This document shows positions 1-40,382 of a stretch of DNA of 40,382 bases, in pieces. The position numbers and the translations under genes were made by a program. Under the pieces are notes generated by a model. That model made no database searches. It saw only the letters and a program-made list of their open reading frames with translations, and was not told where the DNA came from. The stretch is from Oceanicola granulosus HTCC2516. Its GTDB lineage: Bacteria > Pseudomonadota > Alphaproteobacteria > Rhodobacterales > Rhodobacteraceae. Numbering within the stretch: position 1 is the stretch's first letter; every line of letters starts with the position of its first letter. Location of the stretch: contig NZ_CH724112.1 of assembly GCF_000153305.1 (NCBI RefSeq), positions 10,252-50,633 of the forward strand. Direction: 5' to 3'.

Positions 1-20
1 CACCGCCACCACCTCCGGAT

Positions 21-1385
21 CTACCCCAACAACGTCCCGAGCCGCTCCAGGCCCTCGGCGAGGAGCGCCTCGGCGCGGTCCTGGCTGTCGGCCTCGACGT
101 AGAGGCGGCATTCGGGGGCGTTGCCGGAGGGGCGCAGGTGGAGGATCGTGGTGTCGGCGAGGGTCATGCGCAGGCCGTCGGTCTCGTCGAGGCCGGTCTC
201 TTCCCCGGCAAAGGCGAGGAAGGCGGCGCGGGCGGCGGGGTCGGCGCGGAGCGTCTCTATCGCGGCCCGGGAGCGCTCGGTGGGGATGCCCTGGAGCCGG
301 TCGGCGGCGGTGAAGCGGGGCGGCTCGGCGGCGACGAGGGCGGCGAGCCCGGCGGTGCCGGCGGCGGCGAGGGGGGCGAGGATCGGCAGGAACGCGTCGC
401 GGGTGGCGAGCGGGGGCAGGGGGCCGGCGGAGCCCTGGGCGGGGAAGCCGAGCAGGAAGCCGCCGTTGGCCTCGTAGCCGGCCACGTCGCCGCCGGCGTC
501 TTCCATCGCGGCGATCACGTAGGGCGAGCCGATGCGGGTGTGGATCACTTCGCCGAAGCCCTTCGCCGTCACCCCCGAATTGGACGAGATCGGCGTCACC
601 ACCACCGACGCCTCGAGCGCGGCGGCGGTGATCTGGCCGAGCACGTCGCCGGGGATCACCCGGCCGGTCTCGTCGGTGAGCATCGGGCGGTCGCTGTCGC
701 CGTCGGTGGAGGCGATGGCGTCGAGCCGGTGCTCGGCGGCCCAGGCGGCGAGGCGGGTGCGGGTGGCGGGGTCGACGGCCTCGGTGTCGACGGGGATGAA
801 GTCCTCGGAGCGGGCGAGCTCCACCACCTCGGCGCCGCAGCCCGACAGCACCCCGGCGAGCAGGTCGCGCCCGACGGCGGAGTGGCTGTAGACCCCGACG
901 CGCCGCCCGGCGAGCGCGCCGCGATAGGCGGTGACGTAGCGCGCGCCGAAGCGGGCGGCGGCCTCCGGATCCGTCTCTGATTCACCCGAAGCGCCCTCGG
1001 GCGCGGTGCCAAGGGCGGCGGTGATGGCGGCCTCGTCGGCCTTGGTGATCTCGCCGGCGCGGGTGTAGAACTTGAGCCCGTTGCGGTCGGCCGGGATGTG
1101 GCTGCCGGTGACCATCACCGCGCCCGCGCCGTGGGCCTGGGCGGCGAGCGCCAGTGCCGGGGTCGGCAGGGCGCCGCACTCGATGGCGGTGGCCCCGGCG
1201 GCGCGCAGGGCGGCGACGACGGTGGCGGCGATGGCGGGCGAGGAGGGCCGCAGGTCGCGCCCGACGCAGACCCGGCCGCCGGTGTCGCAGGCCGCGAGAA
1301 ACGCGGTGACGTGGTCGGCCACCAGCGCGTCGGTCATCTCCACCACGAGGCCGCGCAGCCCGCTCGTGCCGAATTTCGGTGCCAT
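21..1385 (-). CDS. manB: Phosphomannomutase / phosphoglucomutase family protein
   Basis: Predicted alpha-D-phosphohexomutase interconverting mannose-6-phosphate and mannose-1-phosphate in the cytoplasm, which feeds GDP-mannose and then GDP-fucose (gmd and fcl are in this window). The 454 residues match the family length. Visible motifs in order are the N-terminal TSGLRG, the phosphoserine loop as TGSHIP (a variant of the usual TASHNP, serine kept), the metal loop DGDSDRP, the sugar-binding segment YEANGGF and the C-terminal phosphate-binding RPSGNAPE. The ATG at 1385 follows a purine-rich GGGGAGA. It is divergent from ugd with about 130 bp between them. Mannose versus glucose specificity cannot be read from the motifs; mannose is preferred because of gmd/fcl. 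Confidence 0.88.
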   Translation of the reverse strand: MAPKFGTSGLRGLVVEMTDALVADHVTAFLAACDTGGRVCVGRDLRPSSPAIAATVVAALRAAGATAIECGALPTPALALAAQAHGAGAVMVTGSHIPADRNGLKFYTRAGEITKADEAAITAALGTAPEGASGESETDPEAAARFGARYVTAYRGALAGRRVGVYSHSAVGRDLLAGVLSGCGAEVVELARSEDFIPVDTEAVDPATRTRLAAWAAEHRLDAIASTDGDSDRPMLTDETGRVIPGDVLGQITAAALEASVVVTPISSNSGVTAKGFGEVIHTRIGSPYVIAAMEDAGGDVAGYEANGGFLLGFPAQGSAGPLPPLATRDAFLPILAPLAAAGTAGLAALVAAEPPRFTAADRLQGIPTERSRAAIETLRADPAARAAFLAFAGEETGLDETDGLRMTLADTTILHLRPSGNAPECRLYVEADSQDRAEALLAEGLERLGTLLG

Positions 1386-1513
1386 GCCGCTCTCCCCTCG
1401 CCTCGGTGGCCGTTGTGCTAACGCGGCATCGCGCCGCCGTCCATCGCACGCCCCTTGCGCCGGCGCGACGGATCGCGAAAAGAGGGCCGAACCAGCCGGC
1501 AGGAGATGTTTTC

Positions 1514-2836
1514 ATGCGTATCGCGATGATCGGAACGGGCTATGTGGGCCTCGTCTCCGGGGTCTGTTTCTCGGATTTCGGCCATGACGTGGTCTGCGTT
1601 GACAAGGACCCGCGCAAGATCGAGCGGCTCAACAACGGCGAGGTGCCGATCTACGAGCCGGGCCTCGACGAGCTGATGGCCAGGAACGTCGCTGCCGGGC
1701 GGCTGTCGTTCACGCTCGATCTCGAGGAGGCGCTCGCGGGCGCCGAGGCGGTGTTCATCGCCGTGGGCACCCCGACCCGGCGCGGCGACGGGCATGCCGA
1801 CCTGTCCTTCGTGATGGCCGCCGCCGAGGAGATCGCGAAGACGGCGACGGATTACGTGGTGGTGGTCACCAAGTCGACGGTGCCGGTCGGCACCAACCGC
1901 AAGGTCGCCGAGACCATCCGCGCCGCCAATCCCGATCTCGCCTTCGACGTCGCCTCCAACCCCGAATTCCTGCGCGAGGGCGCGGCGATCGACGATTTCA
2001 TGCGCCCCGACCGGGTGGTCGTGGGGGTGCAGTCCGACCGCGCCGCCGAGGTGATGGCCGAGATCTACCGCCCGCTGTTCCTGCGCGAATTCCCGATCAT
2101 CACCACCGACCTCGAGAGCGCGGAGATGATCAAGTACGCCGCCAACGCGTTCCTGGCCGTCAAGATCACCTTCATCAACGAGATCGCCGCGCTCTGCGAG
2201 AAGGTCGGCGCGGACGTGAAGGAAGTGAGCCGGGGCATGGGCCTCGACGGGCGCATCGGCAACAAGTTCCTCCATGCCGGGCCGGGCTACGGCGGCTCGT
2301 GCTTCCCCAAGGACACCAAGGCGCTGGCCCGCATCGGCCAGGAGTTCGCCGCGCCGATGCAGATCACCGAGACCGTGATCAAGGTGAACGAGGAGGTGAA
2401 GCGGCGGATGATCGACAAGCTGCTCGACCTCTGCGGCGGCAGCTTCAACGGCCGCACGGTCACGGTGCTCGGCGTGACCTTCAAGCCCAACACCGACGAC
2501 ATGCGCGACGCCCCGGCGCTGACCATCGTGCCCGCCCTGGTGGGCGGCGGCGCGAAGGTGCGGGTGGTCGATCCCCAGGGCCGCCACGAGGGCGAGCAGA
2601 TGCTGCCCGGCGTGACCTGGCAGGACGACCCCTATGCCGCCGCCGAGGGTGCCGACCTGCTGGTGATCCTCACCGAGTGGAACGAGTTCCGCGGCCTCGA
2701 CCTCGGCCGGCTGTCGGGCGCGATGGCGCGGCCCCGGATGGCCGACCTGCGCAACATCTACTCGGCGGGCGACGCCGAGAAGGGCGGGTTCGAGGCCTAT
2801 GTCTCGATCGGCCGGTCGCCGTTCATGGTGATGTGA
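1514..2836 (+). CDS. ugd: UDP-glucose 6-dehydrogenase
   Basis: Cytoplasmic NAD-dependent four-electron oxidation of UDP-glucose to UDP-glucuronate, a precursor for acidic polysaccharide. The 440-residue protein opens with the Rossmann motif GTGYVG (residues 7-12). It has FIAVGTP near 81-87, the substrate segment NPEFLREG (149-156) and the catalytic cysteine C263 in GYGGSCFPKD. The reading frame is open further upstream to 1379, but the ATG at 1514 is chosen because AGGAG at 1501-1505 is well spaced and the protein then starts directly with the Rossmann beta strand. Its product is the natural substrate for the epimerase-like gene at 6105-7118. It converges with the GntR gene across a palindrome at 2857-2880. 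Confidence 0.95.
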   Translation: MRIAMIGTGYVGLVSGVCFSDFGHDVVCVDKDPRKIERLNNGEVPIYEPGLDELMARNVAAGRLSFTLDLEEALAGAEAVFIAVGTPTRRGDGHADLSFVMAAAEEIAKTATDYVVVVTKSTVPVGTNRKVAETIRAANPDLAFDVASNPEFLREGAAIDDFMRPDRVVVGVQSDRAAEVMAEIYRPLFLREFPIITTDLESAEMIKYAANAFLAVKITFINEIAALCEKVGADVKEVSRGMGLDGRIGNKFLHAGPGYGGSCFPKDTKALARIGQEFAAPMQITETVIKVNEEVKRRMIDKLLDLCGGSFNGRTVTVLGVTFKPNTDDMRDAPALTIVPALVGGGAKVRVVDPQGRHEGEQMLPGVTWQDDPYAAAEGADLLVILTEWNEFRGLDLGRLSGAMARPRMADLRNIYSAGDAEKGGFEAYVSIGRSPFMVM

Positions 2837-2856
2837 GGGGCCGGCGGGGATTGTCC

Positions 2857-2880
2857 GTAGGTCGGGCTTCAGCCCGGCCC
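2857..2880. repeat. Extragenic palindrome, copy 1; likely bidirectional terminator
   Basis: The motif GTAGGTCGGGCTTCAGCCCG forms a 9-bp stem (one G-T pair) around a TC turn. It lies between the convergent stops of ugd (2836) and the GntR gene (2891). A near-identical copy follows the GT2 stop at 27204-27225. There is no long U run, so termination is inferred from position and stem strength. Confidence 0.6.
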
Positions 2881-2890
2881 CCCGACCCCC

Positions 2891-3514
2891 TCAGCCGGCG
2901 CGTTCGGCCCGGGCGAGGGCGGTGAACAGGGCGGCGGCGGTGCCGGACTCGAGGCCGGCGCCGGCGGCGTCGAGCAGGCGGCGCAGGGCGTCGGTCTCGG
3001 CGGCGGCGTCCTCGGCGACCGCGGCCATGCGCCAGCGGATCAGCCGCCAGCCCGCGGCGCGGTAGGCGTCGGCGAGGATCTCGCTGGGGATCAGCTCCAC
3101 CAGCGCCGCCAGCAGCCGGGCGCGCAGCTCGAAATATTCCTCGGCCCCGAGCGCCGGGCGCTGGTCCAGCATCCCGCCGAAGCCGGCGAAGGTGAGCGTG
3201 GCGCGCGCCGGCAGCGGCGCCGGGCCGGCGCAGGCGGCGGCGGCGTCGAGCAGCGCCGCGGCGACGGCGATGTCATCGTCGCGCTGTTCGGGCTGCAGCC
3301 GCACCACCATCGTGCCGACCCCGGACTTCACCGTCACCATCCGCTCGTAGGCCAGCCGCTGCAGCGCCTGGCGCACCGGGGTGCGCGACACGCCGAACCG
3401 CTCGGCGAGCTCGCCCTCGTGCAGCAGCGCGCCCGCCCGCCCGGCGCAGATCTCGGCGCGGAGCGCCGTGGCGATGTCGGTACTGCTGCGGGCGCGTTGC
3501 AAGGTCAGGGACAT
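2891..3514 (-). CDS. GntR-family transcriptional regulator (FadR/FCD-like)
   Basis: DNA-binding regulator of 207 residues. The N-terminal winged helix-turn-helix (about 10-70) shows the GntR pattern, with LAERFGVSRTPVRQALQRLA as recognition region followed by a wing reading VKSGVGTMV. The rest is helical and alanine-rich, like an FCD ligand domain, but I do not see a clear set of metal-binding histidines. It is transcribed away from the phosphatase gene at 3595. The shared gap contains the palindrome CTGTATACAG at 3541-3550, which fits the TGTATACA-type operators of this subfamily. Autoregulation is inferred. A second copy of the operator lies 830 bp away, before the small gene at 4457. The effector is unknown. 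Confidence 0.85.
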   Translation of the reverse strand: MSLTLQRARSSTDIATALRAEICAGRAGALLHEGELAERFGVSRTPVRQALQRLAYERMVTVKSGVGTMVVRLQPEQRDDDIAVAAALLDAAAACAGPAPLPARATLTFAGFGGMLDQRPALGAEEYFELRARLLAALVELIPSEILADAYRAAGWRLIRWRMAAVAEDAAAETDALRRLLDAAGAGLESGTAAALFTALARAERAG

Positions 3515-3540
3515 TTCATCTTCGCTCGTCGGGAGTTCAT

Positions 3541-3550
3541 CTGTATACAG
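3541..3550. promoter_or_regulatory. GntR operator, copy 1
   Basis: Perfect 10-bp palindrome CTGTATACAG, within ATCTGTATACAGGT that is repeated exactly at the second site. It sits in the gap between the divergent GntR (start 3514) and phosphatase (start 3595) genes, followed by TACTATAGG that could serve as a -10 region. Its position suits repression of both directions. Assignment to this GntR protein is inference from proximity and family preference. Confidence 0.65.
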
Positions 3551-3594
3551 GTACTATAGGTAACGACAGCCTGTCCAGCAGGGAGGACCGAGGT

Positions 3595-4197
3595 ATGCCG
3601 CAGGGCGAGAGCGAGACGAGCATGGAGGCGGGGCCGCGAACGGGACCGGAGCCGGTGACATCGGTACGGGCCTCGATCCCGGCGCCGGGGGGCGGCTGGC
3701 TGGTGATGACGGGCTTTCCCGGCCTCGAGAGCGGCATCGACGGCACGCCCTACATCGACCCGGAAAGCCTCGACGCGACGCTGACCGCCGTGCGCGCCTT
3801 CGAGGCGGGCCTGCTGGTGGTGCTGGCGGAGGAGGGGGAACTGCCCGCGGGCAGCTTCGGCCACCTCGCCGTCGCCGCCGCCCGCCACGGCATCGAGCTC
3901 GCGCCCGCGCCGATCGCGGATTTCTCCACCCCCGGCCCGGCCTTCGAGGCGACCTGGGCAAGCCTCGGCGGGCGCGTCCACGGCCGGCTCGCGGAGGGCG
4001 GGGCGGTCGGGCTCTGCTGCCAGTACGGCGCCGGGCGCAGCGGGATGATCGCCGCGCGGGTGCTGATCGAGCGGGATCTGCCGGCGGACGAAGCGATTGC
4101 TGCAGTCAGGATTCGGTTCGGCGAGGCCATCGAGAACCGTCTCCAGGAGGAGTGGCTGAAGAATTTCTCGGATGCAGGGCAAAAAATCACCTCCTGA
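3595..4197 (+). CDS. Dual-specificity/tyrosine phosphatase-like protein
   Basis: A 200-residue protein with the cysteine phosphatase signature C-X5-R: C142-QYGAG-R148 followed by S149, in the context GLCCQYGAGRSG. D109 in APIADFSTP is a plausible general acid. This supports a cytoplasmic dual-specificity or tyrosine phosphatase fold. The substrate is not evident. In exopolysaccharide loci such phosphatases often oppose a tyrosine autokinase, but no kinase is seen here. The start at 3595 follows AGGGAGG at 3580-3586. The gene is divergent from the GntR regulator and likely under the operator at 3541-3550. The first 35 residues are low-complexity and probably disordered. Confidence 0.72.
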   Translation: MPQGESETSMEAGPRTGPEPVTSVRASIPAPGGGWLVMTGFPGLESGIDGTPYIDPESLDATLTAVRAFEAGLLVVLAEEGELPAGSFGHLAVAAARHGIELAPAPIADFSTPGPAFEATWASLGGRVHGRLAEGGAVGLCCQYGAGRSGMIAARVLIERDLPADEAIAAVRIRFGEAIENRLQEEWLKNFSDAGQKITS

Positions 4198-4372
4198 TCC
4201 GGGCCGCCGGACGCGGCGGTTCTCGCCCGAGATCAGGTTTAACTATATAAAAATACATGACAAAATGCTTCTCTCGCCGGCCCGGTACGGCGCGCCTGCC
4301 CAAGGTTCGCCGCGAGTCCGGCCGGATTGGGGCCCGAGCCCGCCCCAATCGCGCCACATTTCTCCGCTGTAT

Positions 4373-4382
4373 CTGTATACAG
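4373..4382. promoter_or_regulatory. GntR operator, copy 2
   Basis: Second exact CTGTATACAG, with the same flanks as copy 1 over 14 bp (ATCTGTATACAGGT). It lies 75 bp upstream of the small gene at 4457, in a 259-bp gap that also holds an AT-rich patch near 4239-4262. I know of no reason for this 14-mer to recur in a GC-rich window other than a shared binding protein. Confidence 0.62.
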
Positions 4383-4456
4383 GTTAACCGGACCCGACCC
4401 CCGATTGCCTCACTCGAGCAGCAAACGGCCTCCAGAGCCGGAACAGGAGACAGAAG

Positions 4457-4795
4457 ATGATCGAGACCCCCAACGCCTTCCAGACGTGCCATCCCGTTCC
4501 CCAGCGGGACAACCTGCTCCGGGCCCCCGTCGCCCTGGCAGCGGCACGCGCGCCCCGCAGCGGCGCTCCCCGGGTGGTCACGGCCAGCTTCTCGGAGGTG
4601 CGCCGGCAGTGCGGCGGGCAGCGGGTGGAGGCGATCGTCGAGATGATGATCCAGGTCCACCCGATGCTGCCGCTGCGCACCGAGCGGCTGCGGGTCAGCG
4701 CCCCGGCCCGCTCCAGCGATCCCGCCAGCCTGCGCCAGCGGCTGATCGCCAACGGCCTGCGGCTCTCGACGACGATGCTGCGCAGCGCCGCCTGA
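4457..4795 (+). CDS. Small protein of unknown function
   Basis: A 112-residue protein that I do not recognise. The start is supported by an AGGAGA about 8 bp before the ATG, and the gene ends just before a strong hairpin at 4819-4840. It has no signal peptide or membrane segment. The N-terminal third is proline/alanine/arginine-rich, and the middle (about 42-72, VTASFSEVRRQCGG onward) could form mixed alpha/beta structure. It has two cysteines (C11, C52). The upstream GntR-type operator at 4373-4382 suggests co-regulation with the GntR/phosphatase pair. It is a self-contained transcription unit, so I regard it as real. Confidence 0.6.
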   Translation: MIETPNAFQTCHPVPQRDNLLRAPVALAAARAPRSGAPRVVTASFSEVRRQCGGQRVEAIVEMMIQVHPMLPLRTERLRVSAPARSSDPASLRQRLIANGLRLSTTMLRSAA

Positions 4796-4818
4796 CGGCC
4801 CCGTCCATTCCCGACTTC

Positions 4819-4840
4819 GAGGCGCCCCCCGGGGCGCCTC
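4819..4840. terminator. Hairpin between convergent genes
   Basis: GAGGCGCCCC pairs with GGGGCGCCTC with almost no loop and is followed by TTCTTCGTTC on the + strand. It lies between the stop of the small gene (4795) and the stop of the export gene (4853), so it may terminate both. Confidence 0.65.
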
Positions 4841-4852
4841 TTCTTCGTTCGC

Positions 4853-5974
4853 TCAGTTGGTGGTGGCGATGATCTGCACCTGCCGGCCGATGCCGAGCCC
4901 CGCGCCGAGCACGTTCATGATCGACTGCGCGTTCGAGAGCGGGCTCTCGGTGACGTAGACCAGGTCGCCGGGGCGGATGGCGAACTGGCCGGCCGAGAAC
5001 AACCCGTCGGCGGTGGTCAGGTCGATGGTGAAGACCGTGCGCTCGTGGTCCGGGCCGCTGCGGTCGGGGCGCACGGCGCTGGCGGGGTAGGTGCGCAGCA
5101 CCAGGATGCCCTCGGGATTGGCGCGGTCGTCGTCGACGCCGCCGATGATCGACAGCGCGTCGAGCGCGGTGACGTGGGCCTTGGGGAACGGGTGCAGCGA
5201 TTCCGAGCCGGCCGAGCCCAGCGACAGGAAGTAGCGCTCGTCCTCCTCGACGAAGACCTTGTCGCCGCCCTCGAGGGTGGTGTCGAGCGTCGGGTTGTCG
5301 AGCAGCCGCTGGACCGAGGTGCCGTAGAGCCGCGTGCCGCGCTGCAGCCGGATCTGGGGGTTCTCGAATTCAGCGGGGATGCCGCCGCCGAGGGCGATCA
5401 GGTTCATCACGGTGAAGTCGCGGTCGGGCATCGGGTAGGTGCCGGGCGCGCGCACGCCGGAGACGAGGCTCACGGTGTTGGCGCGGCCCTCGACCATCTC
5501 GAGCTGCACCTGCGCCGAGGGGGTGACGGAGAGGTACTGCTCCTCGATGCGCGCCCGCGCCGTCTCGGGGGCCATGCCGGAGACGCGGATGGTGCCGATA
5601 TAGGGCAGGAACACCGAGCCCGACGACGAGACCTGCATCTCGGGCAGCGAAGTGAAGCGCTCGCCGTTGCGGGTCAAGAGGCCGTTCTCCTCGGTCGACC
5701 AGATCGTCACCGAGATCCGGTCGCCCGGCGCCAGGATGCGGGTGTTGGGCTGGTCGACGCGCTGGATCCAGCTCAGCGCCTCCTCGCCCACGGCGGGCCA
5801 GTCGGCGAAGACGGGGAGGTTCTCGCGGATCACCGCCTCGACGGCGAACTCGGGCGGCACGCCCTCCTCCCCGGAGACCGCGAGCACCTCGCGCTGCAGC
5901 CCCGCCCCGCGCGGCAGCGGCCCGCAGGCGGCGAGCAGCGCCAGCATCCCCAACAGGGCGATCCGCATCGGCAT
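4853..5974 (-). CDS. Polysaccharide export outer-membrane lipoprotein (Wza-like)
   Basis: Outer-membrane auxiliary (OPX) protein forming the exit channel for capsule or exopolysaccharide. The N-terminal signal with lipobox LLAAC predicts a lipid-anchored protein. A Poly_export domain follows (ILAPGDRISVTIWSTEENG to the FLPYIGTIRVSGM segment), then SLBB-type beta-grasp units (SLVSGVRAPGTYPMP, and the later FPKAHVTALDALSIIGGV). At about 373 residues it is of normal length. Three in-frame ATGs lie close together (5980, 5974, 5968); 5974 is chosen because GGGAGG lies 9 nt upstream, whereas the first ATG is only 3 nt from it. No inner-membrane Wzc partner is in the window. Confidence 0.87.
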   Translation of the reverse strand: MPMRIALLGMLALLAACGPLPRGAGLQREVLAVSGEEGVPPEFAVEAVIRENLPVFADWPAVGEEALSWIQRVDQPNTRILAPGDRISVTIWSTEENGLLTRNGERFTSLPEMQVSSSGSVFLPYIGTIRVSGMAPETARARIEEQYLSVTPSAQVQLEMVEGRANTVSLVSGVRAPGTYPMPDRDFTVMNLIALGGGIPAEFENPQIRLQRGTRLYGTSVQRLLDNPTLDTTLEGGDKVFVEEDERYFLSLGSAGSESLHPFPKAHVTALDALSIIGGVDDDRANPEGILVLRTYPASAVRPDRSGPDHERTVFTIDLTTADGLFSAGQFAIRPGDLVYVTESPLSNAQSIMNVLGAGLGIGRQVQIIATTN

Positions 5975-6104
5975 GATCATGTGCCTCCCAGGCAGAAACC
6001 TTGCAGAAGTCTTAACCAGTGCGGCGACGGTGTGAAACCGCTCTCGTGGGCCGCACGCGCGAAGATGCCGCTCCCGTGGCCCCCGGAGCGCGCTCGGCGA
6101 GGCT

Positions 6105-7118
6105 CTATATCTGGTAGTAGTCGCGGTACCAGCCCACGAACTGCGCCACCCCCTCGGCCACCTTCGTCTCCGGCCCGTACCCCGTCAGCGCCCGCAGCAA
6201 CGTCGAATCGGCCCAGGTGGCGGGGACGTCGCCGGGCTGCATGTCCATCAGGTTGCGGATCGCGCGGCGCCCGGTGGCGGCCTCGATGGCCTCGACGAAG
6301 TCGAGCAGCCGGACGCTCTCGGAATTGCCGATGTTGACCACCCGCCAGGGCGCCGCGTCGGACAGGGTGTCGCCGGCGATGTCGGGGCGGGGCGCCCCGG
6401 GCGGCGGCGGCGGCGTGTCGATCAGCAGCGCGATGCCGCGCACGAGGTCGTCGACGTAGGTGAAGTCGCGCCACATGTCGCCGTGGTTGTAGATGTCGAT
6501 CGGCGTGCCCTCGAGGATGCCGCGGGTGAACTTGAACAGCGCCATGTCGGGCCGCCCCCAGGGCCCGTAGACCGTGAAGAAGCGGAACATCGTCACCGGG
6601 ATCCGGTGCAGGTGCGCCCAGGCGTGGCCCATCGCCTCGTTCGCCTTCTTGGTGGCGGCGTAGATGGTGAGCGGGCGGTCGGCCTTGTGGGTCTCGGCGT
6701 AGGGCAGCTCGGTGTTGGCGCCGTAGACCGACGAGGTCGAGGCCATCAGCAGGTGCGCGACCCCGTGCCGCCGCGCCGCCTCCATCACGGTGAAGGTGCC
6801 CATGACGTTGGCCTCGAGGTAGGCGCGCGGGTTCTCCAGGCTGTAGCGCACCCCCGCCTGCGCGGCGAGGTGGACGATCACGTCGGGCGCGGCGGCGTCG
6901 GCGACGGCGTCGAAGCGGGCGCTGTCCTCGAGCATCCCCTCGTGGGCGGCGAAGCCCTCCGACTGCAGCAGCACCTGGTGGCGCCGCCGCTTCAGGGCGA
7001 CGTCGTAATAGTCCGTCATCCCGTCATACCCGGTCACCCGCCAGCCCTCTGCCAGCAACCGCCGGGCGAGGTGGAACCCGATGAACCCGGCAGTCCCGGT
7101 GATGAGCGCATGACGCAT
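6105..7118 (-). CDS. NAD-dependent epimerase, probable UDP-glucuronate 4-epimerase
   Basis: Extended short-chain dehydrogenase of 337 residues. It has the N-terminal NAD motif TGTAGFIG, the catalytic serine region STSSVYGAN, the catalytic YAATK (YxxxK), and the [15 protein letters not shown] segment typical of UDP-glucuronate 4-epimerases (CapI/LpsL type). It would interconvert UDP-glucuronate and UDP-galacturonate in the cytoplasm, using the product of ugd. GGGAGG lies 6 nt before the ATG. It follows the GT/acyltransferase gene on the same strand by only 24 bp, so it is probably the last gene of that minus-strand operon. UDP-glucose 4-epimerase activity is an alternative but less likely from the motif set. 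Confidence 0.86.
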
Positions 7119-7142
7119 GTACGGCCTCCCTGTCGCCGCCAG

Positions 7143-8768
7143 CTAGCCCGACGGACGGGGGAATGGCCAGCGATGGGGGGCTGCCGGGGAGGCGCTGTCG
7201 TCGAGCGGGGCGACCTCGTCGAAGAAGGCGGTGCTCGCGGCGTCGAACTCCAGCCAGGAGCGGGACCAGCTGACACCCTCGCGCAGGACCCGGGCCGGCG
7301 AGCCGGCGGCGGCGGTGCAGGGGGGGACGTCGCGGGTGACGACGGCGCCGGTTCCAATGATGGCGCCCTGTCCGATCCGGGTAGCGGGCATCAACGTCGC
7401 CCGACGTCCGATCCAGGCATGGCGGCCGACCAGCACGTTCTTGCGGTCGCGGTTGATGATCTCGCGGGTGGCGAGGTCGACGATGCCGTGCTGGTCGAAG
7501 CCCTGGACGAGGATCTCGTCGGACCAAAGCCCGTCGCGCCCCACGAGGATGGCGGAATTGACGGCGATGATCCGGGCCTGGTTGACGGTGGTTCCATCGC
7601 CGATCAGCAGCACGCCCTGGTGGCCGAGCCGCACGTCGAGCCGGACCTGGCCGAGCCGGCCCAGCATCACCGTGCCGGCACTGCCGATCAGGATCTGCAC
7701 GTGCCCGGAGAAGTCGTCGATGGCGATGCGCACGCCGTCGATCTCGGCCTGCGGGCGCATCGAGCCGATCTGCAGCCGGGCTCGGCCGGTCTCCAGCGCC
7801 TCCCGGGCCCCCGCTCCGAGCGCGAGCGTGAAGGTCGCGCCGAACCGGCCGCCGGTCACGAGCTTCTTCCCGAGTGCCTTCTCGACGTCCCGCACCGGTC
7901 GCTCGGGAAGGGGCGGGGCCGACGGATCTTCGAGGAAGTCTCCCATGGAGGCGCCTGCCGCCGCCACGGCGGTCTCGACCCGGTCGCGCGTGAGGTTGGT
8001 GGGCGGGGCGGGGGCGTCAGCCTCGCTGCGCCAAAGCCCCAGCGCGGCGAGGCGCGCGCGGGTTCCGGCCCCGGTCTTCTCGGAGAAAGGATGGGCGACC
8101 ACGACCTCCCGCGTCACCTCCTCGAGCCGGCGCGGGAAGGCATGGTGGGGCAGGACCGCGACCAGAGACGGGTCGGGGCGTGCGTGGATCGGCCGGCGCG
8201 AGGCGCGGAAAGTGGTGTCGCGGAAGGCGATCTCGTAGGGCTCCTCCACGTCCCAGCCCCCGATCGTCTCGGCGACCACCCGGTTCACCGCCTCCTGATC
8301 CTCGCCACCGTCCGTATCGAGCCGCTGCAGGACCTGGTCCATGAGGGTGCGTACCCGGGAGGTGGGGGCGAGGTAGAAGAAGCCGCAGCACAGCACGAGC
8401 CGGAGACGCTCGTGGATGTCGTACGGCCAGACGGTGCCTTGCGAGAACACCATCTCGCTGCCGCAGGCCGCGATCCGGGGCCGGGGATCGTCGAGCCAGA
8501 TCGCGTCGGCATCGGAGTGGATCAGGGCCTCGCCGGCCTCCAGGATCTCCTGGCAGACCGCCATCCGGTGTTTCCAGAGCCCGGCCAGGCCGGGCTCGGG
8601 AGCCGGACGGTGCAGCACCTGCTCGACCGGGAAAGCGGTGCGGGCCCCGGAATCGAGGGTCACCACCGTCGCCTGCTCCGCGAGGCCGAGGGTGGCGAGA
8701 TGCGCGAGCCAGTTGCGGGTGACCGGGACGTAGGCGGCGTTGCTGAAGGTCAGGATGCGGGGGGTCAT
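7143..8768 (-). CDS. Glycosyltransferase / left-handed beta-helix acyltransferase fusion
   Basis: A 541-residue two-domain protein. The N-terminal part (about 1-230) resembles nucleotide-diphospho-sugar transferases of the PF03407 kind: the DxD element is D86-A-D88 in ALIHSDADAIWLDDP. The C-terminal part (about 340-485) carries hexapeptide-repeat turns ending in IIGTGAVVTRDVPP and AAGSPARVLREG, the signature of xenobiotic/sugar O-acetyltransferases of the left-handed beta-helix class. It may add a sugar and acylate the polymer. The ATG at 8768 overlaps the upstream stop as ATGA; a GTG 9 bp earlier is possible. The middle (about 230-340) is unassigned. Confidence 0.75.
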   Translation of the reverse strand: MTPRILTFSNAAYVPVTRNWLAHLATLGLAEQATVVTLDSGARTAFPVEQVLHRPAPEPGLAGLWKHRMAVCQEILEAGEALIHSDADAIWLDDPRPRIAACGSEMVFSQGTVWPYDIHERLRLVLCCGFFYLAPTSRVRTLMDQVLQRLDTDGGEDQEAVNRVVAETIGGWDVEEPYEIAFRDTTFRASRRPIHARPDPSLVAVLPHHAFPRRLEEVTREVVVAHPFSEKTGAGTRARLAALGLWRSEADAPAPPTNLTRDRVETAVAAAGASMGDFLEDPSAPPLPERPVRDVEKALGKKLVTGGRFGATFTLALGAGAREALETGRARLQIGSMRPQAEIDGVRIAIDDFSGHVQILIGSAGTVMLGRLGQVRLDVRLGHQGVLLIGDGTTVNQARIIAVNSAILVGRDGLWSDEILVQGFDQHGIVDLATREIINRDRKNVLVGRHAWIGRRATLMPATRIGQGAIIGTGAVVTRDVPPCTAAAGSPARVLREGVSWSRSWLEFDAASTAFFDEVAPLDDSASPAAPHRWPFPRPSG

Positions 8769-10693
8769 GTCCGCCACCCGTAGCAGGTATAGTCGATCTT
8801 CTCGCCCGGAAAGACCGTGCCCCGCTCGGCGAAGAAGCGATCCACAGCCTCGGCGCAGCCTTTCCAGTGGCCGTAATCGTCGACGATGACGTAGCCGCCC
8901 GGCTCGACCAGGTCGAACATGTGCCGCAGCGCGGCGTAGGTGGGGTCGAACAGGTCGGCATCGAGCCGGAGAACGGCGATCTTCGGGGGCACGAGGCGGG
9001 GGATCGTCTCTTCTGCCGGCCCCTCGAGCAGGAACAGCCGCTCCGACGGCTGGCCTGCCGCCTCGACCCGGGCGCGCACGGCGGCGGCGGTACAGGGCGT
9101 CTGGCGGTACTTCGCGAGGTCGTAGTCACGGATCGACACGCCGTGCATGTCGACCTCGTCGGGCAGATCTCCGGCGAATCCGCTGAAGGTGTCGTAGAGG
9201 TAGAAATCGCGCGGGAAGTGTCGGGAGGCGGCAAGGGCCGCGATGACGCTGGAGTGACCGGCGGCCACCCCGACCTCGACGAAGGCGCCCTCGAGACCGC
9301 GCGCCTCCACCTCGTGCATCGCCTGCACCAGGTAGGCTGCCCGGGCACGGCCGGGCTTGCCGCCGTCGTTGGTGTAGATCGAAGGGTGGTCGACCTCGCG
9401 ATACTGCGCGCCCACCCGGGACAGGATCGCATCGAGCTGCGGCTCCGGAGCCTGTCCATAGCGGGCGATGCAGTGCGTCCAGCGGCTTTGTCGTGAGGCC
9501 GCGATGCGTGCCTCGAAGCCGGCGGTATCGAGCCGGCCCTCGGCGATCCAGCGTTCGACCACTGCGTTCAGGCCGGGATTCTGGGTGTCGTCGATGCAGA
9601 GCACGTGATCCTCCCGCACCAGCGACCGCAGCATGTTCAGATCGCTCTCGATCGTCTTGTCCTTGCCGCCATCGAGGTGGACGAGGTCGTACTGCCCTCG
9701 CGGCAGGGTTGGGAGCACATCGCCCGAATAGCCCTCGACCAGGTCGAGCCGGCCGGGAAACATCGCGGCGAGGTAGTCGAAACAGGCTCTGCCATGGGCG
9801 AATTGCAGCGGATCGACGATGGTCATCCGCAAGGTGGGATTGGCCAGCAGGCAGAGCAGGGCGGAGTGCCCGGCGGCGAAGCCGATCTCGAGGCAATGGT
9901 CCGCGCGGGCGGCGAGGTGGCGCAGGTTCTCCCGTTTCCAGTGCAGCGAATGGTCTGGCCGGCCCCCGCAGGCCCCGTCGAGATCGACGTGGAACAGGTT
10001 GCCGGTGAAGCCACTCCCGGCCCGGGTCACGAGGGTCAGCAGGTCCTGCAGGTAGGGGCGCGCGCAACGCTCGAGCGCCAGAAGCTCCGGTGTCCGCTCG
10101 GGTGCGTGGAAGACCTGGAGGTTGCGGCGGTGGTTGATGTTGCGCGGGTTGCTCATGGTCCGCGCGCGCATCGTCAGGGCCGGGTCGAAGCGGCAGCCGC
10201 GGTCGGTGAATTCCCGCCGCCACTCCAGCTCCGGCCGCTCGGAGACGTGGCCGTGCCCGCCCTGGCCGGGCCGGGCGGCGGAGAACACGATCAGCCGCCC
10301 GGCACGGGAGACGAGGAAGTCGAACAGCGCTTCGTGGCGGTCACGCGGAACATGCTCGGCCACCTCGATCGACAGCACCATGTCGAACAGAGCGTCGAGC
10401 ACCCGGGGGGCGGGGGCGGCGAGCACGTCGACGTTCAGCAGCGCGAGGTCGGGATGCACGTCCGAAACGATCTCGGGCTCGATGCAGTAGGACGGGGCGA
10501 GGGGCAGCCGCTCGGCAACGTAGTTGGCAAGGCCGCAGAGCCCCGACCCGAACTCCATGAAATCAGCCGGCCGGACCTGCTCGACGATGAAATCGCCCAG
10601 CCCGGTATTGAGGTTGTGCCCGTAAAGCGTTTCGTGGGCCTGGCGATCCCAGCTGCCGCCGGTGTGGCCCCGCAGGGGGGGAGCGTCCGTCAT
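8765..10693 (-). CDS. Triple SAM-methyltransferase fusion (third domain TylF-like)
   Basis: A 642-residue protein with three methyltransferase-like domains in a row. Domain 1 (about 46-200) begins MEFGSGLCGLANYV, with EVAEHVPRDRHEALFDFLV as acidic/post-IV region. Domain 2 (about 265-385) has CLEIGFAAGHSALL, then LVHLDGGKDK and LCIDDTQNPG. Domain 3 (about 435-640) has VEVGVAAGHSSVIA, LYDTFSGF, VLRLDADLFDPTYAAL and VIVDDYGHWKGCAEAVD, which is the TylF/macrocin O-methyltransferase pattern acting on sugar hydroxyls. It likely O-methylates polysaccharide sugars. The ATG at 10693 overlaps the sulfotransferase stop as ATGA. The frame is open for about 400 codons further upstream, but that stretch is a compositional shadow of the sulfotransferase gene. 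Confidence 0.8.
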   Translation of the reverse strand: MTDAPPLRGHTGGSWDRQAHETLYGHNLNTGLGDFIVEQVRPADFMEFGSGLCGLANYVAERLPLAPSYCIEPEIVSDVHPDLALLNVDVLAAPAPRVLDALFDMVLSIEVAEHVPRDRHEALFDFLVSRAGRLIVFSAARPGQGGHGHVSERPELEWRREFTDRGCRFDPALTMRARTMSNPRNINHRRNLQVFHAPERTPELLALERCARPYLQDLLTLVTRAGSGFTGNLFHVDLDGACGGRPDHSLHWKRENLRHLAARADHCLEIGFAAGHSALLCLLANPTLRMTIVDPLQFAHGRACFDYLAAMFPGRLDLVEGYSGDVLPTLPRGQYDLVHLDGGKDKTIESDLNMLRSLVREDHVLCIDDTQNPGLNAVVERWIAEGRLDTAGFEARIAASRQSRWTHCIARYGQAPEPQLDAILSRVGAQYREVDHPSIYTNDGGKPGRARAAYLVQAMHEVEARGLEGAFVEVGVAAGHSSVIAALAASRHFPRDFYLYDTFSGFAGDLPDEVDMHGVSIRDYDLAKYRQTPCTAAAVRARVEAAGQPSERLFLLEGPAEETIPRLVPPKIAVLRLDADLFDPTYAALRHMFDLVEPGGYVIVDDYGHWKGCAEAVDRFFAERGTVFPGEKIDYTCYGWRT

Positions 10694-12330
10694 ACGGGGT
10701 CCTCCCGTGTCCAGAACCGTTCCAGCACGCCGGTGGTGTCGACCGCGCGCAGCCGCGTGCAGGCCTGTTCGAAGCGCGTCCGGCTGAGCGCCAGGGTCTT
10801 GCTGACCTGCCGGGTCCGGGCGCGGTACGGATCCTTGCGCGGACGGAAGTCCGCCAGCAGACCCGCGGAAAGGTCCGTCAGCGCCTGCCGTTCGGCTGCC
10901 GACAGCCCGCCGCTCCGGGCTTCGAAGAAACGCGACACGAAACCGGGCAGGTCGTCGTAATCGAGCACGTCGGTCTGCGGCGCCGGAACGCGGGCCCATT
11001 TCTCGGCGAAGGCGAGCAGGAAGGCCGTGCGTTTCTCCAGCCAGGCGTCGAGGTGGCCGGAGGGCAGCGGGCGGAACTGCGCCTCGACGAGGGCATGCGC
11101 CCGGCGCAGCACCTCCGACTCGTGGCGGTAGTAGATCTTCTGGGGATAGATGCCTTCGGCGCGCAGCAGGTCGCCGTGGCGCTCGAGCTCGTCGAGCTCC
11201 CACCAGGAGGTCAGGATCATCAGCGGGTCGCGCAGCAGCACCAACCGGTGGAGGCCCGGGGGCGGCGGATAGGCTGGGTCGACGAGGCTGAAATCGTGCG
11301 ACTTGATCATCCGGAGCACCGCGTCCTCGGGGGCGGTGCTCCCAAGGGCGAAACCGGAGAGCGCGCAGGGAAACTGCCGGCAGCAGCCGGGTTCGTTGTA
11401 CCACTCGCAGAATTCGAACCGCGGCCCGAGCACGGCGGCGAAACACGCCTGGAGGAAGTGCAGCCCCGAGCGGGGCAGGGACTTGGTCTCGATCACGCGG
11501 GGCAGGTCGCGCTCCGCGTACCAGTCGTGCAGGTGACGATGGAAGAGCCGCAAGGTCGCCGGGGTGGGCGCTTCCGGGTTGAGGGCCTTGCGCCGGGCCG
11601 CAGCCTCGGTGCGGGCACGCTCCCGGGCACGCTGCAACTCGGCGAGCCGACGCGCCCGGGACCGGGCGGCGGGGCTGGTGCGGGCGAGGAGCCAGGGGCG
11701 GTCGGGATCGGCCGGCGCGGGTTCGGGCACGCAAAGGTAGCCTTCGTCCTCGAGCCGCGCCCGGATATCCGCCAGTGCCGCGGCGCCCTCGTAGAGCGGC
11801 TCCTGCCCGTCGCGCAGCAGCACTGCCTCGAACCGCTCGAGAAGCCCCGTCTCGGCGAGATTGGCCAGCACCCCGAGGCTCTCGCCCGGCGTCTCGAGGC
11901 ACAGGACCCGCAGCCCGCTACTCTCCGGCGAGGCAGCAGCCAGCCCCGGCAGGGTCGCGGGCGCGAGCGGCATCGTGTGGTAGCGCGAGCGGATCCGGAG
12001 GCCGGGGAAGCGGTCGAGCAGGGCAGGGGAGGCCGGACGCAGGCTGTCGAGCGACGGAAAGTTGGTGCGCAGGAACAGGCGCGGCGTGGTATCGCCCGAC
12101 ACGGCAGCGTGGTGGACGGTGTAGCGTTGGTCATCGGCGAGGGCCGCCCGCCGGCGGAGAGCCCGCTGGGGATCCGCTTCGACGATCAGCACCCGGGCGG
12201 CGTCGGCGGCGGGCGCCTCGGCCACGTCGCTGGCGCCGGTGCCGACGATGTGGACCAGCATCTCGGCCGGAGCGGCCTGGGCGAGGTCCGCGAAGACACG
12301 GCGCAGGCGGTCGAGCGGCGTCGGGATCAT
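10690..12330 (-). CDS. FkbM-like / sulfotransferase fusion
   Basis: A 546-residue protein. The C-terminal half (about 265-546) is a PAPS-dependent sulfotransferase: the 5'-phosphosulfate loop is KSLPRSGLHFL (283-293) and the 3'-phosphate site is LVLLRDPLMILTSWW (R367, S375). The N-terminal third (about 20-215) looks like a degenerate FkbM-type methyltransferase or cofactor-binding fold (VEADPQRALRRR, HHAAVSG, LDSLRP), but its SAM loop is weak (VGTGASD). Residues 215-260 form a charged helix. It probably sulfates the polymer or a lipid-linked intermediate in the cytoplasm. It is separated from the coiled-coil gene upstream by only 28 bp and overlaps the triple methyltransferase downstream. Confidence 0.78.
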   Translation of the reverse strand: MIPTPLDRLRRVFADLAQAAPAEMLVHIVGTGASDVAEAPAADAARVLIVEADPQRALRRRAALADDQRYTVHHAAVSGDTTPRLFLRTNFPSLDSLRPASPALLDRFPGLRIRSRYHTMPLAPATLPGLAAASPESSGLRVLCLETPGESLGVLANLAETGLLERFEAVLLRDGQEPLYEGAAALADIRARLEDEGYLCVPEPAPADPDRPWLLARTSPAARSRARRLAELQRARERARTEAAARRKALNPEAPTPATLRLFHRHLHDWYAERDLPRVIETKSLPRSGLHFLQACFAAVLGPRFEFCEWYNEPGCCRQFPCALSGFALGSTAPEDAVLRMIKSHDFSLVDPAYPPPPGLHRLVLLRDPLMILTSWWELDELERHGDLLRAEGIYPQKIYYRHESEVLRRAHALVEAQFRPLPSGHLDAWLEKRTAFLLAFAEKWARVPAPQTDVLDYDDLPGFVSRFFEARSGGLSAAERQALTDLSAGLLADFRPRKDPYRARTRQVSKTLALSRTRFEQACTRLRAVDTTGVLERFWTREDPV

Positions 12331-12358
12331 CGGCGGGCGAGGCGGGACGGCATCGGCG

Positions 12359-13252
12359 TCACCCCGGGCGCTTCAGCATCGTGCGTAGCCGGCGCAGCGG
12401 CGCGGTGACACGGTAGGAGTGGGAGCCGAGGAGGTGGGCGATCTCCGCATCGCGGTCCTGCAGCGTCTCCCGGGCCTTCTTCAGCGAGGCTTTGGTCTTC
12501 TCCAGCGCCTGCCGCTGTCGATCCAGCCGCTCCTGCTTGTGGCGCAGATCGGCCTTGTCGGCATCGGTGGCGGCGGCCAGCGCCAGCGCCTGCTCGTCGA
12601 GCGCCGAGATTTGCCGGTCCCGCGCGGCGAGATCGGCCTCGAGGGTCTCGATTCGGCGCTGCAGGGCGCTCCGTTCCCGGTGCCCCTCGCCCTTGGAGGA
12701 GGCGCTGTAGGCGGCATGGACCGCCTTGGCATCGACCGCCTCGCCCGCAGGCGCGGGCATGGGCAAGGACGCGGCCTCGAGTTCTTCGAGTAGGGCGCGC
12801 GCCTCGTCAGTTCGCAGCAAATGGTCGGCCAGCAGCACCAGCACCGGGTCCGGCGCGGTGCCGGCGGGCTCGGCGGGCTGCGCGTCCGCGGCATCGGCGC
12901 CACCGAGTTGGCGAGCCAGGGCGCCAGGGCGCGCGGCCGTCGCCTCGAGCGACGCCAGCCGGATCCGCCGCCGGTCCTGGCGGTGCAATTCCAGCAGCGC
13001 GACCGTCTTCCGCCGCCAATCCTCGAGCGCTGCCTCGGGGCCTGTGTCTCTCATCGCCTGCGCGAGGGCACTGCGCGGCGCGGGATAGAGCAACAGCACG
13101 GGCTCCGGGCCCGAGACTTGCTCCTGGTCGGGCAACGGACCGCGCAGGACCCGCCCCTCGGCCGGCGCGAGCGCTGCCAGGGCCGTGTCGGCCGCGGGAG
13201 TCTCGGGGGCCCAGACGAGCCATTGGGGCGGGAAGTGAGCGTTATCGGTCAT
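12359..13252 (-). CDS. Coiled-coil protein with S-x-S-[WY]-R-x-T-x-P-L-R tail, paralogue 1
   Basis: A 297-residue protein of unknown function, first gene of the minus-strand operon. The N-terminal block (about 50-115) has a hydrophobic strand PVLLLY and an invariant-looking W79 in LEDWRRKTVALLEL. A helical segment near 135-165 includes LLEELEA. The coiled coil spans about 193-272 with long runs of charged heptads. The tail is SHSYRVTAPLRRLRTML (277-293). The same architecture recurs at 21033-22019 and 24736-25407. Such W-R-x-T-x-P-L-R tails are known to follow coiled coils in multidomain glycosyltransferases; here the segment stands alone. A scaffold for the polymerising/sulfating enzymes is a guess. 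The ATG at 13252 is chosen because upstream codons lose similarity to the paralogues. Confidence 0.7.
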   Translation of the reverse strand: MTDNAHFPPQWLVWAPETPAADTALAALAPAEGRVLRGPLPDQEQVSGPEPVLLLYPAPRSALAQAMRDTGPEAALEDWRRKTVALLELHRQDRRRIRLASLEATAARPGALARQLGGADAADAQPAEPAGTAPDPVLVLLADHLLRTDEARALLEELEAASLPMPAPAGEAVDAKAVHAAYSASSKGEGHRERSALQRRIETLEADLAARDRQISALDEQALALAAATDADKADLRHKQERLDRQRQALEKTKASLKKARETLQDRDAEIAHLLGSHSYRVTAPLRRLRTMLKRPG

Positions 13253-13255
13253 TTG

Positions 13256-13377
13256 CGGCCAAAAGAACGATCGGGAACATTTAGGCGTTCTACAGGCCTC
13301 CGGCAGGATCACAAGCCGCCTGTCCGAGCGCTCTTCTCTTGCAGGGGGTGTCTCTGCTAGGGACGGCCAAAAGAGCG
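13256..13377. promoter_or_regulatory. Divergent intergenic region with direct and inverted repeats
   Basis: The 177-bp gap between two divergent polysaccharide genes carries the direct repeat CGGCCAAAAGARCG at 13256-13269 and 13364-13377, one near each gene. It also has an inverted pair AGCGCTCTT (13327-13335) / AAGAGCGCT (13371-13379). This suggests a regulator-binding region controlling both operons. No sigma-70 -35/-10 pair is obvious. Confidence 0.4.
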
Positions 13378-13429
13378 CTGCCGCGGCCGGTGGTGCCGCC
13401 GGACAGCAGAAAGCCGAGACCCCATTCCC

Positions 13430-15514
13430 GTGCCTCCTCGCTCCCAAGACGCCACTCCCCCCCGCCGCCTGCTGGTCAGCGGCATCGGGCGGTCCGGCAC
13501 CACGCTGATCTTCCAGCAACTCGCCAAGCTGCTGCTGCTCGAGACGGAGGCGGTGAACTTCCGCTACGAGCCCTACCTGTGGGACATCCAGAGCGCCGCC
13601 GGCACCAACAACCGCTACGGCATCGCCCAGCTGCACCATTTCGGACTGCACACCCACCGCACCGTGCCGCTGTTCCTGGATGGACCCGACCCGGTGCACG
13701 ACCCGTTCCTCGACGGGTTGTTCGATGCCCCTCTTGACAGCGATCGGGAGCGCCGCCCGGACGCCTGCCTCGTCAAGGTGATCCGCGGATCGGGCCGGCT
13801 CAGAGCCTATCTGAAGCGCTTCCCCGACCTGAAGGTCGTCGTGTGCCAGCGCAATCCGCTCGATACGATCAACTCCAGCCTCGGGATGTTCTCCTTCTTC
13901 GGCGAGGAATTCCACGCCGACGACCGTGACCGCTTCGTGGCCGAGCTCACGGCTCGGGGCCGGATGGACTGGGACCTGCCGGCGGCGCGACAGGCGGTGG
14001 AGTGGTACGGTGCCTGGTGGCGGGTCTTCACCGAGGAGACCCTCGCCGTCGCGCGCGATTTTCCCGACAATGTCTTCCTGTTCTGCCACGAGGCCTTCCA
14101 GGCCGACCGCGATGGCGTGCTCGAGGCGCTGCAGGACTTCGTGGGGCTGCACAATATCGGCATCCGTGCCGGGCTCGGCCGTTCCGCCGGCCTCTCGATC
14201 AAGACCGCCAGCCTCACCAGTCACGACCTCGCCGCGCTCTCCGGGCATGCGCGCTACTACCGCCATGCGGTGCTCGAGCCGGCGCTCGGCCTGGAGGCCG
14301 CCTACAGGCTCGGGGCGGAGCAGCTGCACAAGTTCGCCGCCCGTCCCTACACGCTGCCGCTGGCGGGCTCGGACCTCGGCCAGAAGAACACGATCCAGCT
14401 GCGCGACATGATGCTGCGCGGCCGCACCAGCCCCTGGCTGCGTACGATCACCGGGCCACAGAGCCCGATCGACCTGCACGCGCTGCTCGAGGAACATGCC
14501 GGCGACGACACGCCGCTGCGCCAGCTCGCTCCCGAGACCGCGCCTGCCGCCTTGCGCCACGGCAAGCGCTACGGGGTGGTGATCACCTGCCACAACAACA
14601 AGGACACCATCGTCGGCGCGGTGCTGTCGTGCCTGTCCCAGACCCTGCCGTTCGACCGGGTGCTGGTCGTGGACGACGCGTCCAAAGACGGCTCGCGCGA
14701 TCGGCTGGCGGTGCTGGCCGAGCATTTCAGCAGCCTTCAGGTGGAATATCTCGACAGCCGCGTCGGCCCGGCCGCCGCGCGCGAGATCGGGATCCGCCGT
14801 CTCGACACCGACTTCTTCACCCAGCTCGACGGCGACGACCTGTTCTGGCCCACCAAGAACGCCGAGGAGGCGCGGGTGCTGGCGGGCGACGAGACCGCGA
14901 TCGCCTTCAGCGATATCCTGCTGGTGCTACCCGAGACGTCGCTGCTGCGCGACACCAGTGCCTACGAGGGGGCGGCCGGCTCCGGCCTGGCACTGCGGAT
15001 GGCCTCGCGCGCGCCCCAGATCCCGCGCGACATGACCCTGTCGCGGGCGCGTTATTTCGCGGCCGGCGGCTACCACCTCGCCTCGCACCTCTACGAGGAC
15101 TGGGATCTCAAGCTGCGGCTGGCGGCGCTGGAGGGGGGCGAGTGGCGCCGGTCGGCGGCGCTCGCGGGAACGGTCTACAACCGTCTCAAGCCGGGGCTGT
15201 CGGGCGCCGACCCCGGACACCACGCCCGGGCGCTGAGCATCATCCTGATGCGCAACCTGCGCCATCTCGGCCTGCCGCCCGAGCATGTCCTTGAGGCCTA
15301 CAGGGCCGCACTGCAACCGTTCTCCAAGCTGCACCTCACCCGCACCACCCGCGCCTGGCTGAAGCGTCGCCTGGCGCAAGAGGACGGAACCGCCGCGGTA
15401 TCCGACCTCGCGGCCGGCCGCGCCTGGCAGGCGCTGAGCAACGCCGAACTGATCGAAACGATGGAGCGGGAGATCGCCCAGGACAAGGCCGCCAGGTCCG
15501 AGGAGCGCGCATGA
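13430..15514 (+). CDS. Sulfotransferase / GT2 glycosyltransferase fusion
   Basis: A 694-residue bifunctional protein. The N-terminal sulfotransferase (about 12-300) has the phosphosulfate loop SGIGRSGTTLIF (17-28) and the 3'-phosphate site VVVCQRNPLDTINSSL (R141, S149). The C-terminal family-2 glycosyltransferase (about 380-620) has YGVVITCHNNKDTI, VVDDASKDGS (413-422) and the metal motif QLDGDDLFW (465-473). One polypeptide could transfer both a sugar and a sulfate, acting at the cytoplasmic face. The start is a GTG with only a weak upstream purine tract; no ATG occurs before the P-loop, so the N-terminus is approximate. The stop overlaps the next ATG (ATGA), giving translational coupling. 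Confidence 0.82.
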   Translation: MPPRSQDATPPRRLLVSGIGRSGTTLIFQQLAKLLLLETEAVNFRYEPYLWDIQSAAGTNNRYGIAQLHHFGLHTHRTVPLFLDGPDPVHDPFLDGLFDAPLDSDRERRPDACLVKVIRGSGRLRAYLKRFPDLKVVVCQRNPLDTINSSLGMFSFFGEEFHADDRDRFVAELTARGRMDWDLPAARQAVEWYGAWWRVFTEETLAVARDFPDNVFLFCHEAFQADRDGVLEALQDFVGLHNIGIRAGLGRSAGLSIKTASLTSHDLAALSGHARYYRHAVLEPALGLEAAYRLGAEQLHKFAARPYTLPLAGSDLGQKNTIQLRDMMLRGRTSPWLRTITGPQSPIDLHALLEEHAGDDTPLRQLAPETAPAALRHGKRYGVVITCHNNKDTIVGAVLSCLSQTLPFDRVLVVDDASKDGSRDRLAVLAEHFSSLQVEYLDSRVGPAAAREIGIRRLDTDFFTQLDGDDLFWPTKNAEEARVLAGDETAIAFSDILLVLPETSLLRDTSAYEGAAGSGLALRMASRAPQIPRDMTLSRARYFAAGGYHLASHLYEDWDLKLRLAALEGGEWRRSAALAGTVYNRLKPGLSGADPGHHARALSIILMRNLRHLGLPPEHVLEAYRAALQPFSKLHLTRTTRAWLKRRLAQEDGTAAVSDLAAGRAWQALSNAELIETMEREIAQDKAARSEERA

Positions 15515-16326
15515 GCCCGACCTTCTCGATCATCACCGTGGTGCGCAACGACCCCGCCGGGGCGGTGCGCACCCTGCAGAGCGTCTTCGCCCAGACCTGC
15601 GCCGACTACGAGCTGATCGTGCAGGACGGCGCCTCCACTGACGAGACCTCCGACCTGCTGCGCCGCTTCGCCCCCTGGATCGACAGCCTGGTGATCGAGC
15701 CCGACGGCGGCATCTACGACGCGATGAACCGCGCCCTCGCCCGGGCCACCGGCGATTGGCTGCTGTTCCTGAACGCGGGCGATTTCTTCCGAGACAAGGA
15801 GGTGCTGGCCGAGGTCGCCGGGGAGATCGGCGGCGAGGGAGAGGATATCTTCGCGGGCCGGGTGAAGCGGGACGAGGACGGCAAGGTCCATGGCTTCCGC
15901 CCGCCCGACAAGTTCTGGGCGGGCAACACCTGCGATCACCAGGCGACCTTCATCGCCCGCGACTGGATGCAGCGGTTCGGTTACCGCGAGGAGTTCCGGG
16001 TCTGCGGCGACCTCGATTTCTTCACGCGGGCCCGGCAGGAGGGCGCGCGCTTCCGCTATCATCCGGTGATCGTCGCGCGGAGGCCGATGGCCGTGGGCGC
16101 GTCCTCGGGGTTCGTCGACCGGCTGCAGGACCGGTTCGCGATGCTCGAGCAGGTTTACGGGGCGGAGTACCCGGTGCGCGAGACGCTCACGCAGGAGATG
16201 GTCGTCGACACTGCCCGGGCCACCGGTTTCGAGCCGGAAGACCTTGCGCCACTGAGCCTCGAGGAGTTGTTCACCTTCCGCGAACGCTGGGAGCGGCGCG
16301 TTCAGTCGCGTCTGCCGCGCCGCTGA
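15511..16326 (+). CDS. Family-2 glycosyltransferase, WcaE/colanic-acid type
   Basis: A 271-residue single-domain GT-A enzyme. It begins FSIITVVRND, has the nucleotide-binding IVQDGASTDET, the EPDGGIYDAMNRAL segment characteristic of WcaE-like colanic-acid glycosyltransferases, and the metal motif as LNAGDFF rather than DxD. The later HQATFIARDW and CGDLDFFTRA fit the acceptor/catalytic region. It probably adds one sugar to a lipid-linked repeat unit in the cytoplasm. The ATG overlaps the stop of the upstream fusion gene. Donor and acceptor are not readable from sequence; GDP-fucose is plausible because gmd follows directly. Confidence 0.85.
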   Translation: MSPTFSIITVVRNDPAGAVRTLQSVFAQTCADYELIVQDGASTDETSDLLRRFAPWIDSLVIEPDGGIYDAMNRALARATGDWLLFLNAGDFFRDKEVLAEVAGEIGGEGEDIFAGRVKRDEDGKVHGFRPPDKFWAGNTCDHQATFIARDWMQRFGYREEFRVCGDLDFFTRARQEGARFRYHPVIVARRPMAVGASSGFVDRLQDRFAMLEQVYGAEYPVRETLTQEMVVDTARATGFEPEDLAPLSLEELFTFRERWERRVQSRLPRR

Positions 16327-16338
16327 GGCTTTCCGGAG

Positions 16339-16345
16339 TTTGACA
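16339..16345 (+). promoter_or_regulatory. Candidate -35 element before gmd
   Basis: TTTGACA followed by CCCCCGC, 68 bp before the gmd start. The same TTTGACA-(C/G)-CCCCGC pattern occurs at 39361-39374 before the last glycosyltransferase gene. No good -10 is visible, which is common in GC-rich alphaproteobacteria. Confidence 0.35.
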
Positions 16346-16412
16346 CCCCCGCACCCCTGTGCTCGAAGCGGGCGACGGGGCAGCGTTTCCGGCCCCTACC
16401 GCAGGAGATTTC

Positions 16413-17534
16413 ATGACGCGCAAGGCTCTCATCACCGGCATCACCGGCCAGGACGGCAGCTACCTCGCGGAGTTCCTGCTCGAAAAGGGCTACGAGGTGC
16501 ACGGCATCAAGCGCCGGGCGTCGCAGTTCAACACGCAGCGGGTCGATCACATCTACGAGGACCCCCACGAGAGCGGGCGGCACTTCAAGCTCCATTACGG
16601 CGATCTCACCGACAGCTCCAACCTGACCCGGATCCTGTCGGAGGTGCAACCCGACGAGGTCTACAACCTCGGCGCCCAGAGCCACGTGGCGGTGAGCTTC
16701 GAGGCGCCCGAATACACCGCCGACGTCGACGCGATCGGCACCCTGCGGCTGCTCGAGGCGATCCGCTTCCTCGGCCTCGAGAAGAAGACCCGCTTCTACC
16801 AGGCCTCCACCTCCGAGCTCTACGGGCTGGTGCAGGAGGTGCCGCAGACCGAGACCACCCCGTTCCACCCGCGCAGCCCTTACGCGGTGGCCAAGATGTA
16901 CGCCTACTGGATCTGCGTGAATTACCGCGAGGCCTACGGGATGTATGCCTGCAACGGGATCCTGTTCAACCACGAGTCCCCGCGCCGCGGCGAGACCTTC
17001 GTGACCCGCAAGATCACCCGCGGCCTCGCCAATATCGCGATGGGGCTGGAGCCATGTCTCTACATGGGCAACATCGACGCCCTGCGCGACTGGGGCCACG
17101 CGAAGGACTACGTGCGGATGCAGTGGATGATGCTGCAGCAGGAGCGGGCGGAGGATTTCGTCATCGCCACCGGCAAGCAATACTCGGTGCGCGAGTTCAT
17201 CACCTGGAGCGCCGCCGAGCTCGGCATCACGCTCGAGTTCTCCGGCACGGGCGTCGACGAGATCGCGACCGTCGTCGAGGTCAAAGGCGAGCGGGCGCCG
17301 ATGCTCAAGGCGGGCGACGTGATCCTGCGCATCGACCCGCGCTACTTCCGCCCCGCCGAGGTCGAGACCCTGCTCGGCGACCCCTCCCGCGCCAAGGCCA
17401 AGCTCGGCTGGGAGCCGCAGATCACCGCCCGCGAGATGTGCGCCGAGATGGTCGCCGAAGACTACAAGTCCGCCCGCCGCCACGCCCTGCTCAAGAGCCA
17501 CGGGCTGGACGTGCCGGTGAGCGTGGAGGGGTGA
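16413..17534 (+). CDS. gmd: GDP-mannose 4,6-dehydratase
   Basis: A 373-residue NADP-dependent dehydratase converting GDP-D-mannose to GDP-4-keto-6-deoxy-D-mannose, the first committed step to GDP-L-fucose (or GDP-rhamnose/perosamine). Visible features are [12 protein letters not shown] at the N-terminus, [13 protein letters not shown], the catalytic region [21 protein letters not shown] and [17 protein letters not shown], all near-diagnostic of Gmd. The ATG at 16413 follows AGGAG at 16403-16407; an earlier in-frame start would add residues before the Rossmann strand. Its usual partner fcl is not adjacent: it lies 4.5 kb downstream, beyond four genes of lower GC. Confidence 0.95.
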
Positions 17535-17560
17535 GCCTGTAACATCTGAGGGATCAGACC

Positions 17561-18211
17561 ATGCTCCTGTCGCACGCGAAGAAGTTCATCTACATCAAAA
17601 CGGTCAAGACTGCGGGTACTTCGGTCGAGGTCGCTCTTCAGGAACATTGTCTTCCGCCAGATCGGCAGATCGTCTCCCACGAGCCGTACGAGAGCGACTA
17701 CGGCATCGTCGGCGCGCGCGGGCAAGGCGCCCGAGCCCATACCTGGTTCAACCACATGCCGGCCCGCGCGATCCGCAAGCTGATCCCCGAGGATACGTGG
17801 GAGAGCTACACCAAGATCTGCAATATCCGAAACCCATGGGACAAGACGGTTTCCTGGTTCCACTTTGCGCAGCCGGAGATGAAATCCCGCCCTCGCAACG
17901 AGGTCATTTCCGCGTTCCGCCGGACGCTGTACGAACGTCTCGAAGCTAATCTTAATTTCGGACGGGACACGAACCTTTATTTTATCGACGGACAGCCCGT
18001 GTGTAACGAATACATCCGCTATGACCGCTTACAGGACGACTACGCTCGGATTTGCCGGAAGCTGGACATCAAAAATGCGGACCTTCCTCAGCTGAAGCGC
18101 ACCGAGCGCGGCTCTGGGATCACCTACAGGGAATACTACGATAACGATCTTCGAGATCATGTCGCCGAAGCCTATTCAATGGAAATCAACGTATTTGGCT
18201 GGAGCTTCTGA
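17561..18211 (+). CDS. Sulfotransferase family protein
   Basis: A 216-residue PAPS-dependent sulfotransferase of the small sulfotransfer-2-like kind. The 5'-phosphosulfate loop is KTVKTAGTS (13-21) and the 3'-phosphate site is CNIRNPWDKTVSWF (R90, S98). EYIRYDRLQDDY near 153-164 matches the segment these proteins use to contact the acceptor side. It has no signal peptide, so it would be cytoplasmic and would act on a lipid-linked or nucleotide-linked sugar. It is the first gene of the lower-GC island between gmd and fcl; its third positions are visibly richer in A/T than in gmd. The acceptor is unknown. Confidence 0.8.
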   Translation: MLLSHAKKFIYIKTVKTAGTSVEVALQEHCLPPDRQIVSHEPYESDYGIVGARGQGARAHTWFNHMPARAIRKLIPEDTWESYTKICNIRNPWDKTVSWFHFAQPEMKSRPRNEVISAFRRTLYERLEANLNFGRDTNLYFIDGQPVCNEYIRYDRLQDDYARICRKLDIKNADLPQLKRTERGSGITYREYYDNDLRDHVAEAYSMEINVFGWSF

Positions 18212-18238
18212 CATCTATACTGCTTTAGGTATGTCGCT

Positions 18239-19990
18239 ATGATCGCATATGATCCGTCGCAGCCACTCATGTTCATCCACGTCCCAAAGACAGGCGGCAC
18301 ATCCGTGCGACGTGTCTTCAGGAACTGGTTTCGGGACCGGCTACTGTTGAACTACCGTGTACCAGGGGGTGATCTGCCGGTTCGAAATCCTATGGTAGAC
18401 GAGCATTCCGTGGATGAGCCGGTCTGCGTGTACGGGCATTTTAATAGAGACGCCGGCTTCTCGATAAATAGTCTCTATCCCGACATTAGGCAATTTATTT
18501 GCATTCTTAGAGATCCTTTCGATACAGCGCTCTCTTACTATTTTTTCATGGAGAGAAAAGGAAAAGGTCTAGGGAGGCTCGATGAATATCTCAGCAGCAC
18601 GAAGCTGAACCAGCTGTCTCATTTCCCGGAAGTCGTCACCGAAGAAAACTACATCGACCTGATCGAAAACCGCTTCATCTGGATTGGCACCACCGAGACG
18701 TTAGCTACCTCGATGGAGATCATCGCCGATCGCCTGAACAGATTCGTTCCTACTAGGCTCGACCGTTTGAACGTGAGCGACCGGAGCGTCGACGAGAAGC
18801 GGCTCGACGATTACCGGGAGGTGTTCCAGAAGAACAATCCGCTAGAGTACAAGGTCTACCGGTACGTGGCCGAGAAGAACGAAGCGTATCAGCGAAACGC
18901 TAGTGCTGGGTATTCTGCCCCGGCGTCCCCGCCATCTGTTTCCACCGACGCCAAGAAGATCACGTTCCACACTGGGCTTCCGAAAGCAGGTACGACATCG
19001 ATCCAGATGGCGTTGATGGATACGGAGCAGCAGCATCGCGCCGAGGGCCTCTTCTTTCCTTTCGATAAGACGTTCTTTGGTACGAATCTTCCATCTGATA
19101 GACGGATAGACCTTCCTCCGCAGACGGATGCCCTCGCCTACCTCTATCATAACTTTCGTCCGGTCAGCTCGAGTGAGTTCGACTGGCAGAAGATCTTCGA
19201 GGACTTCCTGCAATCACCGGACCTGGATCACGCCATCATCTCGCACGAGCTCCTGTCACTGGAATCACGCAACCTTCGTCCAGGAGTGTTCAACGTGCTC
19301 GCGAGGCGCGCTCAGCTCACCTTCCTCCTCTACCTGCGCGAGCCTGCAATTTGGCTCACGTCGCTCTATGCCCAGATCATCCACGACCCTAGCGTACCTG
19401 CATCGACAGGGCGGACGTTCCGTCCATATGCGCGATACATAGATAAGGGTTTCGAGGGGGTCGTGGCGCCATTCATTCCGCACGGTCGAATAGATGTGCG
19501 AAGCTATGATCGGCTGACCTCCGAGAATAGGCTTATCGAGGATTTCTTCGAGGCCGTCGGGGCTCCGGGGCTCGCGCCGATTTCGCGCGCGCACCTGCAC
19601 AATTCCCGACGCGCCGGGCGCAACTCGATTGTCTTCCTGCTCTCCCTGAAGGAAGTCGTGCCTCCCGACCACATTGCGAAACTGTTTCATAAGGTTCTGG
19701 GGCCTGCGGATCGCCTTGACATGACCCCGCGCAGCCTTTTCTCAGCCGATATGGTGCAGGCCGTTGCACAGCGGTGGGAGCGAGACCGGGAGTACTTTCG
19801 AGAAGTCCACCATGTGGATCTACCCCCCGCAACACCTTCCGAAGCCGGACCTGCGCATCTGTGTGTAGACGAGGCCTACGTCGCAGAACTGAGGGAGGAG
19901 GTACACGACGATCTCTCGGAGCTAGAGCGGACCTGGTTTGACTTGGCCGCTCGCAACGCAATCGGGGGGTGGGAAAACTCCTTTTCCTAG
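18239..19990 (+). CDS. Tandem two-domain sulfotransferase
   Basis: A 583-residue protein with two complete sulfotransferase-like domains. Domain 1 (about 8-215) has FIHVPKTGGTSVRRVF (loop 15-22) and CILRDPFDTALSYYFF (R91, S99). Domain 2 (about 240-480) has FHTGLPKAGTTSIQ (247-254) and LLYLREPAIWLTSLY (R367, S375). The two domains are diverged, suggesting a fusion of different enzymes rather than a recent duplication, perhaps sulfating two positions of one unit. GC is low; the line 18481-18540 has 23 G/C of 60. The ATG at 18239 has a weak AGG 9 nt upstream. A tail of about 100 residues follows without a recognised domain. Confidence 0.78.
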   Translation: MIAYDPSQPLMFIHVPKTGGTSVRRVFRNWFRDRLLLNYRVPGGDLPVRNPMVDEHSVDEPVCVYGHFNRDAGFSINSLYPDIRQFICILRDPFDTALSYYFFMERKGKGLGRLDEYLSSTKLNQLSHFPEVVTEENYIDLIENRFIWIGTTETLATSMEIIADRLNRFVPTRLDRLNVSDRSVDEKRLDDYREVFQKNNPLEYKVYRYVAEKNEAYQRNASAGYSAPASPPSVSTDAKKITFHTGLPKAGTTSIQMALMDTEQQHRAEGLFFPFDKTFFGTNLPSDRRIDLPPQTDALAYLYHNFRPVSSSEFDWQKIFEDFLQSPDLDHAIISHELLSLESRNLRPGVFNVLARRAQLTFLLYLREPAIWLTSLYAQIIHDPSVPASTGRTFRPYARYIDKGFEGVVAPFIPHGRIDVRSYDRLTSENRLIEDFFEAVGAPGLAPISRAHLHNSRRAGRNSIVFLLSLKEVVPPDHIAKLFHKVLGPADRLDMTPRSLFSADMVQAVAQRWERDREYFREVHHVDLPPATPSEAGPAHLCVDEAYVAELREEVHDDLSELERTWFDLAARNAIGGWENSFS

Positions 19991-20053
19991 GACTTTGCTG
20001 ACTATGTCGACTCCGAATCCTTCCGAACCGTTGCCGTCCCCAGTGGCTAACCG

Positions 20054-21031
20054 ATGACGAGCCGGCGACCTCTCACTGCAAGCTGTGTTCGTACCATTAT
20101 CGTGCCGTGCTTGGCTCGGGACCTCGCTGCTCTCCAAACGATGTTGGATATGTGGGAGGCGTTGCCGCCGCTCTTGGCAGCCGACGGTAAGCCGCGTGGG
20201 CTGCTGGTTCTAATCAACAATGCTGATGCTGCACTGCGCCAATCTTTTCTTGAGGTACTTGACGCTAGCGTTGTTGTGCAGCGAACTTTTTCGCGCGTTC
20301 GCGTGGAGAGTGCGGGCCTGAGCGGCGACAGCGATCTCTATATTCGTGGGCAGATGTCTTCCATGGGCACACAGGGTAACGTTGCGGGCCCGAACAACTT
20401 GTTTTTTAAAGCGATCGAATTGGCCAAAGACGATGGCGGCTTTGCATTTCAGTGCGAGCTAGACTGCTTCCCCTTGGTTTCAGGATGGTTGACGAAGCTT
20501 GACGAGTGCGTCTCCTCCTTCCCCCAATCTTGGGTCATCGGCTCAAACTATACGGGCTATCGGCCCATTCACCCTTCGGTGATGTTCCACATTAACGGAA
20601 ACGCTCTCTACCAAGTCGGAGATCCGCAGTTTCAAGCATTTGCTCGGCAGATCTGGCGCGGCCGGATTCTCAAGATTGTCAATACTCGACCGAATATCGC
20701 CTATGATTGCTGGTGGCAAATGGAACTGGCCTCGGCTGAACCTAGCAGGAATAGCGGTTGGTTTAACTGGGTAGCGTTCAGCCACCGGTTCACAGCCCTT
20801 CCTCTGATCCTGAACCTGCTGCACAGGAACGATTTTAGGGAAGATCTCGAGATCGCAAAGCAAATCGAACTCTTGAGTGGCCGCCGGAATATCTTTCTGC
20901 ATGCACACTTTCTGCGGCCCGTCATCCAAAATTACCTACGAGACGAGAACAAGATGCGCGAGGACCTGTTGACTGTGCTTGCCCGAGAGGTTCCGGACCA
21001 TGCAGGCTCGCTCTCGGACGAAAGGAAATGA
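20054..21031 (+). CDS. Putative GT-A-like glycosyltransferase, unassigned family
   Basis: A 325-residue protein that I cannot place in a named family. It starts with a strand/helix pattern typical of nucleotide-sugar enzymes (TIIVPCLARDLAALQTMLDMW, then LLVLINN). In the middle it has FQCELDCFPLVSGWL (E-x-D could be the metal site) and VIGSNYTGYRPIHP. HINGNALYQVG and YDCWWQMELA follow. There is no signal peptide or membrane segment. It lies in the lower-GC island between the tandem sulfotransferase and the second coiled-coil orphan, with which it is nearly contiguous (stop 21031, next ATG 21033). A cytoplasmic glycosyltransferase is my best guess; the Shine-Dalgarno is not evident. Confidence 0.55.
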   Translation: MTSRRPLTASCVRTIIVPCLARDLAALQTMLDMWEALPPLLAADGKPRGLLVLINNADAALRQSFLEVLDASVVVQRTFSRVRVESAGLSGDSDLYIRGQMSSMGTQGNVAGPNNLFFKAIELAKDDGGFAFQCELDCFPLVSGWLTKLDECVSSFPQSWVIGSNYTGYRPIHPSVMFHINGNALYQVGDPQFQAFARQIWRGRILKIVNTRPNIAYDCWWQMELASAEPSRNSGWFNWVAFSHRFTALPLILNLLHRNDFREDLEIAKQIELLSGRRNIFLHAHFLRPVIQNYLRDENKMREDLLTVLAREVPDHAGSLSDERK

Positions 21032-21032
21032 T

Positions 21033-22019
21033 ATGCGGGCGAGTTCTGCTCCTCAAGAAGTGCTGTCGGTGAAGGTGTGGGACAACCGTCCCGACGCGGA
21101 TTACTTAGCGGACCTGCCGGGGCTCGTCGTGTGGCCGCAGGTCAATACTTATCTCGCGGATGCTCTGCATGCCGGGCTCCCTCCCGTTGCCGCTCTCAAA
21201 GAGTGGCAGACGCGAAGCGAGGCTCTGCTGACGGTGGCCGCCGAGGCGCCTCTGTCGTTGTTTCTGGCCGTCGGCGACATCGCTTGCCTGGATGAAGCAC
21301 ATCTTCGAGATGTCCTGTCTCATGAGTTGGGGGCAACGGTGCGTTTGGACATGAGCTCATGTCAGAGCGTGCTCCCTGGATCGCGCGCCTTGCGTGATCT
21401 CCTCGCCGTCTTCGCCGCGGCGGAAACAGGTCAAAATGCTGAGATCGAGGAGCTCAGCGGCGCTCTGGCGGCAGCGAGCATCCTCAGACCCCCGGAGGAG
21501 GTTGTGCCTCGCGAAATGGCCGTCAGGCACGCGGTGGAGGCGCTCCGGCGCGAGATTGCTGAAAAGGACGAGAAGCTGCTTCGACAGGATCTGGAGAACA
21601 GAAACCTGACAGAGACGATCGCGCAGCAGACCTTCAAGGTGTTCACCGACCGGTGGGATGCACTTTCCGTGCGAGAGGTGGAAATGCTGAAACGGGAGCG
21701 CAACGATTATCAGCAACGAGCCGTCAGACGACTAGCCGCATTGCACAGGGCGGACGAAGCTCTCGAAGCCCTACGGGGAGCGCGGAAAAAGCAAGAGGCG
21801 CGCGTGGAACAACTCCTTGCGGAGGTCGAGATGCTTCAGAATGCTGTGGCACAGCAAGACAAACGCATTGTAGGCAAGGAGGCTGCTCTGAAGACGCAAC
21901 GCGAACGTCTCGCGGCCACAAATGATCAACTGGCGGCCCTGCAAGCTTCGACCTCATGGCGTATAACGGCTCCTTTGCGGATGCTCTCCCTCCGCATGAG
22001 GCACCTTCTCAAACACTAG
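21033..22019 (+). CDS. Coiled-coil protein with [11 protein letters not shown] tail, paralogue 2
   Basis: A 328-residue relative of the proteins at 12359-13252 and 24736-25407. The N-terminal block has LPGLVVW (28-34) and W58 in [18 protein letters not shown] helical segment with [19 protein letters not shown] (138-156) corresponds to the LLEELEA/LLAELEA segments of the others. A coiled coil spans about 163-300, interrupted near 200-210. The tail is [13 protein letters not shown] (307-319). The ATG at 21033 has AAAGGA 6 nt upstream. It is the last gene of the lower-GC island, 56 bp before fcl. Function unknown; the shared tail points to association with glycosyltransferase machinery. Confidence 0.7.
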
Positions 22020-22075
22020 CCCGAAAGAGCCAACAAATGAGCGGCTGGCGCTCGCCAGAAAGAGGACGAACACCG

Positions 22076-23041
22076 ATGAAAATCCACATCGCAGGCCACA
22101 GGGGCATGGTCGGGGGCGCGATCCTGCGCAAGCTGGAGGCGCGGCGCGCGGCGGGGGAGGAGCTGGAGTTGCTCACTCGCACCCATGCCGAACTCGACCT
22201 CACCGACCAGCAGGCGGTGCGCGCTTTCATGGAGGCCGAGCGGCCCGACGCGGTGATCCTGGCCGCCGCGAAGGTGGGCGGCATCCACGCCAACAACACC
22301 TACCCGGCCGACTTCATCCACGACAACCTGCTGATCCAGGCCAACGTCATCGGCCAGGCCCATGCCGCCGGGGTGCGGCGGCTGCTGTTCCTCGGCTCGT
22401 CCTGCATCTACCCCAAGCTCGCCCCCCAGCCGATGCGCGAGGACGCGCTGCTGACCGGCACGCTCGAGCCCACCAACGAGCCCTATGCCATCGCCAAGAT
22501 CGCCGGCATCAAGCTCTGCGAGAGCTTCAACCGCCAGCACGGAACCGACTACCGCTCTGTGATGCCCACCAACCTCTACGGCCCCGGCGACAACTTCCAT
22601 CCCGAGAACTCCCACGTCGTCCCCGCCCTGATCCGCCGCTTCCACGAGGCGGTGCAAGGCGGCGCCGACGAGGTGGTGATCTGGGGCACCGGCACGCCCT
22701 ACCGCGAGTTCCTTCACGTCGACGACATGGCCGAGGCCTCGCTGTTCGTGTTCGACCTGCCGCGCGACGTCTATAAGGCCAACACGGAGCCCATGCTGAG
22801 CCACATCAACGTCGGCACCGGGCAGGACGTCACCATCGCCGAGCTCGCCCGGGCGATCGCGAAGATCACCGGCTTCGAGGGCCGCATCACCTTCGACACC
22901 ACCAAGCCCGACGGCACCCCGCGCAAGCTGATGGACGTCTCCCGCCTCGCCGCCATGGGCTGGCGCGCCAGCACCGGCCTCGAGGACGGGCTGGCCGACG
23001 CGTACAGGTGGTTCCGGGAGACGGAGACGGCGCGGGTCTGA
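22076..23041 (+). CDS. fcl: GDP-L-fucose synthase
   Basis: A 321-residue bifunctional epimerase/reductase that turns GDP-4-keto-6-deoxymannose into GDP-L-fucose with NADPH. Diagnostic features are [10 protein letters not shown] at the N-terminus, [27 protein letters not shown], the catalytic YAIAKIAG (YxxxK) and [16 protein letters not shown], all typical of Fcl/WcaG. The start at 22076 follows AGAGGA; an in-frame ATG at 22037 would add 13 residues ahead of the Rossmann strand. GC returns abruptly to the window norm here. Together with gmd it commits the locus to a fucose-containing product. Confidence 0.94.
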
Positions 23042-23045
23042 ACCG

Positions 23046-24743
23046 ATGGACCCTGCCGCCCGCCCGCTGACGCTGTTCGTGCCGTTCTACACGCCGCGCG
23101 ATCCGGAACGGGCGGCCGAGCTGCAGACCTGTCTCGAGACCAACCTCGCCAGCGGTCTCTTCGAGCGGATCGTGCTGCTGCAGGACGACGACACCCCCCG
23201 GCCCGGCGACGACCCGCGGCTGGTGCAGGTCCGGCTCGAGTCCCGCCCGACCTACCGCGACTGGCTACGCCAGGCACGCGCGCTCTGCCCGGGCGGCATC
23301 GCGGTGCTCGCCAACAGCGACATCCTCTTCGACACCACGATCCGCCGGCTGCGGGAGCTGTTCGCGGCCGACCCCGGCGCCTTCGTCGCGCTCTCCCGCC
23401 ACGAGCGACGCGGGGAGGAGACGTGGCCGCACCCGAACCCCCGGCGCTCGCAGGACACCTGGGCCATGCTGCCGGAGGCGGAGGTTGACGAGACGATGGC
23501 GCACCAGCTCGAGATCCCGCTTGGCACGGTGCGGTGCGACAACAAGGTCGCCTACCTCTTCGCGATCAACGGCTTCCGGCTCCACAACCCCATGCACCAG
23601 ATCCGCTCGGTGCACCTGCACGAGTCCGAGATCCGCTACTACGACCGCACCGGCGACCACACCCTCAAGGGCGGCATGGCGCTGGTTCATCCCGCGCCTG
23701 CACTCGGGGTGCCTTCGAAGGTCGAGACGGAGGTCTGGGTGGTGGACTCCGCCCAGCTCCGCCGGCCGACCCTGAACCGGGCGCTGGAAAAGTGGCGGCT
23801 CGGAGGGCGGCCGCGGGCGCCCGCCCTGTTCGCCCACGTGGACGGCTGGACCCATCCCGAACCCACCGAGGCGCACGCGCTGGCGCAGATGCGCGCGCTG
23901 ATGCCCGCGGCGGGGGACCAGGTCGCCTATCTCGGCTTTCCCTGGGCGGCGCTGATCGAGCGGCGCGAGGCGGGCGGAGATCTCTCGGAGGACGAGACCG
24001 TCCTGGCTGGATTCCGCGGACTGCTCCAGCCTTGGCCCCGGCGGGTCACGGTCTGCCAGCACCCCCGAATGCGCGATCACGGCGCTCTGTTCGCCGCCGC
24101 GGGCATCACCGATATCTTCTGGAGCCACCGCCGCCCCGGCGACCCGCCCCTGCCGGAAGCTGCCAAGACGGTGGTCCGCGCGTTTCCCCGCCACCCGCGC
24201 CTGCTGGCGCCGGTGGGGCCCGAGACTGCCGACGCGCCGCGCCCGCACCTCGTCTCCGACCTCGGCGCGGGGCCGGGCGCGGCGCATCCCGCCCGGGGGC
24301 GGCTGCGGGCCTGCCTCGGAGAGGATGCCCGCGCCGTCGTCGCCACGGGGGGCGGGCGCAGGCGCAAGGCGGCGCTGCTGGCGGCGTCCGACTTCTCGAT
24401 CTGCCTGCCCGAGGCGGGCGCGGGAGTGCCGCTGCGGCTGTGGGAGGCGGTGGCGGCGCTGTCGGTGCCGGTGCTGTTCGACGATCTGCGCCTGCCGGGC
24501 GATCCCGACCTGTGGCGCGCCGCGACGGTGCGGGCCGGCCGCGGCCCGGAAGCCATCGCCGCGTTGCCCGACCGGCTCGCCGCCCTCGCGGCGACGCCGG
24601 GGCTGATGCGTCGCAAGCGGAGCGCCCTGCACGTCCTCGCCGAGCGCTACGGTCCGCAGCGCTTCGTCCACGACGTCCTCGATTTCGTCAGGCGCCACGA
24701 CGACCAACGTCCCCTGCCACAGGAGCCTGAGGCCCATGCCTGA
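23046..24743 (+). CDS. Glycosyltransferase / exostosin-like (GT47) fusion
   Basis: A 565-residue protein. The N-terminal part (about 8-235) is a GT-A-like domain: LFVPFYTPRDPER, IAVLANSDILFD (85-96; S-D-I as metal motif) and FAINGFRLHNPMHQIRSVHLHESEI. The C-terminal part (about 290-550) ends in the exostosin pattern, SDFSICLPEAGAGVPLRLWEAV then VPVLFDDLRLPGDPDLW (448-490), as in GT47-type enzymes. It may transfer two sugars. The ATG is 4 bp after the fcl stop, so it is co-transcribed with fcl, and it overlaps the next gene by 8 bp. Donors are unknown; uronate and fucose are both available from the locus. Confidence 0.72.
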   Translation: MDPAARPLTLFVPFYTPRDPERAAELQTCLETNLASGLFERIVLLQDDDTPRPGDDPRLVQVRLESRPTYRDWLRQARALCPGGIAVLANSDILFDTTIRRLRELFAADPGAFVALSRHERRGEETWPHPNPRRSQDTWAMLPEAEVDETMAHQLEIPLGTVRCDNKVAYLFAINGFRLHNPMHQIRSVHLHESEIRYYDRTGDHTLKGGMALVHPAPALGVPSKVETEVWVVDSAQLRRPTLNRALEKWRLGGRPRAPALFAHVDGWTHPEPTEAHALAQMRALMPAAGDQVAYLGFPWAALIERREAGGDLSEDETVLAGFRGLLQPWPRRVTVCQHPRMRDHGALFAAAGITDIFWSHRRPGDPPLPEAAKTVVRAFPRHPRLLAPVGPETADAPRPHLVSDLGAGPGAAHPARGRLRACLGEDARAVVATGGGRRRKAALLAASDFSICLPEAGAGVPLRLWEAVAALSVPVLFDDLRLPGDPDLWRAATVRAGRGPEAIAALPDRLAALAATPGLMRRKRSALHVLAERYGPQRFVHDVLDFVRRHDDQRPLPQEPEAHA

Positions 24744-25407
24744 TCCCGCCCTCGACCTCGTCGCCCCCGGGGAGGCGCTCGCCGAAGAATTCCTCGGCCT
24801 CGACCTAGTGGCGCGCGACCGGGTCCGGCTCTGCACGGAGCCCGCGGCCTGGCGGCCCGGGTCGGCACCAGGTCCGCTGCTGCTGCTCTACGAAGATCCG
24901 GTGAGCCACGTGCTTCGCACCGGCGGGTCGGTGAGGCAGGAGGCACCGGCAAGCCTCGCCGGCTGGCGCGAGGGAGCCGAGGCGCTGGTGGCGATCCTGC
25001 GCGACCACCCGGCGCACGCGACGACGCTCGATCTCGCCGCCGCGCGCCAGGCCGCCGCCCTGCAGGCGTGCCTCGCCGGGGCCGCGCCTGGCCCGGCAGA
25101 GCCACGCGAGCCCGATCTTCACGATACCGCCCTCGCCGGCGAGGCGGCGCGGGCGCTGGCCCCGCTCTGCCGGCTGCTCGCGGAACTCGAGGCGCACGGG
25201 CCGTTGCGTCCACCGGCCGGCACCGCCCCGCTCGAGGAACGGATCCGCTGGCTCGAGACTGCGCTCGCCGACAGCCTCGCCGCCGAGGCCCGCTGTGCCG
25301 ATCGCCTCGCCGCCTGCGAGGCAAGGCTGCAGGGCCTCCACGCCTCCACCTCCTGGAAGCTCACCCGCCCGGTGCGCGGACTGCGTCGGCTGTTTGCCCG
25401 CGACTAA
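24736..25407 (+). CDS. Small protein with S-T-S-W-K-L-T-R-P-V-R tail, paralogue 3
   Basis: A 223-residue third member of the family at 12359-13252 and 21033-22019. The N-terminal block has PLLLLY (47-52) and W77 in PASLAGWREGAEALVAI, aligning with PVLLLY...LEDWRRKTVALL of paralogue 1. LLAELEAHGPLRPP (147-160) matches the helical segment of the others. The coiled-coil part is short (about 165-203), giving the lower length. The tail is STSWKLTRPVRGLRRLF (204-220). It overlaps the stop of the upstream GT/exostosin gene by 8 bp, so translation is coupled. Function unknown; see findings. Confidence 0.7.
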   Translation: MPDPALDLVAPGEALAEEFLGLDLVARDRVRLCTEPAAWRPGSAPGPLLLLYEDPVSHVLRTGGSVRQEAPASLAGWREGAEALVAILRDHPAHATTLDLAAARQAAALQACLAGAAPGPAEPREPDLHDTALAGEAARALAPLCRLLAELEAHGPLRPPAGTAPLEERIRWLETALADSLAAEARCADRLAACEARLQGLHASTSWKLTRPVRGLRRLFARD

Positions 25408-25474
25408 CCCCGCGTTGCCATCCCCCCCCGATTGCGGCACATCGCGGGGGGACGGGACGAGGCGAGGATCATCC

Positions 25475-27190
25475 GTGCTGCAACGTAGCTATCTCTTCCT
25501 GCGCGCCGCCGCGCTGCGGCTCGGGGTGCGGCCCGAGATCTACCAGGGCGCGGGGCGGATGTTGCGCTCGGTGTCGGGGCTGTCGGAGACGCTGGTCGAG
25601 GACGTGCGGAGCGCCGACGATCGCCGCTTCGCCGCGCGCTTCCTCGCGCCGTGGCAGGACGAGGGGCCCGGAACGGAAGCGGAGAGCCGGGCCGCGCTCG
25701 CGGCGGCGCTGGCCGAGCGGCCGGCGGGGCAGCTTGCCGACCGGCTGGTGCGCGGGCTGCGGCGCATCGATTCGCGCCCCGAGCTGCGCTTCGCCCGGTT
25801 CCTCGCCGGCTCCGAGACGCCCGCGCTGGCCCAGGCGGGGCGGCTGCTGCTCGCCGACCGGGCGATCTTCTGGCGCGATTTCCACACCGCCGAGGCCGAG
25901 GCCGAGGCCTACCTCGCCGATCCCGACAGCGCCACCGAGGCCGGCACCGATATGGCGCTCGGCCTGCTGGTCTCCGCCAAGCGCCGGCTCGGCAAGCTCG
26001 ACGAGGCGCTCGCCCTCAACCGCACCCAGATGCAGCGCGCGCCCCTCGACAAGGAGCACCTGGTACGCCGCGCCCGGATGCTGGCGCTCGAGGACCCGAG
26101 CGAGATGCTGCGCCTGCTCAAGCGCTGCGACGCCGAGTACGCCGATGCCGGCCTGTCGGGCAACACGCTCTGGTGCGCCCACCTGCTCGCGCAGGGCGAG
26201 GTCGACGAGGTCGAGCGGCTGGCGCGGGTGCTCGAGATGCGGCTGCCGGGCAACCGGCTGGCGCGGGCGCTGCTGGTCAACGCCCAGGTCCAGCGCGACG
26301 GCGAGCAGGCGGCCATCGTGCCCGTGTTCGAGACGCTCGGGCTCGAGTGCACCCGCGACGGGCCGGGCTTCGACGGGCTGCGCCTGGCGCGGCCCCACGA
26401 GGTGCCCGACGCGGGGCCGCTGGTCTCGATCGTGATGACCGCCTACAACGCGGAGGCCCATATCGGCACCGCCATCGGCGCGATCCTCGCCCAGAGCTAC
26501 CGCCGCTTCGAACTGATCGTCGTCGACGATTGCTCGGGCGACGCCACCGCCGAGCGGGTGCGCGAGATCGCCGCGCGCGACGGGCGGGTGCGGCTGATGT
26601 CGACCAAGGTCAACGGCGGCACCTACCTCGCCAAGAACGCCGGCATCCGCACCGCGAAGGGCGCCTTCGTCACCCTGTGCGACAGCGACGACATGTGGAC
26701 GACCGACCACCTCGCCGCCCACCTCGCCGCGATGCAGGCCGACGCGGGGCGGACGGTGTCGACCTCCGACTGGCTGCGGCTGTTCGACGATTGCCGCGTC
26801 GACATCAACCCGACCGGCACCATCGTCGAGGTCTGCCCGCACTCGACCTTCTTCCGCCGCGAGGTGTTCGACCGGGTCGGCCTGTTCGACAGCGTCCGCT
26901 TCGGCGCCGACCGCGAGTTCATCGCCCGCATCACCCTCGAATGGGGCCAGCCGGCGGTCCACCACATCCCCCGGGTGCTGACAATCGGCCGCCGCCACGA
27001 CGCCTCGCTCACCACCTCGGGGGCGGGGATGCTGGGGCCGGACCAGAAGTCCGACACAAGGCTCGAATACTGGCGGATCTGGAACGCCTGGCACGCCGCG
27101 CGGGTGGCCGAGGCGGCTCCGCTGTACAATTCCGGTACCCCCGACGAGCGGCCCTACGAGGTGCCCGCCGAGATGATTGGGACGCGGTGA
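25475..27190 (+). CDS. TPR-like helical domain / GT2 glycosyltransferase
   Basis: A 571-residue protein. The C-terminal GT2 domain (about 310-540) has VSIVMTAYNAEAHIGTAI, LIVVDDCSGDATAERV, KNAGIRTAKGAFVTLCDSDDMW (read as two adjoining motifs, with S-D-D metal site) and FFRREVFDRVGLFD. The N-terminal 300 residues are helical with TPR-like spacing (for example LGKLDEALALNRTQMQRAPLD) and may bind partners. A GTG start at 25475 is chosen because GAGG lies 8 nt upstream and earlier codons are a shadow of the previous gene. It is the last gene of the plus-strand cluster, followed by the palindrome at 27204-27225. Confidence 0.78.
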   Translation: MLQRSYLFLRAAALRLGVRPEIYQGAGRMLRSVSGLSETLVEDVRSADDRRFAARFLAPWQDEGPGTEAESRAALAAALAERPAGQLADRLVRGLRRIDSRPELRFARFLAGSETPALAQAGRLLLADRAIFWRDFHTAEAEAEAYLADPDSATEAGTDMALGLLVSAKRRLGKLDEALALNRTQMQRAPLDKEHLVRRARMLALEDPSEMLRLLKRCDAEYADAGLSGNTLWCAHLLAQGEVDEVERLARVLEMRLPGNRLARALLVNAQVQRDGEQAAIVPVFETLGLECTRDGPGFDGLRLARPHEVPDAGPLVSIVMTAYNAEAHIGTAIGAILAQSYRRFELIVVDDCSGDATAERVREIAARDGRVRLMSTKVNGGTYLAKNAGIRTAKGAFVTLCDSDDMWTTDHLAAHLAAMQADAGRTVSTSDWLRLFDDCRVDINPTGTIVEVCPHSTFFRREVFDRVGLFDSVRFGADREFIARITLEWGQPAVHHIPRVLTIGRRHDASLTTSGAGMLGPDQKSDTRLEYWRIWNAWHAARVAEAAPLYNSGTPDERPYEVPAEMIGTR

Positions 27191-27203
27191 GGGACCGGGA
27201 GTC

Positions 27204-27225
27204 GTAGGCCGGGCTTCAGCCCGGC
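27204..27225. repeat. Extragenic palindrome, copy 2; likely terminator
   Basis: GTAGGCCGGGCTTCAGCCCG with an 8-bp perfect stem (GCCGGGCT/AGCCCGGC), 14 bp after the GT2 stop. It matches the element at 2857-2880 apart from one base in the shared core. Confidence 0.6.
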
Positions 27226-27236
27226 TGCCTCGGCTG

Positions 27237-27402
27237 GCCTTTGCGGCCGTAGACATGCGCATAAATCGTTTCATGGATAGATCGTCGAGCGATGCCTGCC
27301 GAGTTCGGCCGCGATCTTCGTCACCGGTAGCTTTGCGCTCAACATCTCCTCGTTGGTGCGCCTCTCGCAAATCCAGCTCTATATGGGCCACTGTCCATTC
27401 TC
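27237..27402 (-). pseudogene. IS30-family transposase remnant
   Basis: Read on the minus strand, EWTVAHIELDLRE is followed after a frameshift by RRTNEEMLSAKLPVTKIAA and ELGRHRSTIY, the helix-turn-helix start of IS30 transposases. The sequence then jumps to TIYAHVYGRKG, which belongs well downstream in the intact protein (the ETIY...VY motif). The jump is at a short repeat ACGATYTAT, consistent with a deletion between the two copies. No IS30 ends remain visible. Confidence 0.65.
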
Positions 27403-27499
27403 CCTGCTTTCCAGGGAATTGTCGCAGCCCAGTTAGGCTCAGGACCATTGATTGCAGCGGAGGGGCATGATTCACCGCACGAAAACAGAGCGGTGAGTC

Positions 27500-27661
27500 A
27501 TGTCTGATCTCTTCTGGCTGAGCGATGCGCAGATGGCGCGTTTGCAGCCTTACTTCCCGAAGCCCCATGGCAAGCCGCGCGTCGACGACCGTCGCGTCTT
27601 AAGCGGGATTATCTTCGTCAATCGCAATGGGATGCGCTGGCGCGACGCGCCGAAGGAGTGA
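27500..27661 (+). pseudogene. IS5-family transposase, N-terminal fragment
   Basis: Starts MSDLFWLSDAQMARLQPYFP and runs to GMRWRDAPKE, the conserved N-terminus of IS5-family transposases common in Rhodobacterales. The TGA stop at 27659-27661 is formed by the first bases of the inserted IS3 element. Confidence 0.8.
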
Positions 27662-27714
27662 ATAGCCCCGTGTCTTGTGGACGCCTTCTTCGCTAATTTT
27701 GAGGCAAGGAGGCC

Positions 27715-28023
27715 ATGATGAGCAGCAGCAAGTTCAGCGACGAGTTCAAGCGGGATGCCGTCGCGCAGATCACCGAGCGGGGCTATCCGGTCAGGGAGGT
27801 GTCGAAGCGCCTCGGGGTCAGCCCGTATTCGCTCTACGCCTGGAATAAGAAGTTCGCGCAGGCGTCGTCCGGTGAGGCGGAGAAGGACACCGAGATCCGG
27901 CGCCTGAAGAAGGAGCTGGCGCGGGTCTCGGAGGAGCGTGACATCCTAAAAAAGGGTCGCCATTGGTGCGCCATTGGTCCGAGCGACAATGGCGACGCGT
28001 ATTTCGCCAGGGATGCAAAGTGA
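27715..28023 (+). CDS. IS3-family transposase OrfA
   Basis: A 102-residue helix-turn-helix protein of IS3 elements: FSDEFKRDAVAQITERGYPV, then VSKRLGVSPYSLYAWNKKF and a leucine-zipper segment RRLKKELARVSEERDILKK. AGGAGG lies just upstream; the second ATG (27718) is better spaced than the first. Near the C-terminus GRHWCAIGPSDN interrupts the usual ILKK-x-x-AYFARDAK pattern. The DNA there contains the inverted pair TCGCCATTG/CAATGGCGA, so an extra 36 bp may have been gained without changing frame. The A6G slippery run at 27948-27954 precedes it. Confidence 0.85.
   Translation: MMSSSKFSDEFKRDAVAQITERGYPVREVSKRLGVSPYSLYAWNKKFAQASSGEAEKDTEIRRLKKELARVSEERDILKKGRHWCAIGPSDNGDAYFARDAK
27948..27954 (+). 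promoter_or_regulatory. Programmed -1 frameshift site (A AAA AAG)
   Basis: Heptamer AAAAAAG in the OrfA frame as A-AAA-AAG, followed by a potential hairpin (TCGCCATTG with CAATGGCGA). A -1 slip enters a frame open without a stop through to the end of OrfB, giving the OrfAB transposase normal for IS3 elements. Confidence 0.7.
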
Positions 28024-28895
28024 GATACGCGTTCGTGGCCGAGCATCGCGGGCAGTTCTCTGTCCGGGCGATGTGCCGGTGTCTGCGCATCCAACCGAGC
28101 GGCTTCTATGCGTGGTTGAAGGCGCCGGTGAGCAAGCGTGCCCAGGAAGACGCCCGCCAGACCGAACTGCTGAAGGAAGCCTGGGTCGAAAGCGGCAAGG
28201 TCTATGGGCACCGCAAGCTTCACGACGATCTTCTCGAACAGGGCGAAGACGTCTGCCTGAACCGCGTCGCGCGCCTGACCAGGCTGGCCGGGATCACGGC
28301 ACAGATCGGCTACAAGCGCCGCCCAGGCAAGTATGGTGGCAAACCCTCGGTCGTGGTCGACAACACGCTCGATCGGCAGTTCGACGTGGAGGCGCCGGAC
28401 AGGGTCTGGGTGACCGACATCACCTACATCCGCACCCAGGAAGGCTTCGCCTACCTCGCTGTGGTCATCGACCTGTTCTCTCGGCGCGTGGTCGGATGGT
28501 CCATGCAGTCGCGCCAGACGACCGACGTCGTGCTCCAGGCTCTGCTCATGGCCACATGGCGGAGGAAGCCGAAGGCCAAGGTGCTGATCCACTCCGATCA
28601 GGGAAGTCAGTTCACCAGCATGGACTGGGCCGCGTTCCTGAAAGCCCACGACCTCGAGCATTCCATGAGCCGTCGAGGCAACTGCCACGATAACGCCGTC
28701 GCCGAGAGCTTCTTCAACCTGCTGAAGCGCGAGAGGATCAGGCGTCGCACCTACCGCACCCGAAAGGAAGCCAGGCGAGACGTGTTCGACTACATCGAGA
28801 TGTTCTACAACCCGAAGCGCAAGCACGCGCGAAACGGAATGCTGTCGCCACTCGAGTTCGTGCGGCAGCAGAAACTGAGGCACGAGGGCGTCTAA
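28020..28895 (+). CDS. IS3-family transposase OrfB (integrase core)
   Basis: A 291-residue reading from a GTG that overlaps the OrfA stop; in vivo it is probably made mainly as the OrfAB frameshift product. The rve integrase core is intact: the first Asp in VWVTDITYI, the second in LIHSDQGSQFTS, and the Glu in NCHDNAVAESFFNLLKRE. The HTH_21-like region (VYGHRKLHDDLLEQGEDV) precedes it. Nothing suggests inactivation. Confidence 0.88.
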   Translation: MRYAFVAEHRGQFSVRAMCRCLRIQPSGFYAWLKAPVSKRAQEDARQTELLKEAWVESGKVYGHRKLHDDLLEQGEDVCLNRVARLTRLAGITAQIGYKRRPGKYGGKPSVVVDNTLDRQFDVEAPDRVWVTDITYIRTQEGFAYLAVVIDLFSRRVVGWSMQSRQTTDVVLQALLMATWRRKPKAKVLIHSDQGSQFTSMDWAAFLKAHDLEHSMSRRGNCHDNAVAESFFNLLKRERIRRRTYRTRKEARRDVFDYIEMFYNPKRKHARNGMLSPLEFVRQQKLRHEGV

Positions 28896-28913
28896 GAAAC
28901 GCGGGGCTATTCA

Positions 28914-29153
28914 GACACCGACTGGTTCCGGGAATCTTTGAAAGACAGGGGGATACGTGCCTGCATCCCCGGACGGAAACAACGGAAGATGCCGGTGAAG
29001 TATGACAAGCGACGCTACAAACGCCGAAACCGGATCGAGATCATGTTCGGCAGGCTCAAGGACTGGCGGCGCGTTGCCACGCGCTACGACCGATCCCCAA
29101 AGGTCTTCCTCTCAGCCATCGCTCTCGCCGCTATCGTCATCTACTGGCTATGA
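28914..29153 (+). pseudogene. IS5-family transposase, C-terminal fragment
   Basis: Resumes directly after the IS3 right end as DTDWFRESLKDRGIRACIPG and continues through DKRRYKRRNRIEIMFGRLKD, including the conserved Y-R-E-like C-terminal motif (RRNRIEIMFG), to the natural stop. About 115 middle residues between DAPKE and DTDWF are absent. Confidence 0.8.
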
Positions 29154-29264
29154 GCCTGAGCCTAAGAATGGCCCCAGAAGGTCTGTGTCGCAGAAGTAAT
29201 ATTATGATAAGCGATAGCGTTACTGGCGCGTTATCTGCTGGATCGGCCTCCGGGAAACCGGGGC

Positions 29265-29541
29265 GGTTTCGCGAGTTGATCAGCAGGACGAGACGATCCG
29301 GCAACCGGTTCGCCACGCGGGCGGGCACGCTTGCGCAGTTCGAGAGCGCATCGCGCCCGCCCGCTCTGAACCTGGCCACCCATTTGCGGACCGTGCGGAC
29401 CGAGACACCGAAGGCATCGGCCACCTCGGCGGCGGAGCGCCCGGCCGCGATGCGGGCGACGATCTGTTCTCGACTGTAGACGCTTCGGGGACCTCGGCTG
29501 GAGTTTGGCGATTGCAGCCTAACCCCGATCCGGGTGAACAA
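29265..29541 (-). pseudogene. IS481-like transposase N-terminal remnant
   Basis: On the minus strand the residues SREQIVARIAAGRSAAEVAD, AFGVSVRTVRKWVARFRAGG and RDALSNCASVPARVANRLPD match the helix-turn-helix start of IS481-type transposases (usual form ...VSxRTVRKWLARYRAEG...L-D-R-S). Similarity stops near 29265, and the remaining 200 or more catalytic residues are missing. The right end of the IS5 element lies 100 bp away. Confidence 0.55.
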
Positions 29542-29590
29542 CCTCCCGAGACTTCACACCTAGAGCCCCGAAAACGGGGACGAGACGAGG

Positions 29591-29616
29591 AGCCCGGCCA
29601 TCGCGCCGGGCTTTTT
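29591..29616 (+). terminator. Rho-independent terminator, orphaned
   Basis: Stem AGCCCGGC (29591-29598) / GCCGGGCT (29605-29612) with a 6-nt loop, followed by TTTT. It is a good intrinsic terminator, but the gene it served is no longer visible upstream because the IS481-like remnant lies there. Confidence 0.7.
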
Positions 29617-30520
29617 CATGCGAACCGTATGGGAATACCGGGAACAGTGGGAAGCGTTTTCCCAGATCGAGGGTGGCGCGAACAACCGTGACAACCGAGC
29701 GGATTCCCACGGTTGCCGCTACGGTTGCTAAATCGGGCCTTATGAATAAGGGGTCTGAGGGCAAAACAACCGAAACACCCCAAAAAACACCCTCTCCCAT
29801 AGAGTTGTCGTCCCGGGCGTTTGCCAGACCCCCTTTCAAAAACGGCTTCTCCTTTTTTCCTCCTTACAAATAAACTCTCACATCTACGGTTGTTTTGGTT
29901 GTTATGGTTGGAAGCCTTTAGGGACAAGGGGTTATCGGGCAACCGTGGTGCTACCGCCCGGTTGTCTCGGTTACTAAATTAGGTAAACCCTTGTGTCCTA
30001 TCCTGATCGCAGGGAAATAACGGGAATAGCGGTAAAAAATAGGTGATGTATCCCAATACCCTAGCAAAAATCCGCAGCACCGGGGCTCAGCGCACCCCCC
30101 AGGCGGTAATAACGGTAACGGGGGACCCGAGCGGCACGGTAGTGGGTCGTCGGGAGTGCAGGAGGGCTGCAAAGTAGGAACCTCTCGTAGCCCGCCACCT
30201 TCGAGCGCGGGGACTAAATCTCGCGGGCGCGAAGCTTGGCATCAGCGATGCATCCCCCTCGAATCAGTAGCCAAACCGTGGCGGCGTGATGTCTACTCGC
30301 CTCGATGGGGGCAGGAATGTTCAGAAACGCTCATCGCCGCACCGGCCGCTCGGGGCCGGGGGCGGGGGGTGGGGCTTCGGCGCAGCGGCCGGGGGTGCGG
30401 GCGATCACGCCCCTGTTAGACAATACCACATCAAGTTCACGAGCGCGTTATCGCTTAGCGGCGGCGCAAGACGCGTCATCCGAGGTGACCCGGCGTCCAA
30501 CAGGCCGGCACATTTCCATC
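29617..30520. other. About 900 bp without a convincing gene; CAACC/GGTTG-rich
   Basis: No open frame here has credible codon use or a recognisable product. From 29683 to 29964 there are ten copies of CAACC or its complement GGTTG (29683, 29692, 29711, 29723, 29767, 29888, 29897, 29906, 29940, 29960), three of them spaced exactly 9 bp. The palindrome CCTTATGAATAAGG lies at 29738-29751. The stretch 29830-30070 is markedly AT-richer than its surroundings. It could be a decayed plasmid or phage gene, or an old iteron region. From 30172 to 30520 I see nothing definable. Confidence 0.5.
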
Positions 30521-30533
30521 AGGGAGAATACCG

Positions 30534-32795
30534 TTGAAAAGACAATACTTTGACCGGGGCGTCCTTGCGTCCTTCCTGGCGCTCGCCGCCAGCGGCGTGC
30601 TGGCCCAGGAGGCCGCGACCCTGCCCGTGGGCACGGTGATGCAGGCCGACGGCTCGGCGGTGCTGCCCGACGGGCGCGCGCTGACGCCGGCGGGCGCCGA
30701 GACCGGCGTCTGGTACGGCAACGACGTCGCCACCTGTCCCACCGGCCCGACCGTCGGGCGCATCACCCTCGGCTTCCCCGAGCACGTCGCCGCCAACCCC
30801 GAGGAGCGCCACTACGCCGATTATTGCGCGGTGTTCTCCAACGGCGAGACCTACTCGGGCGGCGCCTACCGGAGCACCGCGCTCCAGGCGCACGAGGACG
30901 CGCGGCTCGATTGCGAGGCGGCGGTCGAGGAAAGCTCGATGGGCTTCGACGGGCTCGAGATCCCCTGCCACCGGGTGCAGGTGGCCGAGTACGTGGCCGT
31001 CGCCTCCGGCCCCGACATGCTCGCCTGCGGCACCGGCCCCGAGGGCGGCGGCGGCGGCTTCGGCGAGGGCCCGGTGCCGACCAACTCCCACGGCGACGTC
31101 CATATCTTCACCCCCGACGGGCTCGCCTACGACTTCCAGGAGGGCGGCGAGTACCTGCTGGTGCGGTCCGCCGACCAGCGCATCGTGGTGCAGACCCGCC
31201 AGCGCATCCACCCCGACAACCCGGCGGTCTCGTCGAATTCCGGCGCGGCGATGCGGATCGGCGACGATGTGCTCGAGGTCTACACCGACCCCGAGGACGG
31301 CGCCCGCCTCTACATCAACGGCACGCTGACGGACCTGCCCGGCGCGGCGCTCCAGCTCCCGGGCGGCGGCGAGATCGCGCCCGACCCGGACGCCGGCGAC
31401 CGGCCCTTCTTCCTGATCGGCTGGCCCGACGGCAGCTTCACCGCGCGGATCAACCTCTACGAGGGCTTCCTCAACGTGGGCGTCGCGGCGATGGAGGCCG
31501 GCTCGGGGACGGCCTATACCGGCCTGATCGGCAACCTCGACGGCAACCCCAACAACGACATGCTGGTGCGGGGCGGCGAGCTGATCTGCCCGGTCGCGTC
31601 GCAGGAGGAGATCGTCGCCTTCGGCAACAGCTGGCGCGTCGAGGCGGAGGCGTCGCTGTTCACCTCCGAAGCGATGGAGATGACCGAGGTCACCGCGACC
31701 GGCACCGGCACCATCGCGATGGAGGAGGAGTCGGCCGGCTCCGTGGTCTCGGTCGAGACCGGCGAGAGCGTCGCCATCGAGACCGCGATCCTGACCGTGG
31801 TGAGCGAGTTCGTCGAGATGCAGACCGTCGAGACGCTCAGCGTCTCCGCCGTGGTCGAGGTGCTCATCTCCGAGTACCAGATCGAGTCCGGCGAGATGGT
31901 GATCGAGGCGCTCGGCGAGGTGTTCGCCGGCCAGGAGGCGTTCGTCACCGGCTCGGCCACGCTCGAGGTCAGCGAGCTGTCGGAGATCGTCACCAGCTAC
32001 GAGCAGCGCACCATGACCAGCACCTCCACCACCGTCTCGGTGCTCGAGACGCTCGACGTGGAGACCCGCGCGCTGGCGCAGCAGGCCTGCACGGGCGGCG
32101 GCGTCACCGAGGAGCTGGCGCTGGTGAACTGCATCACCGACTACGCCGCGACGGGCAATGCCAGCTACGTCGAGAGCGCCGTCACCTTCCAGGAGACGAC
32201 CGCGATCTACTACGAGGAGGTCACCGTCGCCTCGGCGATGCTGGCGACCTACGAGGAGTACATCCTCACCGAGGAGCAGGTCACCAGCGTGCTGATGACC
32301 TCCGAGGAGGTGGAGACGACCGAGGAGGCCGCGCTCACCGGCGGGCCGACGATGATCGGCATCCGCTGGAGCCGCGACCTGCCCTGCGAGGGCGACGTCG
32401 ACCTCGACCTCCACGTGCGCGAGGGCGCCAGCGCCCAGTGGCTCTACTGGAACCTCGACGAGGACGCGAGCGGCAACCAGGTGACGCCGCAGGGCCGCTA
32501 CGGCGGCGACGTGCTGACGGCCGAGACCTTCGCCGAGAGCGTCGACAAGCTCGAGAAGGTCGACATGTTCGACGTCGGCAACCTCGGCGAGCTGGAGATC
32601 CTGGTCAACCTCTACAGCGGCGAGTGCAGCGGCCCGGTCTCCGGCACCGTGCGCGCGATCCTCGGTGGCCAGGTCTACCAGGACACCTTCACCGTCGAGG
32701 CCACCACCGGCAACGAGGGCGCGGAGCGCGGCAACGCCGCCAACTCCCCGGCCTGGGCGGTGATCTCGCCCGAGGCGCTGTTCAACCTCGAGTGA
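30534..32795 (+). CDS. Secreted von Willebrand factor type D domain protein
   Basis: A 753-residue, strongly acidic extracellular protein. It has a signal peptide with probable cleavage after GVLA (residue 24). A cysteine-containing N-terminal region (60-165) is followed by a glycine-rich linker (170-178). The VWD domain (about 186-372) has GDVHIFTPDGLAYDFQEGGE, LIGNLDGNPNND (331-342) and the closing FGNSWRV. A 250-residue stretch rich in E, T, V and S follows, and then a C-terminal beta-sandwich-like part with GDVDLDLHVREG. It may be an adhesin or matrix protein. The start is TTG at 30534 with AGGGAG 7 nt upstream. It begins a short gene set distinct from the polysaccharide cluster. Confidence 0.72.
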   Translation: MKRQYFDRGVLASFLALAASGVLAQEAATLPVGTVMQADGSAVLPDGRALTPAGAETGVWYGNDVATCPTGPTVGRITLGFPEHVAANPEERHYADYCAVFSNGETYSGGAYRSTALQAHEDARLDCEAAVEESSMGFDGLEIPCHRVQVAEYVAVASGPDMLACGTGPEGGGGGFGEGPVPTNSHGDVHIFTPDGLAYDFQEGGEYLLVRSADQRIVVQTRQRIHPDNPAVSSNSGAAMRIGDDVLEVYTDPEDGARLYINGTLTDLPGAALQLPGGGEIAPDPDAGDRPFFLIGWPDGSFTARINLYEGFLNVGVAAMEAGSGTAYTGLIGNLDGNPNNDMLVRGGELICPVASQEEIVAFGNSWRVEAEASLFTSEAMEMTEVTATGTGTIAMEEESAGSVVSVETGESVAIETAILTVVSEFVEMQTVETLSVSAVVEVLISEYQIESGEMVIEALGEVFAGQEAFVTGSATLEVSELSEIVTSYEQRTMTSTSTTVSVLETLDVETRALAQQACTGGGVTEELALVNCITDYAATGNASYVESAVTFQETTAIYYEEVTVASAMLATYEEYILTEEQVTSVLMTSEEVETTEEAALTGGPTMIGIRWSRDLPCEGDVDLDLHVREGASAQWLYWNLDEDASGNQVTPQGRYGGDVLTAETFAESVDKLEKVDMFDVGNLGELEILVNLYSGECSGPVSGTVRAILGGQVYQDTFTVEATTGNEGAERGNAANSPAWAVISPEALFNLE

Positions 32796-32802
32796 CGGCC
32801 CC

Positions 32803-32830
32803 GGCCCCGGCGGACCTCTCCGCCGGGGCC
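32803..32830 (+). terminator. Strong hairpin after the VWD gene
   Basis: An 11-bp perfect stem GGCCCCGGCGG/CCGCCGGGGCC with a 6-nt loop, 8 bp after the stop. The tract downstream is C/T-rich without a U run, so strong pausing is likely but full termination is uncertain. Confidence 0.55.
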
Positions 32831-32876
32831 CCTTCCCCCCGTTTCCCCTTTTACAGACACTGAACGGAGGCCCTCC

Positions 32877-33233
32877 ATGCGCCTGCTCCCCCTCGCCCTG
32901 CCCGCCGCCCTCCCGGTCGTGCTGGCCCTGCCCCTCGCCGCCGCCGCCGAGACCTATTGCGGCTGGATCGACAACCCCGTCCCGGGCTCGGAATACCTCA
33001 CCGACCGCTTCGGCTCGCTGGTGCTCAGCGAACAGGGCCTCGACATCCCCAACAACTGGGCCAACACCGCGCCCGCCCTCGAGGGCGCCGTCGACGCCTA
33101 CGGCATCCACTACAGCTGCGGCTGCGTCACCGGCACCGCCGACTTCGACGCCGGCGTGATGCTCTGGATCGAGAGCGCCAGCGCCCAGCCCCTCTCCGCC
33201 TGCGAGAACGACCCCAACCTCCCCGGCCGCTGA
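32877..33233 (+). CDS. DUF4087-like secreted protein
   Basis: A 118-residue protein with a clear signal peptide (cleavage near LAAAAE, about residue 24). The mature part begins YCGWIDNPVPGSEYLTDRFG, the pattern of DUF4087 proteins (C-G-W-x-x-N-P-x-P...L-x-D...G), and has further cysteines in YSCGCVTG and at the C-terminus, suggesting disulfides in the periplasm or outside. It lies 81 bp after the VWD gene in the same direction. No activity is known for the family. Confidence 0.72.
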   Translation: MRLLPLALPAALPVVLALPLAAAAETYCGWIDNPVPGSEYLTDRFGSLVLSEQGLDIPNNWANTAPALEGAVDAYGIHYSCGCVTGTADFDAGVMLWIESASAQPLSACENDPNLPGR

Positions 33234-33255
33234 GGCACGCAACGCCCGCTGCCGC

Positions 33256-33281
33256 AACCGCGCCTCAACCGGGGCGCGGTT
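33256..33281. terminator. Hairpin after the DUF4087 gene
   Basis: AACCGCGCC (33256-33264) pairs with GGCGCGGTT (33273-33281) around an 8-nt loop, followed by AGGG rather than U residues. It may attenuate read-through into the next gene. Confidence 0.4.
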
Positions 33282-33315
33282 AGGGTCGCGGCTCCGCCAG
33301 ATGGAGCCCGCGCCC

Positions 33316-34089
33316 ATGACCCAGACCGACCGATCCGACCGCCTCGCCCTGCCCTACCTGCTGCCGGCGCAGGCGCAGAAGCACGTCACCCACAACGAGG
33401 CGCTGGAGGCGCTCGACGTGCTGGTGCAGCTCGCCGTCGAGGCGGTGGGCACCAGCGCGCCGCCCGCCAGCCCCGCCGCCGGCGAGGCGCACGTGGTGGG
33501 CGCCGGCGCGGGCGGGGCCTGGGCCGGGCAGGACGGGCGGGTGGCGGCCTGGAGCGGGTCGGGCTGGGTGTTCCACGCGCCCCGGCCCGGCTGGCGCGCC
33601 TGGGACAAGGCGACGGCGACGCTGATGATCTGGTCGGGCAGCGCCTGGCTCGCCGCCGCCGGGGCCGCGCCCGAGGCCGGCACGCTCGGCGTCAACACCA
33701 GCGCCGACGCCACCAACCGCCTCGCCGTCGCCGCCCCCGCGACGCTGCTGACCCACGAGGGCGCGGGCCACCGGCTCACGATCAACAAGGCGGCGGCGGG
33801 CGACACCGCGAGCCTGCTGTTCCAGTCCGGCTGGTCGGGGCGCGCCGAGATCGGCCTCGCCGGCACCGACGCGCTCTCGCTCAAGGTCTCCGCCGACGGC
33901 AGCGCCTGGACCACCGCCCTCGCCTTCGACCCCGCCTCCGGCGCCCTGCTCCCCGCCACGCACCCCGCCGCCGCCCTGCCCCCCGCCGCCACCGCCGGCG
34001 CGGGCGCGTGGATCCACGTCGACGGCATCGGCCCCGCCTGGAGCGACGGCACCGCCTGGCGCAGGATGACCGACAACACCGCCCTCTGA
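33316..34089 (+). CDS. DUF2793 domain-containing protein (phage tail/fibre-like)
   Basis: A 257-residue protein. The N-terminus TDRSDRLALPYLLPAQAQKH and VTHNEALEALDVLVQLAVEA is the hallmark of DUF2793, and GAGAGGAWAGQDGRVAAW with VFHAPRPGWRAWDK completes that domain (about 5-105). The rest is a glycine/alanine-rich beta-type region. DUF2793 proteins are found among phage-tail and gene-transfer-agent-like proteins in Rhodobacterales, but no phage genes adjoin this one. The ATG at 33316 has GGAG 9 nt upstream; the ATG at 33301 lacks such a site. It converges with repA, leaving 56 bp. Confidence 0.75.
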   Translation: MTQTDRSDRLALPYLLPAQAQKHVTHNEALEALDVLVQLAVEAVGTSAPPASPAAGEAHVVGAGAGGAWAGQDGRVAAWSGSGWVFHAPRPGWRAWDKATATLMIWSGSAWLAAAGAAPEAGTLGVNTSADATNRLAVAAPATLLTHEGAGHRLTINKAAAGDTASLLFQSGWSGRAEIGLAGTDALSLKVSADGSAWTTALAFDPASGALLPATHPAAALPPAATAGAGAWIHVDGIGPAWSDGTAWRRMTDNTAL

Positions 34090-34145
34090 GCACCGCCCAG
34101 GTCTCTGTTCTTCAAATATCCCCGCCGGAGGCTCCCCGGCCGCCC

Positions 34146-35150
34146 TCAGGCGCGCGCCCGGACCCAGCCGAGGAACGCCTTGTCGGGCGCCGTGAGCCGG
34201 GTGCGGCCGCGGGCCTCCCAGACGCCGCGCCATTCGGCGGCGAGCGCGTGGACGTCGGCGCCGGGCATCAGCGCGCGCGCCGCGTCGAGCGCCTCGGGCG
34301 ACAGCACCGGCCCGCTCGCGGCGCGCGGGCGGCGGGGCTGGACGGCGATCATGTCGCCGCTCTCCTCGGCGAGGCTGTAGTCGGGCAGGTGGTTCTCGGC
34401 GATCATCCGGCGCAGGGCGGCGCGAAACACCCGCACGGGGGCGGTGGAGCCCGACTTCTTGTGCAGCACCGCCACCGAGACCCGCCACAGCGGCTGGCGA
34501 CCGCAATGCTTGCGCGCCAGCTCGTAGATGCGCCGCTCGAGCGGCTTCCTGAGGCGGAAATAGTCCCGGCTCAGCGTCAGCACCGATTTCGCCAGCACCG
34601 CCCGGAACAGCCATTCCGAGAGCGTCACCGTCACGCTCACCATGCGCCCGCCGCGGCTCTTCCTCACGATCTCCCAGCTCTCGATCAGCCCGAAGCCGCG
34701 GGTGGTCTCGACGTCGCCGGTGGCGAGGTTGGTGGTGATGCGGGTGCCGGCCAGCCGCTCGAAGGCCTCGCGCAGGCGCGCGTAGGCATCCCCCGACGTG
34801 TCGCGGTTGGTGGCGACGAGCAGGTCGTGGGCCTTGATCTGCAGCCGGCGCGAGATCGCGCGGCCGGCGTTGACCGCCGCCATCAGCTGGCTGATGCAGT
34901 AGATCAGGATGTCCTTGTCGTGGATCGTCGCGCGGCCCTTCACCGAGGGGATCACCTCGATGTCGGTGCCGTTGTGGCTGTAGGCGAGCACCCGGCGGTC
35001 GGGGCGCGTGGAGAGCGAGAAGATCGGGTGCTCCATGGAGCCGAGATCGTCCTTGGGCGCCGCGTCGAAGAGATCGCAGACGAAGAAGTCCCCCGTCGGG
35101 TGGCGTTCGGGCAAGAGCCCGCCTCCGCCGCTGGTCGCTACCGTGCTCAT
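34146..35150 (-). CDS. repA: Plasmid replication initiator protein A (RPA family)
   Basis: A 334-residue initiator of the alphaproteobacterial RPA family. Characteristic segments are DFFVCDLFDAAPKDDLGSME, HPIFSLSTRP, YSHNGTDIEVIPSVKGRATI, HDKDILIYCISQL and LSRDYFRLRKPLERRIYELA, with ARKHCG following. It binds iterons at its origin and recruits the host helicase. It is transcribed away from the 400-bp origin region that contains a DnaA box and three 22-bp-spaced repeats, with parA/parB on the other side. This organisation is that of RepA-type extrachromosomal replicons in roseobacters. The C-terminal 60 residues are less conserved in look. Confidence 0.92.
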   Translation of the reverse strand: MSTVATSGGGGLLPERHPTGDFFVCDLFDAAPKDDLGSMEHPIFSLSTRPDRRVLAYSHNGTDIEVIPSVKGRATIHDKDILIYCISQLMAAVNAGRAISRRLQIKAHDLLVATNRDTSGDAYARLREAFERLAGTRITTNLATGDVETTRGFGLIESWEIVRKSRGGRMVSVTVTLSEWLFRAVLAKSVLTLSRDYFRLRKPLERRIYELARKHCGRQPLWRVSVAVLHKKSGSTAPVRVFRAALRRMIAENHLPDYSLAEESGDMIAVQPRRPRAASGPVLSPEALDAARALMPGADVHALAAEWRGVWEARGRTRLTAPDKAFLGWVRARA

Positions 35151-35210
35151 CGTCCTGCCTGCCTGGCCTGCCTGCCGCCCCCGTTTCGGGGTTTCAGTGA
35201 CACCCTAGTT

Positions 35211-35219
35211 TTATCCACA
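35211..35219. promoter_or_regulatory. DnaA box
   Basis: TTATCCACA, a perfect match to the strong DnaA-binding 9-mer, 27 bp before the first iteron. Confidence 0.75.
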
Positions 35220-35245
35220 GGGCCGGGTCCAGTTCCGAGTCATGG

Positions 35246-35299
35246 ATCGGAGTCGCGCCAGCGTGGCATCGGAGTCGGTCTATCGGGGGATCGGAGTCG
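35246..35299. repeat. Three origin iterons at 22-bp period
   Basis: ATCGGAGTCG occurs at 35246-35255, 35268-35277 and 35290-35299. The starts are exactly 22 bp apart, two helical turns, so an initiator would bind on one face of the helix. Only the 10-bp core is conserved; the 12-bp spacers differ. Confidence 0.78.
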
Positions 35300-35490
35300 G
35301 GCCCCCTGCCCCGGACCCCAGCGTGGCATGGCCGAAACCGGGCTCGGCGGGGGCCGTAACATACTACTAACGGAATATAACAGCACCGGCCCGGGCAGAC
35401 AGGCGCGCCGCGCCCCGATATGCAGGGGTACACCCGGCCCCAGCCCCCGAATCTGCTGGGGAATGGCGCCCGTGTTGCGGTTTTCCTTCC

Positions 35491-35532
35491 ATGTTCGACG
35501 TTTTGCGGTAGTCTGGCGAAAACGGCGAACAT
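35491..35532. promoter_or_regulatory. Inverted repeat before parA, probable partition operator or centromere
   Basis: ATGTTCGACGTTTT (35491-35504) and AAAACGGCGAACAT (35519-35532) are inverted repeats matching at 13 of 14 positions with a 14-bp spacer. The site ends 17 bp before the parA start, where ParA or ParB autoregulation is usual. Confidence 0.65.
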
Positions 35533-35549
35533 CACGAGAGGCCCCGTCC

Positions 35550-36932
35550 ATGAGCAGCGACGCCCTGCCCCCCTACCTGCGCCTCGATCCCGACCAGGCC
35601 GCCGCCCAGCTCGGCGCGCCGGCGACCACCGCGGGCTTCGGCGCCATCGCGCGGGCCTGCGCGGCGGGGCGCGCCGATCTCGCCAGCCGCGGGCTCGAGG
35701 ACGACGGCGGGCGGCGGCTGCGGCTGTTCTCCACCTGGGAGATCTGCCGCTACCTGATCCCCGTCGCCCAGGGCCACTTCCGCCGGGTGCTCAAGCAGAA
35801 CCCCGACCTGCCCCAGGGCAAGAGCGAGACCGAGGGCGGCGCCAAGTGGTTCACCCTCGACGAGGTGCTGCGGCTGCGCGCCCATTTCGGTGCCGAGGGC
35901 AGCCGCGCCAAGAAATACCTCCCCTACCGTCCCGAGGGGCTGCCGGCCAAGCTCGTGGCGGTGGCCAACTTCAAGGGCGGCGTCGGCAAGACCTCGACCT
36001 GCGCCCACCTGGCGATGTCGGCGGCGCTCGACGGCTACCGGGTGCTGGTGATCGACCTCGACAGCCAGGGCTCGATGACCAGCGTCTTCGGCGGCAAGGT
36101 CGAGGACGAGTGGGAGACGGTGTTCCCGCTCATCGCGCGCCATTACGGCGAGCACCTGCGCCTCGAGAACCGCCGCCGCGCCGACCGGGGCGAGGCGCCC
36201 CAGCCGCTCGACGACACGCTCGGCGACGCGATGGAGATCTCGGCGCGCGACCTCATCAAGACGACCCACTGGCCCAACATCGACCTGATCGGCGCCCAGC
36301 TGAACCTCTACTGGGCGGAGTTCCAGATCCCGGTCTGGCGCATGGCGGCGCGCGGCTGGAAGCTCTGGGACGCGCTCACCGACCGGCTCGCGGCCGACGG
36401 AGTGCTCGACGAGTACGACATCGTCTTCCTCGATACGCCCCCCGCCCTCGGCTACCTCACGATCAACGGGCTGGCGGCGGCCGACATCCTGCTGGTGCCG
36501 CTCGGCGCGTCGTTCCTCGAGTTCGACTCCACCGGCCGCTTCTTCGACATGCTGCACGCCACCTTCGGCTCGATCGAGGAGGGCGAGAACATGGCCGCCC
36601 GCGCGCTCGGGCGCGAGCAGCTCGCCTTCGAGTGGGACGCGGTGCGCGCCGTCGTCACCCGCTTCGACGCCACCCAGCAGGCCGAGCTCGCCTCGCTGAT
36701 GCAGGCCTATCTCGGCCAGACCCTGAGCCCGCACCGGCAGGACTTCACCGCGCTGATCGGCCAGGCCGGCGAGCAGGTGCAGGGCATCTACGAGGCCGAT
36801 TACCGCGATTTCAACCGCGAGACCTATGCCCGCGGCCGCGAAACGTTCGACGCGACCTACGCCGCCTTCAAGACGCTCCTCGTGGGGGCCTGGCGGCGCG
36901 ACGAGACGGCGCGCCGCCAGGCGGCGGAATGA
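35550..36932 (+). CDS. parA: ParA-family partition ATPase
   Basis: A 460-residue deviant Walker ATPase for plasmid segregation. The ATPase domain starts near 133, with VAVANFKGGVGKTSTCAHLA (K142 and K148 in KGGVGKT), DLDSQGSMT as Walker A' and FLDTPPALGYLTING as Walker B. The N-terminal 130 residues include a MerR-like winged helix region (STWEICRYLIPVAQGHFRRV, then LDEVLRLRAHF), typical of type Ia ParA proteins that bind their own operator. The inverted repeat at 35491-35532 is the obvious target. parB follows after 10 bp. Confidence 0.93.
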   Translation: MSSDALPPYLRLDPDQAAAQLGAPATTAGFGAIARACAAGRADLASRGLEDDGGRRLRLFSTWEICRYLIPVAQGHFRRVLKQNPDLPQGKSETEGGAKWFTLDEVLRLRAHFGAEGSRAKKYLPYRPEGLPAKLVAVANFKGGVGKTSTCAHLAMSAALDGYRVLVIDLDSQGSMTSVFGGKVEDEWETVFPLIARHYGEHLRLENRRRADRGEAPQPLDDTLGDAMEISARDLIKTTHWPNIDLIGAQLNLYWAEFQIPVWRMAARGWKLWDALTDRLAADGVLDEYDIVFLDTPPALGYLTINGLAAADILLVPLGASFLEFDSTGRFFDMLHATFGSIEEGENMAARALGREQLAFEWDAVRAVVTRFDATQQAELASLMQAYLGQTLSPHRQDFTALIGQAGEQVQGIYEADYRDFNRETYARGRETFDATYAAFKTLLVGAWRRDETARRQAAE

Positions 36933-36942
36933 GGAGACGAGG

Positions 36943-38001
36943 ATGGCCAAGAGAAAACGTCTGAGCCCCGCGCGGGGCTGGGAGGAGGCCGACGCGGCCG
37001 CCGGGCTCGAGACCAAGGCGATGCCCTTCAGCGCCCCCGCGCCGATCGCCTCGGTGGCCTCCGACGCCTCCGCCTCGGCGGCGCTCTCCGAGCTGACCGA
37101 CGAGCTCGCCCGCGCCCGCGCCGAGGGGCGGATGGTGCTCGAGCTGCCCCTCGAGCGGGTCGTCGCGCGCTACCTGGTGCGCGACCGCATCGCCGTCGAC
37201 GCCGACGAGATGGCGGCCCTCGTCGAGAGCATCCGCGACCGCGGACAGCAGACCCCGATCGAGGTCGCCCGGATCGAGGACGGGGTCTACGGGCTGATCT
37301 CCGGCTGGCGGCGGCTGCAGGCGCTCGAGGAGCTGCACCGCGAGACCGGCGAGGACCGTTTCGCCACCGTGCGCGCCTTCCTGCGCAGCCCCGAAGAGGC
37401 CTCCGACGCCTACCTCGCGATGGTCGAGGAGAACGAGGTCCGGGTCGGGCTGAGCTACTACGAGCGTGCCCGCATCGTCGCCAAGGCGGTCGAGCACGGG
37501 GCCTATCCCAGTCACAAGAAGGCGTTGCAGAGCCTGTTCCGCTCCGCCTCGCGCGCCAAGCGCAGCAAGATCGGCTCCTACCTCGTCATCGTCGGCGCGC
37601 TCGATGCGGTGCTGCGCTACCCGCAGGGGATCGGCGAGCGGCTCGGGCTGCGGCTCGCCAAGGCGCTCGAGGCCGACCCGCGCCTCGGCGCGCGCATCGC
37701 CGAGGCGTTGCGCGCGCGCCCCGCCGGGAGCGCCGAGGCCGAGGCCGCCCGCCTTGCCGCTGCCCTCGCCCCCCCTGCCCCGGCGCCCGCGCCCGCGCGC
37801 GGCATCGGCCCCGGCGAGCGCTGCCGGCTCGCGGGCGACGTCGAACTCGCCGTCGCCGCCGACGGCTCGGTGACGCTCTCGGGCGCCGGCGTCGATGCCG
37901 CCTTCCGCGCCCGCCTGCTGCGCACCTTCGGCGTCGCCGACGACGCCGCGCCCGACGCGCCCGCGTCTACGCCACCAGGCCCGCGCGCTCGCGTTCTGTG
38001 A
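36943..38001 (+). CDS. parB: ParB-family partition protein
   Basis: A 352-residue CTPase-type DNA-binding partner of ParA. The ParB N-domain (about 65-150) has VDADEMAALVESIRDRGQQT, PIEVARIEDG and GLISGWRRLQALEEL, then MVEENEVRVGLSYYERARI, the ENxxR-type box. A helix-turn-helix region follows (about 180-220, SHKKALQSLFRS). The start has GAGGAGACGAGG upstream. The C-terminal 90 residues are alanine/proline-rich, and the last 12 codons overlap the convergent GST gene by 35 bp, so the native C-terminus may have been altered when the GST/regulator pair arrived. The likely parS is the palindrome at 39331-39350. Confidence 0.92.
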   Translation: MAKRKRLSPARGWEEADAAAGLETKAMPFSAPAPIASVASDASASAALSELTDELARARAEGRMVLELPLERVVARYLVRDRIAVDADEMAALVESIRDRGQQTPIEVARIEDGVYGLISGWRRLQALEELHRETGEDRFATVRAFLRSPEEASDAYLAMVEENEVRVGLSYYERARIVAKAVEHGAYPSHKKALQSLFRSASRAKRSKIGSYLVIVGALDAVLRYPQGIGERLGLRLAKALEADPRLGARIAEALRARPAGSAEAEAARLAAALAPPAPAPAPARGIGPGERCRLAGDVELAVAADGSVTLSGAGVDAAFRARLLRTFGVADDAAPDAPASTPPGPRARVL

Positions 38002-38575
38002 CCGCCACCAGCGCCGGGCGCGCCGCGCACCGCGCGATCCACGCCTGCAGCTTCGGCTGTCGCGGCATCGCGTCGGGCAGCCACTGGAACGGGCTCGACA
38101 GCAGCAGGTCGACCGCCGAGTATTCCGCGCCGAGCAGGTAGGGCCCCGCCTCCAGCGCCTCCGACAGACGCGCGAAGACGGCGTCGCGGTCGCGGAACGT
38201 CGCCTGCAGGATCGGGTGTTCGAGCCCGGCCCGGTCGAGCACGAGAACAGGCTCCATCACGCCCTGATAGTAGAACAGCCAGCTCAGGAACGCCCCCCGC
38301 TGCGGATGCCCGACGGGCCGGCCGAGGCCGGCCTCGGGGAACATGTCCGTCAGGTAGGCGATGATCGCCCCGCGCTCGCGCACGTGATCGGCGCCGTGGG
38401 TCAGGTAGGGCACCTTGCCCTCGGGATGGGGATTGCGCGCGTCCGCGCCGCCGCTGCCGTCGGGGCGGGCGACGCCGACCTCGCGCAGGTCGATCCGGTC
38501 GGCGACGCCCAACTCCTCGATCAGGGCGAGGATCGACGTCGAGCGGGAAAAGGGGGCGTGGTAGAGGGTCGGCAT
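37967..38575 (-). CDS. Glutathione S-transferase family protein
   Basis: A 202-residue cytosolic GST. The N-terminal thioredoxin-like domain (1-78) has LYHAPFSRSTSILALIEELG with serines at the usual catalytic position (S9/S11), the cis-proline segment GKVPYLTHG and ERGAIIAYLTDMFPE. The C-terminal helical domain has FLSWLFYYQGVMEPV and YLLGAEYSAVDLLLSSPFQW. It detoxifies electrophiles or performs glutathione-dependent thiol chemistry; the substrate is unknown. It is divergent from the WYL regulator (68 bp gap), a frequent pairing that suggests regulation by it, and converges into the end of parB. Confidence 0.88.
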   Translation of the reverse strand: MPTLYHAPFSRSTSILALIEELGVADRIDLREVGVARPDGSGGADARNPHPEGKVPYLTHGADHVRERGAIIAYLTDMFPEAGLGRPVGHPQRGAFLSWLFYYQGVMEPVLVLDRAGLEHPILQATFRDRDAVFARLSEALEAGPYLLGAEYSAVDLLLSSPFQWLPDAMPRQPKLQAWIARCAARPALVAVTERERAGLVA

Positions 38576-38643
38576 GGCTCTGGCTCCTGCGTTGTGATGA
38601 TGCGCCTTGCCCTAGCCGCCCCCTGCTGACAGATCCCGTCAGC

Positions 38644-39324
38644 ATGGCCCGCACCGACCGCCTCATGCGCCTGATGGACGCGCTGCGCCGCCTGCCCGCC
38701 CCGGTCACCGCCGCGCGGCTGGCGGCGGAGACGGGCGTGTCGCGCCGCCAGCTCTACCGCGACGTCGCCACCCTGCGCGCGGGCGGCGCACTGATCGACG
38801 GCGAGGCCGGGGTCGGCTACCGGCTGACCGAGGACCCGGCGCTGCCGCCGCAGAGCTTCTCGCGGCTCGAGATCGAGGCGCTCGTGCTCGCCGTGGGCGA
38901 GCTGCGCCAGACCGGCGACGCCGCGCTCGAGGACGCCGGCGGCGCCGCCCTCGCCCGCATCATCGCCACCCTCCCCGACGCGCAGTCGCGCCAGGCCCTG
39001 CACACCGTCCTGCGCAGCTTCCGCCCGCCGCGCCCCGCCAGCGCCCGTGTCAGGGTCGATATGGCGCTCCTGCGCCATGCCTGCTGGGAGGAGCTGGCGC
39101 TCGACATCCGCTACCGCGACCGCGCCGACCGGCTCACGGAGCGCGAGATCTGGCCGCTCGGGATCAGCTACTCCGAGCGCGCGCCGATGCTGCTCGCCTG
39201 GTGCTGCCTGCGCCGGGACTGGCGCGTCTTCCACGCGTCGCGCATCGCGCGGGCGAGCCTCAACGGGCGCAGCTTCCGCCCCCGCCGCGTCCCGCTCCTG
39301 CGCGACTACGCGGCCCGGCGCTGA
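38644..39324 (+). CDS. YafY/WYL-type transcriptional regulator
   Basis: A 226-residue regulator. The N-terminal HTH (about 1-60) reads RTDRLMRLMDALRRL, then LAAETGVSRRQLYRDVATLR, followed by the typical GVGYRL. The C-terminal WYL-like part (about 140-226) includes LDIRYRDRADRLTEREIWPL and GISYSERAPMLLAWCCLRRD, with WRVFHASRI. WYL domains sense small ligands or nucleic acid. It is divergent from the GST gene and probably controls it. The ATG at 38644 is the first in frame; no strong ribosome site is seen. Confidence 0.85.
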   Translation: MARTDRLMRLMDALRRLPAPVTAARLAAETGVSRRQLYRDVATLRAGGALIDGEAGVGYRLTEDPALPPQSFSRLEIEALVLAVGELRQTGDAALEDAGGAALARIIATLPDAQSRQALHTVLRSFRPPRPASARVRVDMALLRHACWEELALDIRYRDRADRLTEREIWPLGISYSERAPMLLAWCCLRRDWRVFHASRIARASLNGRSFRPRRVPLLRDYAARR

Positions 39325-39330
39325 AGCCGG

Positions 39331-39350
39331 ATGTTTCGCGCGCGAAACAT
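39331..39350. promoter_or_regulatory. parS-like perfect palindrome
   Basis: ATGTTTCGCGCGCGAAACAT, a 20-bp perfect palindrome in the gap after the WYL regulator, 1.3 kb from parB. Its arms TGTTTC/GAAACA equal those of the canonical ParB site (TGTTTCACGTGAAACA), but the centre is six bases (GCGCGC) instead of four. Binding by the plasmid ParB is inferred. Confidence 0.6.
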
Positions 39351-39361
39351 TTCCGCCGGGT

Positions 39362-39367
39362 TTGACA
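39362..39367 (+). promoter_or_regulatory. Candidate -35 element before the last glycosyltransferase
   Basis: TTGACA in TTTGACAGCCCCCGC, 51 bp before the start codon and resembling the site before gmd at 16339. GACAGG 17 bp later would be a weak -10. Confidence 0.35.
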
Positions 39368-39417
39368 GCCCCCGCGATCCGGGCGACAGGACCGCGACGC
39401 GGGACGGGAGAGCGCAC

Positions 39418-40382
39418 GTGACGACAGGACAGGGGCGGCTGGCCGCCATCGTGGTGACCCACAACCGGCTCGAGAAACTGCAGGCCACCCTGGCGCGGCT
39501 CCTCGCCGAGCCGGCCGAGCGGCTGCACCACGTCGTCGTCGTCGACAACGCCTCCACCGACGCCACCCCCGACTGGCTCGCCGTCCAGAAGGATCCGCGC
39601 CTCGAGGTGCTGCGGCTGGCGAAGAACGGCGGCGGCGCGGGCGGCTTCGAGGCCGGGATGCGCCACGTGGCGGAGCGGTTCGACCCGGACTGGACGCTGG
39701 TGATGGACGACGACGCCCGCCCCGCCGAGGGCGCGCTCGCCGCCTTCCACGGCGCGCCGCGCGACGGCCGCGAGGCCTGGGCGGCGGCGGTCTACTATCC
39801 CGACGGGCGGATCTGCGAGATGAACCAGCCCTGGATCAACCCGTTCTGGCACCGCGAGGCGTTCCTGCGCACGCTCCGCGCGGGCCGCGGCGGCTTCCAT
39901 CTCGGCGCCGAGGCCTACGACGCGCCCGCCCCCACCGAGATCGACGGCGGCTCCTTCGTCGGCCTGTTCCTGTCGCGCCGCGCCCTGGCGCTCGCGGGCT
40001 ACCCCGACGGGCGGCTGTTCATCTACGGCGACGACGTGCTCTACACGCTCGGCCTGACCGCCGCGGGCGGGCGCATCGCGTTCGACCCCGAAATCCGCTT
40101 CGAGCACGATTGCGCCACCCTCGGCACCGGCCCGCAGGTGTTCCGGCCGCTGTGGAAGACCTACTACCATCACCGCAACCTGACGATGGTCTACAAGCGC
40201 GCCGCCGGTCTCTGGTACTGGCCCGCGACGATGGTGTTCCTGCCGAAATGGGTCTCGAAGGTGCGCCACCACGAGGGCAGCCGCGCCGCCTACCTCCGCC
40301 TCCTCGCCCGGGCCGTGCGCGACGGCCTCACCGGCCGCCTCGACCTGACCCACGACGAGGTCGTCGCCCTCGCCGAGCGGTA
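39418..40382 (+). CDS. Family-2 glycosyltransferase (partial, cut by window end)
   Basis: At least 321 residues, open at the window edge. It begins (GTG, with GGGAG 6-7 nt upstream) TTGQGRLAAIVVTHNRLEKL, then VVVVDNASTDATPDWL, NGGGAGGFEAGMRHV, the metal motif LVMDDDARP, EIDGGSFVGLFLSRR and FIYGDDVLYTLGL. This is the pattern of GlfT2/rhamnosyl-type GT2 enzymes. It continues with YYHHRNLTMVYKRA, common in these proteins. It shows that polysaccharide genes lie on both sides of the replication module. It is probably the first gene of another cluster continuing to the right. Confidence 0.85.
   Translation, partial: MTTGQGRLAAIVVTHNRLEKLQATLARLLAEPAERLHHVVVVDNASTDATPDWLAVQKDPRLEVLRLAKNGGGAGGFEAGMRHVAERFDPDWTLVMDDDARPAEGALAAFHGAPRDGREAWAAAVYYPDGRICEMNQPWINPFWHREAFLRTLRAGRGGFHLGAEAYDAPAPTEIDGGSFVGLFLSRRALALAGYPDGRLFIYGDDVLYTLGLTAAGGRIAFDPEIRFEHDCATLGTGPQVFRPLWKTYYHHRNLTMVYKRAAGLWYWPATMVFLPKWVSKVRHHEGSRAAYLRLLARAVRDGLTGRLDLTHDEVVALAER

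Follow-up and report, generated by a model that had tools for sequence, protein, structure and literature searches.

Three coiled-coil proteins of an Oceanicola granulosus polysaccharide locus: candidate non-catalytic adaptors with a predicted sulfotransferase-like domain

Three proteins encoded in the window (the whole 40,382-nt stretch of DNA analysed here), A (12359-13252), B (21033-22019) and C (24736-25407), have in common an N-terminal domain (a probable one in C), followed by a heptad-rich region whose length varies and by a C-terminal tail. The explanation we favour, tentatively and at slightly short of even confidence, is that they are non-catalytic, sulfotransferase-derived adaptors of ABC-transporter-dependent surface-polysaccharide assembly. 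Computation supports the basis of this proposal, namely the N-terminal domain, coil and tail, the sulfotransferase likeness without PAPS motifs, the co-location with ABC-2 genes, and a frequent operon with genes for an FkbM-like protein and for a true sulfotransferase or FkbM methyltransferase. The tail, with its basic amphipathic end, would attach at the inner membrane, either to the membrane itself or to assembly machinery located at it. The coil would oligomerise and set a distance, and the inactive sulfotransferase-like head would dock either the partner modification enzyme or the glycan. Such docking may direct sulfation or methylation to a defined place on the growing chain, and the sulfate- or methyl-transfer module would thereby be kept near the membrane-bound assembly machinery. 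To our knowledge, sulfate placement and chain-length fixing on bacterial surface sugars have been worked out in few systems; the family offers a deletable candidate for control of both, and sulfotransferases would be a further fold that bacteria have reused for pseudoenzyme scaffolds.

Architecture of A, B and C

All three open reading frames are present, with A on the minus strand, a detail absent from the original prediction. Their parts are as follows.

12707..13252, minus strand: A, N-terminal domain with predicted sulfotransferase-like fold (residues 1-182, boundary approximate; 111.6 bits, AF2 model)
12425..12706, minus strand: A, coiled coil of about 94 aa (heptad periodicity; sub-cut-off Pfam coiled-coil matches)
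12359..12424, minus strand: A, tail SHSYRVTAPLR and short basic end (regex match)
21033..21587, plus strand: B, N-terminal domain (39.2 bits), in which the region of the first strand is lacking or not recognised
21588..21947, plus strand: B, coiled coil of about 120 aa (heptad periodicity)
21948..22019, plus strand: B, tail [11 protein letters not shown] and basic end (regex match)
24736..25185, plus strand: C, probable N-terminal domain (14.4 bits; the preceding frame runs over its start codon)
25186..25344, plus strand: C, short heptad-like stretch (53 aa with a domain end at 150, 18 aa with one at 185)
25345..25407, plus strand: C, tail STSWKLTRPVR and basic end (regex match)

The heptad periodicity was reached by 0 of 300 shuffles for A, 4 of 300 for B and 1 of 300 for C, and the Pfam matches of the A coil are to coiled-coil families, all under the cut-off. 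By the heptad test a coiled coil follows the head in A and B, and it is very short in C. A six-frame scan of the window with the tail regex gave three matches, at 12392-12424 (minus), 21948-21980 (plus) and 25345-25377 (plus), confining the tail within the window to A, B and C. The original description is correct for W79, W58 and W77, for the L-x-x-W pattern and for all three tails, and the observation of common blocks followed by a coil of varying length and a tail was confirmed, as were the differing GC contents of the three copies (0.73 in A, 0.605 in B and 0.759 in C). This anatomy suits the scaffold or ruler that had been proposed. An Rfam scan of the window gave no match, and a scan for sigma-70-type promoters around A found none.

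Genes beside A, B and C in the window

10690..12330, minus strand: partner of A, a fusion of an FkbM-like Rossmann domain and a sulfotransferase, 31 bp downstream
13430..15514, plus strand: intact sulfotransferase-GT2 fusion (PF13469 2e-7, PF00535 5.6e-17), divergent from A
17561..19990, plus strand: pair of genes preceding B that encode sulfotransferase-like domains, with two such domains in the second gene (by eye)
20054..21031, plus strand: gene immediately preceding B (GT-A-like by eye, without a Pfam match)
23046..24743, plus strand: gene running into the start of C (without a Pfam match; grouped by BLAST with the glycosyltransferase cluster)
25475..27190, plus strand: GT2 glycosyltransferase after C (PF00535 3.9e-25; start chosen by eye)
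4853..5980, minus strand: polysaccharide export protein of the Wza/KpsD type (PF02563 4.3e-15)

The partner of A has a P-loop, KSLPRSGL, and an RDPxxxxxS motif by eye, with no Pfam match at E<=0.1; a fusion of the same type occurs in Shimia biformata, where PF13469 scores 26.1 bits against a cut-off of 27. The two genes at 17561..19990 match PF00685 (0.0068), PF03567 (0.00087) and PF13469 (0.0041), all under the Pfam cut-offs. Neither B nor C is adjoined in the window by an FkbM-like/sulfotransferase/methyltransferase partner. The host plasmid also carries PF01061 and PF00005.

A common N-terminal domain

Pairwise BLASTP aligned A with B, and B with C, in the coil and tail, as might be expected if only the tail and a generic coiled coil were common to the three and the N-terminal likeness were due to chance; A and C gave a misaligned piece of 22 bits and an N-block alignment of 15 bits, which was not significant. 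A profile was therefore needed for the N-terminal blocks. The profile was built from 28 relatives from 27 other genomes and held no window protein, and coil and tail were excluded from the scored N-terminal parts. These parts scored 111.6 (A), 39.2 (B) and 14.4 bits (C), with whole C at 18.0 bits; the reversed N-terminal parts all scored below 0, and the best of 1000 shuffles each (995 scored for B) reached 0.7, 7.6 and 17.5, respectively. C is therefore marginal, one of its 1000 shuffles exceeding the real score. B was also matched in two genome searches with profiles holding A but not B (4.2e-5 and 7.4e-8), neither of which reported C, and B alone as query against 149 genomes found only itself.

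Taken as profile evidence, membership of A and B in the N-terminal domain family is firm and that of C is probable, so that the alignment of N-terminal blocks originally predicted holds for A and B and is marginal for C. Chance likeness is most improbable for the set as a whole and, at the sequence level, is already refuted for A and B by their scores without coil or tail.

Predicted fold of the N-terminal domain

The N-terminal domain is probably a sulfotransferase fold without the PAPS-binding motifs, as judged from predicted models and profile comparison. The AF2 model of a Shimia homologue (pLDDT 85.5, pTM 0.74), which rests on five sequences, was compared with known structures using Foldseek. 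Sulfotransferases took ranks 1-5 among PDB matches (best SULT4A1, E 1.1e-3, prob 0.99) and 16 of the best 50, counting Teg12, Teg14 and StaL, which we take to be sulfotransferases. In BFVD the first rank was again a sulfotransferase (E 1e-3, prob 1.00, TM 0.50), with 15 of the best 50 matches so named. The top PDB match superposes poorly (TM 0.37, rmsd 13.9), and no Foldseek E for the family models fell below 0.001. The AF2 model of A (pLDDT 79, pTM 0.72), likewise resting on five sequences, matched nothing significantly, with sulfotransferases only at ranks 3-4 (E 0.068).

When a family sub-profile was scored against 407 non-family proteins, an intact sulfotransferase from a relative's locus (L062; PF13469 over cut-off) ranked second at 19.2 bits and the intact sulfotransferase of the window fourth at 10.3 bits, ranks 1 and 3 being family-like themselves. 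The best of 7222 scored shuffles reached 10.1 bits, and one reversed protein, at 12.3, outscored the sulfotransferase of the window. The product of 13430..15514 is, in sequence, a bridge between the family and the sulfotransferases. In hhalign the family matched three sulfotransferase-GT2 proteins at E 5.1e-5 (prob 67), a positive that is not independent because two of the templates were picked for their sub-profile match, the third being a homologue. Nine local controls (epimerases, KpsT, UGD, FkbM, FkbM-like, GT2, RmlA and two others) gave E 0.07 or worse. Comparisons with four other local sulfotransferase sets (E 0.11-0.58), with 24 PF13469 proteins (E 0.035) and with these 24 plus the three sulfotransferase-GT2 proteins (E 0.0056) were not convincing, and 0 of 30 PF13469 proteins, about five of them read in the wrong frame, beat their shuffles. 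One of two matches outside the host's taxonomic family was an intact PF13469 sulfotransferase aligned in the same segment. We consider a sulfotransferase origin likely; the post-selection of the hhalign templates and the poor superposition of the top fold matches lowered our confidence in this origin a little and moved that in the adaptor reading from even to just below.

The PAPS-dependent sulfotransferases (PF13469 Sulfotransfer_3, with SULT4A1, Teg14 and TPST2 among the nearest solved folds) resemble the family in predicted fold, in the order strand, helix, long W-helix, strand and, for some of them, in sequence around the Y-E-D-L strand. The family differs in a shorter domain, in the added coiled coil and tail, in giving no signal against broad PF13469 sets, and in the loss of both cofactor motifs. 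A string of the 5'-PSB P-loop type stands in the first 75 residues of 3 of 31 members, none after the first strand (by eye), against 24/24 PF13469 proteins (P-loop-selected), 5/7 gene-3 proteins and 2/3 bridge proteins. The 3'-PB Arg is in register in 3/31 members, the Ser in 1/31 and both in 0/31, and a 3'-PB string occurs anywhere in the domain in 4/31; a looser pattern found it in 23/24, 6/7 and 3/3 of the same controls. A Pfam search of the 31 members at E<=1 placed no sulfotransferase among the best 25 of 27 families.

Well conserved residues of the domain include W79 (30/31), R91 (26/31), R94 (27/31) and R95 (26/31). The best acidic columns are E157 (24/31) and D135 (22/31). Invariance is seen at no acidic, His, Ser or Thr position of the 31 members, and the His, Ser and Thr columns all stay under 55%. 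A transferase that has diverged yet remains active with a different donor could account for the predicted transferase-type fold and the strongly conserved arginines, but we think this very unlikely given the want of an invariant acidic, His, Ser or Thr column, the disappearance of the PAPS motifs, and the fact that in the matches listed for the 31 members no enzyme family recurs from one member to another. Alternatively, the inactivated domain may have kept its acceptor cleft and act as a glycan-reading head, binding polysaccharide and recruiting polymerases, sulfotransferases or the exporter. The cofactor motifs are lost and yet W79, R91, R94, R95 and D135 are well conserved, and one genome has a fusion behind an MptE-like domain, both consistent with glycan binding; these residues could instead form a protein interface or the fold core, and we regard such a reader as unlikely.

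Distribution and domain organisation of the family

A profile search of 394 genomes from the host's taxonomic family detected members in 40, a lower bound because at most eight candidates were scored per genome. Outside it, under the same limit, there were two matches in 385 genomes, where about 0.4 chance matches are to be expected at 0.001, since E-values are per genome. A single match was found in 36 of the 40 positive genomes (at most eight candidates scored in each), which makes three copies in one cluster unusual and does not support the proposal of one copy per enzyme module. The proposed control of length or processivity likewise stays hypothetical. The idea that every module brought an adaptor of its own is no more than compatible with the data: the three proteins do not group as one clade and the GC content around B is lower, but B and C are weakly placed.

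The family is undescribed, as had been claimed, in that Pfam and NCBIfam searches with 31 members found no family model, the matches being single-member, coiled-coil or otherwise weak; a PDB-sequence search with the same members found no family. Viral contigs held no relative of the three-sequence alignment, and six exact 9-letter forms of the tail peptide looked for in papers gave no match. The proteins stand alone in nearly all cases, as predicted. One exception is an 1180-aa protein of one genome, in which the family domain follows an MptE-like domain (Pfam) and the tail lies near the C-terminus. It is the larger of only two tail-bearing proteins among 407 neighbouring non-family proteins, so that the expected occurrence of such tails inside multidomain glycosyltransferases was encountered once.

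Genomic context across relatives

Co-location was assessed in 28 of 31 genomes at E<=4.4e-6, omitting G000, the G291 fusion and the G296 match with a stop. An ABC2_membrane gene (PF01061, KpsM and other types counted together) lies within 30 kb of the family gene in 17 of the 28, compared with 1.6 expected; it is missing at 11 of 30 family matches, partly because of short contigs. This context adds putative ABC-transporter export to the original reading. A mainly Wzx-linked family was not borne out, Wzx occurring in 3/28 genomes versus 0.65 expected.

Neighbours were taken from 31 regions, of which 29 were kept (L076 and L077 have no separate family gene by profile), and the counts are approximate because genes were called with our own script, with A placed by profile. 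At 13 of 33 loci the next gene downstream, in the same orientation and no more than 200 bp away, belongs to the FkbM-like/sulfotransferase/methyltransferase cluster; such a gene is absent from that position at 20, and a glycosyltransferase cluster member lies within five genes at 25 of 33, in line with the predicted location beside sulfotransferases and glycosyltransferases. PF13469 was found in three of the third genes tested, two of them over the cut-off, and PF05050 was over the cut-off in two others. Coiled-coil families matched 3 of 4 second-gene proteins scanned, all under the cut-off.

Comparison with WbdD-type proteins

According to PMC11231755 and PMC3482155, WbdD is organised as an N-terminal head, a coiled coil and a basic amphipathic end. 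Terminators of this type occur in E. coli O9a and Klebsiella O3/O5 and include WbbB of O12, ORF7 of O4 and ORF6 of O7; their C-terminal amphipathic helix is membrane-associated, with a site for recruiting the polymerase. By analogy, the family could be a chain-length ruler or terminator subunit of this kind, in which coil length would set the distance between terminating enzyme and polymerase, and hence chain length. The likeness is one of architecture and extends to the globular head, coil and basic amphipathic C-terminal end (mean hydrophobic moment 0.54 versus 0.35 shuffled, n=26) and to ABC-transporter-dependent polysaccharide loci with a methyltransferase or sulfotransferase on hand. With the domain set at 185 aa, it is separated from the tail by 18-421 aa in 28 tail-bearing members; the ABC-2 permease context, the operons with sulfotransferase or methyltransferase genes and the sub-cut-off coiled-coil matches of second-gene proteins also fit a ruler. 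Unlike WbdD, however, the family head has no recognisable catalytic motifs or active site and the enzyme is a separate protein, and C has almost no coil. Moreover, PMC11231755 describes every terminated O-antigen example as having a carbohydrate-binding module on its transporter ATPase, whereas none was reported on the host-plasmid ATPase (217 aa; a single ABC_tran domain at 22-151 plus sub-cut-off ATPase-type matches). We therefore hold a WbdD-type ruler to be rather doubtful.

We give a similarly low probability to a split version, in which a pseudo-sulfotransferase at the tip of the coil would be a separate ruler or reader, measuring the growing capsule chain and offering the chain end to a sulfotransferase or FkbM methyltransferase that can detach. 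The position of sulfation or methylation, or the chain length, would then be set by the pseudoenzyme. If true, the WbdD principle would be divided, with head enzyme and ruler on different proteins, and sulfate would become a possible terminator.

Related plasmids

The polysaccharide cluster of Pelagovum pacificum p_SM1903_1, which has no family member by profile at E<=0.1 and in this differs from the window's plasmid, resembles it at the DNA level in phosphomannomutase, UDP-glucose dehydrogenase, export protein and epimerase. Its annotation lists an ABC permease and ATPase, UDP-galactopyranose mutase, replication initiator A and ParB, as in the window's plasmid. tblastn searches of plasmids returned none for P0003 or P0001 and two records with one relative. 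On two annotated plasmids the family proteins are labelled only as hypothetical, and the family gives a handle on them.

A family of proteins with a shared head, coiled coil and tail

The tail S-x-S-[WY]-[RK]-x-T-x-P-[LV]-R was matched three times in the six-frame translation of the window, all within the three proteins whose existence had been predicted, one of them (A) on the minus strand:

12359-13252, minus strand, protein A, 297 aa
21033-22019, plus strand, protein B, 328 aa
24736-25407, plus strand, protein C, 223 aa

BLASTP aligned A with B and B with C in the coiled coil and tail and found nothing significant between A and C, so the N-terminal blocks attributed to all three in the original prediction required a separate test. 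A profile was built, with the window sequences excluded, from 28 relatives found in 27 genomes; against it the N-terminal parts of A, B and C scored 111.6, 39.2 and 14.4 bits, compared with 0.7, 7.6 and 17.5 bits for the best of 1000 shuffles each. The common blocks thus stand for A and B, which by sequence are firmly members of one family; C is a probable member, based on its tail, the position of W77, a heptad stretch and its weak profile score.

In an alignment of 31 sequences (the 28 relatives plus A, B and C; A numbering), W79 is kept in 30 and A142 in all 31. Additional conserved positions are P72 (19/31), A75 and L76 (27/31 each), R91 (26/31), R94 (27/31), R95 (26/31), D135 (22/31), P136 (21/30), E157 (24/31) and L158 (20/31). 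With a looser pattern, the tail was recognised in 28 of 35 family genes; of the seven tailless genes, one is truncated at a contig end. With the domain set at 185 residues, the tail lies 18-421 residues (median 173) beyond it in the 28 tailed genes.

The first genome search used a profile made from A plus four relatives. Of 394 genomes in the same taxonomic family, at least 40 gave matches at E≤0.01, and 31 of these (own genome included) reached E 4.4e-6 or better. Homologues were found in Pseudodonghicola flavimaris and Shimia biformata and on plasmids of Thalassovita gelatinovora (WP_074647159.1) and Sulfitobacter sp. D7 (WP_120352592.1), the latter two annotated as hypothetical. In the tree, A is closest to the Pseudodonghicola protein (support 0.98). 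The three window proteins form no common group, although the branches of B and C are long and their placement is weak. In a class-wide sample of 385 genomes, matches at 0.001 came from just three: the own genome, one with an intact sulfotransferase, and one of another taxonomic family (L113) with a distant relative. This relative is a 744-aa frame that combines a distant family domain with a long coiled coil and additional sequence at the C-terminus, a hint that the family is more widely distributed. As predicted, the family appears undescribed: none of the Pfam and NCBIfam matches listed was a model of it, and searches of the open-access literature listed no paper on such a family, though one using other words would escape.

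Two further proteins were observed beside family genes. A 176-aa coiled-coil-like protein immediately upstream of one (L055, 7979-8506) ends in STSWKLTAPVR and perhaps represents a second family with the same tail; a second family-like protein (L080, 12243-13106, minus strand) falls outside the profile-based count.

Probable relationship of the head domain to sulfotransferases

The head runs strand, helix, long Trp helix, then a strand followed by 'L-v-d', an order of elements in the sequence that suggested a sulfotransferase before any fold search. A family sub-profile run on 407 non-family proteins placed an intact sulfotransferase-GT2 protein from another genome (L062) at rank 2 (19.2 bits) and that of the window (13430-15514) at rank 4 (10.3 bits), ranks 1 and 3 being proteins with family-like domains; the best of 7222 scored shuffles reached 10.1 bits and one reversed protein 12.3. 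Both alignments are in register at one strand, L-I-D-Y-E-S-L in L062, and the full profile gave the two proteins 18.7 and 12.9 bits, again at ranks 2 and 4. In hhalign, the family matched these two proteins and a homologue of the window protein at E 5.1e-5 (probability 67), a value that is not independent because two of the three templates had been picked as sub-profile matches; for controls that are not sulfotransferases, E was 0.07 or worse. The intact sulfotransferase from outside the taxonomic family (PF13469, 60.7 bits) was matched in the same segment at E 5.5e-4, a per-genome value, with about 0.4 chance matches at 0.001 expected over 385 genomes. Evidence against this origin is that four local sulfotransferase sets (E 0.11-0.58) and the PF13469 set in hhalign (E 0.035) gave no convincing signal, and 0 of 30 PF13469 proteins outscored shuffles.

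An AlphaFold2 model of the A domain (5 sequences, pLDDT 79, pTM 0.72) returned nothing significant in a fold search, ranks 3 and 4 both being sulfotransferases. The model of the Shimia domain (pLDDT 85.5, pTM 0.74) retrieved sulfotransferases at ranks 1-5 of the PDB (best E 1.1e-3, probability 0.99) and in 16 of 50 among the matches listed, counting Teg12, Teg14 and StaL, which we take to be sulfotransferases. It superposes poorly on the top match (TM 0.37, rmsd 13.9), the TPST2 rows reaching TM 0.51. In BFVD, rank 1 is a named sulfotransferase (TM 0.50, rmsd 5.1), as are 15 of 50 among the matches listed. Derivation of the head from a sulfotransferase is likely. The cofactor motifs are absent from it: none of 31 members has a P-loop at the expected place, and the in-register cofactor residues are Arg in 3/31, Ser in 1/31 and both in 0/31.

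Gene neighbourhood

FkbM-like proteins, sulfotransferases and FkbM methyltransferases were treated as one gene cluster, joined via fusions. A member lies within five genes of the family gene at 20 of 33 loci; at 14 of them it is one or two genes downstream (+1 or +2) in the same orientation, and at 13 it follows directly at +1 (within 200 bp, same strand). A glycosyltransferase-cluster member lies within five genes at 25 of 33, in agreement with the predicted association with both enzyme types. The P-loop string C-[ST]-G-G-T was found in 11 of 37 cluster members (11 loci) and the FkbM string EGSEYE in 2 (two loci). In a Pfam scan covering 10 of the 37, PF13469 was matched in all three ~311-aa third genes (two above cut-off) and, slightly under cut-off, in the Shimia fusion; PF05050 was above cut-off in two FkbM genes. 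Among four second-gene proteins, one was above the FkbM cut-off, one slightly under, one weakly matched another methyltransferase family and one had no match, with coiled-coil matches below cut-off in three; these FkbM-like proteins are poorly covered by Pfam. The second and third genes are fused in Shimia and in the window, where both cofactor motifs of the FkbM-like domain-sulfotransferase fusion (10690-12330) are readable by eye and Pfam gave no match at E≤0.1. A 1180-aa protein (L076, 7188-10727, minus strand) starts with an MptE-like domain (PF01973), is GT-B-like by eye in its middle, and ends with the family domain, coil and tail.

Export genes were also counted: within 30 kb of the family gene, ABC2_membrane (PF01061, broader than KpsM and counted unsorted) occurs in 17 of 28 other genomes, Poly_export in 6 and Wzx in 3, with 1.6, 1.0 and 0.65 expected for one random place per genome. 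Beside export genes at another locus (L049, 5940-10127) is a 1396-aa RTX calcium-binding repeat protein with PF00353 in 35 stretches, and the Pelagovum plasmid has an annotated calcium-binding protein in the corresponding setting.

Proposed role

The C-terminal end is basic and amphipathic (hydrophobic moment 0.54 versus 0.35 shuffled, n=26). This anatomy of head, variable coil and basic end, together with the export context and operon partners, points to an adaptor, which would serve a modification module in a polysaccharide export setting; the adaptor role and every step after it we infer. Unlike WbdD-type terminators, the chain has no recognisable catalytic head, and its setting lacks the carbohydrate-binding module reported in PMC11231755 for all terminated O-antigen examples. 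Because both are missing, the family is placed as possibly working, by analogy, like the WbdD-type class and not as a member of it.

Plasmid and window surroundings

The contig containing the window is 59,405 bases long and is assigned to a plasmid because it encodes a replication initiator (PF10134), a ParA-type ATPase (PF13614) and a ParB-like protein (PF02195, below cut-off). The contig also encodes UDP-glucose dehydrogenase, GDP-mannose dehydratase, an export protein and an epimerase resembling GDP-fucose synthase by eye. Outside the window it carries an ABC2_membrane permease and a 217-aa ABC ATPase, separated by a frame that is KpsE-like by eye and has no Pfam match. Within the window, 17561-21031, where sulfotransferase-like genes lie together with the gene preceding B, has a GC content of 0.54-0.56 against 0.69 for the window and was perhaps acquired separately. 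An integrase-core transposase frame (PF00665, 27963-28892) adjoins the cluster.
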